Positions 1 to 64,000 of a stretch of 64,000 nucleotides of DNA are shown here, piece by piece. A program made the position numbers and the translations under genes. Source of the stretch: Actinosynnema sp. ALI-1.44 (GTDB lineage: Bacteria > Actinomycetota > Actinomycetes > Mycobacteriales > Pseudonocardiaceae); NCBI RefSeq assembly GCF_001984155.1, contig NZ_MTQO01000052.1, positions 186,001-250,000 on the forward strand, read 5' to 3'. The notes under the pieces are model-generated. The model was not told the DNA's origin. It did not search any database and saw nothing but the letters and a program-made list of their open reading frames with translations. Position 1 is the first letter of the stretch. Every line of letters starts with the position of its first letter.

Positions 1-1
1 C

Positions 2-319
2 AGCGAGCGGATCGCGTACTACATCACGGCGATCCGCGACCTCCAGTACCGCCAGCCCGCCGCCAACGACGTCATGCTGCAGGCATACCCCCACGCACCG
101 CAGCTCATGGAGATCTGCCGGGCCGCGGGGGAGATCAACGACGAGCTCATCGCGGCGGGCCGCGTCTCCGGCGCGCTACGGCCGGAGTTCACGGCAGGCG
201 ACCTCCACGCGTACATCCACGACAACGCGCTCGCCCTCAAGCACGGACCTCGCCCTGCCCGTGACGACTACGACCGCCGGACCAGGTTCTTCCTGGACGG
301 GATCCGCGCCGGAAGGTGA
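2..319 (+). CDS. TetR-family regulator, C-terminal fragment (5' end outside window)
   Basis: The reading frame is open from base 2 and ends at a TGA at 317-319, so the gene is cut by the window edge and its DNA-binding N-terminus is not visible. The visible 105 residues are helical, and the ending YDRRTRFFLDGIRAG resembles the last helix of many actinobacterial TetR-family ligand-binding domains. The gene converges with the DUF-type gene at 328-705. As it lies beside the catabolic island it is a candidate repressor for the twin palindromes at 3384-3397 and 3480-3493, but nothing in the sequence proves that. The family call rests on the C-terminal pattern alone. Confidence 0.6.
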   Translation, partial: SERIAYYITAIRDLQYRQPAANDVMLQAYPHAPQLMEICRAAGEINDELIAAGRVSGALRPEFTAGDLHAYIHDNALALKHGPRPARDDYDRRTRFFLDGIRAGR

Positions 320-327
320 CGGACTCG

Positions 328-705
328 TCAGAAGTCGTCGGTGCCCGCGAGTTCCCGCTCGAAGTGGTCCGCGTTCGCGACGATCTGCTTCAGCACGGGT
401 TCGAAGTCCTCACGCGCGCTCAGCTCCGTCACCGGGACGCTGTGCTTCAGCAGCGCGACGCCGTCGACCACCTCGACCTCGCCGACCTTCTCGGCACCGG
501 CCAGCTCACGGAGCTTGCCCATGTCGATCTTGTCGGCCCAGCCGACGGGCGAGGACAGCTCCAGCGTTTCCGGCTCGGCGTGCACCGAGACCTGCTGGGT
601 ACGACCGCCTTCGGTGTCCAGGCGGAATCGCAGCCAGTCGTCGTTCTCCTCCAGCACCTCGTACCGGATTCGCACGTAGTTGATCACTTCGGTCCAGCTG
701 GTCAC
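328..705 (-). CDS. Small cytosolic protein of unknown function (YbjN/chaperone-like fold possible)
   Basis: A 125-residue acidic protein with no signal peptide or membrane segment. I chose the GTG at 705 (protein begins VTSWTEVINYV) because a GGAGAGG ribosome binding site lies 8 nt upstream; an in-frame GTG at 726 would place that site inside the gene. The pattern of a short helix, then a beta sheet (RIRYEVL, WLRFRLD, QQVSVHA) and a C-terminal helix recalls YbjN-like or type III chaperone-like small proteins, but the match is only impressionistic. It stands alone between the TetR fragment and the P450 operon. No function is assigned. Confidence 0.7.
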   Translation of the reverse strand: MTSWTEVINYVRIRYEVLEENDDWLRFRLDTEGGRTQQVSVHAEPETLELSSPVGWADKIDMGKLRELAGAEKVGEVEVVDGVALLKHSVPVTELSAREDFEPVLKQIVANADHFERELAGTDDF

Positions 706-772
706 CCGCGTCGCCTCTCCGATCACACCCGCTCGCGCGGCGAAAGCATCTCATGCCGGTCCGGGCGGCACT

Positions 773-790
773 ACCGGGGACTTCCCCGGT
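773..790 (-). terminator. Hairpin just after the P450 stop codon
   Basis: The arms ACCGGGG and CCCCGGT are perfect complements around a four-base loop ACTT, two bases beyond the P450 stop. There is no T-tract, which is usual for actinomycete terminators. It probably ends the glutamine-synthetase-like/P450 transcript. Confidence 0.5.
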
Positions 791-791
791 T

Positions 792-2030
792 TCACCGTCG
801 GCCGACTTCGACCGGCAGCTCCTTGATCCCGTTGACGAAGTTCGACCGCACCCTCGGCACGTCACCAGTCAACCGCATCCCCGCTGCCCGCGGCACCAGT
901 TCCTCGAACATGATCCGCATTTCGGTACGGGCGAGCAGGCCGCCGAGGCACACGTGCGGCCCGCCTTTGCCGAAGGTCACGTGGTCGTTGCGGGTCCTGG
1001 TGACGTCGAAGGTGTCCGGGTCGTCGAAGACCTCCTCGTCGCGGTTGGCCGAGCCGTACCACATGACGACCTTGTCGCCCGCCTTGATCTGTTTGCCGCC
1101 TAGTTCGACGTCGCGGACCGCCGTCCTCCGGAAGTGGTACACCGGCGTGCCCCAGCGCAGGAACTCCTCCACCGCGCCCGGGATGAGCGACGGGTCGTCA
1201 CTGAGTTTGGCCAGCTGGGCGGGGTGTTGCAGCAGCGCGAGCATCGCGTGGGTGATCGCGTGCCTGGTCGTCTCGTTGCCCGCCACCACCAGCAGGAGGA
1301 AGTAGTTGTCGAAATCCCTCGCCGACAACGGGACGCCGTCACGCGGTGTGTCGTTCACGAGTTTGGACACCAGGTCCGCGCCGGAGACACCCCGGCGTTG
1401 CCTGGCCAGTTCCCGCCCGTACGCGAACACCTCGAGGGACGCCGGGGAGCGGAACGGCAGGTCCCGGTAGCGATCGCTCTCCGCGCTCCCGAGCAGGACG
1501 TCCGCGTAGTCCGGGTCGGTGTTGCCGATGATCCGGTTGCCCCAGTCGATCAACTGCCGGGTGTCGCTTTCCGGCACGTCCAGCAACCGGGCGAGGACGT
1601 TGATCGGGAAGTCCGCGGCCACCTCGGCCACGAAGTCGAAGCGGCCCTTGGCGAACGCGGCGTCCAGCGTCCTCACCGTCAGTCCCCGCAGGAACTCCGC
1701 GTACTGGTTGATCACGGTCGGCCCGAACTGGCGCTGCAACAGGCCCCGCAGCGCCCGGTGCCGCAGGCCGTCCATCTCCAGCATCGACGCGCGGATGGCG
1801 ATCTGGTCGTCGTCGACCTCTTCGAGGTTGACGAACTTCGCCGAGGTGAACGTCTCGGTGTCCTTGCTGATCCGCACCACGTCCGCGTGCTTCGTGATCG
1901 CCCAGAAGCCGGAGCTCGGCTCGGGTTCCGGCTGCCAGTACACCGGGTCGTTGTGGCGCAACGTGTGGAACATCCGCCACGGCGTCACGCCGTCGGTGAA
2001 GTTGTCCAGGTTGACCAAGTCGACGTCCAT
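792..2030 (-). CDS. Cytochrome P450
   Basis: A 412-residue soluble bacterial P450, normal length for the class. The I-helix oxygen-activation motif AGNETTRH is at residues 250-257, the K-helix ExxR pair is E289/R292, and the heme loop FGKGGPHVC ends at the thiolate ligand Cys361. The ATG at 2030 follows a GAGGT-type ribosome site and lies only 6 nt after the stop of the glutamine-synthetase-like gene, so the two are one transcript. It needs electrons from a ferredoxin and reductase, neither of which is encoded nearby. In this context it may hydroxylate the ring or side chain of the amine substrate, which is inference; the sequence does not reveal the substrate. Confidence 0.93.
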   Translation of the reverse strand: MDVDLVNLDNFTDGVTPWRMFHTLRHNDPVYWQPEPEPSSGFWAITKHADVVRISKDTETFTSAKFVNLEEVDDDQIAIRASMLEMDGLRHRALRGLLQRQFGPTVINQYAEFLRGLTVRTLDAAFAKGRFDFVAEVAADFPINVLARLLDVPESDTRQLIDWGNRIIGNTDPDYADVLLGSAESDRYRDLPFRSPASLEVFAYGRELARQRRGVSGADLVSKLVNDTPRDGVPLSARDFDNYFLLLVVAGNETTRHAITHAMLALLQHPAQLAKLSDDPSLIPGAVEEFLRWGTPVYHFRRTAVRDVELGGKQIKAGDKVVMWYGSANRDEEVFDDPDTFDVTRTRNDHVTFGKGGPHVCLGGLLARTEMRIMFEELVPRAAGMRLTGDVPRVRSNFVNGIKELPVEVGRR

Positions 2031-2036
2031 GCGACC

Positions 2037-3359
2037 TCACAGGTGATAGGCGTACTCCGTGAACTCCCAGTCCGTGACGTGGCGGCGGAAGCGCGCGACC
2101 TCGTCCCGTTTGTAGGCGAGGAACGACGTGGTGAAGTCCTTGCCGAGGATCTCGGTCAGCTCGATGTCCGCTTCGAGCGCGTCCAACGCGGTGGACAGGG
2201 TCGACGGCAGGGCAGGCGATTTGCTGGTGTCGTAGCCGTAGCCCTCCAGCGGCGCGGGCGGTTCCTCACCGGCCAGCACGCCGAGCAGCGCGGCGGCGAT
2301 GGTCGCGGCGATCGCGAGGTACGGGTTCGCGCTGGCGTCCCCGAGGCGCAGTTCGAGGCGCGCGCCCGCGCCGCGTTCCGGCGGGATGCGGATCATCGCG
2401 CTGCGGTTGTCCAGTCCCCAGTCGATCAGCCACGGCGCGAGGGTGTCGGGGCCGAACCGCTTGTAGGAGTTGATGGTCGGGTTGACGAGCGCGGCGAGCG
2501 CCGGTGCGTGCCGCAGGACGCCCGCGATCGCGTGGCGTGCCATTGTGGACAGTCCATGCGGCGCGGCCGGGTCGTCGAAGCAGTTGCCCGTGTCGTCGAC
2601 GCAGGACAGGTGGAAGTGGAAGCCGGAACCGCCCGCCTCGGCGAAGGGCTTGGCCATGAACGTCGCCAGCCTGCCTTCCTTGCGGGCCAGCTCCTTCACC
2701 GCCGCCTTGAACCAGAACGCACGGTCGGCCGCGGACATCGCCGCGGAGTGCTGGAGGTTGACCTCGAACTGCGCGCCGTCGTACTCGTGGTTTCCGCCGG
2801 TGACGCCGATCCCGAGTTCGCGCAGGCTGCGCAACACGCGCAGCAGGTGGTTGTCGGGGTCGGCGCGCAGTCCGGCGGTGTAGATGGCGCCGGGAACCTC
2901 GGTGTAGCGGCGCCAGCCGCGCGGCGATGACGGGTCGGGGTCGCACAGGAAGTACTCGAGTTCCGGGCCCACGACCGGGTTCATGCCGTGGTCGGCCGCG
3001 CGGGCCAGCACCGAACGCAGCACCTCGCGGGGTGACTCCGGGCTGGTCACGTCGCCGAGGACCCAGGCGACGCCCGGCTCCCACGGCACAGCGACCACAG
3101 TGGACAAGTCGGGGCGCACCGTGATGTCCGGCAGCCCGGCGTCCAGCCCGCCGGGCACCTGGATCGTCTCACCCTGCGGGGTCGTGTGGTACACCGCGCG
3201 GCAGAACGAGAGCCCGTGTTCGACGAGCGACGGCAGGTGCTCGAGCAACACGTCCTTGGCACGGTCCGTGCCGAGCATGTCCGGGTAGGTCACCCGGACC
3301 ACGTCGATCCCCGCCGCGGACAGCCTGCCGACGGGATCCACACTGTCTTGAGCACTCAC
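2037..3359 (-). CDS. Glutamine synthetase-like gamma-glutamylamide synthetase
   Basis: A 440-residue member of the glutamine synthetase superfamily, of the PuuA/GlnA3/GlnA4 kind rather than the housekeeping GlnA. Family landmarks are present: the metal-binding GPELEYF strand, the GSGFHFHLSC histidine motif, NPTINSYKRF, and the C-terminal RLELRLGDASANPYLA signature. Such enzymes use ATP to join the gamma-carboxyl of glutamate to an amine. The GTG start at 3359 has GAGGAG upstream; the open frame continues far upstream to 4307 but is antisense to another gene there. The gene has its own promoter with an overlapping palindrome. With the PuuC-like, PuuD-like and permease genes across the promoter it points to gamma-glutamylation of an imported amine. 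The amine is not known from sequence. Confidence 0.88.
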   Translation of the reverse strand: MSAQDSVDPVGRLSAAGIDVVRVTYPDMLGTDRAKDVLLEHLPSLVEHGLSFCRAVYHTTPQGETIQVPGGLDAGLPDITVRPDLSTVVAVPWEPGVAWVLGDVTSPESPREVLRSVLARAADHGMNPVVGPELEYFLCDPDPSSPRGWRRYTEVPGAIYTAGLRADPDNHLLRVLRSLRELGIGVTGGNHEYDGAQFEVNLQHSAAMSAADRAFWFKAAVKELARKEGRLATFMAKPFAEAGGSGFHFHLSCVDDTGNCFDDPAAPHGLSTMARHAIAGVLRHAPALAALVNPTINSYKRFGPDTLAPWLIDWGLDNRSAMIRIPPERGAGARLELRLGDASANPYLAIAATIAAALLGVLAGEEPPAPLEGYGYDTSKSPALPSTLSTALDALEADIELTEILGKDFTTSFLAYKRDEVARFRRHVTDWEFTEYAYHL

Positions 3360-3383
3360 CGACGTCTCCTCGGACAGCTCATC

Positions 3384-3397
3384 GTTTGGGGTCAAAC
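3384..3397. promoter_or_regulatory. Palindromic operator A (GTTTG-N4-CAAAC), leftward promoter
   Basis: GTTTGGGGTCAAAC forms a perfect 5-bp inverted repeat with a 4-bp spacer. On the minus strand it overlaps the last two bases of the TACTGT -10 box and covers the expected transcription start, the usual place for a repressor. It is the twin of 3480-3493; the centres are 96 bp apart. Confidence 0.65.
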
Positions 3398-3424
3398 AGT
3401 AAGCCGTCGACCACCCGGGTTCAA
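3396..3424 (-). promoter_or_regulatory. Leftward promoter of the glutamine-synthetase-like/P450 operon
   Basis: On the minus strand a TTGAAC -35 box (3424-3419) is followed after exactly 17 bp by a TACTGT -10 box (3401-3396). The start codon is 37 bp beyond the -10. The fit to the housekeeping sigma consensus and the mirror-image arrangement with the rightward promoter make this convincing. Confidence 0.65.
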
Positions 3425-3450
3425 GGGGCGCGACCACTTTCCGCATCCTA

Positions 3451-3479
3451 TTGACCCCGACGCCCGGCCGCCCTACATT
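3451..3479 (+). promoter_or_regulatory. Rightward promoter of the decarboxylase/meta-cleavage arm
   Basis: A TTGACC -35 box (3451-3456), a 17-bp spacer and a TACATT -10 box (3474-3479). The predicted transcript start near 3486 falls inside the second palindrome and is only about 12 nt from the first ATG (3498), which supports the downstream TTG at 3522 as the real start of the next gene. Confidence 0.65.
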
Positions 3480-3493
3480 GTTTGAGGCCAAAC
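3480..3493. promoter_or_regulatory. Palindromic operator B (GTTTG-N4-CAAAC), rightward promoter
   Basis: GTTTGAGGCCAAAC has the same 5-bp arms as operator A and differs only in the spacer. It abuts the 3' edge of the TACATT -10 box. Both divergent promoters therefore carry one copy at the same place, implying one repressor controls both arms. Confidence 0.65.
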
Positions 3494-3521
3494 GACTATG
3501 CCGCCCGCGAGGAGCACCCCC

Positions 3522-4304
3522 TTGACCAGCGGATTCTTCTACCCGAAGACGGCGACAGGTGAGTCGTCGCTGATCCCGGCGCCGCCATGGCACTACTCGG
3601 GCGACCTGCTGACGATCGAGTACCGCACGGATCCGGACCGCGTGCGCGACCTGCTGCCCGAGCCGCTCGAACTCGCCGAGGACGACCCGGGCGCGGTCGC
3701 GCTGATCTGGGCGGACTGGCAGTCCTGTTCGGACAGCCGGGAGGAACTGCTCGATCCCGTGCGGTCGCAGTACAAGGAAGCCTTCGTGGTGGTTCGCTGC
3801 CGTTACGACGGCACGCACTACTCCCGCTGCGTCTACATCTGGGTGGACAAGGACTTCGCCGTCGCCAGGGGAATCCACCAGGGCTATCCGAAGAAGTTCG
3901 GTTCGATCCACATGACCAGGCCACACCCGTACGGCCCGGCGCCGAGGCTCGAGGCCGGTGCCCGGTTCGGTGCGACACTCGCCGCGGCGGACCGAAGGCT
4001 TGCTCAGGCGGTGGTCACGTTGCGGGAACCGTCGGACACCAACGGGTTCGTCAACGGCCACCCGATGGCCCACCACCGGACGCTGCCGTCCATCACCGGA
4101 GACGGCCTGGCGCTCGACGAACTGATCGAATCCGGTGCGAAGTCGTTCGAGGCGGGACCGGCCTGGCGGGGCGAGGCGGACCTGGAGCTGTTCGAGGCCC
4201 CGACCGAGGAACTCGCCCGGCTGGTGGTCCGCGAGCCGATCGCGGCGTACTTCCGGCAGCTCGGAGTGGTGTGGGACGGCGGCAAGGTCTTGGAGAAGCG
4301 TTGA
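3522..4304 (+). CDS. Acetoacetate decarboxylase-family protein
   Basis: A 260-residue protein of the acetoacetate decarboxylase superfamily. The diagnostic region is GYPKKFGSIHM, where one of the paired lysines forms the Schiff base in characterised members. I prefer the TTG at 3522 because AGGAG lies 7 nt upstream and the transcript probably begins near 3486; the ATG at 3498 is the alternative. Members decarboxylate beta-keto acids or act as aldolase/dehydratase-like enzymes, so it may handle a keto acid released by ring cleavage (inference). The final Arg codon and TGA stop coincide with the right end of the inserted TnpB element at 4301, so the native C-terminus may have been changed. Confidence 0.85.
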   Translation: MTSGFFYPKTATGESSLIPAPPWHYSGDLLTIEYRTDPDRVRDLLPEPLELAEDDPGAVALIWADWQSCSDSREELLDPVRSQYKEAFVVVRCRYDGTHYSRCVYIWVDKDFAVARGIHQGYPKKFGSIHMTRPHPYGPAPRLEAGARFGATLAAADRRLAQAVVTLREPSDTNGFVNGHPMAHHRTLPSITGDGLALDELIESGAKSFEAGPAWRGEADLELFEAPTEELARLVVREPIAAYFRQLGVVWDGGKVLEKR

Positions 4305-4310
4305 CATCCT

Positions 4311-4330
4311 CCCTGCCCTAAAGGGCGGGG
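4311..4330 (-). ncRNA. Right-end hairpin, presumed 3' scaffold of the TnpB guide (omega) RNA
   Basis: CCCTGCCC and GGGCGGGG pair (one G-U) around TAAA, overlapping the tnpB stop codon. In studied TnpB systems the guide RNA is processed from this end and its 3' part comes from the DNA just beyond the element. Here that would be the last codons of the decarboxylase gene, minus strand, from 4300 downward. The RNA is inferred and was not observed. Confidence 0.45.
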
Positions 4331-5394
4331 ATTCCCTTGGTCGCCCATGGGTTTTCCTGCTTCATCGTCGACTGCCCCGAACGGAGGTTTCCCCGTTGAG
4401 GTCTTACACCGTCTCCACAGGCTGTCACCGCCAGCCCGGCGGCCAGAATGTTATGCGCCGCGTTGACATCACGATCGTGGCTGGTGCCGCACCGGCAAGA
4501 CCACAACCGCACGGTCAACGGCATCCGCTCAACGAGCGCACCACACGCCGAACACACCTTGGACGAGGGAAACCAGCGATCCACGACCACCAGGTCACGC
4601 CCATGCCACTCGGCCTTGTATTCGAGCAGGGTGCGAAACTGCCGCCAGGCTGCGTCGCTGATGGCACGGGCCAAGCTGTGATTCTTGACCATGTTACGCA
4701 CGGTCAGATCCTCGATCACGATCGTTTGGTTCTCACGAACGAGCCGAGTGGTCAGCTTGTGCAGATAGTCGCGGCGGCGGTCGGCGATCCGGGCATGCAC
4801 ACGAGCAACCTTGTGGCGGGCCTTGGCTCGGTTCGCCGACCCCTTCACCCTCTTGGCCAAGGCGCGTTGGGCGCGGGCCAGCCGAACACGGTCGGCCCGC
4901 TCGTGCCGGGGATTGGCGATCTTTTCCCCGGTCGACAGGGTAAGCAGGGAGTCAAGCCCTGCGTCGATGCCGATCGCACCCGATGCCGAGGTCTGTTCGA
5001 TCACGTCGTCGCACACCAGCGACACAAACCAGCGGCCAGCCGCGTCCTGCGACACCGTCACCGTCGACGGGGACGCCCCTCCGGGCAACGGACGCGACCA
5101 CACGATCGCCAGCGGCTGATCCATTTTGGCCAGGGTCAGCGTGCCTTCGCGCCACCTGAACGCGCTGGTGGTGTACTCCGCCGAACGCCGCGACTTCTTC
5201 TTGCTCTTGAAACTCGGGTATCGGGCGCGCTTTCCCCAGAAGTTGGTGAACGCGACCTGCAAATGCCGCAGCGCCTGCTGCAGCGCCATGTTGTAGACCA
5301 GCCGGACACACCCGAACGTCCGGGCAAGCTCAGCGGCCTGCCGCAGGGTCGGATAGAAGCGGTACTTGAACGCCCGCTTCACAACCTTGGCCAC
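4318..5394 (-). CDS. tnpB: TnpB, RNA-guided nuclease family, with an internal deletion
   Basis: A 358-residue TnpB. It starts at the GTG at 5394 (VAKVVKRAFKYRFYP), the usual N-terminus. RuvC-type catalytic residues are all present: D144 (GIDAGL), E228 (VIEDLTV) and D309 (HDRDVNAA), and the zinc finger cysteines are C281, C284, C300 and C302. However, VYN at residues 33-35 runs almost directly into LQQALRHLQ at 38; related actinobacterial TnpBs have about 45 more residues here, so a block of the N-terminal nucleic-acid-binding lobe is missing in frame. It may be inactive or altered. The gene is antisense to the host operon and separates it from its promoter by about 1.1 kb. Confidence 0.88.
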   Translation of the reverse strand: MAKVVKRAFKYRFYPTLRQAAELARTFGCVRLVYNMALQQALRHLQVAFTNFWGKRARYPSFKSKKKSRRSAEYTTSAFRWREGTLTLAKMDQPLAIVWSRPLPGGASPSTVTVSQDAAGRWFVSLVCDDVIEQTSASGAIGIDAGLDSLLTLSTGEKIANPRHERADRVRLARAQRALAKRVKGSANRAKARHKVARVHARIADRRRDYLHKLTTRLVRENQTIVIEDLTVRNMVKNHSLARAISDAAWRQFRTLLEYKAEWHGRDLVVVDRWFPSSKVCSACGALVERMPLTVRLWSCRCGTSHDRDVNAAHNILAAGLAVTACGDGVRPQRGNLRSGQSTMKQENPWATKGIPAL

Positions 5395-5547
5395 GACCCA
5401 CAACCTAGCGGGCCAACCAGTGAACCTCGCGATGACACGCCGGTAGACACCGATCCACCGTGGCGCATCGGCTTTCCCTGCCCTACACCGCAGAGATTCC
5501 GTTTCCTCTCCAGTCCGAAGGCCGAATTCATCCACGGAAGGAATCCG

Positions 5548-6981
5548 ATGATCGAGCACTGGATCGGCGGCCACCGCGTCGCATCGGCCGAGACGTTCAC
5601 GGACGTCTCGCCCATCGACGGCCGTGTCCTGACCGAGGTGGCCCGCGGTGGCCCGGCCGAGGTCGACGCGGCGGTCGCCGCCGCGACAAAGGCGTTCCCG
5701 GCGTGGGCGCGGACTTCGCGGACCAGGCGCGCGGAGATCCTGCACGCGATCGCCGACGGCGTGGAGAAACGCCTGGAAGAGCTGGCGATCACGGAAACCG
5801 AGGACAACGGCGCACTGCTGCGGTCGCACCGGCGTGGTGTGATGCCCCGGGTCGCGCACAACTTCCGGTTCTTCGCCGACTGGCTGCTCCAGTTGGAGCA
5901 CGAGGACTTCGTCACGCGCGGGCACATCAACCACGTGTCGTGGGACCCGGCCGGGCCGTGTGCGTTGATCACGCCGTGGAACGCGCCGCTGATGCTGGCC
6001 ACGTGGAAGATCGCGCCCGCGCTCGCTGCCGGTAACACCGTTGTGCTCAAGCCCGCCGAGTGGTCGCCGCGTACAGCGTCGCTGCTGGGCGAAATCGCCG
6101 CCGAGGCTGGTCTGCCCGACGGCGTGTACAACGTCGTGCAGGGATACGGCGACGAGGTCGGCGGCCCGTTGGTCGCCCACCCGGACATCCGCCGGATCAG
6201 CTTCACCGGCTCCGTGCCGACCGCGCGGCGCATCACGGCCGCCGCGGCGGCCAACCTGACGCCACTCAGCCTTGAGCTCGGCGGCAAGTCCCCGCTGCTG
6301 GTGTTCGCCGACGCTGACATGGACCTGGCGGTCGACCTGGCCGTCGAGCAGTACGACAACGCCGGGCAGGTGTGCCTCGCCGCCACCAGGATCCTGGTCG
6401 AGCAGTCGATCGCCGAAGAGTTCACCGAACGGTTCGTCGCCAAGGCTTCCACGGTGCGCCAGGGAGATCCGCGCGACGAGGCCACGGACATCGGACCGAA
6501 CATCCACGAACGCCAGTTCACCAAGATCGACGGCTACGTGCAGCGGGCGCTGGCCTCGGGTGCTCGTGCGGTGGTCGGCGGCGGTCCGAACACCGACCTC
6601 GGCGGCCTGTACTACCGGCCGACGCTGCTGACCGACGTCGCCCAGGACTCCGAGATCGTGCAGGAGGAGGTCTTCGGGCCGGTGCTGACGCTGCAGACGT
6701 TCACCAGCGAGGACGAGGCGGTCCGGCTGGCCAACGACACGCGGTTCGGACTGGCCGCGACCCTGGCGACCGGCGACCACGACCGCGCCGACCGCGTGAC
6801 ACAGCAACTCGTCGCGGGCACGGTGTGGGTGAACTGCTTCTTCGTCCGTGACCTGCAGGCGCCGTTCGGCGGGTCACGGCAATCCGGGGTCGGCCGCGAA
6901 GGCGGGAACTGGAGTTTCGACTTCTACTGCGACCTGAAGAACACCGTCAGCGCACCGAAGGGGTGGTCCGATCATGGGTGA
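5548..6981 (+). CDS. hpaE: Aldehyde dehydrogenase, HpaE-like (carboxymethyl-hydroxymuconate semialdehyde type)
   Basis: A 477-residue NAD-dependent aldehyde dehydrogenase. Catalytic residues are visible: the Asn of ITPWNAPL, the Glu of LELGGKSP and the nucleophile Cys in NAGQVCLAA. The ATG at 5548 follows GGAAGGAA with good spacing. The order with the next two genes (dehydrogenase, extradiol dioxygenase, FAH protein, overlapping by 8 nt each) matches homoprotocatechuate meta-cleavage modules, so oxidation of the ring-cleavage semialdehyde to the diacid is the likely job. Since the TnpB insertion it may rely on read-through or on a promoter in the element's flank; none was recognised. The general enzyme class is certain, the exact substrate inferred. 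Confidence 0.85.
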   Translation: MIEHWIGGHRVASAETFTDVSPIDGRVLTEVARGGPAEVDAAVAAATKAFPAWARTSRTRRAEILHAIADGVEKRLEELAITETEDNGALLRSHRRGVMPRVAHNFRFFADWLLQLEHEDFVTRGHINHVSWDPAGPCALITPWNAPLMLATWKIAPALAAGNTVVLKPAEWSPRTASLLGEIAAEAGLPDGVYNVVQGYGDEVGGPLVAHPDIRRISFTGSVPTARRITAAAAANLTPLSLELGGKSPLLVFADADMDLAVDLAVEQYDNAGQVCLAATRILVEQSIAEEFTERFVAKASTVRQGDPRDEATDIGPNIHERQFTKIDGYVQRALASGARAVVGGGPNTDLGGLYYRPTLLTDVAQDSEIVQEEVFGPVLTLQTFTSEDEAVRLANDTRFGLAATLATGDHDRADRVTQQLVAGTVWVNCFFVRDLQAPFGGSRQSGVGREGGNWSFDFYCDLKNTVSAPKGWSDHG

Positions 6982-7858
6982 GATCGTCGGCGCGGGCCTG
7001 CTCGCCCATGTCCCGACCATCGTGCTGCCCGAAGCGACACGGCTGGAGCTCAACGAGGGCAAGGAAATCACCCTCGTCACCGGGCTGCGGCAGTTGCGCG
7101 AGGACGTGTTCGAGAAGCTGGACTACGACACCGTCATCGTGATGGACTCGCACTGGGCCACGACCGTGGAGTTCGTGGTGACGGCGCAGAACCGGCGCGC
7201 GGGACTGTTCACCTCGGAGGAACTGCCGCGCGGGATGTGCCGGATGCACTACGACTTCCCCGGCGATCCCGAACTGGCGCGGGCGATCAGCGGGTTCGCG
7301 GGCAAGCACGGCACGTGGATCACCCCGATCGACGACGACTACCTGCCGATCTACTACGCCACGATCAACCTGTGGAAGTTCCTCGGCGAAGGACTGCCGG
7401 ACAAGCGGTGGATCAGCATCGGCGTCTGCCAGACGGGCGACATGGAGGACCACCTGCGACTGGGTCGCGCGGTCGCCGACGCGGTCGCCACGACCGACCG
7501 CAAGGCGATCGTGATCGCGTCCGGCGCGCTGTCCCACACCTTCTGGTCGCTGCGCGAACTGCGTGATCACGAGGCGAGCGATCCGGTGCACATCCGTACC
7601 CCGGAGGCGCGCGAGGCAGACCACGAACGGATCGCGTGGTTCAAACAGGGCAGGCACGACGAGGTGCTCCGCACCATGCCCGAGTTCTACGAGTACAAGC
7701 CGGAAGCCAAGTTCGCCCACTACCTGATGATGGCGGGCGCACTCGGCGAGGAGAAGTGGACGGCACCGGCACGCCAGTACGGCGAGTACGAGAACTCGGT
7801 CGGCACCGGCCAGGTCCACCTGTGGTTCGACCGTCCCGAAGGAGGGTGGCATGCCTGA
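6974..7858 (+). CDS. hpaD: Class III extradiol ring-cleavage dioxygenase, HpaD-like
   Basis: A 294-residue LigB-superfamily protein. It contains the N-terminal GAGLLAHVP histidine and the MDSHW motif (histidine after a beta strand), typical of the non-heme iron(II) site in 3,4-dihydroxyphenylacetate 2,3-dioxygenases of the LigB type. It would open a catechol ring next to the hydroxyl pair using O2. The ATG overlaps the end of the aldehyde dehydrogenase gene by 8 nt and its own end overlaps the next gene by 8 nt, so the three are translationally coupled. 2-Aminophenol-type substrates are also known in this superfamily, so the substrate remains open. Confidence 0.87.
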   Translation: MGEIVGAGLLAHVPTIVLPEATRLELNEGKEITLVTGLRQLREDVFEKLDYDTVIVMDSHWATTVEFVVTAQNRRAGLFTSEELPRGMCRMHYDFPGDPELARAISGFAGKHGTWITPIDDDYLPIYYATINLWKFLGEGLPDKRWISIGVCQTGDMEDHLRLGRAVADAVATTDRKAIVIASGALSHTFWSLRELRDHEASDPVHIRTPEAREADHERIAWFKQGRHDEVLRTMPEFYEYKPEAKFAHYLMMAGALGEEKWTAPARQYGEYENSVGTGQVHLWFDRPEGGWHA

Positions 7859-8699
7859 GTTCCGCCGGATCCTGCTCGACGGCGCGGTCGTCGAGACCGT
7901 CCGCGACGGTGACGAGCTCGTCGCGGGCGACGGCCGTCGTGTCAAGACCGCCGAGGCGACACACCTGCCGCCGGTCGTTCCGTCCAAAGTGATCGCCGTA
8001 CACCTCAACCACCGCAGCCGGGTGGAGGAGTTCCAGATCAAGCTGGCGGACACGCCGACGTACTTCCACAAGCCGACCTCGGCGTTGAACTCGCACAGGG
8101 GCGCGGTCGTGCGGCCCGAGGGCTGCAAGTGGCTCAACTACGAGGGCGAAGTCGCCATCGTCATCGGGCGGACGTGCCGCAACGTCTCCCCCACCGACGC
8201 CGGGGCGTACATCGCGGGCTACACCATCGCCAACGACTACGGCCTGCACGACTTCCGCGACACCGACGCCGGTTCGATGTTGCGCGTCAAGGGATCCGAC
8301 ACGTTGTGCCCGCTCGGCCCCGGGCTGGTGACCGACTGGGACTTCCGCGGCAAGTACCTGCGGACGTACGTCAACGGGAGCGTGGTCCAGGACGGGTCGA
8401 CCGACGAGATGAAGTGGGACATGCACTACCTCGTCGCCGACATCGCCAGGACGATCACGCTGAACCCCGGTGACGTGCTGCTGTCCGGCACCCCGGCCAA
8501 CTCCCGGCCGGTGCAGCCGGGTGACGTGGTCGACGTGGAGGTCGAAGGCCTCGGCAGGCTGACCAACCACATCGTCTCCGGCCCCACGGCGATCCGCGCG
8601 GACGTCGGCGCGCAGCCGACCGAGTCGGAGGAGGTGCTGTCCACGGCGCTGGGCGGCGACTGGGAGTTCCGCGGCATCCGCCCACCCAGGAAGGCCTGA
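7851..8699 (+). CDS. Fumarylacetoacetate hydrolase-family protein (HpaG-like isomerase/decarboxylase)
   Basis: A 282-residue member of the FAH superfamily. The metal-binding glutamates are in LNYEGEVAIVIG, followed by IANDYGLHDFR and the C-terminal GDVLLSGTPANS motif that is nearly invariant in the family. In meta-cleavage pathways such proteins decarboxylate, hydrate or isomerise the dienoate formed after semialdehyde oxidation. It is coupled to the dioxygenase by an 8-nt overlap and its TGA shares one base with the ATG of the permease. The family also contains acylpyruvate hydrolases, so the exact reaction is inferred from context. Confidence 0.87.
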   Translation: MPEFRRILLDGAVVETVRDGDELVAGDGRRVKTAEATHLPPVVPSKVIAVHLNHRSRVEEFQIKLADTPTYFHKPTSALNSHRGAVVRPEGCKWLNYEGEVAIVIGRTCRNVSPTDAGAYIAGYTIANDYGLHDFRDTDAGSMLRVKGSDTLCPLGPGLVTDWDFRGKYLRTYVNGSVVQDGSTDEMKWDMHYLVADIARTITLNPGDVLLSGTPANSRPVQPGDVVDVEVEGLGRLTNHIVSGPTAIRADVGAQPTESEEVLSTALGGDWEFRGIRPPRKA

Positions 8700-10003
8700 T
8701 GGACACCAGGACCGCGACGCTCAAGCCCAACGCGTTAGGTGTCTTGGGGATTCTGTTCTTCGTGTTGTCGGCACAGGCGCCGCTGACCGGGATCGCCGGT
8801 GCCATGCCGATCGCCATCGCACTGGGCAACGGTCCCGGCGTCCCGGCCGCGTACGCCGTCGCCGGTCTGGTGATCCTGCTGTTCTCGGTCGGTTTCGTGA
8901 CCATGGGCCGTCATGTCGTGAACGCGGGTGCGTTCTACACCTACATCGGCAAAGGACTCGGCAAGACCGCCGGCCGGGTCAGCGCGGGCGTCGCGTTGTT
9001 CGCGTACTGCACGATCCAGGCCGCGATGTACGGGCTGTACGGCGCCACGGTCAGCGGGCTGATCCCGATCGGGGTGCCGTGGTGGGTCTGGACACTGGTG
9101 ACCATGGTGGTCGTGCAGGTGCTCGGCTCTGCCGGGATCGAGATCGGGGCGCGGGTGCTCGCGGTGTTCGTCCTGGCCGAGTTCAGCATCCTGCTGGTGT
9201 TCGGCTTGGTCACACTCGTCAGCGGGGGTGGGCCGGAGGGGCTCGGGGTAGGCGCGAGCTTCTCCCCCAGCGCGCTGTTACAGGGCGCTCCCGGGGTCGC
9301 GTTGATGTTCGCGGTGGCGTCGATGTTCGGCTTCGAGGCCACCGCGATCTACGGCGAGGAGGCCAGGGAGCCGCGGAAAACCGTGCCACGGGCCACGTAT
9401 CTCGCCGTTGTCGTGGTCACCGGGTTCTTCGCCTTCACCTCCTGGATGCTGGTGTCCGCACATGGTGCCTCGAAGGCCGTTGACGCTGCCGGTGCCGCGT
9501 TGGGCGGCGGCGACTCCACGGTGTTCGTGTTCGCACCGATCGCCGAGCAGTTCGGCGGCTGGGTCACCAGCGTCCTGCCGATCCTGCTGGCGACGTCGTT
9601 GTTCGCCGGGATACTGGCGTTCCACAACTCCGCCAACCGGTATCTGTTCTCACTCGGGCGTGATCGCCTGCTGCACAGCAAAGTCTGCTCGCTCAACAAG
9701 CGCAAGGCGCCGTGGTTCGCCGGGTTCGTGCAGACCGTGATCGCGATCGTGCTGGTCGTGCCGTTCGCCGTGGCGGGTCAGGATCCTGTACTGACGTTGT
9801 TCTCGTGGTTCAGCGGTGTGGCCGTGCTGGCCATGATGGTGCTTTATCTGCTGACTTCGGCGTCGGTGGTCGTCTTCTTCCGGCGTACCCGGCTGGACAC
9901 GCGCCCGTGGCAGACGATGATCGCGCCCGGTCTCGGTGCGCTCGGCATCGCGGGGGCGATCGCGGTGATTCTGGCCAACTTCACCACGTTGATCGGAGGT
10001 TGA
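8699..10003 (+). CDS. APC-superfamily amino acid/amine permease
   Basis: A 434-residue integral membrane protein with about twelve hydrophobic segments. The N-terminal LFFVLSAQAPLTGIAG segment and FGFEATAIYGEEAREP, the conserved loop after helix 6, place it in the amino acid-polyamine-organocation superfamily. Its start codon overlaps the preceding stop (TGATG), so it is translated with the meta-cleavage genes. Position in a cluster with gamma-glutamylation enzymes makes it the probable importer of the amine, as PuuP is for putrescine; this is inference from context. Confidence 0.88.
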   Translation: MDTRTATLKPNALGVLGILFFVLSAQAPLTGIAGAMPIAIALGNGPGVPAAYAVAGLVILLFSVGFVTMGRHVVNAGAFYTYIGKGLGKTAGRVSAGVALFAYCTIQAAMYGLYGATVSGLIPIGVPWWVWTLVTMVVVQVLGSAGIEIGARVLAVFVLAEFSILLVFGLVTLVSGGGPEGLGVGASFSPSALLQGAPGVALMFAVASMFGFEATAIYGEEAREPRKTVPRATYLAVVVVTGFFAFTSWMLVSAHGASKAVDAAGAALGGGDSTVFVFAPIAEQFGGWVTSVLPILLATSLFAGILAFHNSANRYLFSLGRDRLLHSKVCSLNKRKAPWFAGFVQTVIAIVLVVPFAVAGQDPVLTLFSWFSGVAVLAMMVLYLLTSASVVVFFRRTRLDTRPWQTMIAPGLGALGIAGAIAVILANFTTLIGG

Positions 10004-10004
10004 C

Positions 10005-11468
10005 GTGACGCACGACGAGTGGCTCGCGCTGGCGAAAACCCTGGAGTTCCCCGGCGCGCACCACATAGACGGCGGCGACGTGACCGGGACGCGCACGTTC
10101 CCGGTGACATCCCCGCGCGACGGCCAGGTCCTCGCCGACGTGGCCGACGCGCAGCAGTCCGAAGTGGATGGCGCGGTGGCCGCGGCCCGGTGGGCTTTCG
10201 ACGAAGGCCCGTGGCCCCGGCTGGCGCCCGCCGAACGCGGCCTGGTGCTGCTGAGGATCGCGGACCTGCTGGAACAGCACAGGGAAACGCTTGCGCTGAC
10301 GATCAGCCTGGAGATGGGCAAACCGATCTCCGAGGCGTACGGCATCGAACTGCGCGCCACGATCAACACGTTCCGGTGGTACGGCCAACTCGCGGACAAG
10401 CTCAACGACGCCGTGCCGCAGACCGCGTCGGATTCCTTGGCGCTGGTCACCCGTGAACCCGCCGGGGTGGTGGGTGCCGTTGTGCCGTGGAACTTCCCGT
10501 TGACGTTGGCCTCGTGGAAGATCGCTCCGGCGTTGGCGGCCGGGTGCACGGTCGTGCTGAAGCCGTCGGAGTTCTCGCCGTTGTCGGCGTTGACGGTCGG
10601 CAGGCTGGCCACCGAGGCCGGGCTGCCGCCGGGCGTGCTGAACGTGGTCGCGGGCGACGGACCGACCGCGGGGCGGGCGATCGGGCTGCACCCGGACGTC
10701 GACGTGCTCGCGTTCACCGGGTCCGGCGCGGTCGGCCGGGAATTCCTGCGGTACTCGGCGGATTCCAACCTCAAGCGGGTGTGGCTGGAGCTGGGCGGCA
10801 AGTCGCCGAACATCATCCTGCCGGACGCCCCGGACCTCGACCGCGCCGCCGCGACGGCCGCGTGGGGCATCTTCTTCAACCAGGGCGAGATGTGCACGGC
10901 GCCGTCACGCCTGCTCGTGCACTCGTCCGTGGCCGAGCAGGTGACCGAGGCGGTGGTGCAACGGGCGCGCACGCTGCGCGTCGGGGATCCGCTCGACCCG
11001 GTCACCGAGATGGGTGCGTTGGTCAGCACGGGGCATGTAGATCGCGTGCTCGGCTACGTCCAGAGCGGGCAGGACGAGGGCGCGCGGTTGCGCTCAGGTG
11101 GTTCACGCGCGGGCAATTCCGTGCAGCCCACGGTGTTCGACCAGGTGACGCCGGAGATGCGGATCGCGCGGGAGGAGATCTTCGGGCCGGTGTTGTCGAT
11201 CATGACGTTCGACACCGTCGACGAGGCCGTGTCGCTGGCGAACGGCACCGAATACGGCCTGGCAGCGGGATTGTGGACGTCGGATCTGTCCACAGCGCAC
11301 ACGGTGTCGCGTGCGTTGCGGGCCGGGACGGTGTGGGTCAACTGCTACGAGGAGGGTGACCTGACCGTGCCCTTCGGCGGGATGAAGCAGTCCGGCAACG
11401 GGCGGGACAAGTCGTGGCACGCACTGGAGAAGTACACCGAGCTGAAGACGACGTGGATCCAGTTGTGA
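10005..11468 (+). CDS. Aldehyde dehydrogenase, PuuC-like
   Basis: A 487-residue aldehyde dehydrogenase with complete catalytic set: Asn in VVPWNFPL, Glu in LELGGKSPN and Cys in NQGEMCTAPS. It begins at the GTG at 10005, one base after the permease stop. It differs from the dehydrogenase at 5548 and most resembles the gamma-glutamyl-aminobutyraldehyde dehydrogenase type, though that subgroup is hard to tell by eye. The immediate 3' neighbour, overlapping by 4 nt (GTGA), is a gamma-glutamyl hydrolase, exactly as expected if it oxidises a gamma-glutamylated aldehyde to the acid before deglutamylation. No amine oxidase (PuuB) is present in the window. Confidence 0.85.
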   Translation: MTHDEWLALAKTLEFPGAHHIDGGDVTGTRTFPVTSPRDGQVLADVADAQQSEVDGAVAAARWAFDEGPWPRLAPAERGLVLLRIADLLEQHRETLALTISLEMGKPISEAYGIELRATINTFRWYGQLADKLNDAVPQTASDSLALVTREPAGVVGAVVPWNFPLTLASWKIAPALAAGCTVVLKPSEFSPLSALTVGRLATEAGLPPGVLNVVAGDGPTAGRAIGLHPDVDVLAFTGSGAVGREFLRYSADSNLKRVWLELGGKSPNIILPDAPDLDRAAATAAWGIFFNQGEMCTAPSRLLVHSSVAEQVTEAVVQRARTLRVGDPLDPVTEMGALVSTGHVDRVLGYVQSGQDEGARLRSGGSRAGNSVQPTVFDQVTPEMRIAREEIFGPVLSIMTFDTVDEAVSLANGTEYGLAAGLWTSDLSTAHTVSRALRAGTVWVNCYEEGDLTVPFGGMKQSGNGRDKSWHALEKYTELKTTWIQL

Positions 11469-12130
11469 GGCCGTTGATCGCGATCCCGGCCCGGTTCTCC
11501 GCGTCGGCGTCCGCGTTGCGCCACGCGGCGGAGGTCAACGCGCGAGCGCTGGTCGAAGCCGTGTGGCGGGCAGGCGGCGAGCCCGTGTCGATCCATCCCG
11601 CCGCAGGTGAGGTCGCGTCCCGGCTCAAGCGGTTCGACGGCGTGCTCCTACCGGGCGGAGGGGACATCTCACCGGATCGCTACGGCGGCGCGGCGCACGA
11701 GTCGGTGTACGACGTCGACGCGATCCAGGACGAGTTCGACCTGGCCGTCGCCGGGGAAACGGTGAACTCGGGCAAACCGTTGCTGGCGATCTGCCGTGGC
11801 CTCCAGGTGGTGAACGTCGCGTTGGGCGGCACGCTGCACACGGACGCACCGGGGCACCGGCATGTCGTGCACCCGGTCGCGCTGAGCGGGACGGTCGCCG
11901 AGATCACTGGCGTCGAGAAGATCGACGCCTCGTGCTACCACCACCAGCACATCGACACGCTGGGCGCGGGCCTGGACGTCACCGCACGCGCGGCGGACGG
12001 CACCGTCGAAGCTGTGGAGCTGACGGGGAGCGCGGGCTGGTTCGTCGCCGTGCAATGGCATCCCGAAGATTCCGCGGCCACGGACCCCGCTCAGCAACGT
12101 CTGTTCGACGCGCTGGTCGGTCAGGCCTGA
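11465..12130 (+). CDS. puuD: PuuD-like gamma-glutamyl hydrolase (class I glutamine amidotransferase fold)
   Basis: A 221-residue peptidase C26-type protein. The nucleophile is the Cys in LAICRGLQVVNV, and the partner histidine and glutamate are in AVQWHPEDS. PuuD removes glutamate from gamma-glutamyl-GABA. The GTG at 11465 overlaps the preceding stop and gives VRPLIAIPAR, the expected first strand; a longer frame to 11414 would overlap the dehydrogenase. Its stop runs 10 bp into the end of the convergent MarR gene. The presence of both a glutamylating and a deglutamylating enzyme is the best evidence for a gamma-glutamyl cycle in this island. Confidence 0.88.
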   Translation: MRPLIAIPARFSASASALRHAAEVNARALVEAVWRAGGEPVSIHPAAGEVASRLKRFDGVLLPGGGDISPDRYGGAAHESVYDVDAIQDEFDLAVAGETVNSGKPLLAICRGLQVVNVALGGTLHTDAPGHRHVVHPVALSGTVAEITGVEKIDASCYHHQHIDTLGAGLDVTARAADGTVEAVELTGSAGWFVAVQWHPEDSAATDPAQQRLFDALVGQA

Positions 12131-12699
12131 TTCTTCGGGCGCCTGCCGCTGCGGCGGGGCGGCGGGGTGCTGCCCGCCAGCAGCTCCTGACGGCGTTCGT
12201 CGCCGTACATCTCGATCTGGCGCACGACCTTGCGCAGCGATTCGGCGGTGCCGCGGCACTCCTCCAGGCTGAGCTGTTTGGTCACGAAGACCTCTTCGGC
12301 GTTGAACGCCGGGAAGATCCGCCGCATCAGCCGTTCGCCGTCCTCGGTCAGGCTGAGCAGCACGAGCCTGCCGTCCGACGGGTGCCCGGCGCGCCGGACG
12401 AAACCGCGTGACTCCAGCGTTTTCGCCACACCGGTGAGGGTTCCCTTGGAGATCCCGGCTTCCTCGGCGACGTGCCTGGTCTCCGACTCGCCCCAGATCC
12501 AGATCACCCAGAGCACCACGAAGGTCGTCCACGACAGGTCGACCTCGCGCAGCACAGTGCCTTCCACGTGCTGCCGGACGGCCATCGCCGCGCGGTGGAT
12601 GTTGGCGACCGCGGCCATCTGCTCGCGGCTGATCGAGATCCCGCCGAGCTTGGCCTCGGCCAGTTTCTCGGCCTCACTGATCGATCGGTGGCCTGGCAC
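12121..12699 (-). CDS. MarR-family transcriptional regulator
   Basis: A 192-residue winged-helix protein with the MarR landmarks: the recognition-helix region ISKGTLTGVAKTLESRG and the wing HPSDGRLVLLSLTEDG. The GTG at 12699 is preferred because a TACACT -10 box ends 6 nt upstream, as in leaderless actinomycete messages; the frame is open to 12783. A 10-bp inverted repeat covers the -35 region, suggesting autoregulation. It closes the catabolic island convergently and is a candidate ligand-responsive repressor for it, though the operators at 3384 and 3480 do not match its own palindrome. Confidence 0.85.
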   Translation of the reverse strand: MPGHRSISEAEKLAEAKLGGISISREQMAAVANIHRAAMAVRQHVEGTVLREVDLSWTTFVVLWVIWIWGESETRHVAEEAGISKGTLTGVAKTLESRGFVRRAGHPSDGRLVLLSLTEDGERLMRRIFPAFNAEEVFVTKQLSLEECRGTAESLRKVVRQIEMYGDERRQELLAGSTPPPRRSGRRPKNQA

Positions 12700-12705
12700 G
12701 ACGAC

Positions 12706-12746
12706 AGTGTACTGGCCGGTGATCGGCCTGGACGTTCGTCCAGGCC
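12706..12746 (-). promoter_or_regulatory. Promoter and palindrome upstream of the MarR gene
   Basis: The arms GGCCTGGACG (12725-12734) and CGTCCAGGCC (12737-12746) are perfect reverse complements separated by TT. The inner arm overlaps the expected -35 position of a promoter whose -10 is TACACT (12711-12706, minus strand). The location fits negative autoregulation by the MarR protein. Confidence 0.55.
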
Positions 12747-12907
12747 GGACACAGTGGGGATCTCCCACCCGGCCGTCCATCAAGGTAGGTTAGGCTTGGA
12801 CGGCCGCTACCAGGCCACGACGATCGCGACCGCCCAGATGCTGCAGGCCCCGGATGTCGTTGGCGTCCCTTGGCTGCTGGACCAGCTCAAGCCGACGCTC
12901 GCCAAGG

Positions 12908-15508
12908 TCAACGGCGGTTGACGAACGGAGCGAGCAGGCCCAGAGCACGGGCGCGGGCGACGGCCTCGGCACGGCGATGGACACCGAGCTTGCGGTAGAG
13001 GTTGCGCAGGTGGGTTTTGACCGTGTTCGGGGAGACGGACAGCTCGACGGCGATTTCCGGCGCCGACAGGTTGGTCGGCAGGTAGCGCAGCACCCGGATC
13101 TCGCTGTCGCTGAGCGGTTCGAGCGGCGGCGACGCGGACGGTGCGGGTGTGGGGCTTCGTCCGGTGAGCAGGTTGCGGATCTCGGCGACGAGTGCGGCGT
13201 GCCGGGTGTCGTTGTGCCTGGCGAGCAGGTCCGGTGTGGGGTGCAGCAGGAACCAGATCAACGCGCCGTCGGGTTCGGCCAGGTCGAGCGCGCGTTCCAG
13301 GGCGCGTCCCGCGTCCTCGGGTTCGCCGAGCGTGTCCCTGGCGATCGCTTCCAGCAGGAACGCCTGTGTCCGCCGGGTCGGTGAGACAGGCGGAGCGGAG
13401 CCGTCGAGAACCGGGGCGAGCGCGGCGGACGCGGCGTGGGCGTCGGACTGGGCGAGCCGGAGCACCGCCAGGGTTATCCGCATCTCCCCCAGGTCCCGAT
13501 CGTGTTCGTCCAGTCCGGCGAGGACACGCGCGGCGTGCTGGATCTCCCCGGCCCGCACGAAAGCCTGCAGGTGCAGCGCCCGCATCGCCGTGTTCAACTG
13601 CGTGGGTTCGGCCAGCAGACCGGCCAGCCGTTCGGCACCGTGGAACGCGGCCAGCGCCGCGGCTTCCCGCCCGTGCGCCATTTCCAGCATCGCGCTGACG
13701 TGGCGGATCCCCAGTCCCGCCAGCGGCTGGGCGTTGGCCCTGATCGTGCGTTCGGCACGTTGGACCCAGGTTTCCGACTCGTCGAGCCGTCCTTGCCATG
13801 CCCGTACCGCGCCGAGCGTCATGTACGCCACCCCGGCGGCCGGTTCTTCGGTCCAGCCGTGCCGGTGAGCCAGATCCACTGCCCGCGTGCCGTGGTCGGC
13901 TGCCCGCTCGAAGGACAGGAAGAACTCGTTCGCCGCCTGACAGGCAAGACCGCTGAACTCCAGGTACGGCCGCCGCAACCGTTGGGCCAGTGCGCGGCCC
14001 AACTCCAGGTGCCGCCGCGCCTCGCCGAAACTGGCGGTCCAGTACTCGGCGCTGTCAAGGCTGATCAACGCGAACGCGCGCAGGTCCTCGGCCAGCCACG
14101 CCACGTCCTCCGCCTCGACCATCTCCTGCAGCTGACGTCCCCGCTCCGCCATCGCGACCAGGTTTCCCCGCCTGCGGGCCAGCATCAGCCGAACGATGCC
14201 CAGCAGGAGCCGCGCGTGGCCGCGTCGTGCGGCGGGCACCGAATCGGCGGTCCGCTCGGCCAGACCGAGGTACTTCTGTGCCGTTTCCACCGATCCGTGC
14301 GCGAGTTCGTCCACGGCGAACAGGGCCGCGAGCACGCTGTCCGCCGCGATCACGTCATCGGGGAACCCGATGAGCAGGTCGTGTGCGGTGGCCGCCGCGC
14401 CGTCGAGGTGCATGACCGGCCCGTGTTCGGTGAGCAGACTGGTGGCCAGTGGCCAGTCCCGCGCGGCCTGGGCGTGCCGGATCGCCTCGACCGCCTGCCC
14501 GTGCGCAGCGAACCAGCCGGCGGCTTTCCGGTGCAGTACGGCCGGATCGGCCGACGCGGTGCGGCGCAGCTCCAACCGCAGCAGGTCGGCGAACAACCCG
14601 TGATAGCGGAACCACGACCGGGTCGCGTCCACCGCGGTCACGAAAGCGTTCGACTGCTCCAGGTCCTGCAGTATCCGCTCGCCACCGCCGCGTCCGGTGA
14701 GCAGATCTGCGAGCTCGCCGTTCACCCGCCCGAGCAGGGAAGTCCGCAGCAGCAGCTCGCGCACCGCGTCCGGCTGCCGTTCCAGCACCTCGCTGAGCAG
14801 GTACTCGGCCACGGTCCGCTCGCTGCCGGAGAACTCGGCCACGAACCGGTCCGGGTCCGGGTGCCCGGCGAGGGACAACGCCGCGAGGCGCAGACCCGCC
14901 GCCCAGCCCTCGGTCCGTTCCCACAGCGCGGCCGAGGCCGACGCGGACACCTCCACCCCGACCGCGGCCAGCAGCTGCCGGGCCTCCTCCAGTGAGAACC
15001 GCAGGTCGGTTCCGCGGATCTCGGTCAGCTCGCCGTCCAGCCGCACGCGGTGCAGCCCCAGCCGGACGTCGTGCCGGGTGACCAGGACGAACCGCAGCGC
15101 CGACGGCGCGCGCATCACCAGGAGTTCCAGCTGGCCGCGTGCCTCGGCCGAACCGAGTTCGTGCACGTCGTCGAGCACCAGCCAGACCCGGTCGGTCAAC
15201 GCCGCCAAGTCGGTCAACAGGCGCTCGACGAGTTCCCAGCCGTCCAGATCCGGCGCCGCCGTCAGTGCCCGCACCAGCGCCGAGCCGGGGACGGTCGCGC
15301 GGAGCGCGTCGAGCACCGACAGCCAGAACCGCTGCGGGTCATGTTCGTCGTGCCCGACCGTGACCCACGCGACGTCGACACCCACCTGGTCGACCCACGA
15401 CCGGACCAGGACTGTCTTGCCGCTGCCCGCGGGCGCCGACACCACGGCCACCCGGGCAGAGCGCGTGAGTCGCTCGGCCAACCCGGGCCGCGGCACGACG
15501 CTCTTCAT
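12908..15508 (-). CDS. Large ATP-binding LuxR-family regulator (MalT-like)
   Basis: An 866-residue STAND-type regulator. The Walker A motif APAGSGKT is near residues 25-32 and LVLDDVHEL is the Walker B strand. The middle is a long helical repeat region resembling the MalT tetratricopeptide-like sensor. The last 70 residues form a LuxR helix-turn-helix (LSDSEIRVLRYL, SPNTVKTHLRNLYRKLGV). Such proteins bind ATP and an inducer, oligomerise and activate transcription. It is divergent from the alcohol dehydrogenase at 15609 with a 100-bp gap, so that gene is a likely target. The inducer cannot be told from sequence. Confidence 0.92.
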   Translation of the reverse strand: MKSVVPRPGLAERLTRSARVAVVSAPAGSGKTVLVRSWVDQVGVDVAWVTVGHDEHDPQRFWLSVLDALRATVPGSALVRALTAAPDLDGWELVERLLTDLAALTDRVWLVLDDVHELGSAEARGQLELLVMRAPSALRFVLVTRHDVRLGLHRVRLDGELTEIRGTDLRFSLEEARQLLAAVGVEVSASASAALWERTEGWAAGLRLAALSLAGHPDPDRFVAEFSGSERTVAEYLLSEVLERQPDAVRELLLRTSLLGRVNGELADLLTGRGGGERILQDLEQSNAFVTAVDATRSWFRYHGLFADLLRLELRRTASADPAVLHRKAAGWFAAHGQAVEAIRHAQAARDWPLATSLLTEHGPVMHLDGAAATAHDLLIGFPDDVIAADSVLAALFAVDELAHGSVETAQKYLGLAERTADSVPAARRGHARLLLGIVRLMLARRRGNLVAMAERGRQLQEMVEAEDVAWLAEDLRAFALISLDSAEYWTASFGEARRHLELGRALAQRLRRPYLEFSGLACQAANEFFLSFERAADHGTRAVDLAHRHGWTEEPAAGVAYMTLGAVRAWQGRLDESETWVQRAERTIRANAQPLAGLGIRHVSAMLEMAHGREAAALAAFHGAERLAGLLAEPTQLNTAMRALHLQAFVRAGEIQHAARVLAGLDEHDRDLGEMRITLAVLRLAQSDAHAASAALAPVLDGSAPPVSPTRRTQAFLLEAIARDTLGEPEDAGRALERALDLAEPDGALIWFLLHPTPDLLARHNDTRHAALVAEIRNLLTGRSPTPAPSASPPLEPLSDSEIRVLRYLPTNLSAPEIAVELSVSPNTVKTHLRNLYRKLGVHRRAEAVARARALGLLAPFVNRR

Positions 15509-15608
15509 GATGAGATCAAATCACCCTGATGGGGTGAGGCTCGCTCACCCCGTCCGCCCGGAGAGTGGGCGTCGAACACGGGCACTGACGTACCAGGGAG
15601 CACTCAGC

Positions 15609-16544
15609 ATGCGAGCGGTCGTGAACACCGACGACGGAATCCGCACCATCGACGTCGACGAGCCCGGCGGACCCGGTGTCCGGCTGTCCGTCGCCGCTGC
15701 CGGGATCTGCGGCACCGACGTCCAGTTCGCCGGGTTCGGCATGACGGGCTTCGTCTACGGCCACGAGTTCGCCGGGGTGGACGACACCGGACGGCCTTAC
15801 TTCGTCGAGCCGACCATCTACGGCGGTGAGTGCGACGAGTGCCGTGACGGCAACCCCCAGCGGTGCACCGAACCCGGCCAGGGAAACCTCGGCGTCTTCT
15901 CCGACGGCGGGATGGCCGAGACCGTCGTGGTGCCGGAGTACACGCTGCTCGCGCTGCCCCCGCAACTGGACGTGAAGGACGCCTGCCTGATCGAGCCGGG
16001 CGCGGTCGCCTGGCACGCGGTGCGCCGGGCACAGGTGCAGCCGGGAGAACGTGTTCTCGTGGTCGGTGGGGGCACGATCGGGCTCCTCGCCGCGGCCACC
16101 GCCCAGCACCACGGTTTCGACGTCGATGTGGACACTCGGCACAGCCATCAGCGGGCCGCGGCCGAGCGATTGGGATTCGGCACGCCGAGCGGCGACTACG
16201 ACGTGGTGATCGACGCGGCTGGCAGCGATTCCAGCCTCGCCTCGTCCGCGCGAGCGGCCCGGCGCGGAGGCCGGATCGTGCCCTTGGGCGTCTACATGGA
16301 CACGATGCCGATCCCCGGCACCGCGATCAGCCAGGTCAAGGAACTCTCCTACGTCAACAGCATCGCCTACGGCCGCCACGACGGAGTCCGCGAAGTCGAG
16401 GAAGTCGCCGCCATGCTGGTCAAGAAGCCCGACCTCGCGCGGACGCTCATCACCCACCGGTTCCCGATCGAGGACGCCGGGGAGGCGTTCCGCGTCGCGG
16501 CCGACCGCGCCGCCGGAGCGATCAAGGTGGTCATCGAACCCTGA
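15609..16544 (+). CDS. Zinc-dependent medium-chain alcohol/polyol dehydrogenase
   Basis: A 311-residue MDR-family dehydrogenase, a little shorter than the usual 340. The catalytic zinc site is marked by ICGTDV and GHEFAG, the Rossmann motif is VVGGGTIGLLAA, and the structural zinc loop reads GGECDECRDGNPQRC, where the first of the usual four cysteines is replaced, so that site may be weak. GGGAG lies upstream of the ATG at 15609. It probably oxidises a secondary alcohol or polyol with NAD(P). Its 3' end overlaps the convergent radical SAM gene by 14 bp. Confidence 0.87.
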   Translation: MRAVVNTDDGIRTIDVDEPGGPGVRLSVAAAGICGTDVQFAGFGMTGFVYGHEFAGVDDTGRPYFVEPTIYGGECDECRDGNPQRCTEPGQGNLGVFSDGGMAETVVVPEYTLLALPPQLDVKDACLIEPGAVAWHAVRRAQVQPGERVLVVGGGTIGLLAAATAQHHGFDVDVDTRHSHQRAAAERLGFGTPSGDYDVVIDAAGSDSSLASSARAARRGGRIVPLGVYMDTMPIPGTAISQVKELSYVNSIAYGRHDGVREVEEVAAMLVKKPDLARTLITHRFPIEDAGEAFRVAADRAAGAIKVVIEP

Positions 16545-17970
16545 AGCCCGCGTTGATGATCGCTTCGACCAGCACTTCACCGTTGGGTGTGAGCGTGACG
16601 CCCTCCTCGTCCACGGTGAGCAGGCCCCGGGCCGCGAGGGACTCGAAGTGTTGTTTCCACGGGCTTTCGTCGAAGCGACTGCCGAAGCGCTGCCTGTGGA
16701 CGTCCTCACGGACCGGGCGCAGTGTCGACAGCGCCATCTTGATGGCGCGTTCCTCCTGGCCTTCCGGGGTGAAGCGGGTCGCCGAGCCCAGCGGGACACG
16801 TCCCGCTTCCACTGCTTCGCCGTAGCGCTCCCAGTTGACGTCGGTGATCGCTTCCGAGCGGCGGCAGCTCGAGCTCCCGCCGAGGCCGATGGCCACCTCC
16901 GCTTCCTGCCTGTGCTGGTCGACCATGATGGACTTCCACTCTTCCGTTCCGTGGCCGTCCTTCGCGAAGTACATCGTCGGGTGTTCGGTGTACCCGCCTG
17001 CTCGCAGCCCGTCGGTGAGGATCTCCCGCATCTGGTACTGCTCGCCCAGGCTCGGCCAGCGGTGCCCGTCCCGGACCAGCTTGTCGCGGTAGGACGGGAT
17101 CTGCCAGGCCGCCGGTCGCACCCCGGCCACGCCTGTCCTGGTGTCCGTGTAGGACTTCAGGTGCAGCTTGGTGCACACCACCGCCGTCAGGCCGAGGTCC
17201 AGCACTGTGTCCAGGTCCCTGCGGACGCTGTCGAGGTTCTGGTCCAGCAGGCCGTACATCAGGTCGATGCTGATCCACGGGAAGCCGATCGCCTGTGCCG
17301 TCCGGACGAACGAGACGCACTGCTGCGCGCTGTGTTCCCGTCCGCATTCGGCGAGGACCTTGTCGTCGAAGGACTGGACCCCGCTGGACAGCTTGGTCAC
17401 GCCGAGGGACGCCAGGAGTTCCAGTTTGGCCGGCGTGAAGGTGCTGGGGTCCCCTTCGAAGCGGATCGCGGTGTCCGGGCCGAACGCGAAGGTCGAGCGG
17501 TAGAAGTCCAGGAGGCGGCGGATGGCGTCCGGCGGCAGCAGGGACGGTGTGCCGCCGAAGACGTTGAACTCGCCGATCGGTGCCGTCCGCAGCGACGGCA
17601 CCTGCGCCAGCCAGAGCTCCGCTTCCCTGATGTTCCAGTCCACCCACTGGTTGGCCTTGGCCTCCGCGCCCGCACCCTTCGCCAGCACAACCGGGTACTG
17701 GCAGAAGCGGCAGCGGTACGCGCAGGTCGGGATGTACGACCAGAGGTGGATGGGATTCGTGCTCGCCAGTTGGGTGTCCAGGTCGGCGAGGAAGTCCGAC
17801 GGCGCGTAGTCCGGTTCGTCGCCGGGGAACACGTGCGCACCGAACGGATCCTCCACCACGTACTCGAGGAGGTGCTGGTTTTCCGGTGCGGTGAGGGCTT
17901 CGAGCACTCTTGGGACCGGGTGGGAAGGGTCGAGCACTCGCAACGACTCCAGCGCCGACGCGTAGTCCAT
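16531..17970 (-). CDS. Radical SAM protein, HemN/HemW-like, coupled to a glycosyltransferase
   Basis: A 479-residue radical SAM enzyme. The cluster ligands are C83, C87 and C90 in CAYRCRFC, the CX3CX2C pattern; FNVFGGTPSLL supplies the SAM-binding glycine motif and SSGVQSFDDKVL matches HemN-family core strands. True coproporphyrinogen dehydrogenases are about this size but are not normally coupled to sugar transferases. Here the ATG overlaps the TGA of the two-domain glycosyltransferase gene (TGATG), so they are made together. The C-terminal 100 residues form a winged-helix-like HemN_C region. The substrate is unknown; a role in modifying a glycosylated product is inference. Confidence 0.87.
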   Translation of the reverse strand: MDYASALESLRVLDPSHPVPRVLEALTAPENQHLLEYVVEDPFGAHVFPGDEPDYAPSDFLADLDTQLASTNPIHLWSYIPTCAYRCRFCQYPVVLAKGAGAEAKANQWVDWNIREAELWLAQVPSLRTAPIGEFNVFGGTPSLLPPDAIRRLLDFYRSTFAFGPDTAIRFEGDPSTFTPAKLELLASLGVTKLSSGVQSFDDKVLAECGREHSAQQCVSFVRTAQAIGFPWISIDLMYGLLDQNLDSVRRDLDTVLDLGLTAVVCTKLHLKSYTDTRTGVAGVRPAAWQIPSYRDKLVRDGHRWPSLGEQYQMREILTDGLRAGGYTEHPTMYFAKDGHGTEEWKSIMVDQHRQEAEVAIGLGGSSSCRRSEAITDVNWERYGEAVEAGRVPLGSATRFTPEGQEERAIKMALSTLRPVREDVHRQRFGSRFDESPWKQHFESLAARGLLTVDEEGVTLTPNGEVLVEAIINAGFRVR

Positions 17971-20543
17971 CAGAACACACCCCCGTTGCCGAAGTAGTTG
18001 TGCGCTTCGCCTGATTCCCTGTCTTCGCAGTAGTACTTCACGAACTCCGTGAACCTGTCCGGTGGAACGTCCCGCAGGCACCGGGGCAGTGGCGGTGGGT
18101 GGCCGATGTCCTCGCCGACCGTGGCCCGCAGTCTTGCGAAGATCTCGTCGGCGAACTCGAAGTAGAGACGGTAGGACGGTGTCTTGTACGAGTGGATCGA
18201 CGTGAAGTCCGTCATCCGCATCTCGTCCTTGATCTCCGCGATCCGCCTGCCGAGGCGCTCGGCGAGCGGCGGGGTGAAGAACTCGACCACCGCGTCGTCG
18301 TCCAGCAGCGAGGGGGTCAGCAGGACAGGCAGGATCGTGTTCTTCGGGGTGAAGTCCTTGATGGAGAACTCCCACGCCTGCCGGGCCTGGTCCTCGGTCA
18401 GGTCCTCGGCGACCACCTCCGCTTCCTGTGCTTCCGGGCGGATGTCGCGCATGACGATGATGCCGTCCGAACCGTACGCCCTGCCCGCGATCACCTCGTC
18501 GATCGCGTGGTCCACCCGGCGCGGGTTGATCTCGACCCGCGCCTTGGGCACGTAGCCGATGTCCTCGCCGCTGCCGCGGACCGTGATCCCGAAGTCCCAG
18601 TCGTCGGAGAGGTGGTTGACGAACTCGCCGTCGCGCAACTGGTAGAAGATCTCGATGCCGCCGACCCGGTCGTGCACGTCCCGGTCGACGGCGAACCCCT
18701 TGCCGTCGGGGAAGCCACCGAACAGGGCGAAGGTCACCGCCCGGCACCGCAGGGTCCTGGTGATCGCGTCCCAGAGCCGTGGCCGTCCGGCGAAGTGCCC
18801 GGCGGAATAGTAGTAGTCGCAGACGCCGATCGCCGCCTTGCTCGACTCCATCGCCGCGAACAGTTCGGCCAGCCAGTCGTGGTCGACGCGGCAGTCGGCG
18901 TCCGCGGACACGAGGTAGAAGCGTTCGTCGGCGTTGACGCGGCCACGGCTGCGCTCACTGGCGAACCGCATCCCGGTGCGACGGGCGCACGAGACGCCCT
19001 GTTCCGGCTCTGCCACCACGTGCACGGCGAGGTCCGGGTGTTCGGCGGCGAAGGTGTGGACGACCTCCACCGTGTTGTCGGTGGAGTTGTTGTCCACCAC
19101 TACGACTTCGTACGTCGAGCGGTCCAAGCCGTGCTGGTGGTAGAGCGAGTCGAGGACCCACGGCAGGTTCGCGGCCTCGTTGTAGACGGGCAGGACCACG
19201 CTGAGCCTGACCCGCGGGTCCATCGGGGTGAGCACGAGCCGGTCCAGCAGGTCGTGTGCCGTGCGGGAACCTCGTTCGCCCAGCCGGAAGTTGTGCTCCG
19301 CCATCTGCGTTCTCTTCTCGTCGTCGTCGAGCAGGTCACGGACTTGCCGGACGAAACCGGCGCCGGGGACGTCCTCGGTCAGCAGAGGCGCCCGGAAACC
19401 CTTGCTGCCGTAGACCGTGTCGTACAGCTCGTACCGGGTCGACACGTACGGCACGCCGGACGCGATCGCCTCCCCGACCGGGTTTCCATAGCTTTCGTAG
19501 TCGTAGGACGTCAGGAATGACGCCAAGTCCGCGTGCGCCAGCAGATCCCGTACCGAGTAGCGGCTGCCTGTCGAACGGCCGACATCGTCCTCGTGCGGGG
19601 CCAGCCAGCCGCCGAACACGACTCGATCGGTGACTCCCAGTTCGGCGGCCAACGCGGTCAGCCTGCGGTACTCGTCAACGGATTCACCGGTGTCCCCCGC
19701 CACGAACAGGTACGCGTCCGGGATCTCGGCGAGCAGGCGCAGGTCGCGGTCGATGCGTTTCTGCCTGATGATCCTCGTGCAGCGGGCGATCAGCGGGACA
19801 CCGACCGGAATTCCGAAGTCACTCCGGAAATCCGCGTTGCCGGGGTGAACGGTCGCCCGGCGGTGGGTGAACGTGTTGGGCAGGACGTCGATGGCTTGCA
19901 GGTGAACCCATTCCAGGGTTCTGTCACGCGCTTGCTCGTGCAGCGCCAGGTAGTGGATGTGCGGCGAGTTCGGCGGCTTCGGCGTCGCCGGATACGGGTA
20001 CACGCCGTACTTCCCGGAACTGGGCTCGCTCTGCCACATCAGGTCGTGGTCACGCCAGAGGACGTACCGGCCGAGTTTCCGCAGGGCGCCGTACTTCTCG
20101 ATCGCGAGCCGCAAAGCCTTGGTGTAGGTGATGTTCTCCGGCAGCGTGCCGTTCTCGACCAGGACGTGCGAGACGTCATGCGCCTCCCAGGTCCGCACGA
20201 TCAGGTCGCTGAGGTGTGCCGCGATGGTGTCGATCCTGGGCAGCAGGTGCGGGGCCGAGCCGCGCCCGACCACCTCGCGCAGCACCTCGGCGACGAAGTC
20301 CCTGTCGTAGCCGGGGATCTGCTCGACGCCGTCGATCCTGCCGAGCCGCACCCAGTCCGGCAGGAGCCGGGATTCGTCGGTGTACGGGCGGAAGAACGCG
20401 CCCTTGTCGGCCTTGATGTCGTACCCGAGGTCGAGTACGACCTGTTTGCCGCGCTCGGCGAAGTGCTTCGCCGTCTTCACGAACTCGACAACGACACCGG
20501 AGATCGGCGTGGCGTCGAAGGAGATGCCCCAAAGCGCCGTCAT
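17970..20543 (-). CDS. Two-domain glycosyltransferase (GT4-like plus GT2-like)
   Basis: An 857-residue cytosolic fusion. Residues 1-435 resemble a GT4/GT-B enzyme (AGDTGESVDEY, then SYDYESYGNPVGEAIASGVP, the acceptor-side E-x7-E type motif). Residues from about 440 form a GT2/GT-A domain: LSVVLPVYNEAANL at its start and the DAD metal motif in LVSADADCRVDHDW near 550. The last 170 residues are of unknown fold. The ATG at 20543 is preceded by GGAAGG; the upstream frame extension is not supported. No signal or membrane helix is seen, so it probably builds an oligosaccharide or glycosylates a soluble acceptor with two different sugars. It is translationally coupled to the radical SAM gene. Confidence 0.85.
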   Translation of the reverse strand: MTALWGISFDATPISGVVVEFVKTAKHFAERGKQVVLDLGYDIKADKGAFFRPYTDESRLLPDWVRLGRIDGVEQIPGYDRDFVAEVLREVVGRGSAPHLLPRIDTIAAHLSDLIVRTWEAHDVSHVLVENGTLPENITYTKALRLAIEKYGALRKLGRYVLWRDHDLMWQSEPSSGKYGVYPYPATPKPPNSPHIHYLALHEQARDRTLEWVHLQAIDVLPNTFTHRRATVHPGNADFRSDFGIPVGVPLIARCTRIIRQKRIDRDLRLLAEIPDAYLFVAGDTGESVDEYRRLTALAAELGVTDRVVFGGWLAPHEDDVGRSTGSRYSVRDLLAHADLASFLTSYDYESYGNPVGEAIASGVPYVSTRYELYDTVYGSKGFRAPLLTEDVPGAGFVRQVRDLLDDDEKRTQMAEHNFRLGERGSRTAHDLLDRLVLTPMDPRVRLSVVLPVYNEAANLPWVLDSLYHQHGLDRSTYEVVVVDNNSTDNTVEVVHTFAAEHPDLAVHVVAEPEQGVSCARRTGMRFASERSRGRVNADERFYLVSADADCRVDHDWLAELFAAMESSKAAIGVCDYYYSAGHFAGRPRLWDAITRTLRCRAVTFALFGGFPDGKGFAVDRDVHDRVGGIEIFYQLRDGEFVNHLSDDWDFGITVRGSGEDIGYVPKARVEINPRRVDHAIDEVIAGRAYGSDGIIVMRDIRPEAQEAEVVAEDLTEDQARQAWEFSIKDFTPKNTILPVLLTPSLLDDDAVVEFFTPPLAERLGRRIAEIKDEMRMTDFTSIHSYKTPSYRLYFEFADEIFARLRATVGEDIGHPPPLPRCLRDVPPDRFTEFVKYYCEDRESGEAHNYFGNGGVF

Positions 20544-21124
20544 ACCTTCCGAAGCTAACGGCTGCCCGCCCGGCGCGCGTGGTGAGATCCTCCAGTCGCC
20601 GCAATGGAAAGTGGCAAGAAGTCGCCAGTCGCGTCCGGGGGGTGCACTCCGGCAGGGCCACGAGCCGGGGTCGTGACACCGCACCGGCACTGGGCCGATC
20701 GGGGGACCTTCGTTTCGCCGTCGTCGATCACGGGCACGTAAATACTACCGCTGCACAACCCCGCATCGCACGACCCGTTGTCGAGAGGAGCGTGGCCATG
20801 GCTCGCCGATTCGTACATCAGACCGGGGCACGACGACGGCGTCGCGACGGCGGTGACTTCGAGTCCCCCGGCGCGTGCACGTGCCGTGCGTTCTCCGGTG
20901 GCCGGGCCGTGCACAACTACGGTCAGCCCGGATGCCGCTACGCGGAGCACGGCAACCAAGTCGTCACACCCTGATCTCCCGCTGGATTTTCCTGTCACCG
21001 CAACACTTTCCGTCTGGGTGGTGGCGTCGTGGCTGGACATCCCGCGCCGCGTGCTCAGATGGCCACCCGCCCCAGGCAACGTTGTCCGGGACGACCAGTC
21101 GATCCGCTGACACCGAGCGACGGA
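20544..21124. other. 581-bp intergenic region
   Basis: No conserved protein could be recognised here on either strand. The long minus-strand frame at 20555-21079 has none of the hallmarks of a real gene: no ribosome site, no family motif, and it crosses the glycosyltransferase start. The one plausible translated unit is the 58-codon ORF at 20798. An AATACT element at 20741-20746 could be its -10 box, without a good -35. Confidence 0.5.
20798..20974 (+). CDS. Possible small basic peptide of unknown function
   Basis: A 58-codon ORF that begins with ATG 7 nt after an AGAGGAG ribosome site, a better start signal than many genes in the window. The product is very basic at the N-terminus (a run of five arginines at residues 12-16) and carries three cysteines in the C-terminal half (ACTC and GCRY). 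It has no recognisable homologous family and could be spurious. It is divergent from the glycosyltransferase/radical SAM pair, so a link as a modified peptide substrate can be imagined but is not supported by any recognised precursor motif. Confidence 0.3.
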   Translation: MARRFVHQTGARRRRRDGGDFESPGACTCRAFSGGRAVHNYGQPGCRYAEHGNQVVTP

Positions 21125-21643
21125 TCACACCTCTTGGATCCCGGCGGCGTGCCTGCGGGCCAGTTCCTGGTACAGCTCGGGGTTCGTGTCGATCCACGCA
21201 CGGGCGCCGTCGGTCAGGCCGATCTGGCGTTTCGCCGGTGAGCCCCTGGCCACCACCTCGGGCGGCACCTCCGAGGCCGGGGTGACTGTCGAACCCGCCG
21301 CGATCATCGCGCGGGCGCCCACCTTGCTGCCGTCCAGCACCGTCGATCCGTTGCCGACGATCGCGTACTCGCCGATCTCGCAGTCGTGCACCAGGCAGAG
21401 GTGGCCGACCGTCGCACCACGGCCCACTGTGCAACCGTTCACGCCGACGTGCAGTACGGCGTTGTCCTGGACGTTGGCGCCCTCGCCGATCACGATCCGG
21501 CCGAAGTCCGCGCGGATCACCGCGCCGTACCAGACCGACGCCCCGGCTCGCACGACCACGTCGCCGACCAGGGTCGCGGTCGGGGCGATCCAGGCTTCGG
21601 GGTGGACCTGCGGGCTCTTGCCTTCGAACGAGAACAGCGGCAT
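21125..21643 (-). CDS. Gamma-class carbonic anhydrase-like hexapeptide-repeat protein
   Basis: A 172-residue left-handed beta-helix protein. Hexapeptide repeats run from IAPTATLVGDVVV through GSKVGARAMIAAGS, and the three zinc-ligand histidines of the gamma-class are in DNAVLHV, VGHLCLV and VHDCEIG. The family (PaaY/YrdA/CaiE-like) includes carbonic anhydrases and CoA-linked accessory proteins. The ATG at 21643 gives MPLFSFEGKSPQVHP, the typical start. It lies 11 bp after the PAS-HTH gene on the same strand and may share its transcript. Confidence 0.88.
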   Translation of the reverse strand: MPLFSFEGKSPQVHPEAWIAPTATLVGDVVVRAGASVWYGAVIRADFGRIVIGEGANVQDNAVLHVGVNGCTVGRGATVGHLCLVHDCEIGEYAIVGNGSTVLDGSKVGARAMIAAGSTVTPASEVPPEVVARGSPAKRQIGLTDGARAWIDTNPELYQELARRHAAGIQEV

Positions 21644-21654
21644 ACCGGGGAAAT

Positions 21655-22137
21655 CTACTTCACGAAGTCGGGGACCACCTTCGGTGGCCACGTTCCCGCG
21701 GCGAGGATGCCTTCCGCATAGGCTTTCGACACAAGAGAAGTCCGGTTCGGCGCGCTCAGCTTCCGCAGCAGGTTGGTCACGTGGTACTCCACGCCGCCCC
21801 GGCTCAGGTCGACCATCAGCGCGAGTTTCGCCGTCGGCACGCCTGCCGCGACGCCTTCGAGGATCCGGGAGTCCATTTTGGTCAGGAACTTGCGCCTGCG
21901 GGTCACGGTCGCGCACGCTCGTTGCTGGTCGGGCGCGACCATCACGATGATCGTCTCGCCGCGCAGGCCGTCGCGCTGCACCACGTCGAGGACGTTGCGG
22001 CCGCGCACGTCTTCCGGGTGGCACCCGAGCCTGCGGTAGAGCTGCTGGCTCGCCTTGACCACCGTTCCGCTGGCGTCAACCTGCGCGGCGCACACGCCGG
22101 GAGCGGCCGTGAATGTCCGGAAGAACTCGTTGTCCAC
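21655..22137 (-). CDS. PAS-like domain regulator with C-terminal HTH
   Basis: A 160-residue regulator. The first 90 residues look like a small PAS-like sensor (FFRTFTAAPGVCAAQVDASG, CHPEDVRGRNVLDVV). The last 60 form a helix-turn-helix of the LuxR/GerE type (SRILEGVAAGVPTAKLALM, HVTNLLRKL). The GTG at 22137 is favoured because GAGAGGGG lies 8 nt upstream; an in-frame start at 22203 is the alternative. No ligand is suggested. The downstream carbonic anhydrase-like gene is the only close partner. Confidence 0.7.
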   Translation of the reverse strand: MDNEFFRTFTAAPGVCAAQVDASGTVVKASQQLYRRLGCHPEDVRGRNVLDVVQRDGLRGETIIVMVAPDQQRACATVTRRRKFLTKMDSRILEGVAAGVPTAKLALMVDLSRGGVEYHVTNLLRKLSAPNRTSLVSKAYAEGILAAGTWPPKVVPDFVK

Positions 22138-22343
22138 TGGGACGACCCCTCTCACCCCGAGGCTCGGGACCCGCACGTCCACGGCCGAGCGTAACCAGGC
22201 CATGTGTGGATTCGCAAGGCTTCTACCGTTGCTCGGTGTTGCTTACTTTGTTTTTGGGTTGGATTGATAGACGCATGAAAACCGCGAGGGTTGCGTGATA
22301 GGTATCTCCCCGTCCGATCCACCCCCGACTCGCGAGGTGACCT

Positions 22344-22898
22344 GTGCCCGATCCGTTGACCCTGTCCGTCCTCGGCGGCGCCGCACTGACCGAAGGCATC
22401 AAGTTCCTGTACGGGCAGGCGACGGAACTGCTCAAGCGCCGACGGGAGCGCAAAGACGCCGCCACGGCCGAGCAACCAGCGCAAACAGTCGAAACACCCG
22501 AGTTGGACGGCCAACTGGCCCAGCCGCTGCGGGTGGATCAGGCCGCGCTGGAGCGACTCGAACCGGACCTGCGCGCACTGCGCCGTGACCTGCAGGACTA
22601 CGTGGACGGGCTGGAACCCGTCGAATCATCGGATGACCGGCTGCTTCAGACGGCGGACGCCGTCCGGCGGGTCCTGGAGGCGGTGTACGGCCAGCGGATC
22701 ACGTTCCGCGGCGAGCAGCGGCCCGCCTCCGGCCCGCTCGCCGAAGGACGGGTCGACGTCGGCACGGTCGCGGGCTACGTCGCCGGTGTGCGGGCCAAGA
22801 CCGCCACGGGCACCGTGCGCGGCATGGTGAACGTCGACGAGGTGAGCGCGGGCGGCGAGGTGGTCGGGGTGGACATCGACCACCTCGGCGAGAAGTGA
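22344..22898 (+). CDS. Unknown protein coupled to a STAND ATPase; C-terminal beta module shared with it
   Basis: A 184-residue protein. Residues 5-32 form a hydrophobic/amphipathic helix (LTLSVLGGAALTEGIKFLYG) followed by a basic stretch KRRRERK, residues 60-115 are charged and helical, and residues 134-181 are short valine/glycine-rich strands ending GGEVVGVDIDHL. That ending resembles a stretch in the insert of the next protein (VEGTVVGLDIERL). The GTG at 22344 follows GAGGTGA. The stop overlaps the start of the ATPase gene (GTGA), so the two are made together. I do not recognise the family; a membrane-associated effector or an adaptor for the ATPase are both possible. Confidence 0.72.
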   Translation: MPDPLTLSVLGGAALTEGIKFLYGQATELLKRRRERKDAATAEQPAQTVETPELDGQLAQPLRVDQAALERLEPDLRALRRDLQDYVDGLEPVESSDDRLLQTADAVRRVLEAVYGQRITFRGEQRPASGPLAEGRVDVGTVAGYVAGVRAKTATGTVRGMVNVDEVSAGGEVVGVDIDHLGEK

Positions 22899-25426
22899 AC
22901 GACCGGCTCAGCCGGTCGGACCTGCTCTACGAACCCCTGATCGCCCAGTACCTCGGGCCGGGGTTCGTCGAGCGGACCTGGCTGGCCGGTCGGGTCGAAC
23001 AGCACTTCGACGACCCGGGCTGCCGGTTCGTGCTGCTGACCGGCGGGCCGGGAACCGGCAAAAGCGCCTTCCTCGCGTGGCTCTCGCAACGCCACGCGCT
23101 GTCGCCGCGCTACTTCCTGCGTCGGCTGAGCAATCATCCGCTCGCCAGCGGGGACGCGTCCTCGCTGCTGCTGAGCGTGGGACACCAACTGGCTGTGCTG
23201 CGGCCGGACCTCATGCGCCCCGACGTGGACGTGTCGGTCGAGCAAACCGCCGGGACCGTCGCCGCCGAAGGCCGGGTTGTCGGCGTACGCGTGGGAATCC
23301 TGCAGATCTCGCCATTCGGCCGGACCGCGATCCAGGTCGAGCAGCACGCGGATGTCGTGGAAGGCACCGTGGTCGGACTGGACATCGAGCGTTTGGTCGT
23401 CGATCCGCGCCTGCACGACCTGGGCACGTTGCAGAGCCTCGCCCTGCTCGACCCGGCGATCCGTCTGGCGCACAAGCAGCCTGACGCGCTCGTGGTGGTC
23501 CTCATCGACGCGCTCGACGAACTGCGTTTCCAGTTCGGCGGGCACGGTGACATCGTCGAATGGCTGGCCGCGTGCCCCGAACTGCCGGCGAACCTGCGGA
23601 TCGTGGTGTCGTGCCGTCCGGATCGTCAACTGCTGCAAAGGTTTCGCATCGCACAGGCGGACCGGCTGCGCGAGGAGACGATCGAGCCCGCGTCCGGCGA
23701 GGTGACCGGGGACGTGGTCGTGTACGTCCACAGTGTCCTGAGCGACCCGGCGCTCTCGGCACTGCCCCGCATCGACGCCAACCGGATAGCCACGCACGCG
23801 CAGGGCAGCTTCCTGTACGTGGCAATGTGGGCACGAGGCTTGCGCGACGCCGCCGCGGCCGGCGACCAGGAGCGAATCGCCGCTCTCACCGGCCTTTCCA
23901 CGTTGCCCAACGGGCTTGCCGGTATCTACGAGTACTTCATCGCGCTGGTCCGCGACGGGGTGCGGCGCCGGGAAGGCGACCAGTGGAAGCGGATCTGGAA
24001 GCGCGTGCACCGGCGATTACTCGGCGTTCTGGCCGTCGCCCAGGCCGCCGTGAGCGTCGACCAGGTATTGCTGCTCGCCGACCTCGAGCAGGAGCGTGCG
24101 GACAGCGTCGACGCACTCGACGACCTCGAACAGTTCCTGATCGAGGACGACAACGGAATCCGGCTGTGCCACCGGACCTTCGCCGAGTTCCTGACCGACC
24201 GCGACCGGTGGCGCGAGGACTGGTACGTGGACGCCCAGCCGTTCCACCGCCGCGTCGCCGACCAACTCCTTGCCGAGTACGGCGATTCGTGGGCTGTCTG
24301 CGAGGACGAGTACGCGCTCGGCCACGTCGTCACCCATCTCGTCGCGGCAGGTGAAGCAAGCGACCGGTTGCCCGGCTTGCTGCGCGACCCCGGTTTCGGC
24401 TTCGCCAAGGCCACCAGGGTCGGGATCGGCGCGGCGCTCGCGGACTACATCGCCGCGAACGCCGAACTGCCGGGAAACACCGACATCGCGGCCGGACTGG
24501 CCGTAACCCTGGCGAAGCTGGCCGACCACGGTCTGGACAACGTCGCCGACCACCTGCACGCCGTCGTCGGCTACCACGGCTCCGCGAAGCTGTTGCACGA
24601 GTTGGTGCTCGACCACCTCAGCGATCCGGCCTTCCTCGAACAGCACATTGTGGACGACCAGGTCCGAAGGGCCGCGCTGATCTCGTTCTCGCTCGTCCTC
24701 GGCACCCGGCTGCGCCGCTCGGGGCAGGTCGCCGAGGCGCGAGAGGTGTTCCAGCGGGCCGTTCCGGACATCGACGCCGTGCCGTTCATGCGGCAGAAGT
24801 CGATGTTCCTGTACGAACTGGGCTTCATCGAGTTCCTGCTCGGCAGGCCAGAACAAGCGCTTGAGTGGCTCAACCAATCGGCCGACTACGCCGACAACCC
24901 GGTCAGCGCCTCCATCTCCAAACTGGTGGCGTTACGCGTCGGCCTGCTGAGCGGCGCGGTGTCCGCGGAGGACTACCTGGAAGCGCACGAGGAAGCATTG
25001 GCGTTCTTCACCGGCCCGGAGGCATCCGGGCCACACGCGTCGCGGTGGGTGACGAGCGCGCACGGCCAACTGCTCGACTTGGGACTGTGGACACAGGACA
25101 CCGAGCTGATCGGCAAGTACATCCGCCTCCTGGAAGACGACCCGTGGATCCGTGAGACCGGCCGTGACGACATCCTGTTGAAGCACCGAGCCCGCGCGGC
25201 GGCCGTGACCGGCGACTGGGCGGCGGCCATTCCCCTCTTCGAGGCGGTGCTGGCGGATGCGCACGAACACCGCGAGGAACTGGCCAGAGACCTTTACTAC
25301 TACGGCAAAGCACTGGCCGGATCAGGCGACGCCGACAAGGCGCGCGAGGTGTGGCAGGCGGGACTGGACACCCCAGGCGACGCGGCGAACTGGCCGTGGC
25401 AGGCGCTCATCCGTCGCGAGATGTAA
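22895..25426 (+). CDS. STAND/NACHT-type P-loop ATPase with TPR-like C-terminus
   Basis: An 843-residue protein. Walker A is TGGPGTGKS (49-57), Walker B with its acidic pair is VVVLIDALDE (200-209), and SCRPDRQLLQRF supplies a sensor-1-like arginine. Between the two Walker motifs lies an unusual valine/glycine-rich insert (about 111-170). The C-terminal 300 residues are helical repeats with TPR character (REVFQRAVPDI, EQALEWLNQSADYA, DWAAAIPLFEAVLADA). STAND ATPases are switch proteins that oligomerise on sensing a signal; in bacteria many serve in phage defence or regulation. There is no DNA-binding domain, so the effector may be the coupled upstream protein. Role inferred. Confidence 0.82.
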   Translation: MNDRLSRSDLLYEPLIAQYLGPGFVERTWLAGRVEQHFDDPGCRFVLLTGGPGTGKSAFLAWLSQRHALSPRYFLRRLSNHPLASGDASSLLLSVGHQLAVLRPDLMRPDVDVSVEQTAGTVAAEGRVVGVRVGILQISPFGRTAIQVEQHADVVEGTVVGLDIERLVVDPRLHDLGTLQSLALLDPAIRLAHKQPDALVVVLIDALDELRFQFGGHGDIVEWLAACPELPANLRIVVSCRPDRQLLQRFRIAQADRLREETIEPASGEVTGDVVVYVHSVLSDPALSALPRIDANRIATHAQGSFLYVAMWARGLRDAAAAGDQERIAALTGLSTLPNGLAGIYEYFIALVRDGVRRREGDQWKRIWKRVHRRLLGVLAVAQAAVSVDQVLLLADLEQERADSVDALDDLEQFLIEDDNGIRLCHRTFAEFLTDRDRWREDWYVDAQPFHRRVADQLLAEYGDSWAVCEDEYALGHVVTHLVAAGEASDRLPGLLRDPGFGFAKATRVGIGAALADYIAANAELPGNTDIAAGLAVTLAKLADHGLDNVADHLHAVVGYHGSAKLLHELVLDHLSDPAFLEQHIVDDQVRRAALISFSLVLGTRLRRSGQVAEAREVFQRAVPDIDAVPFMRQKSMFLYELGFIEFLLGRPEQALEWLNQSADYADNPVSASISKLVALRVGLLSGAVSAEDYLEAHEEALAFFTGPEASGPHASRWVTSAHGQLLDLGLWTQDTELIGKYIRLLEDDPWIRETGRDDILLKHRARAAAVTGDWAAAIPLFEAVLADAHEHREELARDLYYYGKALAGSGDADKAREVWQAGLDTPGDAANWPWQALIRREM

Positions 25427-25428
25427 GC

Positions 25429-25731
25429 CTACTCAGGCTCCGGTCCGACCCACACGAAGTGCGGCTTGGTATTGGTTCGCCTCGGGACATATCGCAACGC
25501 GTTCCCGGGGTCCGCCAAGGAGTACACACTCCGCCCGTCGTTCGCGGTCATGTAGGCGCCGTCGTCGAGGGCCATCCCCCAGGCGTACACCTTGGCGTCG
25601 GTCTGCTCGCCGTATTCCAGGACGACGGCGAAAACACGGGGAGCCTGATCGGCGACCATGTCCGTGATCATCTCGGTGAACGACTGCGGCTTGTACACGC
25701 CTGTGCTCCAGGGGTTGTTAGTGAGGGACAT
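25429..25731 (-). CDS. Hypothetical 100-residue protein
   Basis: A small soluble protein (MSLTNNPWSTGVYKPQSFTE) of mixed alpha/beta composition, ending just 2 bp from the convergent ATPase stop. It follows the DUF5753 regulator on the same strand, 61 bp downstream, a position often filled by a DUF397 partner, but it is not a DUF397 protein by eye. No clear ribosome site precedes the ATG. Function unknown. Confidence 0.65.
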   Translation of the reverse strand: MSLTNNPWSTGVYKPQSFTEMITDMVADQAPRVFAVVLEYGEQTDAKVYAWGMALDDGAYMTANDGRSVYSLADPGNALRYVPRRTNTKPHFVWVGPEPE

Positions 25732-25792
25732 ACCCAGGAGCGTAAGGAGGCTGGAGGGCGGGAGCCAGAAATATTCTCAGGTATTCGATGGT

Positions 25793-26680
25793 TCACTCGT
25801 CCGTGGCTGACAGCTCCGCCGCGAGGTCGTCCGCCAGCCGAGTGATGATCGCCCTGGCGGCACGGTCATAGCTGGCGATCGAAGAGAGGTGTTCGAAGAC
25901 CTTGCCGTACAGGGCAACTTCCTCAGGCTGGGCAAGGCGCAACTCGGCCGAGTAGGTCTCGATCACTACGCTGTCGTTGTCACGCAACCAGAAGCCATGC
26001 CACGGCCCGACCACATACTGGGTGCGCGAGCCGATGATCCCGAGGCGGACGTTGGGCAAGTTCGACAGCGTGGTGAGCCGATCGAGCTGTGCGAGCATGC
26101 CGCTCGGCCCGCAGTACCGGATCAGCAGTGCCGATTCCGGGATGACAAGATGAAATCGCTTGTCCTTCTGATAAAGCAGTTCTTGTCGCTTCATTCGCGC
26201 CCGCACTGCCTCATCGACACTGTTCGGAACATCACGAAGAACAATGCCATTCATTATCGCCGCTCTTGCATACTCCGGAGTTTGCAGCATGCCGGGCACA
26301 ATAGTCGTTTCGAACACTCGAAATAGTCGTGTCTTGGAGTCAAGCTCGAGAGTCTTCCGCTGAAGCGCTCCGTGTCCTTCAGCAAGCAGTCGATCCCATT
26401 CAGCGTACCTTGCTTCCAGCGTTCGCAATGCTGTCAGCAGCTCACTGGTTCGCGACTCACACCCGGTTGCCAGAGCCCACTCCCGGATGTCCTGCTCAGT
26501 CGGCGTCTGCCGAGCGGTCTCCAACTTGGAAATCTTGGACTGCGGCCATGACAACGACTCCGCGAGCTGCACGCCGGTCAGTCCGGCTTGTCGACGTAGC
26601 TCACGGAGTCGTTGCCCCAGCGCAGCGCGGGCCTCTTGGACGCTATGCGCGTCCAAGCTGTTCTTCGGTGACAAACTCAT
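25793..26680 (-). CDS. XRE-type HTH regulator with DUF5753 (Scr1-like)
   Basis: A 295-residue protein with an N-terminal XRE helix-turn-helix (LGQRLRELRRQAGLTGVQLA, SWPQSKISKLETARQ; residues 22-65) and a DUF5753 domain from about 100 to 285 (TTIVPGMLQTPEYARA, WHGFWLRD). Such regulators are abundant in filamentous actinomycetes, often next to DUF397 genes, and one pair has been described as toxin-antitoxin-like. The ATG at 26680 lies 38 bp inside the end of the upstream DUF6879 gene, so the two are co-transcribed. The DNA is visibly AT-richer than the surrounding chromosome. Confidence 0.9.
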   Translation of the reverse strand: MSLSPKNSLDAHSVQEARAALGQRLRELRRQAGLTGVQLAESLSWPQSKISKLETARQTPTEQDIREWALATGCESRTSELLTALRTLEARYAEWDRLLAEGHGALQRKTLELDSKTRLFRVFETTIVPGMLQTPEYARAAIMNGIVLRDVPNSVDEAVRARMKRQELLYQKDKRFHLVIPESALLIRYCGPSGMLAQLDRLTTLSNLPNVRLGIIGSRTQYVVGPWHGFWLRDNDSVVIETYSAELRLAQPEEVALYGKVFEHLSSIASYDRAARAIITRLADDLAAELSATDE

Positions 26681-27185
26681 CCCGTTTCACAGCGTGATGC
26701 CAAGCGACATCTCGCCAGTAATTATGCCGCACGATCTCAATCGGGTCCTCATCGAACTCACAATTGAGAAGGCGATCCTCGTCATCGAAATTCATACGCA
26801 GCAACCTGCGCGAGTCAAACAACCAGTAATCATGGTTGGGCAACCCGACATCACGCGCAGCCTCGCGGTGAAGATAGCGAATATCCTCACCTGCATCATT
26901 GTTGTACCGCGCGTGCACATAGCCGAATCGACTGTAATCACTCAGTGGAAGGTCGACCACCCGAACACGCATGAAACGACGTCCAGCCTCGGTCGCGGTT
27001 CGGACCGTATCGAACCAGCCCGCCAGCCACGAAACGTCCTCGGGCGCGCCTGCCAGGAACCTGTCGAGATACTTCCGTTCGCGCTCAACGGCATACGCGT
27101 TCCTGACTTCCAGTCGAAAAGCCGTGTGCTCGAACTCGCTGAAGAGTTGCCTGAACGCAGCGCCGGGATCAATGATCTTACTCAG
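26643..27185 (-). CDS. DUF6879-family protein, probable CTG start
   Basis: A 180-residue protein matching DUF6879: FRQLFSEFEHTAFRLEVRNA, ERKYLDRFLAGAPEDVSWLA and the tail HNYWRDVAWHHAVKRDEF. The first ATG lies 72 codons into the conserved region, so the gene must start earlier. In frame there is no ATG, GTG or TTG after the upstream stop; the best candidate is CTG at 27185, which overlaps the preceding TGA (CTGA) and has GGAGG about 8 nt upstream. Function is unknown; the family usually sits beside DUF5753 regulators in actinomycetes, as here. Confidence 0.75.
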   Translation of the reverse strand: MSKIIDPGAAFRQLFSEFEHTAFRLEVRNAYAVERERKYLDRFLAGAPEDVSWLAGWFDTVRTATEAGRRFMRVRVVDLPLSDYSRFGYVHARYNNDAGEDIRYLHREAARDVGLPNHDYWLFDSRRLLRMNFDDEDRLLNCEFDEDPIEIVRHNYWRDVAWHHAVKRDEFVTEEQLGRA

Positions 27186-27484
27186 CGGTCTCCCTCCTTC
27201 GGCTGCTCACTACGCGCATAGAATCTCAGCACATCTTCCGGGATCTCAACAACGGACTCCCCATCGGGTATCGGACCGATGTCGGCCAGCGCCTGCGGGT
27301 CCGTCACTGCCCAGCCCTGCGCGAAGTAGGTTCTGCGGTCAGTGCGATCCGTGACGAACAACGTAGGCGAGCCGTTCTCCCCAGACTCGGGGTCCTTGCC
27401 GAGGAACTGAGCGCGCATCACGCCTCCAAAATATTCGAGAACTTTCTCTACGTCCAGAGTGTCGACGATCCAAGTTCCGGTCAA
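27182..27484 (-). CDS. Hypothetical 100-residue acidic protein
   Basis: An acidic protein (TWIVDTLDVEKVLEYFGGVM, then DIGPIPDGESVVEIPEDVL) with no membrane helix. The TTG at 27484 is the earliest in-frame start; no strong ribosome site is visible. It lies 38 bp downstream of the HTH-less DUF5753 gene and its TGA overlaps the CTG of the DUF6879 gene by 4 nt, which makes translational coupling likely. The family was not recognised. Confidence 0.6.
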   Translation of the reverse strand: MTGTWIVDTLDVEKVLEYFGGVMRAQFLGKDPESGENGSPTLFVTDRTDRRTYFAQGWAVTDPQALADIGPIPDGESVVEIPEDVLRFYARSEQPKEGDR

Positions 27485-27522
27485 GGGGTCGCAGACCTGT
27501 TCCCCCGATCGGGGTTACGCAC

Positions 27523-28125
27523 CTAGAGCGCATCAGCCGCGTGAGCGATGATCGCCCGCGCCGCGTTGCCGTATTCGGCGATGGACGAGAGGTGCTCGAA
27601 GACTGTCCGATACACAGCAACCTCCGCGTGGTCGTCCAGATGCAGCGCTGCCGAGTAGGTCTCGACGTCCACTTGGCTGTCGTCGGTCAACCAAAACCCA
27701 TGCGACGGACTGATCACGTACCGCATGCTGGAGCTGATGATGCCGAACCGCACGTTGGGCACAGCGGACAGTTCACTGAGCAGGTCGAGCTGGGCATGCA
27801 TGACGTCCGGCTCGGTGCATCGCATCCACAGCGCGGACTCGGCGAGAACGAAATGGAAGTGCTTATCCTTCCGGTACAGCAGTTTCTGCCGCTCCATTCG
27901 CGCCTCCACCGCGTCGTCGACACTGTCCGGAACGCCGTGGAGGAACATACTGCTCGTCAACACTGCTCGGGCGTACTCGGGAGTCTGCAACGTGCCCGGG
28001 ATGATGGTCGTCTCGAACACCTGGAACGTCTGCGCCTTAACTTCCTCGTCGAGGATCTGGCGTTGCAGCGGCCCATGGCCGTCACCGAGCAACCGGTCCC
28101 ACTCGACATGCCGTGGCCCGTTCAT
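27523..28125 (-). CDS. DUF5753 protein lacking its HTH domain
   Basis: A 200-residue paralogue of the regulator at 25793, aligning from EWDRLL-GHG onward (TTIIPGTLQTPEYARA, SHGFWLTD, VFEHLSSIAEYGNAARAII). The roughly 95 N-terminal residues with the helix-turn-helix are absent. It is not simply a broken gene: the ATG at 28125 has a strong AGGAGG site 6 nt upstream and the frame is intact. It might act as a ligand-binding competitor or partner of the full-length copy, or be a decaying duplicate. Confidence 0.75.
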   Translation of the reverse strand: MNGPRHVEWDRLLGDGHGPLQRQILDEEVKAQTFQVFETTIIPGTLQTPEYARAVLTSSMFLHGVPDSVDDAVEARMERQKLLYRKDKHFHFVLAESALWMRCTEPDVMHAQLDLLSELSAVPNVRFGIISSSMRYVISPSHGFWLTDDSQVDVETYSAALHLDDHAEVAVYRTVFEHLSSIAEYGNAARAIIAHAADAL

Positions 28126-28188
28126 TCACAACCTCCTGGATCGTTCGGGGACGTCCCAGGGTGTCGGTGACCAGAGCACACAGGCAAG

Positions 28189-28215
28189 CGCTCGTCCCCC
28201 AATGGAGGACGAGCG
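28189..28215 (-). terminator. Hairpin downstream of the kinase operon
   Basis: CGCTCGTCC and GGACGAGCG form a perfect 9-bp stem around a 9-nt loop, 14 bp beyond the histidine kinase stop. No T-tract. It separates the kinase operon from the DUF5753 cassette. Confidence 0.55.
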
Positions 28216-28228
28216 TCAACCTGTTGGT

Positions 28229-29656
28229 CTACTGGGCTTTCAACGGGTTCAACGGAATCCGGACATGGAAAGTCGTCTTTCCCGGAACGGACTCCACGCG
28301 AACATCACCGTGGTGCTTGTTCACGATGATCCGCCAAGTGATGTCCAGTCCGAGCCCCGTCCCCTCACCCACCGCCTTCGTGGTGAAGAACGGCTCGAAG
28401 ATCCTTTCCTTGATCTCCGCGGGAATCCCCGTCCCGGTGTCCGTGATCTCCACCACCGCGCAACCGTCGTCCAGCGCGGTGCGGATGGTCAGAGTGCCCT
28501 GGCCGGACATCGCCGCGATCGCGTTGTCGATCAGGTTCGTCCACACCTGGTTGAGCTCAGCCGCGTAGGCCGAGATCAACGGCAGCGAACGGTCATACGA
28601 GCGAACCACCTCGATGCCGCCGCCGAGCTTGTTGTTCAGCATCACCAACGTCGAGTCGAGCAGCTCGTGCACGTCGACAACCTGGAACGGCGCGCGGTCC
28701 ATCTGCGAGTACTGCTTGGCCGCACCGACCAGAGTGGACACCCGAGTGGTCGCGTCCTCGATCTCGTTCATCAGCGACTCGGTTTCCACTGTGTACGCGA
28801 TCCAGCGCACCGCCGCCTCGGTAGTCGCCTGTGGACACTTGTCGATCGCCTCGCGGAGCCACTCCACGTCCAGGCCGCCTGCCACCAGGGTCGGCGCCAG
28901 GTCCCAGCCGCCCTGTATCCCTCTCTCGTCCAGCCAGTCCGCTACCTCGTCCTCGCGGTCACTGGCTTCCATCGGCCCCAGTTTCGGGGCTTTCGCGACT
29001 CGTTCGACCGCGTTCTCCTGCAACAGCACCAGGGACGGCAGGGTTTCCGGGTCGATCGCACCGCTGGCGAGCATGGCCAGCTTGTGGCGCATGCCTGCCA
29101 CGCGCTCGCGCAGGGCTGCCGTTGCGCGGACCGCCGCGGCCGCGGGGTTGTTCAGTTCGTGGGTCAGGCCCGCCGAGAGTGAGCCGAGGGCCAGGAGGCG
29201 CTCGCGTTGGCCGAGCACACGCTGGTTGTTCTGCATGCCCAGGAACAGGCCTTCGAGCAGGTGCATCGCCATCGGGAACCACTCGCGCACCATCGGCCCG
29301 AACTCGTCCGCCGGCAGCTGGAACATCACCGTGTCGGTGATCGAATCCACCGTCATCTGGTAGTTCGTCTTCGACCCGATGTCCGCTTCCAGGTACGCCT
29401 GGGTCGCACCGAAGTACGACCCTCGGTGATCCGTCCTGTTCGTCTCGACCATCTCGCCGCCGACGTTGCGGCGCAACGCCACCGTGCCTTCCAACAGCAC
29501 GAAGAAACACGTCGCCGGTTCGCCCTCGGTCAGGATCGGGGTCCCCGCCGCGCGGCGCTCCACGTGACCGTGCTCGACCAGCCACGCCACCTGGGACTCG
29601 TCCAGGTGCTCGAACAGGAACAACGTGCGTACCTGCGACGCGGTCAGCTTCTCCAT
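28229..29656 (-). CDS. Histidine kinase with N-terminal cyclic-nucleotide-binding-type domain
   Basis: A 475-residue soluble kinase. Residues 10-130 form a CNB/CRP-like beta barrel (GTPILTEGEPATCFFVLLEG), then a dimerisation helix with the phosphoacceptor in SLSAGLTHELNNPA, and an HATPase_c domain with N box ELNQVWTNLIDNA, DTGTGIPAEI and GTGLGLDI. No membrane span, so it senses a cytosolic signal. Its stop-to-start distance from the upstream response-regulator/oxidoreductase gene is 2 bp, so they form one operon. CNB domains of this type often respond to a nucleotide or redox ligand; which one is not evident. Confidence 0.9.
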   Translation of the reverse strand: MEKLTASQVRTLFLFEHLDESQVAWLVEHGHVERRAAGTPILTEGEPATCFFVLLEGTVALRRNVGGEMVETNRTDHRGSYFGATQAYLEADIGSKTNYQMTVDSITDTVMFQLPADEFGPMVREWFPMAMHLLEGLFLGMQNNQRVLGQRERLLALGSLSAGLTHELNNPAAAAVRATAALRERVAGMRHKLAMLASGAIDPETLPSLVLLQENAVERVAKAPKLGPMEASDREDEVADWLDERGIQGGWDLAPTLVAGGLDVEWLREAIDKCPQATTEAAVRWIAYTVETESLMNEIEDATTRVSTLVGAAKQYSQMDRAPFQVVDVHELLDSTLVMLNNKLGGGIEVVRSYDRSLPLISAYAAELNQVWTNLIDNAIAAMSGQGTLTIRTALDDGCAVVEITDTGTGIPAEIKERIFEPFFTTKAVGEGTGLGLDITWRIIVNKHHGDVRVESVPGKTTFHVRIPLNPLKAQ

Positions 29657-29658
29657 GG

Positions 29659-31350
29659 TTACCTTTCCAAGTACCGGTGTACCAGCGTCACGGCCATCGC
29701 GCCTTCCCCGACGGCCGACGCCACCCGTTTCACCGAATCAGCTCGCACGTCACCGGCCACGAACACGCCGGGCAGGCTCGTCTCCAGGTGGTACGGCGGC
29801 CGCTCCAACTGCCAGCCCGCGGGCAACGCGCCCTCGGTCACCAGGTCCGGCCCGGCCAGGACGAAGCCGTTCTCGTCCCGCGCCACGATGCCGTCCAGCC
29901 AGTCCGTGCGGGGCGCCGCGCCGATGAACGCGAACAGCCACGACGCGGGCACCGTCGTCGACTCGCCGGTTTTGTTGTGCCGCAGCGTCAGCGTCTCCAG
30001 GTGGGCGTCCCCCGCCCCGCCGATCACCTCGGTGCACGTCATCACCTCGATGTTCCCCGGCCCGGTCAGCTGGTCGATCAGGTAGCGCGACATCGAGTTC
30101 TCCAGCGAGTCGCCGCGCACGACCAGCACGACCCGCTTCGCGTGCCGGGAGAAGTACATCGCGGCCTGCCCCGCCGAATTGGCGCCGCCGACCAGGTACA
30201 CGTCCTGGTCCTTGCAGTTCGGGCCTTCGGTCGTCGACGCTCCGTAGTAGACGCCACGTCCGGTCAGCTCGCCGAGCCCCGGTGCTTGTAGCGACCGGTA
30301 GGAGACCCCTGTCGCGAGGATCACGGTGTGCGCGGACAACTCCGTACCGTCGTCGAACCGGACCACCCTCGCCGATCCCCTGGCTTCCAGCGACACGACC
30401 TGCCGGGTGGTGAGCATCTCGACGTTGAACTTCTGCGCCTGCCTGCGGGCTCGTTCGGTCAGCTGCTCACCCGACACGCCGTCGGGGAAGCCGAGGTAGT
30501 TCTCGATCCTGCTGCTCGTGCCCGCCTGGCCACCCGCGGCCAAGCGCTCCACCAGCACCGTACGCAGCCCCTCCGACCCGCCGTACACGGCCGCGCCGAG
30601 CCCGGCCGGGCCCGCGCCGATCACGATCAGGTCGTAGAAATCCGTCGACGGGGTCGTGGTCAGACCGACGCTCGCGGCCAGCTCGGCATCGGACGGGCAC
30701 GCCAGCGGCGCTCCGTCGGGCGTCACCACGACGGGGATGTCGGCCTCGCCGTGTCCGGACGCGGCCAGCAAGCGCTTGGCTTCACAGTCGGTGTCGTCGA
30801 GCTCGTACCAGCGGAACGGCACGGCGTTGCGGGCGAGGAAGTCCCGAACCTCATAGGACCGCGCCGACCAGCGGTGGCCGATGACCTTGGTCTGCCTGAC
30901 CGGCTGCCGGTCGGCCGCCGCCCACGAGGCCAGCAGCTCGTCGAGCACCGGGTAGAGCTTCTCCTCCGGCGGGTCCCACGGCTTGAGCAGGTAGTGGTCG
31001 AGGTCCACGACGTTGATCGCCTGGATCGCGGCGTCGGTGTCGGCGTACGCGGTCAGCAGCACGCGCTTGGCCACCGGGAAGAGGTCCATCGCCTCCTCGA
31101 GGAACTCGATCCCGCTCATCTGGGGCATCCGGTAGTCCGCGAGCAGCGCCGCGACCTCCTCGCCGCGCAGTTTGATCTCCCGCAGCGCCTCGAGCGCCTG
31201 CGCCCCTGACTCCGCACGCACGATCCGGTAGGACTCGCCGTACTGCCTGCGCAGGTCCCGTGCGACTGCCCTGGACACGCTCGGGTCGTCGTCCACGGTG
31301 AGGATCGATGGCCGCGTGGAACGGCTGGTGTCGGGCAGAGCTGATGTCAT
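29659..31350 (-). CDS. Receiver / glutaredoxin-like / thioredoxin-reductase-like fusion
   Basis: A 563-residue three-part protein. Residues 15-140 are a receiver domain (TVDDDPSVSRAVA, phosphoacceptor Asp in LLADYRMPQMSG, Lys in YLLKPWDPP). Residues 155-235 look like a glutaredoxin fold but with WSARS where CxxC is expected. Residues 245-563 are an FAD/NAD(P) oxidoreductase of the thioredoxin reductase type (VIGAGPAGLGAAVYGGSEG, VYLVGGANSAGQAA, VFVAGDVRAD), in which the catalytic CxxC is replaced (YYGASTTEG). It therefore probably transfers electrons without a disulfide. Phosphorylation by the adjacent kinase may switch the flavoenzyme. Confidence 0.88.
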   Translation of the reverse strand: MTSALPDTSRSTRPSILTVDDDPSVSRAVARDLRRQYGESYRIVRAESGAQALEALREIKLRGEEVAALLADYRMPQMSGIEFLEEAMDLFPVAKRVLLTAYADTDAAIQAINVVDLDHYLLKPWDPPEEKLYPVLDELLASWAAADRQPVRQTKVIGHRWSARSYEVRDFLARNAVPFRWYELDDTDCEAKRLLAASGHGEADIPVVVTPDGAPLACPSDAELAASVGLTTTPSTDFYDLIVIGAGPAGLGAAVYGGSEGLRTVLVERLAAGGQAGTSSRIENYLGFPDGVSGEQLTERARRQAQKFNVEMLTTRQVVSLEARGSARVVRFDDGTELSAHTVILATGVSYRSLQAPGLGELTGRGVYYGASTTEGPNCKDQDVYLVGGANSAGQAAMYFSRHAKRVVLVVRGDSLENSMSRYLIDQLTGPGNIEVMTCTEVIGGAGDAHLETLTLRHNKTGESTTVPASWLFAFIGAAPRTDWLDGIVARDENGFVLAGPDLVTEGALPAGWQLERPPYHLETSLPGVFVAGDVRADSVKRVASAVGEGAMAVTLVHRYLER

Positions 31351-31422
31351 GCCCCACAGTCAAGCACCAGATCAGCGCCCGGCGTACCTTCACGGGAGGA
31401 CCGCGGGCATCCGGCAGCGTGA

Positions 31423-31428
31423 GATAAT
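31423..31428 (+). promoter_or_regulatory. -10 box of the UBP zinc finger gene
   Basis: GATAAT lies 15 bp upstream of the GTG start and is followed by an AGGAG ribosome site. No convincing -35 hexamer is present, so an alternative sigma factor or activator may be needed. Confidence 0.35.
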
Positions 31429-31430
31429 CG

Positions 31431-32126
31431 TCAGGAGTACACAGTGGCAGTTTGCGAGGACATCACCGAACTCGGCCCCGACCCCGAACCGCACACCCAG
31501 GACGGCTGCGAGGACTGCCTCGCCGACGGCGGCACCTGGGTACACCTGCGGCTCTGCCTGGCCTGTGGGCACGTGGGCTGCTGCGACTCCTCACCAGCCA
31601 AGCACGCGAGCGGGCACGCCGCCGAAACCGGGCACCCGGTGATCCGGTCGTTCGAGCCGGGTGAGTCGTGGCGCTGGTGCTTCGTGCACAAGACGACCGC
31701 CTGACAGCTGAGGCGCACGGCGTCGACCGTGGCCGCGTAGGGCGAGCCCAGGTCGTCGAGCGCTTCCCAGAGCAGGTCGATCGCCTCGCGGTGGGCGGCG
31801 AGCAGGGCCACGGCCTGTCTCGTGTAGCCCGCCGCGGAGCACTCGAGCACGACCGCGAGGTGATCGGTCACCCGCATCCCGGACATCAGCGACAACCTGT
31901 CGAAATCGGCCGGGTCGCCGTCGGCGTAGCAGGTCAGGCGCAGGCAACAGGGCGGCGCGCCTTCGGCGTCGTCCAGGCGGCACAGCGTTCGGGTCAGCGG
32001 CCCGGCCAGTTCCGTGGGCAGCGGCTCGGTGGCGGCGCGCAGGGACGGCAGCATCGGGCGGATCGCCTCGGCCGGGTGCGCCAAGATCGCCGATGCCACG
32101 AAGTGGGCCAGCTGCAGGGAATTCAT
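31431..32126 (-). CDS. NarJ-like chaperone, degenerate or with an antisense tail
   Basis: The first 145 residues resemble NarJ/TorD-type molybdoenzyme chaperones (nitrate reductase delta subunit): HFVASAILAHPAEAIRPMLP, then DHLAVVLE and GSPYAATVDAV at the places where NarJ has these. The middle block is shorter than usual. After about residue 145 the frame runs antisense through the entire UBP zinc finger gene and loses any resemblance to the family, which suggests that the native stop was lost. There is no narGHI nearby. It may be a relic of a nitrate reductase operon, or a functional chaperone with an extended tail. Confidence 0.5.
   Translation of the reverse strand: MNSLQLAHFVASAILAHPAEAIRPMLPSLRAATEPLPTELAGPLTRTLCRLDDAEGAPPCCLRLTCYADGDPADFDRLSLMSGMRVTDHLAVVLECSAAGYTRQAVALLAAHREAIDLLWEALDDLGSPYAATVDAVRLSCQAVVLCTKHQRHDSPGSNDRITGCPVSAACPLACLAGEESQQPTCPQARQSRRCTQVPPSARQSSQPSWVCGSGSGPSSVMSSQTATVYS
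31444..31704 (+). CDS. UBP-type zinc finger protein
   Basis: An 86-residue protein that is essentially one UBP-type (ZnF-UBP) domain: zinc ligands in DGCEDCLADG, LCLACGHVGCCD and HASGHAAETGH. Eukaryotic versions bind the ubiquitin C-terminus; bacterial stand-alone copies occur widely in actinomycetes, often beside thioredoxin-reductase-like genes as here. The GTG at 31444 has AGGAG 7 nt upstream. It is divergent from the receiver-oxidoreductase gene by 93 bp. The NarJ-like frame runs antisense through all of it; this gene has the far stronger signature. Confidence 0.85.
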   Translation: MAVCEDITELGPDPEPHTQDGCEDCLADGGTWVHLRLCLACGHVGCCDSSPAKHASGHAAETGHPVIRSFEPGESWRWCFVHKTTA

Positions 32127-32217
32127 GGTGGTCCGTTTCGGGCGCGTTGATCCACTTTGCGCTCACGGACAGCTACGCGTCAACGGACGCGTTGCCCCTA
32201 GGTCAGGCCCTGCCTAC

Positions 32218-32610
32218 TTAGGGAAGCTGCTGCCGGACGTGGTCCGGCAGCTCCCGCTCCGCGGCCTCGGACGGCGTCAACCAGGCGTAGGCGTCGTGCT
32301 CGCCCGGGTTGAGCACCACCTCGGCCTCACCGTCCTCGACGACGTCGAAGATCGTCGCGTTGATCGTCAACGGCTTCCCGCTGATGTCCGGCCAGCTCGA
32401 CGACGCCCGCTCACCGACGACCCGGACCGCGAGACCCGTCTCCTCGGCGATCTCACGGACCGCCGTGTCCTCGCTCGGCTCGCCGGGTTCCACGGTCCCG
32501 CCGGGCAGTTCCCACCGTCCACCGAGGAACGCGCCGCGATCACGCCGGATGAACAGGATCTTGTCGTCACGGGTGACCCAGCCATAGGCCAGGTTCTTCT
32601 CGGCGGTCAT
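32218..32610 (-). CDS. Nudix hydrolase (MutT-like)
   Basis: A 130-residue protein with a complete Nudix box: GGTVEPGEPSEDTAV followed by REIAEETGL (GX5EX7REUXEEXGU). The ELPGG and FIRRDR strands are typical of MutT-like NTP pyrophosphatases. It has no close partner: the TauD-like gene begins its 3' end 12 bp away on the same strand. Substrate unknown; nucleotide cleaning or nucleoside-diphosphate hydrolysis is the family role. Confidence 0.88.
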   Translation of the reverse strand: MTAEKNLAYGWVTRDDKILFIRRDRGAFLGGRWELPGGTVEPGEPSEDTAVREIAEETGLAVRVVGERASSSWPDISGKPLTINATIFDVVEDGEAEVVLNPGEHDAYAWLTPSEAAERELPDHVRQQLP

Positions 32611-32621
32611 GCCGCCCGATG

Positions 32622-33524
32622 TTAGGCCCCCTGCTCGGACCCTGTGTAGTGCGCGGCGTCGTCGCCCTCCACGATCCGGCTGGTCGAGCCGTCGATCGCG
32701 ACCGGTGCGTCACCGACGACGGTGACCCTGTGCAACAGCCGCGGCTGGGTCCCGTAGTCGTCGGGCGCGTAGTGCTGGGTGGCGCGGTTGTCGAAGATGA
32801 GCACGTCGCCGGGCGCCCACTGCCAGCGCACGACGTTCTCCGGCCTGGTCACGTACGACTGGAAGATCCGCAGGATGTCCGCTGATTCCGCTGTGGACAG
32901 CCCGACGATCCGGGTGGCGAACCCGCCGACGAACAGGCCACGCTCCCCCGTCTCGGGGTGGACGCGCACGACCGGGTGTTCGGTGCGGTAGCGGGTCGTG
33001 GTGAACACGCGCCGGTACTCAGCGGCCTTGGCGCTGCTAGGCGGATCCGCGTAGTCGTAGTCGTTCGTGTGCACGGCCCACAATGTGTCGGCGAAGTCCC
33101 TCAACGGGCCGGGCAGGTCGTTGTACGCGGCCACCGAGTTCGCGATCAGCGTGTTGCCGCCCGACTCCGGGATCACGATGCCCCGCAACGACGTCGCCTT
33201 CGGCGGCGTGCGGACGAACGTGACGTCGGTGTGCCAGCGGTTGGCGCGGATGCCTTCGTCGCCGTTGACCGCGAGCACGTTCGGTGCGCCTTCGACCGAC
33301 GGGACCGTCGGGTGTGCTGTGGTGAGTTCGCCGAACAGGGACGCGAACCGGGCGTGCCCGGCGTCGTCGAGGTCCTGTCCACGGAAGAACAACGCCTTGT
33401 GTTCGTTCAGCGCCGAGGTGAGGAACTCCGCGGGTGGCAGGTCCCGTGCGAGGTCGGCACCGAGTACCTCGGCACCGATCCGCCCGCCGATCCTGCGGAC
33501 TTCCAGTGACGTGATCGTCGTCAT
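32622..33524 (-). CDS. TauD/TfdA-family Fe(II)/2-oxoglutarate dioxygenase
   Basis: A 300-residue dioxygenase. The iron triad is HTD in RWHTDVTF plus the distal His in TQHYAP, and the 2-oxoglutarate arginine lies in RLLHRVTV. The ATG at 33524 follows GAAGGGA. Family members hydroxylate taurine, other sulfonates, sulfate esters or 2,4-D, releasing sulfite or another leaving group. The SsuABC-type transporter and flavin monooxygenase upstream on the same strand make sulfur scavenging from an organosulfonate the likely role, although a 264-bp gap separates it from the transporter. Confidence 0.9.
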   Translation of the reverse strand: MTTITSLEVRRIGGRIGAEVLGADLARDLPPAEFLTSALNEHKALFFRGQDLDDAGHARFASLFGELTTAHPTVPSVEGAPNVLAVNGDEGIRANRWHTDVTFVRTPPKATSLRGIVIPESGGNTLIANSVAAYNDLPGPLRDFADTLWAVHTNDYDYADPPSSAKAAEYRRVFTTTRYRTEHPVVRVHPETGERGLFVGGFATRIVGLSTAESADILRIFQSYVTRPENVVRWQWAPGDVLIFDNRATQHYAPDDYGTQPRLLHRVTVVGDAPVAIDGSTSRIVEGDDAAHYTGSEQGA

Positions 33525-33788
33525 GATGTTCCCTTCACGAGGTGATCTCAGGTCCACGCGGGTCGAGCTTCGGCTCGACAGCGCGGGCGGCTCCGGGTGT
33601 GCGACCGTGCCCCCGGCCGATGCGTTCCCGGTAGCTGCCCCAGCAGCGCGCCGAGCCCGCGGGCAGCGGAATTCGTTGACGGACTCGTAGGTCTGGTCGA
33701 GTACACGAGCCATCCAGCCACCGAGGGCTTCCCGGCTGGCCATGGCTCGTTCCCGTGCCTCGGGCGTCGACCACCAGGACGTCCGCCG
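33525..33788. other. 264-bp intergenic stretch between permease and TauD-like gene
   Basis: No gene is recognised. It contains the hairpin at 33562-33579. The TauD-like gene may have its own promoter here, but no convincing -35/-10 pair was found. Confidence 0.4.
33562..33579 (-). promoter_or_regulatory. UUCG-tetraloop hairpin in the TauD leader
   Basis: GTCGAGC and GCTCGAC pair perfectly around TTCG, about 40 nt upstream of the TauD-like start codon. On the minus strand the loop reads CGAA. It may be a terminator of the transporter operon or an attenuating leader structure. Confidence 0.35.
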
Positions 33789-34601
33789 TCAGACGCGCCA
33801 TGACGTGAACCTGCGCTCGAGCACCACCAGGATCTGGTTGAACACCAGGCCGTACAACGACAACGTGACGATGCCCGCGTACATCTGCGGCACCGCGAAG
33901 TTGTACTGCGACGAGTTGATCAGGTAGCCGAGCCCGGCCTTGGCACCGACCATTTCGGCGGCGACCAGCACCAGGATCGACACCGCTCCGGCCAGCCGGA
34001 CCCCCGTGAAGATCATCGGCACCGAGGCGGGCAGGATCACCTTCTGGAACAGCCGCAGCGGCGGCAGGTTCATCGACCGGGCCAGCTTCACCAGCGTCGG
34101 GTCGGCGCTGCCGACCGCGCTGATGGTGTTGAGCAGGATCGGCCACGTGCAGGCGTAGAACACGATCGAGATCTTGGACGTCTCCCCGATGCCCAGCAGC
34201 AGCACGAACACCGGCAGCAGCGCCAGCGCGGCGGTGTTGCGGAACACCTCCAGCAACGGCCCGAGCAGGTCCGCCACTGGCCGGTACCAGCCGATCAGCA
34301 GGCCGAGCGGCACGGCTGTGACGACCGCGAGCCCGAAGCCGCTGAGCGACCGGACCAGGCTGGCCTCGAAGTTGGTGAGCAGTTGCCCGTTGCCGAGCAG
34401 TTCCCACCAGGCGACGGCCACCTCCGAGAACGGGGGCAGGAACGTCCGGTCGGTCAGGTCCAGCCGGGGTGCCAGTTCCCAGATCACCAGCAGCGCCACG
34501 ATGGCCGCGCTCTTGGTGACCGCGGTCCTCAGCAGTCTTGGGCGTGGGCGGGCTGGTGCGGGAGCGGCGACCACCGTGGCCCGCTCCAGTATCGCGGTCA
34601 T
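33789..34601 (-). CDS. ABC transporter permease, SsuC/TauC type
   Basis: A 270-residue permease with six predicted helices. The first is AAIVALLVIWELAPRL, and the EAA loop (RLFQKVILPASVPMIFTGVRLAG) that contacts the ATPase is clear. This pattern belongs to sulfonate/nitrate/aliphatic sulfonate permeases. It follows the ATPase gene by 52 bp on the minus strand. Together with the ATPase (34654) and binding protein (35427) it forms a complete importer. Confidence 0.92.
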   Translation of the reverse strand: MTAILERATVVAAPAPARPRPRLLRTAVTKSAAIVALLVIWELAPRLDLTDRTFLPPFSEVAVAWWELLGNGQLLTNFEASLVRSLSGFGLAVVTAVPLGLLIGWYRPVADLLGPLLEVFRNTAALALLPVFVLLLGIGETSKISIVFYACTWPILLNTISAVGSADPTLVKLARSMNLPPLRLFQKVILPASVPMIFTGVRLAGAVSILVLVAAEMVGAKAGLGYLINSSQYNFAVPQMYAGIVTLSLYGLVFNQILVVLERRFTSWRV

Positions 34602-34653
34602 AGCTGTTCCGCCTCTCCGAGATTTCTACGCCTGGTCACCTTGGACCGGGGGG

Positions 34654-35430
34654 TCATACCGTCTCCTTCTCGTGCAGCAAGGACCAGACTTCGTGCCGGT
34701 AACGGCCGAAGATCGGGCTGGACCTCAGGTCCGCCTCGGCCGACCGGGCACCGAGGTCGATCGGCAGGACCTCCTTGAGCCGTCCCGGTCGTGACGTCAT
34801 CACCGCGACCCGGGTGCCCAAGTACACGGCCTCTTCGATGCCGTGGGTGACGAACACGATCGTCTTGCCGGTGCGCTGCCAGATCCGCAGCAGTTCGTCC
34901 TGAAGGGACTCACGGGTCTGCGCGTCGAGCGCCGCGAACGGCTCGTCCATCAGCAGCACGTCCGGGTCGTACGCGAGACTGCGCGCGATGGCCACGCGCT
35001 GGCGCATCCCGCCGGACAGTTCGTGCGGGTAGCGTTTCTCGAAGCCGGACAAGCCGACCAGGTCAAGGAACTCCTTGGCCCGCTTGGCTCGCGCACGGCG
35101 TGGCGTGCTGGTGGCCTCAAGGCCGAACTCCACGTTGGACTGCGCGGTTCGCCACGGCAGCAGGGCGTACTGCTGGAAGACGATCCCCCGGTCGAGTCCC
35201 GGTCCGGTGACCGGCTTGCCGTCGACGAGCACACGTCCGGTGGTCGGCATGGTCAGGCCCCCGAGCAGGTCGAGCAACGTGGACTTGCCGCAGCCGCTCG
35301 GGCCGACGACCACCACGAACTCGCCGGGCTCGACGTCGAGGGAGAACTCCTCGACGGCGGTGAACCGTTCGGCCGAGCCGCGGATCGGGAAGTCCTTGCA
35401 CACGGCATCGAACGCGATCTTCGGTGTCAC
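34654..35430 (-). CDS. ABC transporter ATPase, SsuB/TauB type
   Basis: A 258-residue ATPase with Walker A GPSGCGKST, Q loop VFQQYALLPWRT, signature LSGGMRQR, Walker B VLLMDEPFAALD and H-loop FVTHGIEEA, all intact. The sequence is of the sulfonate/nitrate uptake subfamily. Its start overlaps the end of the binding protein gene by 4 nt (35427-35430), so they are translated together. Confidence 0.94.
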   Translation of the reverse strand: MTPKIAFDAVCKDFPIRGSAERFTAVEEFSLDVEPGEFVVVVGPSGCGKSTLLDLLGGLTMPTTGRVLVDGKPVTGPGLDRGIVFQQYALLPWRTAQSNVEFGLEATSTPRRARAKRAKEFLDLVGLSGFEKRYPHELSGGMRQRVAIARSLAYDPDVLLMDEPFAALDAQTRESLQDELLRIWQRTGKTIVFVTHGIEEAVYLGTRVAVMTSRPGRLKEVLPIDLGARSAEADLRSSPIFGRYRHEVWSLLHEKETV

Positions 35431-36413
35431 ACGATCCCCCCGTTGAACTGGTTGCTGTACAGATCGCCCACCTTCACCGCACCGGGTTCGAGGTCACCGC
35501 GTTCGGTCAGCCAGTCCACCCACACCTGCAACTCTTTGTCCTGGATGCGGCCGCCGGGTTCGGCGACACCGTAGGACTTCCAGTAGTCCAGCGGATCCGG
35601 GTCCTCGTTGCGGGCGCGCCGGGTGAGGATGTCCCTCATCCGTTTGATCACCTGGTCGCGAGGTGTGGTCCGGGACCAGTCGATGGCTTTCGCGACCGCT
35701 GTGACAAACGTTTTCGTGGTGCTCGGGTTGTCCTTCAGGAACCGTTCGGTCATCACGTAGGTACCCGCGGAGAACCGGCCGAGCAGGTCGAAGTCGGTGA
35801 ACAGTGGCCGGATGCCGCCGGTCTTGAGCGCCTTGTCACGCAGGATCCCGCCGAGCACCGCGACGTCGACCTGTCCCTGCCGCAGTGCCTGTTCGGTGTT
35901 CACCGGCGGCAGCGCCAGCCGTTCGACCTGGCCGAACTCGGCCCGCTCGACGCCGTTGCGCTGCAGGTACGTGTCCAGCATGGCCTCGGAGTGCGCGCCG
36001 AGCGTGTTCATGCCGACCTTGGCGCCCACCAGGTCACGGGCCGAGCGGATCCGTGAGTTCGCCAGGACGTAGTACCCGCTGAACTGGGCCTCGTCCACAC
36101 CGTAGTAACTGATCACCGCGGTGATCGGGGCGTTGCCGGACGCCAGTTTGACCACCGCGCCGTTGAACGCGCCGCCGAAGTCGACCTGCCCGGTCGCGGC
36201 GGACTGGATGTCCTGCGGGCCGCTGATGGTGTTGCCGACCCACTCCAGCTTCACGTCGCCGAGATACCCGAGGTCCGCGGCCAGTTCCGGCGGCGTGACC
36301 TGCCCGGCCCAACCCTGGTAGCGCACCGTCTTGGTCTCGCCGGATGCCGAACCTGTGCCACATCCCGCGACGATTCCACCCGCCAGGACAAGGAAAGCAC
36401 GCCTGTTGACCAC
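35427..36413 (-). CDS. Substrate-binding lipoprotein, SsuA/NMT1-like
   Basis: A 328-residue binding protein. The N-terminus has an RR pair (NRRAFLVLAGG) and a lipobox GIVAGC, so it is likely exported (possibly by Tat) and lipid-anchored. The body is an SsuA/NMT1-like two-lobe fold (GAFNGAVVKLASG, DLVGAKVGMNTLGAHSE). The GTG at 36413 is preferred to 36422 because the GGAGGT site is 7 nt from it. It is the ligand-recognising part of the importer; sulfonate is inferred from the neighbours. Confidence 0.88.
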   Translation of the reverse strand: MVNRRAFLVLAGGIVAGCGTGSASGETKTVRYQGWAGQVTPPELAADLGYLGDVKLEWVGNTISGPQDIQSAATGQVDFGGAFNGAVVKLASGNAPITAVISYYGVDEAQFSGYYVLANSRIRSARDLVGAKVGMNTLGAHSEAMLDTYLQRNGVERAEFGQVERLALPPVNTEQALRQGQVDVAVLGGILRDKALKTGGIRPLFTDFDLLGRFSAGTYVMTERFLKDNPSTTKTFVTAVAKAIDWSRTTPRDQVIKRMRDILTRRARNEDPDPLDYWKSYGVAEPGGRIQDKELQVWVDWLTERGDLEPGAVKVGDLYSNQFNGGIV

Positions 36414-36427
36414 TGTGGACACCTCCT

Positions 36428-37744
36428 TCAGACCGTCACCGGCGCCAGGTTCGACAAGCCGTAGTGATCACGCAAGGTCGAGCCGGTGTAGCGGCTGCGG
36501 AACAGCCCGCGGTCACGCAGTCTGGGCACCACCGTCTCGACGAACTGCTCCAGCCCGTGTGGCAGCAGCGGCGGCATGACGTTGAAGCCGTCCGCGGCGC
36601 CCTGGTCGAACCACGTCTGGATGTGGTCGGTGATGGTGTCCGGTGTTCCCGCGACCACCTGGTGGCCACGGCCGCCGCCCAGCCGCGACAGGATCTGCCG
36701 CAACGTCAACTGCTCGCGCACGGCCAGGTCACGCACGAGTTCGAACCGACTCCTGGCGCCGTTGACCCGCTGCACCGGCGGCAGTTCGGGCAGTCGCCGG
36801 TCGAGCGGGTGCCCGGTCAGGTCCACGCCGATCATCTCCGACAGCTGGCGGACCGCGCGGACGGGCACGATCAGCTCGTCCAGTTCTCGCGCCAGCTGAT
36901 CGGCTTCGGCCTGTGTGGCACCGAGTACCGGCACGATCCCCGGCAGGACCTTCACCGAGTCCGGGTCCCGTCCCTGTTCGGCCACCCTGGCCTTGAGGTC
37001 GGTGTAGAACGCGCGCGCCGAGTCGAACGTCTGGTGCGCGGTGAACACGGCTTCCGCGTGCTGCGCGGCGAAGGTCCTGCCGTCCTCGGACGATCCCGCT
37101 TGGACGAGCAACGGCCGCCCCTGCGGGCCGCGGATCGAGTTCAGCGGGCCCCGGACCTGGTAGAACCGGCCCACGTGGCCGAGTTCCCGAACCTTGGCCG
37201 GGTCGGTGTAGACACCGGTTGCCCTGTCGACGACCAGCGCGTCGGCATCCCAGCTGTCCCACAACCGGTTGGTGATGCCGACGAACTCGGCCGCGCGCTC
37301 GTATCGTTCGGCGTGGTCGGCCGCCGCGTCACGGGAGAAGTTCTGCGCGGCCCGGTCGCCCGCGGTGGTCACGATGTTCCAGCCCGCGCGGCCGCCGCTG
37401 ATGTGGTCGAGCGACGAGAACCACCTCGCGACGTTGTACGGCTCGCTGTAACTGGTCGACACGGTCGCGATCAGTCCGATGTGGCTCGTCGCGGCCGCGA
37501 TCGCGGTGAGCAGCGTGATCGGTTCGAAGACCTGGGCGGCGGTGTGCTCGATGTCGCCCCACACCTGGACTCCGTCGGCGAGGAAGACCGAGTCGAACGT
37601 GCCGTGCTCGGCGATCCGCGCCAGGTTCTGGAAGTGCCGGACGTCGGTCAGCGCGGCCGGATCGGCCAGCGGGTGTCGCCACGCCGCCTCGTGATGGCCG
37701 ACGCCCATCAGGAAGGCGTTGAGGTGCAAGTGCCGCTCCGGCAT
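36428..37744 (-). CDS. FMN-dependent monooxygenase, NtaA/SnaA/DszA family
   Basis: A 438-residue luciferase-like flavin monooxygenase. Family marks are FLADGVQVWGD, YNVARWFSSLDHISGGRAGW and LVQAGSSEDGR. The group oxidises nitrilotriacetate, dibenzothiophene sulfone, pristinamycin or other sulfur/nitrogen compounds with FMNH2 supplied by a separate reductase, which is not encoded nearby. The ATG at 37744 (MPERHLHLNAF) follows TGGAGAAA. It is 14 bp upstream of the binding protein gene and surely in its operon, so C-S bond cleavage of the imported sulfur compound is the best guess. Confidence 0.9.
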   Translation of the reverse strand: MPERHLHLNAFLMGVGHHEAAWRHPLADPAALTDVRHFQNLARIAEHGTFDSVFLADGVQVWGDIEHTAAQVFEPITLLTAIAAATSHIGLIATVSTSYSEPYNVARWFSSLDHISGGRAGWNIVTTAGDRAAQNFSRDAAADHAERYERAAEFVGITNRLWDSWDADALVVDRATGVYTDPAKVRELGHVGRFYQVRGPLNSIRGPQGRPLLVQAGSSEDGRTFAAQHAEAVFTAHQTFDSARAFYTDLKARVAEQGRDPDSVKVLPGIVPVLGATQAEADQLARELDELIVPVRAVRQLSEMIGVDLTGHPLDRRLPELPPVQRVNGARSRFELVRDLAVREQLTLRQILSRLGGGRGHQVVAGTPDTITDHIQTWFDQGAADGFNVMPPLLPHGLEQFVETVVPRLRDRGLFRSRYTGSTLRDHYGLSNLAPVTV

Positions 37745-37844
37745 GGGTTTCTCCAGGATCGTCGCGCGGTGGGATGCGTCCAATACTGGGAATGCCGCGA
37801 CGGGACGGTCAACTTTGCGACGGATGAAATTAAGTCGGGCCCAC

Positions 37845-38987
37845 TCAGTGAGACGTGGGCGCGAACGACGCCGACAGCGGATTACCGTAGAGCATGTCCA
37901 AAGCAGCCGCCCCCGCCGAGACGGCCAGCACGGTCGACGAGTCGAAACTGCTTGCGGTCACCGGGTTTCCCGGCGCGCGCGAGCGTGTGCCGACTTCCTC
38001 GCGGACAGCGGCGAGGCATTCGGGAAAGGAGTTCGCACCGAGTTCCGAGACCACCAGCAGGTCCGGGTTCACCAGGTCGTACAGCAAAGCGGCGACACGT
38101 CCGATGATCCGGCTGCGCTCGGCCAACTGCCGACGCGCCACGACATCGCCCGACTCGGCGGCCGCGAGCAGGTCCCAGAACGACCGCCCGGCGACCCGGC
38201 GAGACCACGCCTGATCGGCCACCGTTGCCTCGAAACACCCGAAATGCCCTTCGGGGCAACGGACAGCCGGATCACCGACGGGCAGGTGCGCGATGTCGCC
38301 CGCGGCGGAACGCCTGCCGCGCATCGTCCGCCCGCCCATCCGGACGGCGGCGTCGACCACGTTGCCCACGAACAGGTACAGCACGGAGTCCCGATTCCCC
38401 ACCGCGCCGAACAGCTCCTCGGCGTGCATCAACGCACGCGTGTGGTTGTCCACGTGCACCGGCAGTCCGAGCCGTCGCGCGAACACGTCCCGCAACGGCA
38501 CGTCCCGCCAGCCCAGCGAGGCGTGCTCGACCATCACCCCGGCATCCTGGTCGACCCATCCCCCGGTGGCCACCCCGAGCGACAACGGAGCCTGACCCGG
38601 AATCACCTCGAGCACAAGCGAAGTGAGCTCGTCCGCGGCGTTCTCCAGTACCTCGACGGGATCGCCGGACACGTGCGGCACGCGACGCTGCGCGAGGACA
38701 CGGCACCGCAGATCCAGCACCACGACCGTGCAGAACTCGTGTGCCACGTGGACTCCGGCCACACGGTGGGTGTCGGTGTCGATGTCCAGTGGCGCGTGCG
38801 GGCGGCCCATCCGTTGGATGGCCGGCGTCTCGACGACCAGGCCGAGCTCCACCAGCCGCGCGCAATGGCGTGACACGGCGGCCCCGCTCAGTCCGGTGAG
38901 ACGGGACAGCGTCCGGCGCGGCACCGGGCCGTTCCGGAGCACCGCGCGCAACACCGCAGCCGCACTCGAAGTGGGACTCGCGACCAT
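37845..38987 (-). CDS. ROK-family transcriptional regulator
   Basis: A 380-residue ROK repressor: a winged helix at the N-terminus (NGPVPRRTLSRLTGLSGAAV) and a sugar-kinase-like domain (GVATGGWVDQDAG, HVDNHTRALMHAEE, the zinc-type CPEGHFGCFE). The usual CGCxGC zinc motif is reduced. The ATG at 38987 fits the family's start; the open frame reaches 39089. It lies 100 bp upstream of the organosulfur operon on the same strand and may regulate it, or may have served the deleted ABC operon at 39161. Confidence 0.87.
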   Translation of the reverse strand: MVASPTSSAAAVLRAVLRNGPVPRRTLSRLTGLSGAAVSRHCARLVELGLVVETPAIQRMGRPHAPLDIDTDTHRVAGVHVAHEFCTVVVLDLRCRVLAQRRVPHVSGDPVEVLENAADELTSLVLEVIPGQAPLSLGVATGGWVDQDAGVMVEHASLGWRDVPLRDVFARRLGLPVHVDNHTRALMHAEELFGAVGNRDSVLYLFVGNVVDAAVRMGGRTMRGRRSAAGDIAHLPVGDPAVRCPEGHFGCFEATVADQAWSRRVAGRSFWDLLAAAESGDVVARRQLAERSRIIGRVAALLYDLVNPDLLVVSELGANSFPECLAAVREEVGTRSRAPGNPVTASSFDSSTVLAVSAGAAALDMLYGNPLSASFAPTSH

Positions 38988-39092
38988 GGTCGGGATGATG
39001 GCAGCTATCCGCGCCGGACAAGCCCCTGTCCCACGCCGTGGACGCCGTTGACCGGCGCACACGTCGCTTCGCAAGCTGCAGTAGTGCATAGA

Positions 39093-39140
39093 CCTCGTGA
39101 GTGGTTAGCCGGGTCAGAACCCCGACAACCACTCACGAGG
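39093..39140. promoter_or_regulatory. 14-bp inverted repeat upstream of the ABC operon scar
   Basis: CCTCGTGAGTGGTT and AACCACTCACGAGG pair perfectly around 20 nt, which themselves contain GGGT-CAGA-ACCC. It lies just ahead of the ribosome site and GTG of the scar ORF. It could be a leader hairpin or a large operator for the ROK regulator or for the lost operon. Confidence 0.6.
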
Positions 39141-39160
39141 AGGGAGCAGAGGAGTTCGTT

Positions 39161-39361
39161 GTGTCATCCAGGTTAACGGCGGCGTTGCTCGCACAGCGCT
39201 CGTCGTCGCGGGCTGTTCACAAGCGGGCAACGCCGATCGCCGACCGCGTCGGGGTGATGCACGCGGGCCGGATCGTCGAATCCGGCCCGGTGCGTGACGT
39301 GCTGTCCGCCCTGCGGCACGAGTACACCCAGGGTCTGCTGGACGCTATCCCGGGACGCTGA
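39161..39361 (+). pseudogene. Scar of a peptide-type ABC operon: lipoprotein start joined to an ATPase end
   Basis: The first 12 codons from the GTG ([10 protein letters not shown]) read like the start of a signal peptide. Shifted by one base, the same DNA then reads [14 protein letters not shown], a lipobox. From about 39230 the original frame reads [18 protein letters not shown] and ends [14 protein letters not shown], the C-terminus of an oligopeptide-type (DppD/OppD) ABC ATPase. So a binding-protein 5' end and an ATPase 3' end are fused, with a frameshift, and about 4-5 kb of operon is missing between. Good leader signals (GAGGAGGGAGCAGAGGAG) remain. Confidence 0.65.
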
Positions 39362-40199
39362 CTCGGTTGCGCCTGCTGGACAGGAACAACGCGACCAACG
39401 TGACCAGGTACGGCGCCGCGTCGGTGGCCTGTTGCGGCAGCCCGAGGCCCTGCAGCCGGAAGCCCAGCGCTTCGGCGAGCCCAAACAACAACGCCGCCAG
39501 CAGCACGCCGATCGGGGTCGCGCGGCCGAGCATCACCGCTACCACCGCGATCCACCCGCGCCCGGCGGTCATGTTCTCGGCGAACAAGGTGACCGAACCC
39601 AGTGCCAACTGGGCGCCGCCGAGGCCGCACAACGCGCCCGCGGCGATGATCGCCCAGTACCGGTATTTCGTGACGCTCACGCCGAGAGCTCTCGCCGCCA
39701 GTGGCCGTTCGCCGACTCCGCGCAGCCGCAATCCCCACGGGTGGCGGTAGAGCAGCACCGCGAACGCGGCAACGGCGATCCAGGACACGTAGACCAGCAG
39801 CGACTGTCCGAGCACCGGTTCCAGTCCGTCCAGCGCCGGGTCGCTGAACGCGCCCTCGGTGCCGAAGACCGTGCGGATCAGGAAGCTCGTCAGGCCGACC
39901 GCGAGGAGGTTCGCGGCCACACCGATGACGATCGCGTCACCGCCGAACGTCACCGAGCCGACCGCCAGGATCAGCGAATACGCCGCCGACGCCACCACCG
40001 CTGTCAGGACACCGAGCCAGGCGCTGCCGGTGTACCAACTGCCCGCGACCGCGGCGAAGCACCCGACCAGCAGCGTGCCCTCCAGCGAAATGTTGAACAC
40101 ACCGGCGCGCTGGCACAACGCCCCACCCAACGCCGCGAAGAGGATCGGCGTCAACGCGGTCAGCGTGGACGAGATCAGGCTCAGGTCAAACACGAGCAC
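39345..40199 (-). CDS. ABC permease of a BMP-type nucleoside importer (second permease)
   Basis: A 284-residue permease with about eight helices. [21 protein letters not shown] is the conserved motif of the BmpD/YufQ-type (branched-chain-like) permeases for purine nucleosides. Its start lies 14 bp inside the end of the companion permease gene (40186-41184), so they are coupled. Its 3' end overlaps the ABC operon scar by 17 bp convergently. Confidence 0.9.
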
Positions 40200-41184
40200 C
40201 TCGCTTGCGCAGCAGCCCCGAAGTCGCCGCCAGGAAGAGGATCAGCACCGCCTGCAGGATCGCGGTCAGCTCGCGCGGTACCTGCGTCGCGCGTTCCATC
40301 GCGAACCCGCCGCTGGTCAGCGCGGCGAAGAACACCGCCGCCACGAGCGTCCCGAGTGGATTCGCCCTGGCCAGCAAGGCCGCCAGCAGGCCGATCCACG
40401 TGTACTGCGGCGTGATCAGCGCGCCGTCGATGAACCGGTACGGGAACCCCATCGCCACCATCGCCCCGACCAGCCCGGCCGTGCCCCCGGAGAAGGCGAG
40501 CAACCGCACGGTCAGCCGTGGCCGGTCGATCCCGGCGTACTCGGCGAACCGCGCGTTCCACCCCGTCACCCGTGCTTCGAAGCCCGCCGGGGTGCGTGCG
40601 TCGACCACTGTGTACACCAAAACCACCACGAGCACGACGACGAGCGCGGCCAACTCGGGCAGCCGGGCGCCGTCCGGCAGCTGCGGGGTCTGCGGCAGGC
40701 TGGATCCCTCGTCTTTCAGCGGAAAGCGCACTAGATAGCTAGCCAGGGACATCGCCGGATAACTCAGTAGCAAGGTACTGACCAGGAGCGGCACACCGAA
40801 CCGGTTCTCGCACAACGCCGCCAGGACCGCGTACGCGCCTCCGGCGAGGATCCCGGCGAGCAACGCGAGCACGGCACTGCCGGTGCCGAGCCCGACCGTG
40901 ACGGCACTGATCGCGCCGAGCACCAGCTGACCGTCACCACCGAGGTTCACCATGCCCGCCCGCAACGGGATGGCCAACGCCGTGGCCAGCCCGGCGACCG
41001 GGACCACGTAGGCCAGCGTGTCGGCGAACCCGTCCGGGCCGAACGCGCCCGACACGATCGACTGGTACGCCACCAGTGGATCCGCACCCGTGGCGAGCAG
41101 CAACACCGTGCCGATGACCAGCGCGGCCAGCACCGCGACCCCGACTGTCTTCAAGGGGGCTGTCTTCAAGGGGGCTGTCCTCAC
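40186..41184 (-). CDS. ABC permease of a BMP-type nucleoside importer (first permease)
   Basis: A 332-residue permease with multiple helices and the motif PLRAGMVNLGGDGQLVLGA, the counterpart of the EGxxL loop in its partner. The N-terminus contains a duplicated five-residue unit (TAPLK TAPLK) encoded by a perfect 15-bp tandem repeat. The start at 41184 overlaps the ATPase gene by 4 nt. It forms the membrane channel with the 39345 permease. Confidence 0.9.
   Translation of the reverse strand: MRTAPLKTAPLKTVGVAVLAALVIGTVLLLATGADPLVAYQSIVSGAFGPDGFADTLAYVVPVAGLATALAIPLRAGMVNLGGDGQLVLGAISAVTVGLGTGSAVLALLAGILAGGAYAVLAALCENRFGVPLLVSTLLLSYPAMSLASYLVRFPLKDEGSSLPQTPQLPDGARLPELAALVVVLVVVLVYTVVDARTPAGFEARVTGWNARFAEYAGIDRPRLTVRLLAFSGGTAGLVGAMVAMGFPYRFIDGALITPQYTWIGLLAALLARANPLGTLVAAVFFAALTSGGFAMERATQVPRELTAILQAVLILFLAATSGLLRKRGARV
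41149..41178. repeat. Perfect 15-bp tandem duplication inside the permease start
   Basis: CTTCAAGGGGGCTGT occurs twice back to back, within codons 2-13 of the permease gene. As 15 is a multiple of three the frame is kept. It resembles a replication-slippage event and could vary among strains. Confidence 0.85.
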
Positions 41185-42566
41185 GGGGCACCACCCGCCA
41201 TCGCCAGGCCGATCCGGTCGGGGTCGGCGTCCGCGCGGCCGAACTCGGCGGTGATCCTGCCCTCGTACATCACCAGGATCCGGTCCGACAAGGCCAGGAT
41301 CTCGGTCAGCTCCGACGAGATCAGCAGGATGCCGTGCCCGGCGTCGCGGTACGCGACGAGCTGCGCGTGGATGTTCTCGATCGCGCCGACGTCCACACCT
41401 CGCGTCGGCTGCTCGACCACGAGCAGCGGCGCGTCGTGCGTCAGCTCCCTGCCGAGGATGGCTTTCTGCTGGTTGCCGCCCGACAGCGTGCCCATCGGCT
41501 GCCGCTCGGTCGCCCGCACGTCGAACCGCGAGATGATCGCACGGGCGTGCTTCCTGATCTCCGACGGGCGCAGGAGTCCGCCGCGCGACAACGGACGGCG
41601 GCGGTGGAACCCGACCGCGAGGTTGTCGGCCACGCTCGCCGACGCGGCCGATCCCGTCTCGCCGCGCTCCTCCGGCACGTGCGCGGCTCCGGTGACGCGC
41701 GAGACCAGCTCGTTCTGGCCGTTGCCCGCCACTCCGGCGATGCCGACGATCTCGCCTGCCCTGACCGTCAGCTCGGGCAGCTCCAGCACCGGCTCGCCCG
41801 GTGTGCCCGCCGGGTGGACCCGGTCGAGGTCGATCTCGCGGCCGGTCATGGCCGACGCGAGCGAATGCGGCGTGAAATCGGTTGTCGGACCGTGCGCGCT
41901 GACCTTTCCATCACGCATCACGGTCACGTGATCACTGACAGCGAGCACTTCCTGGAGCTTGTGCGACACGAACAACACCGTGCGCCCTTCGGCGGCCAGC
42001 GCCCGCAGCACGCCGAACAGGCCGTCGGTCTCGCCAGGAGTGAGCACGGCCGTCGGCTCGTCCAGGATCAGCACGTCCGCCGAGCGGTAGAGCAGCTTGA
42101 GGATCTCCACTCGTTGACGTACCCCGACCGGCAGGTCGCCGACCCGGTCACCGGGCCGCACCCGCAGGTCGTGCCGGGCGACCAACTCGTCGACGGCCCG
42201 CGCGGCGGCCTTGCGGTCCAGCAGCCCCCGGCGGGTCGGCTCACGTCCGAAAACGACGTTCTCGGCCACGGTCAGCTGCGGGAACAGCGCGAACTCCTGC
42301 TGCACCATGCCGACACCCGCGTCGATGGCCTGCGACGGCGAGCCGAACGCGACCGGCTCGCCGCGCAGCGCCACCGTGCCGGAGTCCGGCCGGTACAGTC
42401 CATAGAGGATCGACATCAGCGTCGACTTGCCCGCGCCGTTCTCGCCCATCAGCGCGTGGATCTCCCCCGCGCCGACATCGAGGTCGACGTGGTCGTTGGC
42501 CAGCACGCCGGGGAACCGTTTGACGATCCCCCGCATCGACACGCCGCTCATCGCTTGGCTGCTCAC
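41181..42566 (-). CDS. Tandem-cassette ABC ATPase of a BMP-type nucleoside importer
   Basis: A 461-residue double ATPase. Cassette 1 is complete: MGENGAGKST, LPVGVRQRVEILK and LILDEPTAVL. Cassette 2 has the degenerate Walker A AGVAGNGQ, LSGGNQQK and VVEQPTRGVD, but only about 20 residues link AGNGQNEL to VPEERG, where relatives have some 55, so the protein is shorter than the usual 500 or more. The GTG at 42566 overlaps the stop of the lipoprotein gene (GTGA). Coupling with the downstream permeases makes a single import system. Confidence 0.9.
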   Translation of the reverse strand: MSSQAMSGVSMRGIVKRFPGVLANDHVDLDVGAGEIHALMGENGAGKSTLMSILYGLYRPDSGTVALRGEPVAFGSPSQAIDAGVGMVQQEFALFPQLTVAENVVFGREPTRRGLLDRKAAARAVDELVARHDLRVRPGDRVGDLPVGVRQRVEILKLLYRSADVLILDEPTAVLTPGETDGLFGVLRALAAEGRTVLFVSHKLQEVLAVSDHVTVMRDGKVSAHGPTTDFTPHSLASAMTGREIDLDRVHPAGTPGEPVLELPELTVRAGEIVGIAGVAGNGQNELVSRVTGAAHVPEERGETGSAASASVADNLAVGFHRRRPLSRGGLLRPSEIRKHARAIISRFDVRATERQPMGTLSGGNQQKAILGRELTHDAPLLVVEQPTRGVDVGAIENIHAQLVAYRDAGHGILLISSELTEILALSDRILVMYEGRITAEFGRADADPDRIGLAMAGGAP

Positions 42567-43612
42567 TGCTTGGCTGGGTCTTCGACCGTGATGGCGCCGG
42601 AGACGATCTGGTCGCGCAACTCCCCGACCCGTTCGATCACGTCCGGATAGCGTGCGACCACGCACTGCGACGAAGCCGCCTCCGGCTGGAGTCCGGTCAA
42701 CGCGATGCCATTTTCTTTGAGTCCGTACGACTTCGTGCCGCCGTTCTGTCCACTCAGGATCGCGTCGACGCCGTCGCCGATCACCACGTCGGTCCGCTTG
42801 ACGACGTTGTCCACGACCTGACCAGGGCTCAAGGGGCACTGGTCGACATCGACGCCGTACGCGAAGAACCCGCCCTGCTTGGCCGCTTCGAACACGCCGG
42901 GGTTGCCCGCCGCCGAAGCAGCACCCATCACCTGGTCGACGCCCTGCCCGCCGAGCGTCGCGGTGAGCGCCTTCGCCCGCGCCGGGTCGTTGAACGGGTT
43001 CGAGCCGCCGATGTACAGCGGTGTCAACGTTGTCCCCGGCTTGACCTTCTCCGCGCCCTGACCGAACGGGACGGAGAACCGGCGGAACTGCGGCGTGTCC
43101 AACGCGACCACCGCACCGACTTTCCCGGTCCTGCTCAGCAGTCCCGCCTCGGCACCGGCGAGGTAGCTCCCCTCGTACTCGCGGAACACCGCGCAGGTGA
43201 CGTTCGCGAACGGCTTGGCCGTGCACGAGTCCACGAACAGGAACTTCTGGCCGGGACTGCGCTCGGCCTCGGCCGCGATCGCGTCCGCGAAGTTGAAGCC
43301 GACGGCGACGACGACAGCGGGCTTCTCGCGCACGGCCGCGGCGAGGTTCTGCTGAATCGATGCGGGATCGGTGCTCTGGTAGACCTTCTGGCCACCCTTG
43401 TGCCTGGCCGCGGCCGACTCGACCCCGCGCACGGCCAGTTTGAAGAAGTCGTTGACACCCACCGGGTTCGGTGTGACCAGCACCAAGGCCGGACCGCCGG
43501 AACTCCCGGCCGGGCCCGGCGCCGCACCGGGGGCCCTGGCCGCATTGCACCCGGCGAGCAACCCCACAGCCGCGGCGAGTGCACCAACCTGCAACAATGT
43601 TCTCGGTGTCAT
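42563..43612 (-). CDS. BMP-family nucleoside-binding lipoprotein
   Basis: A 349-residue Bmp/PnrA-like protein. The signal peptide ends in the lipobox VGLLAGCNAA, so the mature protein is anchored outside the membrane. The body shows FNFADAIAAEAERSPGQKF and GVDVDQCPL, typical of the family that binds purine nucleosides. The ATG at 43612 begins MTPRTLLQV. It is the first gene of a four-gene importer operon; a TATGAT -10-like box is at 43695-43690 on the minus strand. Confidence 0.9.
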   Translation of the reverse strand: MTPRTLLQVGALAAAVGLLAGCNAARAPGAAPGPAGSSGGPALVLVTPNPVGVNDFFKLAVRGVESAAARHKGGQKVYQSTDPASIQQNLAAAVREKPAVVVAVGFNFADAIAAEAERSPGQKFLFVDSCTAKPFANVTCAVFREYEGSYLAGAEAGLLSRTGKVGAVVALDTPQFRRFSVPFGQGAEKVKPGTTLTPLYIGGSNPFNDPARAKALTATLGGQGVDQVMGAASAAGNPGVFEAAKQGGFFAYGVDVDQCPLSPGQVVDNVVKRTDVVIGDGVDAILSGQNGGTKSYGLKENGIALTGLQPEAASSQCVVARYPDVIERVGELRDQIVSGAITVEDPAKQ

Positions 43613-43879
43613 GCCGGGGATGCTAATCCGAAAGTCCCACCATATGATCAACATCCCAGTCCACGAGACGACACCCGGCGAGCACGACGATCATAGGATG
43701 TCTTTCGAACTGATCACGTTTTGACACATTCCGGCAGTACAGTTCACGTCCCTCGCACATATTGATGGTTGCGTCACTTCGAAGGCGCGGCAGATGATTG
43801 CCGCGCACGGGGTACGAGTTGCGACATCCAGGTGGTGGCCCTGCCGATGCACGCGCCGGCCGTTAGGCACGGAAGCACA
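43613..43879. other. 267-bp divergent promoter region
   Basis: This AT-richer spacer separates the nucleoside importer (leftward) from the GGDEF/EAL gene (rightward). A TATGAT box lies on the minus strand at 43695-43690 and a perfect TTGACA at 43721-43726 on the plus strand, though no good -10 follows the latter at 16-18 bp. Confidence 0.45.
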
Positions 43880-46800
43880 GTGACTGAACGGGAAGACGAG
43901 GTACGGCCGAAGCGCAAACGTTGGCGGATATGGCACAAGCTGGCCACCATCGGCATCGCGTTCACCGCGTTGCTCGCGGGCGCGACATATCTGTTGCTCG
44001 AAGCCAACTCCCGTCGCATCGACATGACCGCCAACGAACTGCGTGGTGTCGAATACCTGCGTCCCCTGACGACGCTGTTGCCTGATCTGGCAACCCACAA
44101 GAAGTACACGCGTCAGGTTGGCACTTCGACACGGCCCGCAGCAGATCTTGTGCCCCTGCGTGAACGGATCAACAGCGGTTATGCCCTCTTGGCCGAAGTG
44201 GACGCGCGGCTCAACGGGGACCTGCGGACCACAAGTGCGGATCTGAACGCCACCGCGTTGCCTGCCGCACAGGCACAGAGCTGGCAGAGAGTCCTGTCCG
44301 GACCCCAGGAACGGACGAACACCGACGCGGCGCAGGCGATGTTGATCGGCGACGTCCGGACGCTGATCGGGTACGTCGGGGCGACGTCCAACCTGGTGCT
44401 CGACCCCGATCTGGGCACGTACCACCTCGCCGACGCGATGGTGGTGTGCTCGCCGGAGCTGGTGATCAGGATCAGCGGACTCGGCAACACCGTGGACGAC
44501 CTGCTCACCAGCCGCGAGATCACCCTGCCCGACCGGACCAAGGTGGCCGGTGACGTGGCGATGCTGATGCGGCACGCGGACGTGCTGCAGGACAACCTCT
44601 TCACCGCGTTCCGCGCGATGAGCACCACGGCCGACGGCCGCGAGATGCGTGACCACCTCGCGCCGCGGCTGCGTACGGCGTACCTGGCATTGACCGATCT
44701 GGCCACAATGACCACTCGCGATTTCGTCGAGGCGACGACAGTCCGGCTCGACCGGACCGCATACGCGCGTGCGATCGACGGCGCAGCGGCCACAATGGCT
44801 ACGCTCTGGACGGCGATCCTGGATCAGGAAACGCGCATGCTGCGGATCCGTCAGGACAGCGACATGGCGGACCGGGCGTTCGCGCTGACCGGTGTGCTCG
44901 CCGCATTCGTGATCGCGGTGCTGCTAACGGTATGGCTGGCGCGACGGATGAGTACGGATATCGGCGCGGTCGCCAGAGGAGCGACCAGCTTGGCGAAAGG
45001 CAACTTGGCGGAACGCGTACAGGTGCGTAGCCGCGACGAGATCGGTGACATGGCGACTGCTTTCAACGGAATGGCACACCAGTTGCAGGAGATGGTCGAG
45101 GAACAACGGCTGTCGGAGCTGCACCTGAGACAGGAACACGACTTCGTCGACGCGGTGCTGAACGTCGCGGGCAGCCTGATCGTGGTGTTCGACCGCGGCG
45201 GGCGGATCGTGCGGTTCAACCGGGCGTGCGAGCTGATCACCGGATACGCGTTCGCCGAGGTGGTGGGCAGACCGTTCTGGGATCTGTTCCTGCCGGAGGA
45301 GGAAAGGGCGTCGACGGCGCTCTACTACCGGGACATCGAACCGTCGGACCTGCCCGCGGTCTACGAGCACACGTGGATCCGCCGCGACGGCGAACGGTTC
45401 GACGTGTCCTGGTCCAACGGCGCGATCGTCGACGACGACGGCGAGGTCACGCACGTGATCTCGACGGGAATCGACGTGACCGCGCGCCGGGCGGCCGAAC
45501 GGGACCTGCGCGACGCGGAAGCGCGGTTCCGGCAGGCCTTCGACCACGCGTCGATCGGGATGTGCCTCGTCGGCGAGGGCGGGGTGTTCCTGCAGGTCAA
45601 CAAGGCGTTGTGCGACATGCTCGGCCGGACAGAGGACCAGTTGCTGTCGTTGCGGGTGGTGGACGTGAGCCACCCCGACGACTACGCGGTGGGCGGCGCG
45701 GCGGTCGCGGCCATGAAAGCGGGCAGCAACGAGCCCTTCCACGGCATCAAGCGGTACTACCACGCGGACGGCCGGGTCGTCTGGGGCCAGGTCACGGTGT
45801 CCCCGGTGCGCCCGCACAACAACGCGCCGGTGTACCTGGTCACGCAGATCGAGGACATCACCGAACGCCGTGCGGCGGAGGCCCGCCTGGTCCACCAGGC
45901 GCTGCACGACTCGCTGACCGGCCTGCCCAACCGGGCACTGCTGATGGACAGGCTCAAGCAGGTGCTCGCCCGCGCCGACCGGCACCCGTCGCTGACCGCC
46001 GTGATGTTCATCGACCTCGACGGGTTCAAGGACATCAACGACAGCCTCGGCCACGACATCGGCGACGAGGTGCTGCGGGAGATCGCGAAGCGGATCAGCG
46101 GCCAGGTCCGGCCCGCGGACACCGTCGCGCGGCTGGGTGGCGACGAGTTCGTGGTGCTGTGCTCGGACCTGGCAGGCGAGCAGAACGCGGTGGAGATCTC
46201 CGAACGGCTGACGTCGGCGGTGGGCAAGCTCGTGGTGCTGCCGGGGCACGAGGTCGAGGTCGAGGTCACCGCCAGCATCGGCATCGCGTTGTCCGACAAC
46301 GAGTCCCTGACGCCGGAGGACATGCTGCGCAACGCCGACGCGGCGATGTACGGCGCCAAGACCCAGGGCAAGAACCGCTGGCAGATCTTCGACGAGACGC
46401 GGCGGGCCCGCGCGGTCGACCGGGTCGCGGTGGCGTCCACGCTGCGCCAGGCGTTGCGCGACGAGAAGTTCGTGCTGCACTTCCAGCCGGTGATCGAGCT
46501 GGGCACGGGCAAGGCGGTCGCGGTGGAGTCGCTGGTGCGGCTGCGGGAAGAGAACGACCGCCTGCTGCCGCCTGCCGCGTTCATCCAGGTGGCCGAGGAC
46601 AGCGGGCTGATCGTGCCGATCGGGACGTACGTCCTGCAAGAGGCGTGCCGCCAGCTCGCGCTGTGGCGCGCGGACGGTGTCGTGCCGCCGGACTTCCGCA
46701 CGGCGGTGAACCTTTCGGCCCGTCAGGCGACTCAACCGGACCTGGCCAGGACGGTCGCCCGCGCGCTGGCTGCCGCCGAGCTGGAACCGTCGGCGCTGGC

Positions 46801-47200
46801 ACTGGAGCTGACCGAGACCGTGCTGATGGACGCGGACACGTCCACGCTGCGGCAGTTCGACGAGCTCAGGGAGATGGGCGTCGGGCTGGGCATCGACGAC
46901 TTCGGCACCGGCTACTCGTCGCTGAGCTACCTCAAACGGCTGCCGGTCAGCATCATCAAGGTGGACCGGTCGTTCGTGGCCGGGCTGGTCACCGACCCGT
47001 CCGACCGGGAGATCGTGACCGCGGTGATCCGGCTCGGTCAAGCGCTCGGCCTGACCACGATCGCCGAGGGTGTCGAGGACGCCGAGCAGTTCGCCGTGCT
47101 CCAGGAACTCGGCTGCGACCAGGCGCAGGGCTACCTGCTCGGCCGTCCGCAGGCGCAGCCGCCCGCGCTGTCGGTCAACGGGATCGCGATGAATTCCTGA
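43880..47200 (+). CDS. Membrane-bound PAS-GGDEF-EAL cyclic-di-GMP enzyme
   Basis: An 1106-residue sensor. A first membrane helix (residues 20-40), an extracytoplasmic helical region to about 330, a second helix (AFVIAVLLTVWLA), a HAMP linker, two PAS domains, then GGDEF (RLGGDEFVVL near 750, with the I-site RPAD five residues before it) and EAL. In the EAL domain the signature is ESL (VAVESLVRL, near 880), but the other catalytic groups, ELTETVLM, IDDFGTGYSSL and AEGVED, are intact. It can both make and degrade cyclic di-GMP in principle. The start at GTG 43880 has GGAAG upstream; ATG 43847 is an alternative. Confidence 0.92.
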   Translation: MTEREDEVRPKRKRWRIWHKLATIGIAFTALLAGATYLLLEANSRRIDMTANELRGVEYLRPLTTLLPDLATHKKYTRQVGTSTRPAADLVPLRERINSGYALLAEVDARLNGDLRTTSADLNATALPAAQAQSWQRVLSGPQERTNTDAAQAMLIGDVRTLIGYVGATSNLVLDPDLGTYHLADAMVVCSPELVIRISGLGNTVDDLLTSREITLPDRTKVAGDVAMLMRHADVLQDNLFTAFRAMSTTADGREMRDHLAPRLRTAYLALTDLATMTTRDFVEATTVRLDRTAYARAIDGAAATMATLWTAILDQETRMLRIRQDSDMADRAFALTGVLAAFVIAVLLTVWLARRMSTDIGAVARGATSLAKGNLAERVQVRSRDEIGDMATAFNGMAHQLQEMVEEQRLSELHLRQEHDFVDAVLNVAGSLIVVFDRGGRIVRFNRACELITGYAFAEVVGRPFWDLFLPEEERASTALYYRDIEPSDLPAVYEHTWIRRDGERFDVSWSNGAIVDDDGEVTHVISTGIDVTARRAAERDLRDAEARFRQAFDHASIGMCLVGEGGVFLQVNKALCDMLGRTEDQLLSLRVVDVSHPDDYAVGGAAVAAMKAGSNEPFHGIKRYYHADGRVVWGQVTVSPVRPHNNAPVYLVTQIEDITERRAAEARLVHQALHDSLTGLPNRALLMDRLKQVLARADRHPSLTAVMFIDLDGFKDINDSLGHDIGDEVLREIAKRISGQVRPADTVARLGGDEFVVLCSDLAGEQNAVEISERLTSAVGKLVVLPGHEVEVEVTASIGIALSDNESLTPEDMLRNADAAMYGAKTQGKNRWQIFDETRRARAVDRVAVASTLRQALRDEKFVLHFQPVIELGTGKAVAVESLVRLREENDRLLPPAAFIQVAEDSGLIVPIGTYVLQEACRQLALWRADGVVPPDFRTAVNLSARQATQPDLARTVARALAAAELEPSALALELTETVLMDADTSTLRQFDELREMGVGLGIDDFGTGYSSLSYLKRLPVSIIKVDRSFVAGLVTDPSDREIVTAVIRLGQALGLTTIAEGVEDAEQFAVLQELGCDQAQGYLLGRPQAQPPALSVNGIAMNS

Positions 47201-47214
47201 CCCCGCGCGGGTCA
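47198..47214 (+). terminator. Short GC hairpin at the GGDEF/EAL stop codon
   Basis: TGACCC and GGGTCA pair around CGCGC, starting at the stop codon. The stem is only 6 bp, so it is a weak candidate. Confidence 0.3.
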
Positions 47215-47222
47215 GTACGGGT

Positions 47223-48383
47223 ATGAATGTCGATCTGTTGCGAGCCAGCCTGTCCCGCCGGGGTGTGCTGAAGGCGGGCGCGGCGGGCACTGTGCTCACC
47301 GCGTTGCCGTCCGAAGCCCACGCCACGAGCCCCGATGACGTGCCGTTCGACTACGCCGACCCGGCGAACCTGCGCGATTGGGCGCCCAGCCGGTACGGGC
47401 CGCGCGACCAACGGGGCACCCTCAACGAGGTGACGCCTGCGAAGACCGCCCGTGTCCTGCGGCAGACCTTGGACGCGAACCGCCCGGTGAAGACGTACAA
47501 CCTCGGCGCGTTGATGTGGAGTGGGTTCCCGACAATGCAGCCGTACCAGCCGGAACGGCGGCACGAGCTGAAGCTGCTGCTGGGCGGCTATCCCGCACCG
47601 CCCGGTTTCGGTGGCCACGTGGCGTTCGACGAGCCGTTCGGGGCCAACAAGCTCAGCGTGCACGAGGAACGGTTCGAGGCGTCGAACACGTTCCAGATCG
47701 GGTCCCAGTTGGACGGCCTGAACCACGTCGGCGCGGCCGGGTTGTTCTACAACGGGTTCCGGGGCCAGGACATCGCCCGTGACCACGGCACCGCGATGCT
47801 CGGCAGCGAGCACACCGGGCCGATCGTCACCAAGGGCATCCTGCTGGACGTCGTCGGCGTGAAGGCCGCGACCGGCCAGCACGACGCGCTCGGACCACCC
47901 GCGGCCAACGGTCAGCCGGTGCTCAAGGACAACTACCGGATCACGGTCGAGGACATCAAACAGGCAATGGAGTTCGGCCACATCGAGCGCATCGACCCCG
48001 GTGACGCCGTGCTCCTGCGCACCGGCTGGACCAACCTGCTGGCCCGGCGCGATCCCGCCGAGCTCGCGCGGTGGGGCGGATCCGGTGGCATGCCGGGGAT
48101 CTACCTGCGCGAAGCCCGGTACCTGGCGAGGTTCCGGCCGGTGCTGATCGGCAGCGACACGTGGACCCTCGAGGTGATGGGCAATCCCGTGAACAACGAC
48201 GGCGCGGTCATCCCCGTGCACCAGGAACTGCTGATGCGCCACGGGATCCGCATCGCTGAGTCCTACGTGCTCGACCAGTTGGCGGCTGACCGGGTGCACG
48301 AGTTCGTGTTCATCGTGACGCCCCAGTTCGTCGAGGGCGCCACGTGCGGCAACACGCCACCGGCCGCGCTGGGGCAGCCCTGA
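47223..48383 (+). CDS. Exported cyclase-family (kynurenine formamidase-like) hydrolase
   Basis: A 386-residue protein with a twin-arginine signal peptide (SRRGVLKAGAAGTVLTAL ... SEAHA). The body belongs to the cyclase/KynB-like superfamily: IGSQLDGLNHVG replaces the usual HxGTHxDxP metal motif, so the metal site is only partly conserved, and GDAVLLRTGW and SDTWTLEVMG match later strands. The family contains formamidases, isatin hydrolases and polyketide cyclases. The ATG at 47223 lies 22 bp after the preceding stop. The substrate is unknown. Confidence 0.85.
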   Translation: MNVDLLRASLSRRGVLKAGAAGTVLTALPSEAHATSPDDVPFDYADPANLRDWAPSRYGPRDQRGTLNEVTPAKTARVLRQTLDANRPVKTYNLGALMWSGFPTMQPYQPERRHELKLLLGGYPAPPGFGGHVAFDEPFGANKLSVHEERFEASNTFQIGSQLDGLNHVGAAGLFYNGFRGQDIARDHGTAMLGSEHTGPIVTKGILLDVVGVKAATGQHDALGPPAANGQPVLKDNYRITVEDIKQAMEFGHIERIDPGDAVLLRTGWTNLLARRDPAELARWGGSGGMPGIYLREARYLARFRPVLIGSDTWTLEVMGNPVNNDGAVIPVHQELLMRHGIRIAESYVLDQLAADRVHEFVFIVTPQFVEGATCGNTPPAALGQP

Positions 48384-48396
48384 CGACGTCGGCCCG

Positions 48397-50286
48397 TCAT
48401 GTGCCGAAGACGCGGCGGTAGAAGGCCAGTTCGGCTTCCAGGCTCGCGCGGACGTTCGCCGGTTTGCGGAAACCGTGCGACTCCTTGGCGAACGCGATGT
48501 ACGTGTGGTCCACGTCGTGCTCCGCCAGTTCGCCGATCAACGCGAGCGCCTGCGACGGCGGCACGACGGGGTCGGTCAGGCCCTGCAGCAGCAACAGCGG
48601 GCAGGTCTGCGGGCTGACGTGCCCGAGTGGCGAGCGTTCCCGGTACAGCTCAGCGCTTTCCGGCAACGGCCCGACCAGCGAATCGAGGTATCCGGCTTCG
48701 AAGTCGTGCGTCTGCTCGGCGAGCAGGGTCAGGTCGCTGACGCCGAAGTACGACACACCCGCGGCGAAGACAGTGCTGCGCGTCGCGGCGACCAGCACTG
48801 TCCACCCGCCTGCCGACGCGCCCCGGATGCCCAGCCTGGACTCGTCGGCCTCGCCCTGCGCGACAAGGGCTCGGGCGGCGGTCACCGCGTCGGCCACGTC
48901 GACGATGCCCCACTTGCCCAGCAGACGGTTGCGGTACGCGCGGCCATACCCGCTGGATCCGCCGTAGTTCAGGTCGAGCACACCGATGCCACGGCTGGTG
49001 AAGAACGCCTTGCCGACGTCGAACGCCGACGTCGAATGGCCGGTCGGCCCGCCGTGCGCCCACAGGACGTACGGCGGCTTCTCGCCGTCCGGCGCGCGGA
49101 ACCCGGGATTCGACGGCGGGTAGAGGAAACCGTGCACCGGTTTGCCGTCGTCACCGGTGAACTCCACTGCCCTGGCGGACGGCAGGTACGTCGTGTGCAC
49201 GAGCGCGGCCTCCGGGCGCACCACGTCGCAGTGGCCGCTGATCAGGTCCACTGTGATCACCGCGGCGGGCAGGTCGGGGCTGTAGCCGACGCAGGAAACG
49301 GTGTGACCGTCCACAGTCAACGCCGGGGCGAACGAGGTGTACGGCGTCGGGACGTCGGTGATCTTGCCCGAATCCGGTTCGAGGATGCCCAGGCGCAGCT
49401 CCCCTCGGCCGTGCAGCACGACGAGCCGCCCATCCGGGAGCACGCCGAACGGGCGACCGCCCAGGCTCCACAGCGGCTCGGCGAACTCCTCCTCACGCGG
49501 GCAGAGGTCCCGCACTGTCCCGGCCAAGTCGACCACGTGCGGGTTCCACCAGCCGGAGCGGTCGGAGATGGCGTACAGGCTTTCGCCGTCACGCCACAGC
49601 GGCGCCAGCGCCGACTCGCCGGGCCCACCGAGCACCGCTCGCTCCGGTTCGGATCCGTCGAGCCGGGCGACACGCACCTGTGCGGAGTCCCACGGCATGT
49701 CCGGCCGGTTCCAGCACATCCACGCCAGGGCCGTGCCGTCCGGCGACGGCGTCGGGAAAGCCAGGAAATCGCCTGTGTCCACCAGTTCCCGGACCGCCGC
49801 GCCGCCGTCCAGCGGGACGGCCACGATCGCGCGGACCGGAGGCGAACCGGGGATCTCCCGGACGCACCAGACCTCGGTCCCGTCCGGGGACAGCACGAAA
49901 TCGGCGTAACGCCCGGAATCCGGCCGGGTCAGCGGTACACAGCCCCCGTCAACCTCGTCCCCGCCGGTGACGAGGTACAGCCGCTGGTCCTCGTGGTTGG
50001 CGAACACCAGGCCGACGCCCGGGACCGGCAGGTAGGACTTGCCGCCGTACTCGTGCACGCGGGTACGCGCCTCGTAGCCGGGCGGGAGAACGGAAGTGAT
50101 CGTGCCGTCGACGGCCCTGTGCATGACGGTGGTTCGTCCGCCGTTGCCCGGCGGGATCTCCTGCCACCACAGCTCGCCACCTTGGATGTGGGGAAAGGCG
50201 ACCCTGATCCGGGCACTGGCGACGTCGGCCGCCGTCACCGGTGAGTCCCATTCCCCGTACGGCGCGACAACAGGATCACTGTTCAC
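48397..50286 (-). CDS. Prolyl oligopeptidase-family serine peptidase (S9)
   Basis: A 629-residue S9C-type dipeptidyl/acylaminoacyl peptidase: an N-terminal beta-propeller and a C-terminal alpha/beta hydrolase. The nucleophile Ser is in GIRGASAGGW, DLNYGGSSGYGRAY is typical for the family, the Asp lies near GLTDPVVPPSQ and the His in FAKESHGFRK. No signal peptide, so it is cytosolic. The GTG at 50286 begins MNSDPVVAPYGEWDSP. It converges closely with the cyclase-family gene. Confidence 0.93.
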   Translation of the reverse strand: MNSDPVVAPYGEWDSPVTAADVASARIRVAFPHIQGGELWWQEIPPGNGGRTTVMHRAVDGTITSVLPPGYEARTRVHEYGGKSYLPVPGVGLVFANHEDQRLYLVTGGDEVDGGCVPLTRPDSGRYADFVLSPDGTEVWCVREIPGSPPVRAIVAVPLDGGAAVRELVDTGDFLAFPTPSPDGTALAWMCWNRPDMPWDSAQVRVARLDGSEPERAVLGGPGESALAPLWRDGESLYAISDRSGWWNPHVVDLAGTVRDLCPREEEFAEPLWSLGGRPFGVLPDGRLVVLHGRGELRLGILEPDSGKITDVPTPYTSFAPALTVDGHTVSCVGYSPDLPAAVITVDLISGHCDVVRPEAALVHTTYLPSARAVEFTGDDGKPVHGFLYPPSNPGFRAPDGEKPPYVLWAHGGPTGHSTSAFDVGKAFFTSRGIGVLDLNYGGSSGYGRAYRNRLLGKWGIVDVADAVTAARALVAQGEADESRLGIRGASAGGWTVLVAATRSTVFAAGVSYFGVSDLTLLAEQTHDFEAGYLDSLVGPLPESAELYRERSPLGHVSPQTCPLLLLQGLTDPVVPPSQALALIGELAEHDVDHTYIAFAKESHGFRKPANVRASLEAELAFYRRVFGT

Positions 50287-50301
50287 CCGGGCGACCCTAT
50301 C

Positions 50302-50670
50302 TCAGGCCTCGTCGCCGTCGTCCTGGTCGCTGAAGACGAACACCCGCACCGCGAGGCCGGTGGTGGGGTGCACCTGTGCCAGGTACGCCGACACCGGGCT
50401 GCCGACGATCTCCTCGATCGCTTCCTGGAACTCCGCCTTGGTGGCTTCGTGCAGCGCCTCGTGGTGCCGGATCACCGCGTCCTTGAGCCCGCGCTCGCTG
50501 AGCACGGCGTCCGCGACAGTCAGGCTGTCCACCGACAGCACGACCAGGCTGATCGGGTCGTCGTCGCTGACCGACACCTTGACGCTGCGCGGACCGCGCC
50601 CGTAGAACGACCGCTCAAGGCTGGTGATCTTTTCGGCCACCGCGTTGCGCTGTGCTCTGGTTATCCGCAC
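50302..50670 (-). CDS. DUF2294-like protein
   Basis: A 122-residue protein whose core (ERSFYGRGPRSVKVSVSDD, HPTTGLAVRVFVF) fits DUF2294, a small family of unknown function in Gram-positive bacteria. The GTG at 50670 gives the family's usual N-terminus (RITRAQRNAVAEKI); an upstream extension to 50940 is antisense to the cysteine dioxygenase gene and unlikely. It ends 15 bp from the peptidase start on the same strand. Confidence 0.75.
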   Translation of the reverse strand: MRITRAQRNAVAEKITSLERSFYGRGPRSVKVSVSDDDPISLVVLSVDSLTVADAVLSERGLKDAVIRHHEALHEATKAEFQEAIEEIVGSPVSAYLAQVHPTTGLAVRVFVFSDQDDGDEA

Positions 50671-50842
50671 CTGGCCACCATATAGTGGCCTTTCGGGCTT
50701 TGCCGTGGTGAACGCGCCGACAACGGTGTGTTTTGCGGCGGCAGGAGCTCGAGCGAGATACCAATCCATGCTGGCCTGGAGCGACGGGTCGCCGACCCGG
50801 CGGACCAGGACACCGTGGGTTCTTGGCGAAAGGGCTTGTCTC

Positions 50843-51373
50843 GTGGAATTCCCACACGACGCCGTGCTGCCCGCCGGGCAGTTACGGGACATCGTCGAAA
50901 CCATCGCGAAATCGCCGGATTCCTGGCGTGCCGAAATCAAGTTCGACCTCTACGAGCGGCATTGCGTCCGGCTCAGCCGGGACGCCACCCACGAGGTGTG
51001 GCTGATCTGCTGGGACATCGGCCAGGACACGTTGCTGCACGACCACGGCGGCAGCGTCGGCGCGTTCGCCGTCGCCAGGGGTTCGCTGGTCGAGGACTAC
51101 GGCACGGTCGGCACGACGCGGCTGCGGACCAGGCGGCACGCCCAGGGCGCCGCCGTCGGCTTCGGCGCGGATTACCTGCACAATCTCGTCAATGTCGGAA
51201 TGACCCCGACCGTGTCGATCCACGCCTATTCACCGCCGCTGCGGGTCATGAATTTCTATTGCTCGCTCCCCACCGGGACGCACCATTTGCGGGCGATCGA
51301 ATGTGACACCCCGGAGCCGGACACCGGCGTCCTGGAGGCCGAGGCGGCAGCGCTTCGCGCGGCCCGGACGTGA
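50843..51373 (+). CDS. Cysteine dioxygenase-family protein
   Basis: A 176-residue cupin of the cysteine dioxygenase type I family. Metal ligands are the histidines of LLHDHGGSVGAF and YLHNLVNVG. It would oxidise cysteine (or a related thiol) to the sulfinate. The GTG at 50843 is preceded by AAAGGG; the open frame begins earlier but is antisense to the DUF2294 gene. Its stop overlaps the start of a rhodanese gene by 4 nt (GTGA), a recurring actinobacterial pair. Confidence 0.85.
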   Translation: MEFPHDAVLPAGQLRDIVETIAKSPDSWRAEIKFDLYERHCVRLSRDATHEVWLICWDIGQDTLLHDHGGSVGAFAVARGSLVEDYGTVGTTRLRTRRHAQGAAVGFGADYLHNLVNVGMTPTVSIHAYSPPLRVMNFYCSLPTGTHHLRAIECDTPEPDTGVLEAEAAALRAART

Positions 51374-51765
51374 GCGCGATCTCGCGGCTGTTGGAGCGGG
51401 CGCGGGAGGAGATCACCCGCTACACCCCTGCCCAGGCAGCGGAGGCGCTGCGGACCGGCGCGACCCTGGTCGACCTGCGGCCGACCGAGTACCGGTGGCG
51501 GTTCGGCGAGATCCCCGGCGCGATCGGGGTCTCCCGGCACGTGCTGGAGTGGCGCCTGGACGTGACGGGGCCGTGGCACATCAAGGAGTTGCGGCACGCC
51601 GAGCACGACCAGGAGATCATCCTGATCTGCAACGAGGGCTACACCTCCAGCCTCGCCGCGCACCAGGTGATGACCCAGCTGGGGCTGACCAGGGTCCGTG
51701 ACGTCATCGGCGGGTTCGCCGCGTGGCGTGACGCGGGCTTCCCGGTGATGTCCAGGCTGATCTGA
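51370..51765 (+). CDS. Rhodanese-like sulfurtransferase
   Basis: A 131-residue single rhodanese domain. The active-site loop is ICNEGYTSS with the persulfide Cys, and VDLRPTEYRWRFGEIPGAI is the family's N-terminal motif. It is coupled to the cysteine dioxygenase gene and probably handles sulfane sulfur from the same pathway. A strong inverted repeat follows 8 bp after the stop. Confidence 0.9.
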   Translation: MSAISRLLERAREEITRYTPAQAAEALRTGATLVDLRPTEYRWRFGEIPGAIGVSRHVLEWRLDVTGPWHIKELRHAEHDQEIILICNEGYTSSLAAHQVMTQLGLTRVRDVIGGFAAWRDAGFPVMSRLI

Positions 51766-51772
51766 CCCCGCT

Positions 51773-51820
51773 TGTCCACCGTTCCAGCACCTCGAGTGAT
51801 GCGTGCTGGAACGGTGGACA
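51773..51820 (+). terminator. 17-bp inverted repeat after the rhodanese gene
   Basis: TGTCCACCGTTCCAGCA and TGCTGGAACGGTGGACA are perfect complements around a 14-nt loop. It lies 8 bp downstream of the rhodanese stop and ends 47 bp before the SnoaL-like gene. Probably a factor-independent terminator; its length would also suit a repeat family. Confidence 0.7.
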
Positions 51821-51867
51821 CGAGTGGTCACGGCCCGGGTGACCTGGCGCGATACACTGTTTTGTTC

Positions 51868-52245
51868 ATGGCAGCAGATCACGACGGCATCACCAGAACT
51901 ATCGAGTCCTTTGTGGACGCCTTTAACCGCGGCGACGCCGAGACCGTCGACGGGATGTTCGAAGAACACGGCGTGCTCGTGCCCGCCCCCGGCCAGCCGA
52001 TGACGGGGGACGCGCGGCGAGCGGCCCAGAAACACCTGCTCGGCTTCGGGTTGCCGATGAACGCCGACATCCGGCACGTCTACCGGGCCGACGACATCGC
52101 GCTGGTTCTCATCGACTGGTCCATCAAGGGCACGACACCGGACGGCGACGAGGTCGACCTGACCGGCACGTCCACCGACGTCCTGCGACTGGGCGCGGAC
52201 GGTGAATGGCGGCTCGTCTTCGACAACCCGAACGGAACGGCATAA
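51868..52245 (+). CDS. SnoaL/NTF2-like small protein
   Basis: A 125-residue NTF2-fold protein (ITRTIESFVDAFNRGDAETV, then STDVLRLGADGEWRLVFDNP). The family includes isomerases, cyclases and non-enzymatic binders. The ATG at 51868 lies 9 bp after a TACACT -10-like box (51853-51858), so the message would be nearly leaderless. No catalytic assignment is possible. Confidence 0.82.
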   Translation: MAADHDGITRTIESFVDAFNRGDAETVDGMFEEHGVLVPAPGQPMTGDARRAAQKHLLGFGLPMNADIRHVYRADDIALVLIDWSIKGTTPDGDEVDLTGTSTDVLRLGADGEWRLVFDNPNGTA

Positions 52246-52249
52246 GCGA

Positions 52250-52279
52250 GAGGGCCGTCCGGCGCACCGGACGGCCCTC
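52250..52279. terminator. Bidirectional terminator between the SnoaL-like and ActP genes
   Basis: GAGGGCCGTCCGG and CCGGACGGCCCTC form a perfect 13-bp stem with the loop CGCA, followed by ACTTCTTCT. It lies in the 57-bp gap between convergent genes. Confidence 0.85.
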
Positions 52280-52302
52280 ACTTCTTCTGCTGGAAACGCC
52301 CC

Positions 52303-53898
52303 TTAGTGGGCGACAGCCTTCTCGGCGCCCGCGCCCGTCAGCGCGCGGACCTCCATCTCGGCGTACTTGGCGTCGTCACGCTCCTTCGACAGGACCGTGC
52401 CCAGCCAGCCGAGGAAGAACGAGACGGGGATGGACACGATTCCCGGGTTGGGCAACGGGAACCAGGAGAAGTCCACCCCCTTGATCATCGATCCCGACGT
52501 ACCCGACACGGCGGGCGAGAAGATGATCAACAGGATGCAGACCGCGAGGCCGCCGTAGATGCTCCACAACGCGCCCTGGGTGTTGAACCGCTTCCAGAAC
52601 AGCGAGTACAGGATGGTCGGCAGGTTCGCCGACGCGGCCACCGCGAACGCCAGCGCGACCAGGAACGCGATGTTCTGCCCGTTGGCGAAGATGCCGCCCG
52701 CGATGGCCACCGCGCCGATCACCAGTGCGGTGATCCTGGCGACCTTGACCTCCTTGGCCGGGTCTGCCTTGCCCTTCTTGATCACATTGGCGTACACGTC
52801 GTGGGCGAACGACGCCGACGCGGTGATCGTCAAACCCGCCACCACAGCGAGGATCGTGGCGAACGCGACCGCCGCGATGAACCCGAGCAGCACCGGCCCG
52901 CCGAGTGCGTCGGCCAGCAACGGCGCCGCCGAGTTGACCCCGCCGGGTGCCGTCTTGATCGCCTGCGGCCCCACGATCGCGCCCGCGCCGTAGCCGAGGA
53001 CCAGCGTGAACAGGTAGAAGATGCCGATCAGCCAGATCGCCCAGACCACCGACCGGCGGGCTTCCTTGGCCGTGGGCACGGTGTAGAAACGCATCAGGAT
53101 GTGCGGCAGACCCGCGGTGCCCAGCACCAGCGCCATCGCCAGCGACACGAAGTCCAGCTTCGTCTCGGCGGTCTTGCCGTACTGCAGGCCCGGGTCCAGC
53201 ACGGCCGGGGTCGCCTTGTCGACCGCGCCCTGCAGCAGCGACGACAGGTTGAAGCCGTAACGGCCCAGCACCCACAGGGTGATCGCGGCGGCACCGGTGA
53301 TCAGCAGGGCGGCCTTGATGATCTGCACCCACGTGGTGCCCTTCATGCCGCCGATCAGCACGTACACGATCATGATCACGCCGACGATCGCGATGACCGC
53401 GGCCTGCCCGGCCTTGTCGGTGATGCCCAGCAGCAACGCGACCAGACCACCGGCACCGGCCATCTGCGCGAGCAGGTAGAAGAAGGACACCGCCAGGGTG
53501 GACGTCGCCGCGGCGGCGCGGACCGGTCGCTGGCGCATCCGGAACGCCAGCACGTCACCCATCGTGTACTTGCCCGTGTTCCGCAGCAGCTCGGCGACCA
53601 GCAACAACGCCACCAGCCACGCGACCAGGAACCCGATCGAGTAGAGGAAACCGTCGTAACCGTTCACGGCGATCGCACCGGCGATGCCCAGGAACGACGC
53701 GGCCGACAGGTAGTCGCCGGAGATCGCGATGCCGTTCTGCGGACCGGTGAACGCACGCCCGGCGGCGTAGTAGTCGGCCGCCGTGCGGGAGTTCTTGCTG
53801 GCGCGGAACACCACGACCAGGGTGACGAGGACGAACGCGGCGAAGATCGAGATGTTCAGCGTCGGGTTGGAGTTCGACGCGGCCTGGGCGATGCTCAC
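52303..53898 (-). CDS. actP: Cation/acetate symporter, ActP-like (SSS family)
   Basis: A 531-residue sodium:solute symporter with about 13 helices. ISGDYLSAASFLGIAGAIA and GLPHILMRFYTVPTAKEARR are characteristic of ActP, which imports acetate and short monocarboxylates. The GTG start at 53898 overlaps the end of the DUF485 gene by 4 nt, the standard arrangement in actinobacteria. A second, divergent copy of the same module lies just upstream (54308-56397). Confidence 0.93.
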   Translation of the reverse strand: MSIAQAASNSNPTLNISIFAAFVLVTLVVVFRASKNSRTAADYYAAGRAFTGPQNGIAISGDYLSAASFLGIAGAIAVNGYDGFLYSIGFLVAWLVALLLVAELLRNTGKYTMGDVLAFRMRQRPVRAAAATSTLAVSFFYLLAQMAGAGGLVALLLGITDKAGQAAVIAIVGVIMIVYVLIGGMKGTTWVQIIKAALLITGAAAITLWVLGRYGFNLSSLLQGAVDKATPAVLDPGLQYGKTAETKLDFVSLAMALVLGTAGLPHILMRFYTVPTAKEARRSVVWAIWLIGIFYLFTLVLGYGAGAIVGPQAIKTAPGGVNSAAPLLADALGGPVLLGFIAAVAFATILAVVAGLTITASASFAHDVYANVIKKGKADPAKEVKVARITALVIGAVAIAGGIFANGQNIAFLVALAFAVAASANLPTILYSLFWKRFNTQGALWSIYGGLAVCILLIIFSPAVSGTSGSMIKGVDFSWFPLPNPGIVSIPVSFFLGWLGTVLSKERDDAKYAEMEVRALTGAGAEKAVAH

Positions 53899-54242
53899 TG
53901 TGCGTCACCGCCTTCGATCCCTTCGCGGATCTCCTCCGCTTTCGGGTCAAGTTTCTTGTTGGCGTACCGGACGTACAGCATCGTGATCGCGAAGGTCGAC
54001 ACGAACTGCAGCAGGCCGAGGATCAGGGCGACGTTGATGTTGCCGAAGACCTTGGTGGACATGAAGCCGTGCGCGTAGTCGGCCAGCAGCACGTACACCA
54101 GGTACCAGACCAGGAACAAGCCGGTCATCGGGAACACGAACCGGCGCAGCCTGCGCCGCAGGTCGGCGAATTCGGGACTGGCCTGGACCTTCGCCCAGTC
54201 CTGGGCGTCCGGTGGCCGGGTGTCAGGTTCGACGGTACTCAC
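53895..54242 (-). CDS. DUF485 membrane protein
   Basis: A 115-residue protein with two helices (FPMTGLFLVWYLVYVLLAD and INVALILGLLQFVSTFAIT), matching DUF485. It nearly always precedes actP and is thought to assist the symporter. It begins at GTG 54242 and is coupled to actP. Confidence 0.92.
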   Translation of the reverse strand: MSTVEPDTRPPDAQDWAKVQASPEFADLRRRLRRFVFPMTGLFLVWYLVYVLLADYAHGFMSTKVFGNINVALILGLLQFVSTFAITMLYVRYANKKLDPKAEEIREGIEGGDAQ

Positions 54243-54307
54243 GCGACCTCCCTGTCACGGCGTGTGTTCCGCGACACGATAGGGGGATGGTCAGCGCCCC
54301 AGACGGG

Positions 54308-56053
54308 TTAGCGGACAAACCGCCGAACCATGCGACGAACGGTCGACGAACGGTCAAGCCCGAACGTCGAGTGGCCCAGGTCACGTTCTGGTTGCTCTCG
54401 TAGGTGCAGGCGCAGCATCGCCGTCGTCGTCCACGGCGGCGGCCTGCCGAACAAGGACACCACGACCATGGTGCCGAACGCGAGCGGAACCGACCACGGC
54501 GCGGGCTGGGCGACCAGGATCGCCAGCCAGCCGTGCACCGGCGAGCCGAACAGCGTCATCACGATCGCACCCGCGGTGGCGAGCAAACCCACTGCCACAC
54601 CGGCGATCGCGCCGGCGGCGGTGAGCCGCGGCCACCAGATGCCCAGCACCAGAAGAGGGCTGAACGTGGACGCCGCGACGGTGAACCCCCACGTCACCAG
54701 GATGCCCGCGTCCAGCCGGGCGGCGGGCAACGCGAGCAGCACGACGGCGACCGCCGCCAGAAACACCGTCACGCGCAGCTGTCTGAGCCCGCCTGCCAAC
54801 AGGTCGTGCGAGATCGCGCCGGAGACCACGAGCAGCAAACCCAGTGAGGTGGCCAGGAACGACGCGAACGCACCGGCGGTCAGCAACGCTGTGAACGCGT
54901 CACCCCACGCTCCGTCATCCACCTGGGACGGTAGTGCGACGACTGCCGTATCCGTTGCGCCCGTCAGGTAGAGCTGCGGTACCAGCACACGGCCCAGTAC
55001 GCCGTAGATGCCGGGGAAGAGGTAGAACGCGCTCAGCAGAACGACTGTCAGCGCCGCGGTCCGGCGCGCGGCGCGACCGTCCGGGCTGGTGTGGAAACGC
55101 ATGAGGACGTGCGGCAGCCCCATCGTGCCGAGCATGGTGGCCAACAGGACGGCCCACGTGCCCAGCAGCGGGTACCCCTCGCCCTGCACGTCGATCAGCG
55201 GTCGTTCCCACCCGGCCCCGCCGGGCGGTGTCTGTCCCTTCAGGCCGGGGACGGCCGCTCCTTCGGGAAAGATGTACTCACTGCCCGCCGCTATCTGAAA
55301 TTCCCCCACAGGCATCGTGAGTTCACCGCCTGCTGTGTCACGAACAGTGGTCGGCGTGGTGATGTCCACTGTGACCGCCGTACGGAAAGTCACGGCGGTG
55401 TCGTGACCGAAGTGGGTGAATTCGGTCGGGTTCACCGCTTCCTGGCGGACGTCCGGCCCGACGCGCAGCAACAGCCAGATCGCCGGGATGATGAACAGCA
55501 CCAGTTTCAGGCAGAACTGGAACGCCTGGACGTAGGTGGCTGCCCGCATCCCGCCGAGCGCGAGCGTCACGGCGACCACGACCCCGGCGATCACCACGCC
55601 GACCCAGTACTGCGATCCACTCACGACACTGAGCACCAGCCCGGCGGTGCGGAACTGCGGGACCAGGTAGAGCCCGCCGATCACGAGGATCGCCACGGCC
55701 GCGAGCCTGCGCAGCGGCGGCGAGGCCAGTCTCGCCTCGGCGAAGTCCGGCACGGTCAACGCGCCGGACCGCCGCATGGGCGCGGCGACCAGTGCGAGCA
55801 TCGCGATGTACCCGGCGGTGAACCCGACCGGGTACCACAGCGCGCCGAGCCCGTCCTTGACCACGAGACCGGCCACGCCGAGGAAGGACGCGGCGGACAG
55901 GTATTCGCCGGACACCGCGGCCGAGTTCAGCAGCGGCGACACCCGGCGTGATGCGACGAGGAAGTCGGACGTGGTGCGCATCGCGGCGACCCCGCGCAGC
56001 CCGATCAGCAACGTGATCAGCACGACCGGGGCCACCGCGAGAGCGGCGATCAC
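54308..56053 (-). CDS. Second SSS-family symporter, ActP-related
   Basis: A 581-residue symporter. VSGEYLSAASFLGVAGLVV and GLPHVLMRFHTSPDGRAARR identify it as an ActP relative, but it has an extra 90-residue soluble loop (from VNPTEFTHFGHDTAVTFRTA to about LLGTWAV) and shares modest identity with the first copy. The GTG at 56053 overlaps the stop of the small membrane protein gene (GTGA). Such longer symporters may carry a different monocarboxylate. It is in one operon with the LytS/LytTR system upstream. Confidence 0.9.
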   Translation of the reverse strand: MIAALAVAPVVLITLLIGLRGVAAMRTTSDFLVASRRVSPLLNSAAVSGEYLSAASFLGVAGLVVKDGLGALWYPVGFTAGYIAMLALVAAPMRRSGALTVPDFAEARLASPPLRRLAAVAILVIGGLYLVPQFRTAGLVLSVVSGSQYWVGVVIAGVVVAVTLALGGMRAATYVQAFQFCLKLVLFIIPAIWLLLRVGPDVRQEAVNPTEFTHFGHDTAVTFRTAVTVDITTPTTVRDTAGGELTMPVGEFQIAAGSEYIFPEGAAVPGLKGQTPPGGAGWERPLIDVQGEGYPLLGTWAVLLATMLGTMGLPHVLMRFHTSPDGRAARRTAALTVVLLSAFYLFPGIYGVLGRVLVPQLYLTGATDTAVVALPSQVDDGAWGDAFTALLTAGAFASFLATSLGLLLVVSGAISHDLLAGGLRQLRVTVFLAAVAVVLLALPAARLDAGILVTWGFTVAASTFSPLLVLGIWWPRLTAAGAIAGVAVGLLATAGAIVMTLFGSPVHGWLAILVAQPAPWSVPLAFGTMVVVSLFGRPPPWTTTAMLRLHLREQPERDLGHSTFGLDRSSTVRRMVRRFVR

Positions 56054-56397
56054 TCCTCGTCCTCGGGCTTCTCGGCGCGCCGCAACTGCCACACCGCGAG
56101 GAAGACCATGGCCGGGAACGGGATCAGCACGACCATCAGCCAGGACACCGGAATCCCCAGCAGGTGCAGCGTGTCCAGCCGGGGCCACAGCGCGAACACC
56201 AACGGCAGCAACAACACCAGCGCGAACAGCCAGCCGACCGCGGCCGCGGCCCGTCGGCGTTGCACCCGGAAGAGCCGCTGCGCCCGTTCCGCGTCGGCCG
56301 GGTCGAGCACCGGCACCCGCCACCGGGCACGCAGGCGTTTGCGCGCGTGCGCGAGGCGGGTCTGTGGGCTGGTCACCGCGACCCTGCGATGCGGCAT
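56050..56397 (-). CDS. Small two-helix membrane protein, DUF485-like partner
   Basis: A 115-residue protein with two helices (AAAVGWLFALVLLLPLVFAL and LMVVLIPFPAMVFLAVWQL) and an acidic tail. It stands before the second symporter as the DUF485 protein does before the first. The start at 56397 overlaps the last base of the response regulator stop. Its sequence is not an obvious DUF485 match, so the analogy is positional. Confidence 0.85.
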   Translation of the reverse strand: MPHRRVAVTSPQTRLAHARKRLRARWRVPVLDPADAERAQRLFRVQRRRAAAAVGWLFALVLLLPLVFALWPRLDTLHLLGIPVSWLMVVLIPFPAMVFLAVWQLRRAEKPEDEE

Positions 56398-57149
56398 CAG
56401 GCCCGCCGGTCCAACTCGCCGTGCTGCGCTGCCCGGAGCAAGCGCTCGCGCAGTTCACGGGAGTGCCTGCGGGACACCGGGACGTCACCGGCCTCGGTGT
56501 GCGCGAGCAGTCCGCCCGCGGAGTCGCTGCGCAGTTCGCGCACGGATCCGATGGACAGCAGGAAACCGCGGTGCACGCGGACGAAACCCGCGCTCTCCCA
56601 GTACTCCTGCAGCCGTGAGATCGGCATCCGCACGAGGTGCGATCCCGCCTTGGTGTGCAGCCGGACGTAATCACCCTGCGCCTCAACGAAATACACTTCG
56701 CTGCGGCGGATGTAGTGGGTCCGGCCAGCGGCTTCGACGGGCAGCGCGGCCATCGCGTCGAGTCTCGGCGCGGGTTCGGTGCGCCTGCCGAGCCGGGCGA
56801 GGGTGTCGGCGAGCCGCTCCGACCGCAACGGCTTGAGCAGGTAGTCCACCGCGCCGATGCCGAACGCCGCGACGGCGTGTTCCTCGTGGGCGGTGACGAA
56901 CACGATCGCGGGCGGCTCGCTGAGCTTGCGCAGCAGCGCGGCCAGTTCGAGGCCGTCGAGCCCGGGCATGGAGATGTCGAGGAAGATCGCGTCGAACCGG
57001 CCGCTGTGGATCATCTTGAGCGCGGCGATCGGGTCGGCCGCGCCGTGCACCTCGTCGACCTCCGGGGCGTCCCGCAGCATCCTGACCAGTTCGTCCAGCG
57101 CCGCGGGGACGTCGTCGACGGCGAGCACGGTCAAGCCCTGTCCCATCAC
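56397..57149 (-). CDS. LytTR-family response regulator
   Basis: A 250-residue regulator: receiver domain (LAVDDVPAALDEL, phosphoacceptor Asp in AIFLDISMPGLDG, Lys in YLLKPLRS) and a LytTR DNA-binding domain (YFVEAQGDYVRLHTKAGSHL, GFVRVHRGFLLSI). The start at GTG 57149 or the adjoining ATG overlaps the kinase stop. LytTR systems often govern transport genes directly downstream, so the second symporter module is the likely target. Confidence 0.93.
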   Translation of the reverse strand: MMGQGLTVLAVDDVPAALDELVRMLRDAPEVDEVHGAADPIAALKMIHSGRFDAIFLDISMPGLDGLELAALLRKLSEPPAIVFVTAHEEHAVAAFGIGAVDYLLKPLRSERLADTLARLGRRTEPAPRLDAMAALPVEAAGRTHYIRRSEVYFVEAQGDYVRLHTKAGSHLVRMPISRLQEYWESAGFVRVHRGFLLSIGSVRELRSDSAGGLLAHTEAGDVPVSRRHSRELRERLLRAAQHGELDRRA

Positions 57150-58213
57150 GGCATCACCCCGGGCTGGAACATCGGCACCCGGACGACCACCCTGGTCCCG
57201 GCGTCCGGCGCGGTCTCCACCACGAGCCCGAACCAGGAGCCGTAGACGTTGCGCAGCCTTCTGTCCACATTGGTCAGCCCGACGCTGTCGGAGCGGCCGT
57301 GCCCGGCCAGTACCCGTTCGGCGACGGCCGGGTCCATGCCCACCCCGTCGTCCTCAATGCTGATCACGCAGTCCGACCCCTCGGCTTCGCCCCGCACCTG
57401 CACCAGTCCCGACCTCGAACGCGGCTCGATCCCGTGCCGCACGGCGTTCTCCACCAGCGGCTGCAACACCAGGTACGGGATCGCCACCGCGAGCACCTCC
57501 GGCGCCACCCGGATCTGCACACGCAGCCTGTCGCCGAGCACGGCGCGCTGCAACGCCAAATAGGTCTCGATCGCATGAAACTCGTCGGCGACGGTCGTGT
57601 AGTCGCCGTGCCGGGCGAGGCTGTAGCGGGTGTAGTCGGCGAAGTCGAGCATCAGTTCCCGTGACCGGTCCGGGTCGGACCGCACCAGCGACGCGATCAC
57701 CGTGAGCGCGTTGTAGACGAAATGCGGTGAGATCTCGGCGCGCAACGCACGCAGTTCGGCCTGCGCGGCCTGGTCGGCCATGGCTTCGAGGCGGTTGCGT
57801 TCGAGCGCGTCGCTGATCCAGTCGGCGACGTCACGCACCGGCCCCATCCGGCTCGCGCCCGCCACCACCAGCACACCGGACAGCTCGTCGCGGGCGTGCA
57901 GCGGCAACGCGACGGTCGGCAGCCTGCCCGCCTTCGTCTCACTGTGCAGGACGTCTTCGACCAGAGACATCACGTCGACACCCGAGGGTGTCTGGCCGAC
58001 CCACTCCAGCCGCCCGGACAGGTCGGCGAGACCGGTGCCGTCGACCTCGAGCAGCCTGCGCACGCCTCTGACCGCCGCGCGCACCCGTGGCCCGCTCAAC
58101 CCGCCCGCGACGTCGCCCGCGACCCGCATGGCCACGCCGAGCGTCGCGAGAGCGCCCCGCTTGAGGGGCCGCCAGGACCGGGCGGCGGGGTCCTGGCCGG
58201 GCAGCACAGACAT
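57146..58213 (-). CDS. LytS-type sensor histidine kinase with GAF-like domain
   Basis: A 355-residue kinase. Residues 40-150 look like a GAF-type sensor, EISPHFVYNALTVIASLVRS carries the phosphoacceptor His (His_kinase family), and LVENAVRHGIE, IEDDGVGMDPAVAERVL form the ATPase domain. No membrane helix is present, so it senses an intracellular or membrane-proximal cue. The ATG at 58213 begins MSVLPGQDP; the upstream extension is unsupported. Confidence 0.9.
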   Translation of the reverse strand: MSVLPGQDPAARSWRPLKRGALATLGVAMRVAGDVAGGLSGPRVRAAVRGVRRLLEVDGTGLADLSGRLEWVGQTPSGVDVMSLVEDVLHSETKAGRLPTVALPLHARDELSGVLVVAGASRMGPVRDVADWISDALERNRLEAMADQAAQAELRALRAEISPHFVYNALTVIASLVRSDPDRSRELMLDFADYTRYSLARHGDYTTVADEFHAIETYLALQRAVLGDRLRVQIRVAPEVLAVAIPYLVLQPLVENAVRHGIEPRSRSGLVQVRGEAEGSDCVISIEDDGVGMDPAVAERVLAGHGRSDSVGLTNVDRRLRNVYGSWFGLVVETAPDAGTRVVVRVPMFQPGVMP

Positions 58214-58301
58214 CGCGGCTCCATCGCATCGATGTACCAGGTCTGAGATCTTACGTCGCAGGTACGGCGACCAGCCGGGCCGTGACGTACCGTGGGCAGT
58301 G

Positions 58302-58886
58302 ATGCGGCAGATCTTGGTAGTGGTCGCCTTGCTGCTGGCCGCGTGCACCCCTGGGCCCCTACGGCTCTACAGCGGGTCCACCGTGGGTTGGTCGCAGGCA
58401 GGGCCGGGTGGCTTCGCCAACCACAACGGCGTGTTGACCTCGTCGGGCGGCATGGGGCTGTTCTGGTACTCGGCGCACGAGTTCCGGTCGTACACGCTGC
58501 GGCTGGACTGGCGGACGCAGGGCGACTCGAACTCGGGGGTGTTCATCGGCTTCCCGGCGAGTACGGACCCGATGTCGGCGGTGGACAACGGCTACGAGGT
58601 GCAGATCGACGCGACGGACGAACCGTCGCGGACCACCGGGGCGATCTACGGCTTCCAGTCGGCGGACATCGCGGCCAGGGACAGGGCGCTGCGACCGCCG
58701 GGCGAGTGGAACACGTTCGAGCTCGTGGTGTCCGGCGAACGGGTGCGGGTGCTGCTCAACGGCGTGCAGGTCAACGACTTCACCAACACGGACCCGAAAC
58801 GGTCACTGGCCTCCGGGCACATCGGCATCCAGAACCACGGGGAGAACGACGTGGTGTCGTTCCGTGACATCCGGCTGACCGAGTAG
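58302..58886 (+). CDS. DUF1080-family lipoprotein (concanavalin-like sugar hydrolase fold)
   Basis: A 194-residue lipoprotein. The signal peptide ends LLLAACTPG with a lipobox. The body fits DUF1080, the family now associated with 3-keto-glycoside hydrolysis: RLDWRTQGDSNSGVFIGFP, NGYEVQIDA, WNTFELVVSGERVRVLLNG and HIGIQNHG. The ATG at 58302 lies 88 bp from the divergent kinase gene. Other proteins in the cycle (3-dehydrogenase) are not nearby. Confidence 0.87.
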   Translation: MRQILVVVALLLAACTPGPLRLYSGSTVGWSQAGPGGFANHNGVLTSSGGMGLFWYSAHEFRSYTLRLDWRTQGDSNSGVFIGFPASTDPMSAVDNGYEVQIDATDEPSRTTGAIYGFQSADIAARDRALRPPGEWNTFELVVSGERVRVLLNGVQVNDFTNTDPKRSLASGHIGIQNHGENDVVSFRDIRLTE

Positions 58887-58901
58887 CCGTGCTACGTTCC
58901 C

Positions 58902-59786
58902 GTGATGTCGCGGGTCTACGTGACCACCACAGCGCGGGCGTCGGCACTGGAACTGGTGTGGGCGGACGTGTTGGCACGGCACTACCGGATGACCGGCGCA
59001 CGAGTGCGGTTCCTCGGCGGCGGAGAACCCGAACTCCGCTCAACGCTCACGTTGTCGTACAACGATTACGACGCGACAGAAACGCCGATCCCCCGATACG
59101 TGGACGTGCTCGGCCCAGCGCACTACCAACGCTGGTGGGCGGGAAGCGACGCACGCGTCCACGTCATCGGCGAACCCGCACAACGCCAGCACTCGGAAGC
59201 CTGGCGCGCGCACCTGCTGTCCTCGAACGCGCCCCTACCGACCGCGATCGTGGTGCACCCCGACATCGACATCCCGGACATCGGTGCGCTTTCGTCGCAG
59301 TACGGCTCGGACGCCGTGCGCTGGTGGCTGCTGCGCGACCCGACGCTCAACCCCGACCGGATCGTCCACCTGGCCAACAAGGACCTGCACAAACGCCTGA
59401 GCACCCTCATCGACCGGGCAACCGGCCTGGTGCACCGCTACCGCGACGGCGAACCACCGGCGGGCGGCACCTGGCCACCGGTGTCCGGCCCGGTCCACGC
59501 CGCACTGACCAGGTCCGACTTCGTCGCGGCGACTGAGGCCGTCTGGCAGATCGTCGATGCCGCGGCCAGCTATCTGACCAGGTCACGACCATGGGACCTG
59601 GCCATCAGCGGTCCGGATCAGGAGCTGGACACCGTACTGGCGACGCTGCTGGCCGCTTGTCGTACGCTCGCCAACGAGTTGACACCGTTCTTGCCGGACC
59701 TGGCCACTCGGGTCGCCGAACAGACGTTCGCGCTGTCCGGCTCGTTGGCTCCACCTCGCAGCGTGTACGCCCGACTCAGCAAGTAA
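58902..59786 (+). CDS. Methionyl-tRNA synthetase-like protein lacking HIGH and KMSKS
   Basis: A 294-residue protein that resembles a shrunken class I methionyl-tRNA synthetase: VLARHYRMTGARVRFLGGG recalls the strand after HIGH, YGSDAVRWWLLRDP follows where the KMSKS loop should be, and the C-terminal half matches the anticodon-binding helices. The HIGH motif and the KMSKS motif are not present, and the length is half of a true enzyme, so aminoacyl transfer to tRNA is doubtful. The frame is intact. Start at GTG 58902 or ATG 58905. It is followed at once by the remains of an aspartyl-tRNA synthetase. Confidence 0.7.
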   Translation: MMSRVYVTTTARASALELVWADVLARHYRMTGARVRFLGGGEPELRSTLTLSYNDYDATETPIPRYVDVLGPAHYQRWWAGSDARVHVIGEPAQRQHSEAWRAHLLSSNAPLPTAIVVHPDIDIPDIGALSSQYGSDAVRWWLLRDPTLNPDRIVHLANKDLHKRLSTLIDRATGLVHRYRDGEPPAGGTWPPVSGPVHAALTRSDFVAATEAVWQIVDAAASYLTRSRPWDLAISGPDQELDTVLATLLAACRTLANELTPFLPDLATRVAEQTFALSGSLAPPRSVYARLSK

Positions 59787-59896
59787 GTAATCCGAGCCCA
59801 CTGGACCCCGACGTGCCGCCGGGTGATCTGCTCGCCCAGGTGAAATCGACGTGCCGAGCCGGTGTGGTTGTCCTACCCTTCTCGGCAACGCGTTGA

Positions 59897-60841
59897 CGGA
59901 GACGAGCGCAGGTTGTCCTGCCTGGCCCGGCTGGGGTCAGCGAGGAGACTGTCGTCGAGGTCGAGGGCCTCGTTGTCGCCAGTGCGCAGGCTCTTGGTGG
60001 CGCCGAGATCACCGAGCCGGTGGTCACGTCGTTGTCCGGGCCTGTGCAGGCTCCCCCGTTCGACCTCTACCGCCCCGGGCTCAGTGCATCCTTGCCCACC
60101 ATTTTGGACAATGCGCCCGTTGCTCTTCGGCATCCGCGGTCACGGGCCGGGTTCGCGATCACCGCGGCCAGTGTCGCCGGGTATCGGGCCGCGCTCGACG
60201 CGCTGGGGTTCACCGAGGTCCACACGCCCAAGATCGTCGCTACGGCCACCGAGTCATCGCCGACCACCACGACGTGATGGCTGTGCTCCGCGAGGCCGTG
60301 GCCGGGATGGTCGAAAAGGTCCGTGACCGTGCGGCCGGCGCGGTGGCGTTGCTCGGCGTGTGACTGCCGGAGGTGCCTGCCGAGATCCCGGAGATCCACT
60401 TCGCGGACGCGCTCGCGGTGGCAGGCGCCGCACCGGACGAACCGGACCTCGCCCCGGCGGACGAACGGGCGTTGTCGGAGTGGGCATTGCGCACGTACGG
60501 CTCGGAATTCCTTTTCGTCACCGGGTATCCGATGCGCAAACGACCTTTCTACACGCATCCGGACCCGGCGCGGCCCGCGTACTCCACCAGCTTCGACCTG
60601 CTGTTCCGTGGCGTCGAACTGGTCACCGGCGGTCAACGGCCGCACCGGTACGCCGACTACCTGGCCGTCTTGCCCGACCCGGAGCCGTACGAGGGGTTAC
60701 CTCGCCGCCTTCCGGCACGGCATGCCGCCGCACGGCGGGTTCGCGCTCGGCCTGGAGCGCTGGACCGCCAGGTTGGTGGACGCGCCGAACATCCGGCAGA
60801 CCATCTTGTTCCCGAGGGATCTGCACAGGCTCAGACCCTGA
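59897..60841 (+). pseudogene. Aspartyl-tRNA synthetase (archaeal/non-discriminating type), broken by multiple lesions
   Basis: Pieces in order: AQVVLPGPAGVSEETVVEVE (from 59906) through FTEVHTPKIVATATE (to about 60250), class II motif 1 with the family context; a frame change with loss of some 50 residues; DHHDVMAVLREAV to LLGV, then a TGA at 60361; the same frame resumes IPEIHFADAL and TSFDLLFRGVELVTGGQRPH; a second frame change near 60696; then AAFRHGMPPHGGFALGLERW and NIRQTILFPRDLH, class II motif 3. It cannot encode a working synthetase. It must have been an extra copy, as cells need an AspRS elsewhere. Confidence 0.8.
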
Positions 60842-60860
60842 CCTGCACTACTGTGCGATC

Positions 60861-61826
60861 ATGACACGATCGCGGGTGTACCGGGACGGCAGGCTGGAAG
60901 CCGAGAACTTCCCGCCCGACCGGCTGGCGGCCAACCTCGCCGATCCCAGCACCGTCGTGTGGGTGGACCTGGCGGCGCCCAGTGAGGACGACCTCGCCGA
61001 GCTCAGCGAATCGCTGGGTCTGCACCCGCTCGCGGTCGAGGACGCGGTCCAGCAGCACCAGCGGCCGAAGCTCAGCCGCTACCCCGGGCACGCGCTCGTG
61101 ATCTGCTACGCCGTCGAGACGAACGGCGACGGCGAGCTGACCGCGCACGAGCTCGCGGTCATCGTGACCAAGCAAACGCTGGTGACCGTGCGCAAGGACC
61201 CCGCGTTCGACGTGGACGCTCTCGTGCAGCGGTGGGACAACGAGGCCGTGATGGACGGGGTCGCCTACCTGCTGCACGGGATCCTCGACTACGTCGTGGA
61301 CTCCTATCTGGACGCGGCGCAGTCCCTCGACGACCGCATCGAGTCGCTCGAGGACGACGTGTTCACCCAGCCGCCGAACTCGACGGCGGTGCAGCGGCTC
61401 TCCTTGACGCTGCACAAGGCCGTGGGGCAGTTGCGGCGCAGGGTGTCCCCGATGCGTGAGGTGCTCGTCCCGTTGCTCCGGCCGGACAACAACCCGATCT
61501 ACAACGAGCGGATGCTGCCGTACTTCCAGGACGTGCTCGACCACGTGATCTGGGCGTCGGAGCAGGTTGAGTCGTTGCGCGACCTGATCGCCACGGTCAG
61601 GGACACCCAGCTCAACCTGCAGGGCAACCGGATGAACCTGATCATGAAGAAGGTCACGAGCTGGGCGGCGATCATCGCGGTGCCGACCGCGATCACCGGG
61701 TTCTACGGCCAGAACATCCCGGTTCCCGGCGTGGACCAGATGTGGGGTTTCTGGCTGTCCACAGTGGTCATAGCGATCGCTTCGATCACGCTCTACGCGA
61801 CCTTCAAACGCAAGGACTGGTTGTAG
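60861..61826 (+). CDS. corA: CorA-family magnesium/cobalt transporter
   Basis: A 321-residue CorA protein: a cytosolic alpha/beta N-terminal domain, a long helix (QLNLQGNRMNLIMKKVTSWA) and two C-terminal membrane helices with the pore motif read as FYGQN in place of YGMN, common in actinobacterial members. The ATG at 60861 begins MTRSRVYRDG. The gene ends 4 bp from the convergent surface-protein gene. Confidence 0.93.
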   Translation: MTRSRVYRDGRLEAENFPPDRLAANLADPSTVVWVDLAAPSEDDLAELSESLGLHPLAVEDAVQQHQRPKLSRYPGHALVICYAVETNGDGELTAHELAVIVTKQTLVTVRKDPAFDVDALVQRWDNEAVMDGVAYLLHGILDYVVDSYLDAAQSLDDRIESLEDDVFTQPPNSTAVQRLSLTLHKAVGQLRRRVSPMREVLVPLLRPDNNPIYNERMLPYFQDVLDHVIWASEQVESLRDLIATVRDTQLNLQGNRMNLIMKKVTSWAAIIAVPTAITGFYGQNIPVPGVDQMWGFWLSTVVIAIASITLYATFKRKDWL

Positions 61827-61830
61827 CGCT

Positions 61831-63981
61831 TCACCTCGCCCGCGCGGTCGCACCGATCGCGCCGACCGTGACGAACATGCCGATCACGGCGAGACCCGCG
61901 ACGACCGCGGCGACCGGCGTGTTCTGCAGCGGCGGGGAGTACGCGGCCTCCTTGACGACCGGTGGCTGCGGCGGTGGTTCCACAAGCGACACGGTCACGG
62001 CCGGTGTCAGAGCGACTGTCTCGATCTTGGTCTCGGCCAACTGCCCGTTGACGAACGAATCCGCCACAACGGTCAACGACGTCGTCAGACGGGCGCGCAT
62101 CACGACCGAGCACGTGTACTCCACGGTTTGCTGCGGCGCCAACGTGCCGATCTCACGGGCGCACGCGGAGGGCGACCCGGTCACGCGGACGCCGCTCAGC
62201 GCGATCGGCGTCGGGTTGCGCACGGTCACCGTGAACGTCACGGTCTCCCCCGCTCGCGCCGCGCGAGTAGACGGCCGCACGGAGAACTCGACGCGCGGAT
62301 GAACGACGGTGAACGCCGCGCTGGCGTCGGCGGTCACCTTCTTGCCGGTCTTGTCGTTGCCGTTGACCGCGACGGCGTTGGTGAAGCCCTCGTCCGCCGC
62401 GGTGATCGAACACTTCAGGGATTTCCTCTCGTCCACCCCGAGTGTGCCGAGATCCGGTTTGTCGCAGGCGTCCACTTGCTTGTCGTCGACGGCTACCGCG
62501 GACAGCGGTGTGTCACCCGTGTTGCGGATCTCGACGGTGTACCCGACCTCCTGGCCACTGAGAGCGGTGGTGGGCGCTGCCGCCTTGGTCACCGCGATCC
62601 CCGGCCGGACGACTTCGAGGAAGGTGGACGCCGCCGCGGTGAGCTGCTCGCCGAGCAGGCTCTTGCCACTCGCCTGCACGGACGGTTTCACGTCGTCGCC
62701 GGGTGCGGGGCGGGCGCACGTCGCTTTCGCCTGGTGTCCCGGTTCGACGCGGGGAATGGTCTGGTCGCAGGACGATCCCAGGTCCATGTGCAGCACGACA
62801 TCCGTGGCGGGTGCACTGCCTGTGTTCGTCACCGTCACCGATTGGGTGACTTGCTCACCCTCATGCGCGACGGCGGGTTCGACCGAGGTGACCACGGCCA
62901 ACTCGGGCCTGCCTGAGGACATCACGACGCCGGACACGAGGTACGCGTCGCTTCCGCTGGTGAACGCCAGGTTCGCGCCGCTCTCGCGTGGTTTGACCAC
63001 GTCGCCGGGCAGCTCGACCGTGCGGGCGTCCACGCTCATGTTGTTGGCGCTCTTGGGATCGAGCTGTCCGTCCGCCGCGGACGCGAAGAAGTTGTCGGTG
63101 CGGGCGACGTTGCGGCCGTTGACCTCGAACCGGTCACCGGTCACCGCCCAGTCTCCTTCGAACCCGGTCACTCCGGCGCGGGTGAGACCGCCCGCCGACC
63201 GGATCGCCTCGAGCCGGGCATGGGCGCTGGGTTTCGTGGTCAGCACCCGGGAATACGTGTCGTAGACGACGACCTGCTTGCGCGCCGGAGCCGAGGACTG
63301 GGGCGCGTCGAACATCCAGACGGCGGTCAACGACCACCCGCCGAAGCAGTCGAAGCCTTGGGGCGTCCAGACATTCCCGACTGTGACGGTCGACGGGCCG
63401 GTGATGCCGCGGAAGTGGTCGGTGACGTCGGCGTTGGCGCTGTAGAACTGGTGATCGGTGTGCGCGATGGCGCCGAGTGGGTCCTCGGTGTACCTGCCGG
63501 GCGCGACCAGCCCGCCCCTGTCCCCGACCTTCAGCGAAACCTGCTGCCGCTCGGGCGACCCGGGCGGGCGGCTCGGCCCGCGTCCGCAGGGGACGCCGGT
63601 CAGCGCGCCGGTGTTCCCAGCCCACGTCAGCTTGGCGAAGGCGATCCGCGCTCCGGCCGGGATGGGCAACCGCGCGCTCGACGAGTTGTAGGTCGCGGGA
63701 TCGGCGTCCACGTCGGCCCACGCCATCGGATGGCCGTTGTTCTGCGCTGGAAGCCCTGTACCGACGCGGTTCTGCGCGTCGAGGCAGCGTTTGACCGGGT
63801 GGTGGCCGGGTTCCCGGGGGCAGGTGGTGACTGTGTTGCCGACCAGCGCGAAGTCACCGTAGATCGTCTGGTCGAAGCTCACCGGCGCGGTGGCCGGTCC
63901 GCCCGCCGAGGTCACCGGTGCGGTGGGGAACGCCGTGAACATGAGCACCGAGAGCGTGCCCACCAAGCCCCTTATCCGCAC
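61831..63981 (-). CDS. Secreted cell-surface protein with DUF11-type repeats and C-terminal anchor
   Basis: A 716-residue exported protein. It has a signal peptide (MRIRGLVGTLSVLMFTAFP), an N-terminal domain with paired cysteines (CFGGWSLTAVW, YDTYSRVL) seen in large actinomycete surface proteins, then three DUF11/CARDB-like immunoglobulin repeats (VTNTGSAPATDVVLHMDL, EIRNTGDTPLSAVAVDD, TVRNPTPIALSGVRV), a proline-rich linker and a membrane helix (VAAVVAGLAVIGMFVTVGAI) with a basic end. No LPXTG was seen. The GTG at 63981 is near the window edge. Role: adhesion or cell-wall architecture (inferred). Confidence 0.85.
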   Translation of the reverse strand: MRIRGLVGTLSVLMFTAFPTAPVTSAGGPATAPVSFDQTIYGDFALVGNTVTTCPREPGHHPVKRCLDAQNRVGTGLPAQNNGHPMAWADVDADPATYNSSSARLPIPAGARIAFAKLTWAGNTGALTGVPCGRGPSRPPGSPERQQVSLKVGDRGGLVAPGRYTEDPLGAIAHTDHQFYSANADVTDHFRGITGPSTVTVGNVWTPQGFDCFGGWSLTAVWMFDAPQSSAPARKQVVVYDTYSRVLTTKPSAHARLEAIRSAGGLTRAGVTGFEGDWAVTGDRFEVNGRNVARTDNFFASAADGQLDPKSANNMSVDARTVELPGDVVKPRESGANLAFTSGSDAYLVSGVVMSSGRPELAVVTSVEPAVAHEGEQVTQSVTVTNTGSAPATDVVLHMDLGSSCDQTIPRVEPGHQAKATCARPAPGDDVKPSVQASGKSLLGEQLTAAASTFLEVVRPGIAVTKAAAPTTALSGQEVGYTVEIRNTGDTPLSAVAVDDKQVDACDKPDLGTLGVDERKSLKCSITAADEGFTNAVAVNGNDKTGKKVTADASAAFTVVHPRVEFSVRPSTRAARAGETVTFTVTVRNPTPIALSGVRVTGSPSACAREIGTLAPQQTVEYTCSVVMRARLTTSLTVVADSFVNGQLAETKIETVALTPAVTVSLVEPPPQPPVVKEAAYSPPLQNTPVAAVVAGLAVIGMFVTVGAIGATARAR

Positions 63982-64000
63982 TGTGGACCTCCGTCAGGTT

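Follow-up and report, generated by a model that had tools for sequence, protein, structure and literature searches.

Degradation of putrescine by the Puu pathway opens with the gamma-glutamyl ligase PuuA, continues through PuuB and then PuuC and PuuD, and gives GABA as its product. The 4-HPA/homoprotocatechuate meta pathway, as outlined in the available part of PMC12718150, ends in pyruvate and a four-carbon aldehyde. In the degradation of aniline and 1-naphthylamine, a GS-like ligase (AtdA1/NpaA1) glutamylates the amine and so enables oxygenase attack (available part of PMC11335346); the system also includes the GATase-like AtdA2 and a Rieske dioxygenase, and the oxygenase yields catechol from the glutamylated amine prior to ring cleavage. 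In the phenol meta pathway of Saccharolobus, which involves no amine or glutamylation, the MppR-like ADC-superfamily proteins Sso1221/1222 are induced 77-82-fold on phenol and have been proposed as the final, pyruvate-releasing aldolase (PMC7820114, in part). Finally, gastropods glutamylate monoamines instead of oxidizing the amine; the resulting gamma-glutamyl-dopamine is an animal inactivation product, and the available part of PMC6454038 describes no ring cleavage. We found no description of bacterial glutamyl-tyramine or glutamyl-dopamine catabolism in the open-access literature.

The locus described here lies in a 64-kb window (the whole stretch of DNA that was analysed). The gene grouping noted in a preliminary description is confirmed: Pfam and NCBIfam assign each of its named proteins to a family, and the ligase, the P450, the ADC-family protein, the HpaE-, HpaD- and HpaG-like proteins, the APC permease, the PuuC-like and PuuD-like proteins and a MarR regulator lie together. 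A TnpB element between the ADC gene and hpaE had been overlooked. The features are as follows.

792 to 2030, minus strand: cytochrome P450 of 412 aa (Pfam p450, E 4e-21), proposed 3-hydroxylase of gamma-glutamyl-tyramine
2037 to about 3359, minus strand: GS-like gamma-glutamyl-amine ligase (Gln-synt_C, E 1e-98), with a putative GTG start at 3359 placed by an upstream GAGGAG
3384 to 3397, no strand assigned: candidate operator GTTTGGGGTCAAAC, about 25 bases upstream of the ligase start
3480 to 3493, no strand assigned: candidate operator GTTTGAGGCCAAAC, upstream of the ADC-hpaE-hpaD-FAH-APC-puuC-puuD operon
About 3522 to 4304, plus strand: ADC-family protein, MppR/Sbi00515-like (Pfam ADC, E 4e-59), proposed pyruvate-releasing hydratase-aldolase; putative start TTG 3522, alternative ATG 3498
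4305 to 5545, minus strand: TnpB element, outside the pathway, with its gene at 4318-5397 (Pfam and NCBIfam TnpB models)
5548 to 6981, plus strand: HpaE-like 2-hydroxymuconate-semialdehyde dehydrogenase (ALDH; nearest NCBIfam model HpaE)
6974 to 7858, plus strand: HpaD-like extradiol dioxygenase of the LigB fold (nearest NCBIfam model HpaD)
7851 to 8699, plus strand: HpaG-like FAH-family isomerase/decarboxylase (Pfam FAA_hydrolase; PDB 1gtt, 1wzo)
8699 to 10003, plus strand: APC-family permease (Pfam AA_permease), proposed amine importer
10005 to 11468, plus strand: PuuC-like ALDH (nearest NCBIfam model PuuC), proposed gamma-glutamyl-4-aminobutanal dehydrogenase
About 11465 to 12130, plus strand: PuuD-like gamma-glutamyl hydrolase (Peptidase_C26, E 6e-48; putative GTG start), proposed to release GABA and glutamate
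12121 to 12699, minus strand: MarR-family regulator (Pfam MarR), candidate reader of the operator

These genes plausibly form two divergent operons, one leftward (GS-P450) and one rightward (ADC-HpaE-HpaD-FAH-APC-PuuC-PuuD). The rightward genes overlap or almost abut, and the P450 gene lies 6 bases downstream of the ligase gene. The TnpB element splits the rightward operon at the ADC/hpaE junction; the insert is lacking in four relatives (L035, L036, L037 and L038), and in L035, which is 91.6% identical to the window over 3401-4304, the two genes overlap by 4 bases. Rfam gave no match within window positions 1-20000. As all of the pathway proteins score below their NCBIfam equivalog cut-offs, the protein names used here denote the nearest family only.

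On the basis of gene content, we consider it likely that this cluster, which many soil actinobacteria share, degrades tyramine and/or dopamine while the amino group is masked by glutamate. The amine would be imported by the APC permease or, in other lineages, made by a ligase-linked tyrosine/DOPA-decarboxylase-like enzyme. The ligase would then form gamma-glutamyl-tyramine, and the P450, with a ferredoxin and a reductase, would hydroxylate the ring to give gamma-glutamyl-dopamine. With the glutamyl group still in place, the HpaD-like enzyme would cleave the ring between C2 and C3, the HpaE-like enzyme would oxidize the semialdehyde, and the HpaG-like enzyme would decarboxylate and isomerize the product. 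Hydration and retro-aldol cleavage, the jobs of HpaH and HpaI, would fall to the ADC-family enzyme and yield pyruvate and gamma-glutamyl-4-aminobutanal, which the PuuC-like enzyme would convert to gamma-glutamyl-GABA and the PuuD-like enzyme to GABA, with glutamate regained. The mask would also prevent the ring-cleaved amine from closing to a betalamate-like ring. The atoms balance: gamma-Glu-dopamine + O2 + O - CO2 + H2O - pyruvate gives C9H16N2O4, which is gamma-Glu-4-aminobutanal, and when side chains of 0-3 carbons were compared, only two carbons yielded a four-carbon aminoaldehyde.

The proposed route thus resembles the Puu pathway in its opening gamma-glutamyl ligase, its closing PuuC- and PuuD-like enzymes and its GABA product, but differs in the origin of gamma-glutamyl-aminobutanal, which would be an aromatic ring instead of putrescine. 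No PuuB or FAD oxidase was found among the window's cluster genes by Pfam and NCBIfam, although a DAO/amine-oxidase-like gene occurs in six g20 loci. PuuB had been described as missing; since the last ring-cleavage step would deliver pyruvate together with gamma-glutamyl-4-aminobutanal, a known PuuC substrate, PuuC and PuuD fit without it, and the enzyme would be unnecessary. A Puu cluster that has lost PuuB was also considered and rejected, because the ring-cleavage linkage is too strong and PuuB needless on the proposed route. The PuuC-like ALDH scores 559 bits against NCBIfam PuuC (cut-off 850; next StyD, 483), and the PuuD-like protein 74 bits against PuuD (cut-off 266), with PDB matches to 3fij, 7d4r and the PuuD structure 6vtv.

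The ligase likewise falls under every NCBIfam GS equivalog cut-off, and its score against the PuuA gamma-glutamylputrescine synthetase model NF045547 is 248 bits (cut-off 650). In an alignment that leaves out rows own_L003, own_L005 and own_L006, 97 of 98 ligase relatives have Leu where GlnA has its flap Glu, and the FDGSS-type latch motif is absent from the ligase; we take both to be functional elements of GlnA. A paralogue in the same genome (L002) retains the flap Glu and DGSA. Loss of the flap residue led us to reject a true ammonia glutamine synthetase.

The ring-cleavage proteins have the same nearest families as the 4-HPA pathway for ring cleavage, semialdehyde oxidation and decarboxylation/isomerization, without passing any of its curated cut-offs. 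The HpaE-like ALDH reaches 547 bits (cut-off 638; next model 477), and its best PDB match is the CHMS dehydrogenase 2d4e (E 9e-121), followed by 2-aminomuconate semialdehyde dehydrogenase (4u3w). The HpaD-like protein scores 135 bits against a cut-off of 316; its best PDB match is 3,4-dihydroxyphenylacetate 2,3-dioxygenase (8iq8, E 2e-24), its next relative is 2-aminophenol 1,6-dioxygenase, and its metal ligands are conserved (His12 and His60 in 100/100 relatives, Glu244 in 99/100). For the FAH protein the general FAH family is the top NCBIfam model (227 bits), with the HpaG C-terminal half second (211; cut-off 276), and HpaG (1gtt, E 3e-65) is the best PDB match, HpcE (1wzo) being another. 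Its residues E98, E100 and D129, presumably the FAH-family metal ligands, are kept in 96/96 relatives. HpaB/C, HpaF, HpaH and HpaI are all absent from the window's cluster genes by Pfam and NCBIfam; genome-wide, the HpaI family gave a single match, below cut-off and on another contig, and HpaF gave none, but a control was equally silent. The missing genes and the low scores led us to reject a plain 4-HPA cluster. A separate CHM isomerase was not found among the cluster genes; CHM can isomerize spontaneously (available part of PMC12718150). Where the 4-HPA pathway carries an acetate side chain and yields succinic semialdehyde, an aminoethyl-glutamate side chain and gamma-Glu-4-aminobutanal are proposed here, with the ADC-family protein taking the place of the absent enzymes.

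These comparisons bear on the order of events in the preliminary description, in which the amine would be glutamylated, oxidized and set free as a hydroxyphenylacetate-like acid before the ring is opened. Spelled out, the oxidation would take place at the alpha carbon through the P450 and PuuC, and the acid would enter the normal homoprotocatechuate pathway. P450s can hydroxylate next to an amide nitrogen, and relatives of HpaE, HpaD and HpaG are present. However, alpha-hydroxylation would itself free the aldehyde, so that PuuD would have no function, the second ALDH is nearest to PuuC rather than to a phenylacetaldehyde dehydrogenase, and both the sub-threshold 4-HPA scores and the absent Hpa genes count against it, as does a GABA-aminotransferase-like gene in five distant loci (below) for which it has no place. 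Furthermore, glutamylation leaves a monoamine with no free amino group on which Puu chemistry could act, and hydrolysis by PuuD would simply regenerate the amine. We therefore regard that order as unlikely. If the glutamyl group is instead kept through hydroxylation and ring cleavage, as in the masked route favoured here, PuuC and PuuD would act later, on gamma-glutamyl-4-aminobutanal.

The final carbon-carbon cleavage is probably performed, together with hydration, by the ADC-family enzyme. Its best PDB match is MppR (4jm3, E 4e-49), followed by 6eej and 4zbo, and the Schiff-base Lys132 (268-aa frame) is kept in 96/96 relatives. Similarly, Cys361 and the I-helix Thr254 of the P450, which we take to be functional residues, are kept in 82/82 relatives, and the suggestion that the P450 supplies an oxidation step appears sound. 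Neither a ferredoxin nor a reductase gene adjoins the P450 in the window itself, in L035-L038 or in L054; across the genus to which the window belongs, these redox partners mostly lie away from it.

Conservation was assessed in 61 loci, namely those of 78 that extended more than 9 kb to the left and 5 kb to the right of the ligase. They come from the top 80 of 314 relatives, are mostly Streptomyces and form neither an independent nor a random sample. Two loci (L058 and L059) were left out as duplicates of L036 and L038, and PuuD rows, with many gaps from truncated ORFs, were not used in residue counts. In this sample (top 80 of 314), HpaE, HpaD, FAH and ADC all accompany the ligase in 60/61 loci, the APC permease is found in 52/61, and the P450, ferredoxin and ferredoxin reductase co-occur in the same 55/61. 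PuuC is present in 44 of these 61 loci (best 80 of 314 relatives), with 10 of the 17 misses ending 0.5 kb or less from the locus edge and seven loci lacking it despite at least 1.5 kb visible past the last cluster gene; PuuD is present in 25 and often lies outside the flank. Across family genomes, this HpaD is accompanied by the ligase in 22/22.

The cluster grouping exceeds chance. The preliminary description, which had treated the genes as one functional unit and rarity of co-occurrence as the evidence against it, is borne out on this point. That unrelated polyamine glutamylation and aromatic ring-cleavage pathways are merely neighbours might be argued from five g17 genomes with the ligase and ring-cleavage genes at separate loci, and from the 23 of 45 ligase-bearing family genomes, all of genus g8, that lack this HpaD. 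All seven g8 loci examined contain the ligase, a decarboxylase and MarR with no ring cleavage (one genome has HpaD elsewhere), and the ligase must therefore serve other uses too. Nevertheless, the linkage and co-occurrence above, the absence of PuuB from the window's cluster genes and an operator common to both parts make chance proximity highly improbable. Two HpaD relatives, L056 and L057 (50-55% identity), lie in a different setting, and neither the ligase nor FAH is near the HpaD gene of L039.

That operator, an inverted repeat GTTTG-N4-CAAAC, was first spotted by eye in upstream sequence and then counted against controls. It stands upstream of ligase, ring-cleavage and PuuC operons at 142 of 148 sites (controls 0-1); 93 of the 133 loci carry an exact copy. 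The window holds two matches against none expected, and a count over the whole 11.7 Mb genome gave only two copies of GTTTGRGGYCAAAC and one of the reversed control pattern. In the L035 alignment the rightward site is kept with a single spacer change. Where the ligase lies apart from the ring-cleavage genes, L193 still has the exact operator and L189-L192 have it with a single mismatch; such one-mismatch sites number 2-3 per split locus, against 0-1 for control palindromes. The operator was not found in the g8 loci or in most of the distant ones; sites with one mismatch numbered 6 there, hardly above the 0-5 of the controls. The shared operator makes these operons look like one regulon, and a single regulator probably controls the whole pathway through such sites. 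In L189-L193 and L233-L239 a MarR gene lies next to the ligase and decarboxylase genes; among the 61 loci (best 80 of 314 relatives) it occurs in 9, and a TetR gene is commoner (55). A scan for palindromes and shared short words between the GS-ADC and MarR upstream regions found nothing in common.

Further evidence on the substrate comes from the neighbours of the ligase elsewhere. A tyrosine-decarboxylase-like gene (nearest models TIGR03811 and TIGR03812; best PDB 5hsi) accompanies it in some relatives, and in none of the 61 loci sampled above (top 80 of 314). Distant loci, 14 of which were taken from 35 non-own matches at phylum level, include a class III, GABA-aminotransferase-like gene in 5/13; its two PDB matches at E 1e-80 are PuuE and GabT, and in NCBIfam general families rank top, with GABA transaminase third. 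Within these five, a PuuC-type ALDH is present only in L198, and PuuD in none. L198 spans 18.4 kb with the decarboxylase, ligase, P450, HpaD, HpaE, FAH, ADC, PuuC-like ALDH, a class-I GATase, the aminotransferase and a further ALDH, and would thus hold nearly the complete proposed route at one locus. The window's own genome has a GABA transaminase above cut-off.

A phenethylamine-type substrate (tyramine or dopamine), as first suggested, is supported as likely by the chemistry and by the ligase-linked decarboxylase. The aniline alternative has become less likely. Here aniline or aminophenol would be glutamylated, oxidation by the P450 would remove the amine and yield a catechol, and the GATase-like protein would act as a safety valve hydrolysing the glutamyl-anilide. 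The opening logic would match AtdA1-A2 and NpaA1 (PMC11335346, in part), with which the cluster shares a GS-like ligase, and the 2-aminophenol and 2-aminomuconate enzymes are the next PDB relatives of the HpaD- and HpaE-like proteins. However, a P450 stands in place of the Rieske oxygenase, which is absent from the window's cluster genes, and PuuC and the tyrosine-decarboxylase- and GABA-aminotransferase-like neighbours would be unaccounted for, which makes this reading very unlikely; on the tyramine/dopamine route, the glutamyl group would be retained during ring cleavage.

The P450 is missing in 6/61 loci (best 80 of 314 relatives), 8/8 g20 loci and 5/5 g17 ring-cleavage loci, leaving ring hydroxylation there unaccounted for by the proposed route. 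Could DOPA be the amine source at these loci?

In summary, we think it fairly probable that Actinomycetota, from Streptomyces to distant lineages, share a masked route in which the catecholamine is never deaminated and tyramine or dopamine is converted to pyruvate and GABA with glutamate recycled. Part of this reading is that the genes form a single regulon in Streptomyces, and likewise in parts of the family to which the window belongs, and that PuuC and PuuD have been reused to finish an aromatic pathway. Such a route, if real, would be a new mode of degradation for biogenic phenethylamines, a masked-amine ring cleavage in which GABA takes the nitrogen further. The model offers functions for three proteins found side by side in many Streptomyces genomes (a P450, a GS-like ligase and an ADC-family enzyme), supplies a candidate regulator binding site, and suggests that the metabolic role of MppR-like ADC proteins may be that of meta-pathway aldolases.

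The cluster occupies positions 792-12699 of the window, in a host genome of 11.7 Mb, and its genes, named after their nearest families, form two divergent arms:

3384-3397: operator GTTTGGGGTCAAAC, in the divergent promoter region
3480-3493: operator GTTTGAGGCCAAAC, in the divergent promoter region
Leftward arm: glutamine-synthetase-like gamma-glutamyl-amine ligase, then P450
Rightward arm: ADC-family, HpaE-, HpaD- and HpaG-like (FAH) genes, APC permease, then PuuC- and PuuD-like genes
After the PuuD-like gene, convergent: MarR gene
4305-5545: TnpB element, exactly at the ADC/hpaE junction

The TnpB insertion looks recent, because it is absent from the relatives with which it was compared (L035 and L036-L038); in insert-free L035, ADC and hpaE overlap by four bases. 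No TnpA gene was seen within 4305-5545, and the TnpB protein seems shorter than usual TnpB close to the N-terminus, where profile positions are skipped. Elsewhere in the window, a radical SAM protein lies beside a protein with two glycosyltransferase domains (16531-20690; the pair is retained in L035), and a response-regulator receiver domain is fused to a pyridine-nucleotide-disulphide reductase (29659-31350), adjoining a gene for cyclic-nucleotide-binding and histidine-kinase-type ATPase domains (28229-29656).

The preliminary description named co-occurrence of these genes in other actinomycetes as a check, and such co-occurrence was found. Our ligase-seeded scan of genome contigs yielded 314 relatives; the best 80 were retained, and from these 61 non-duplicate loci with enough flank were drawn for counting. 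HpaE, HpaD, FAH and ADC were each found with the ligase in 60/61 loci, APC in 52, PuuC in 44 and PuuD in 25; PuuC or PuuD is absent from some loci. The P450 and its two redox partners, a small ferredoxin and a ferredoxin reductase, all occurred in the same 55 of the 61. Outside this set, the P450 lacks an adjoining ferredoxin or reductase in the window, L035-L038 and L054, and L040 has only the ferredoxin of the two redox partners. The sole locus of the 61 free of ring-cleavage genes, L110, keeps the ligase, APC, PuuC, PuuD and MarR. Somewhat varied versions of the set are also found in four records of a plasmid collection (Streptomyces canus, S. lunaelactis and two Embleya strains).

Linkage was also assessed from HpaD, matches to which (E 1e-60 or better) occur in 22 of 297 genomes of the window's family; all 22 also carry the ligase (E 1e-120 or better; lists matched by hand). 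The ligase lies inside the stretch in 15 of 23 HpaD-seeded neighbourhoods, although in one of these 15 (L042) it is only a 44% relative. Five of the eight ligase-free neighbourhoods belong to genomes of one genus (g17), where the ligase lies elsewhere, adjoining a PLP decarboxylase. L039 holds a further HpaD copy of a genome that has a ligase at another place, and L056 and L057 hold HpaD relatives at 50-55% in other surroundings. In the ligase-free g17 loci L049-L051, a carboxylesterase-family gene is divergent from ADC, with the operator between them in L049 and L050.

In the proposed route, tyramine or dopamine would be glutamylated and its ring opened while still masked. After HpaD-type 2,3-cleavage, the aldehyde would be oxidised and the carboxyl so formed would be lost; hydration and retro-aldol cleavage would come next, ring C2 leaving as CO2 and C3-C5 as pyruvate. 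The remainder would be ring C6, C1 and the side chain, which from dopamine would be 4-aminobutanal. With glutamate on its nitrogen this has the computed composition C9H16N2O4, that of the PuuC substrate; PuuC of E. coli uses gamma-glutamyl-4-aminobutanal. Since the remainder would be the PuuC substrate, PuuC and then PuuD could act without PuuB.

The individual enzymes are consistent with these steps. At the position of the GlnA flap Glu, the ligase has Leu in 97/98 cases. The window's HpaE keeps, by alignment, two arginines with which 2-aminomuconate semialdehyde dehydrogenase binds the muconate end. The nearest relatives of the ADC-family protein are MppR and the 6eej/4zbo protein Sbi00515, an enzyme with aldolase-dehydratase activity. 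The ADC Schiff-base lysine is kept in 96/96, and the best-fit relatives for the other steps are 8iq8 (HpaD), 2d4e (HpaE) and 1gtt (FAH). An MppR-like protein has been proposed as the aldolase of a Saccharolobus meta pathway (PMC7820114), a role like that envisaged for ADC here. With the natural substrate, the isomerisation step that separates HpaE from HpaG can proceed spontaneously (PMC12718150). Of the residues named for a Pseudomonas HpaD-type enzyme in PMC5291488, mapped by PDB alignment, the ligands His12 and His60 and the second-sphere Tyr128 and His188 are kept in 100/100 and the ligand Glu244 in 99/100. No description of bacterial gamma-glutamyl-tyramine or -dopamine catabolism was found in open-access papers, most subscription journals and all of bioRxiv lying outside that scope; as far as could be found, the parts are of known kinds and their combination and proposed order undescribed.

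The inverted repeat GTTTG-N4-CAAAC occurs in the 64 kb only at the two operator sites (expected 0), and GTTTGRGGYCAAAC occurs in the whole genome only in the divergent promoter region (reversed control pattern, once). A survey of 133 loci (2.66 Mb) found 148 exact sites in 93, the loci being related and the counts not independent; in the same loci, none of ten control repeats matched more than once. Of these sites, 142 fall -40 to 250 bases upstream of the estimated start of a cluster gene (ligase 53, ferredoxin 54, ADC 13, HpaE 11, PuuC 11). In genomes that keep the ligase apart from the ring-cleavage genes, operators stand on both parts, as in genome G016 (exact sites in L051 and L193), and the ligase of L189-L192 has two to three one-mismatch operators per locus against 0-1 for controls. 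The exact operator was not found in 40/133 loci, including 12/13 distant loci and all seven of genus g8; pooled, the distant and g8 loci have one-mismatch sites hardly above controls (6 versus 0-5). Judged from these sequences, the cluster operons probably form one regulon, with MarR or TetR a candidate reader of the operator.

At the phylum level, 14 of 35 matches outside the window's own group were fetched. One, L194, is a full Streptomyces-type cluster. In the other 13 (L195-L207), HpaD is accompanied by the ligase (10), P450 (10), ADC (9), a PLP decarboxylase (5), a class III aminotransferase (5), a PuuC-type aldehyde dehydrogenase (3) and PuuD (2). The two PDB matches of the aminotransferase at E 1e-80 are PuuE and GabT, and its NCBIfam ranking places two general aminotransferase families before GABA transaminase. 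L198 holds almost the entire predicted route within 18.4 kb, including a class-I GATase (best PDB relative 7d54) and a PuuC-like dehydrogenase scoring 580 bits to PuuC (next model, 493). Such a GATase occurs in two further distant loci (L200, L201) and near the cluster in ten loci of the ligase scan (L060, L075, L088, L093, L103, L123, L126, L129, L133, L137), and perhaps replaces PuuD as a substitute hydrolase.

The choice of amine is addressed by a PLP decarboxylase family (c15) that adjoins the ligase or sits inside the cluster in ten loci (L034, L040, L043-L048, L054, L055) and also adjoins the ligase in L189-L193. Among NCBIfam models it comes nearest to the tyrosine decarboxylases TIGR03811 and TIGR03812, scoring far under the cut-off of each. 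In the PDB it best matches the bacterial tyrosine decarboxylases 5hsi and 7cwx and the non-canonical aromatic amino acid decarboxylase 6ebn. For the more distant decarboxylase of L199, the nearest PDB entries are 4obu and 7xin (DOPA decarboxylase), though the top NCBIfam model is a diaminobutyrate decarboxylase. The window's genome has a 63% c15 relative on another contig, and a search of 12 genomes or records that bear the cluster found such a relative in 10. This evidence points to an amine derived from tyrosine or DOPA. The P450 was not seen in 6/61 ligase-seeded loci, all eight loci of genus g20 and all five g17 ring-cleavage loci; the S. lunaelactis record has a decarboxylase and no P450. 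The substrate may be tyramine, dopamine or both: loci with the P450 suggest tyramine, and those with a decarboxylase but no P450 suggest DOPA or dopamine.

In the g20 loci L043-L048, an amine-oxidase/DAO-like FAD-dependent oxidoreductase lies near the decarboxylase. A second P450 family (398 aa) occurs in 13 loci (L031, L072, L076, L077, L085, L101, L105, L111, L114, L116, L117, L119, L131), and in the four of these whose maps were inspected (L031, L072, L076, L119) it lies between APC and TetR, together with a ferredoxin; in L031 and L072 an LLM-type oxidoreductase accompanies it. It perhaps O-demethylates a methoxylated amine.

Finally, all seven g8 loci examined (L233-L239) conserve a trio of decarboxylase, MarR and glutamine-synthetase-like ligase, with the ring-cleavage genes absent. 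Because the trio is kept there without ring cleavage, the ligase would serve another purpose in g8, and the trio may represent a separate use of aromatic-amine glutamylation.
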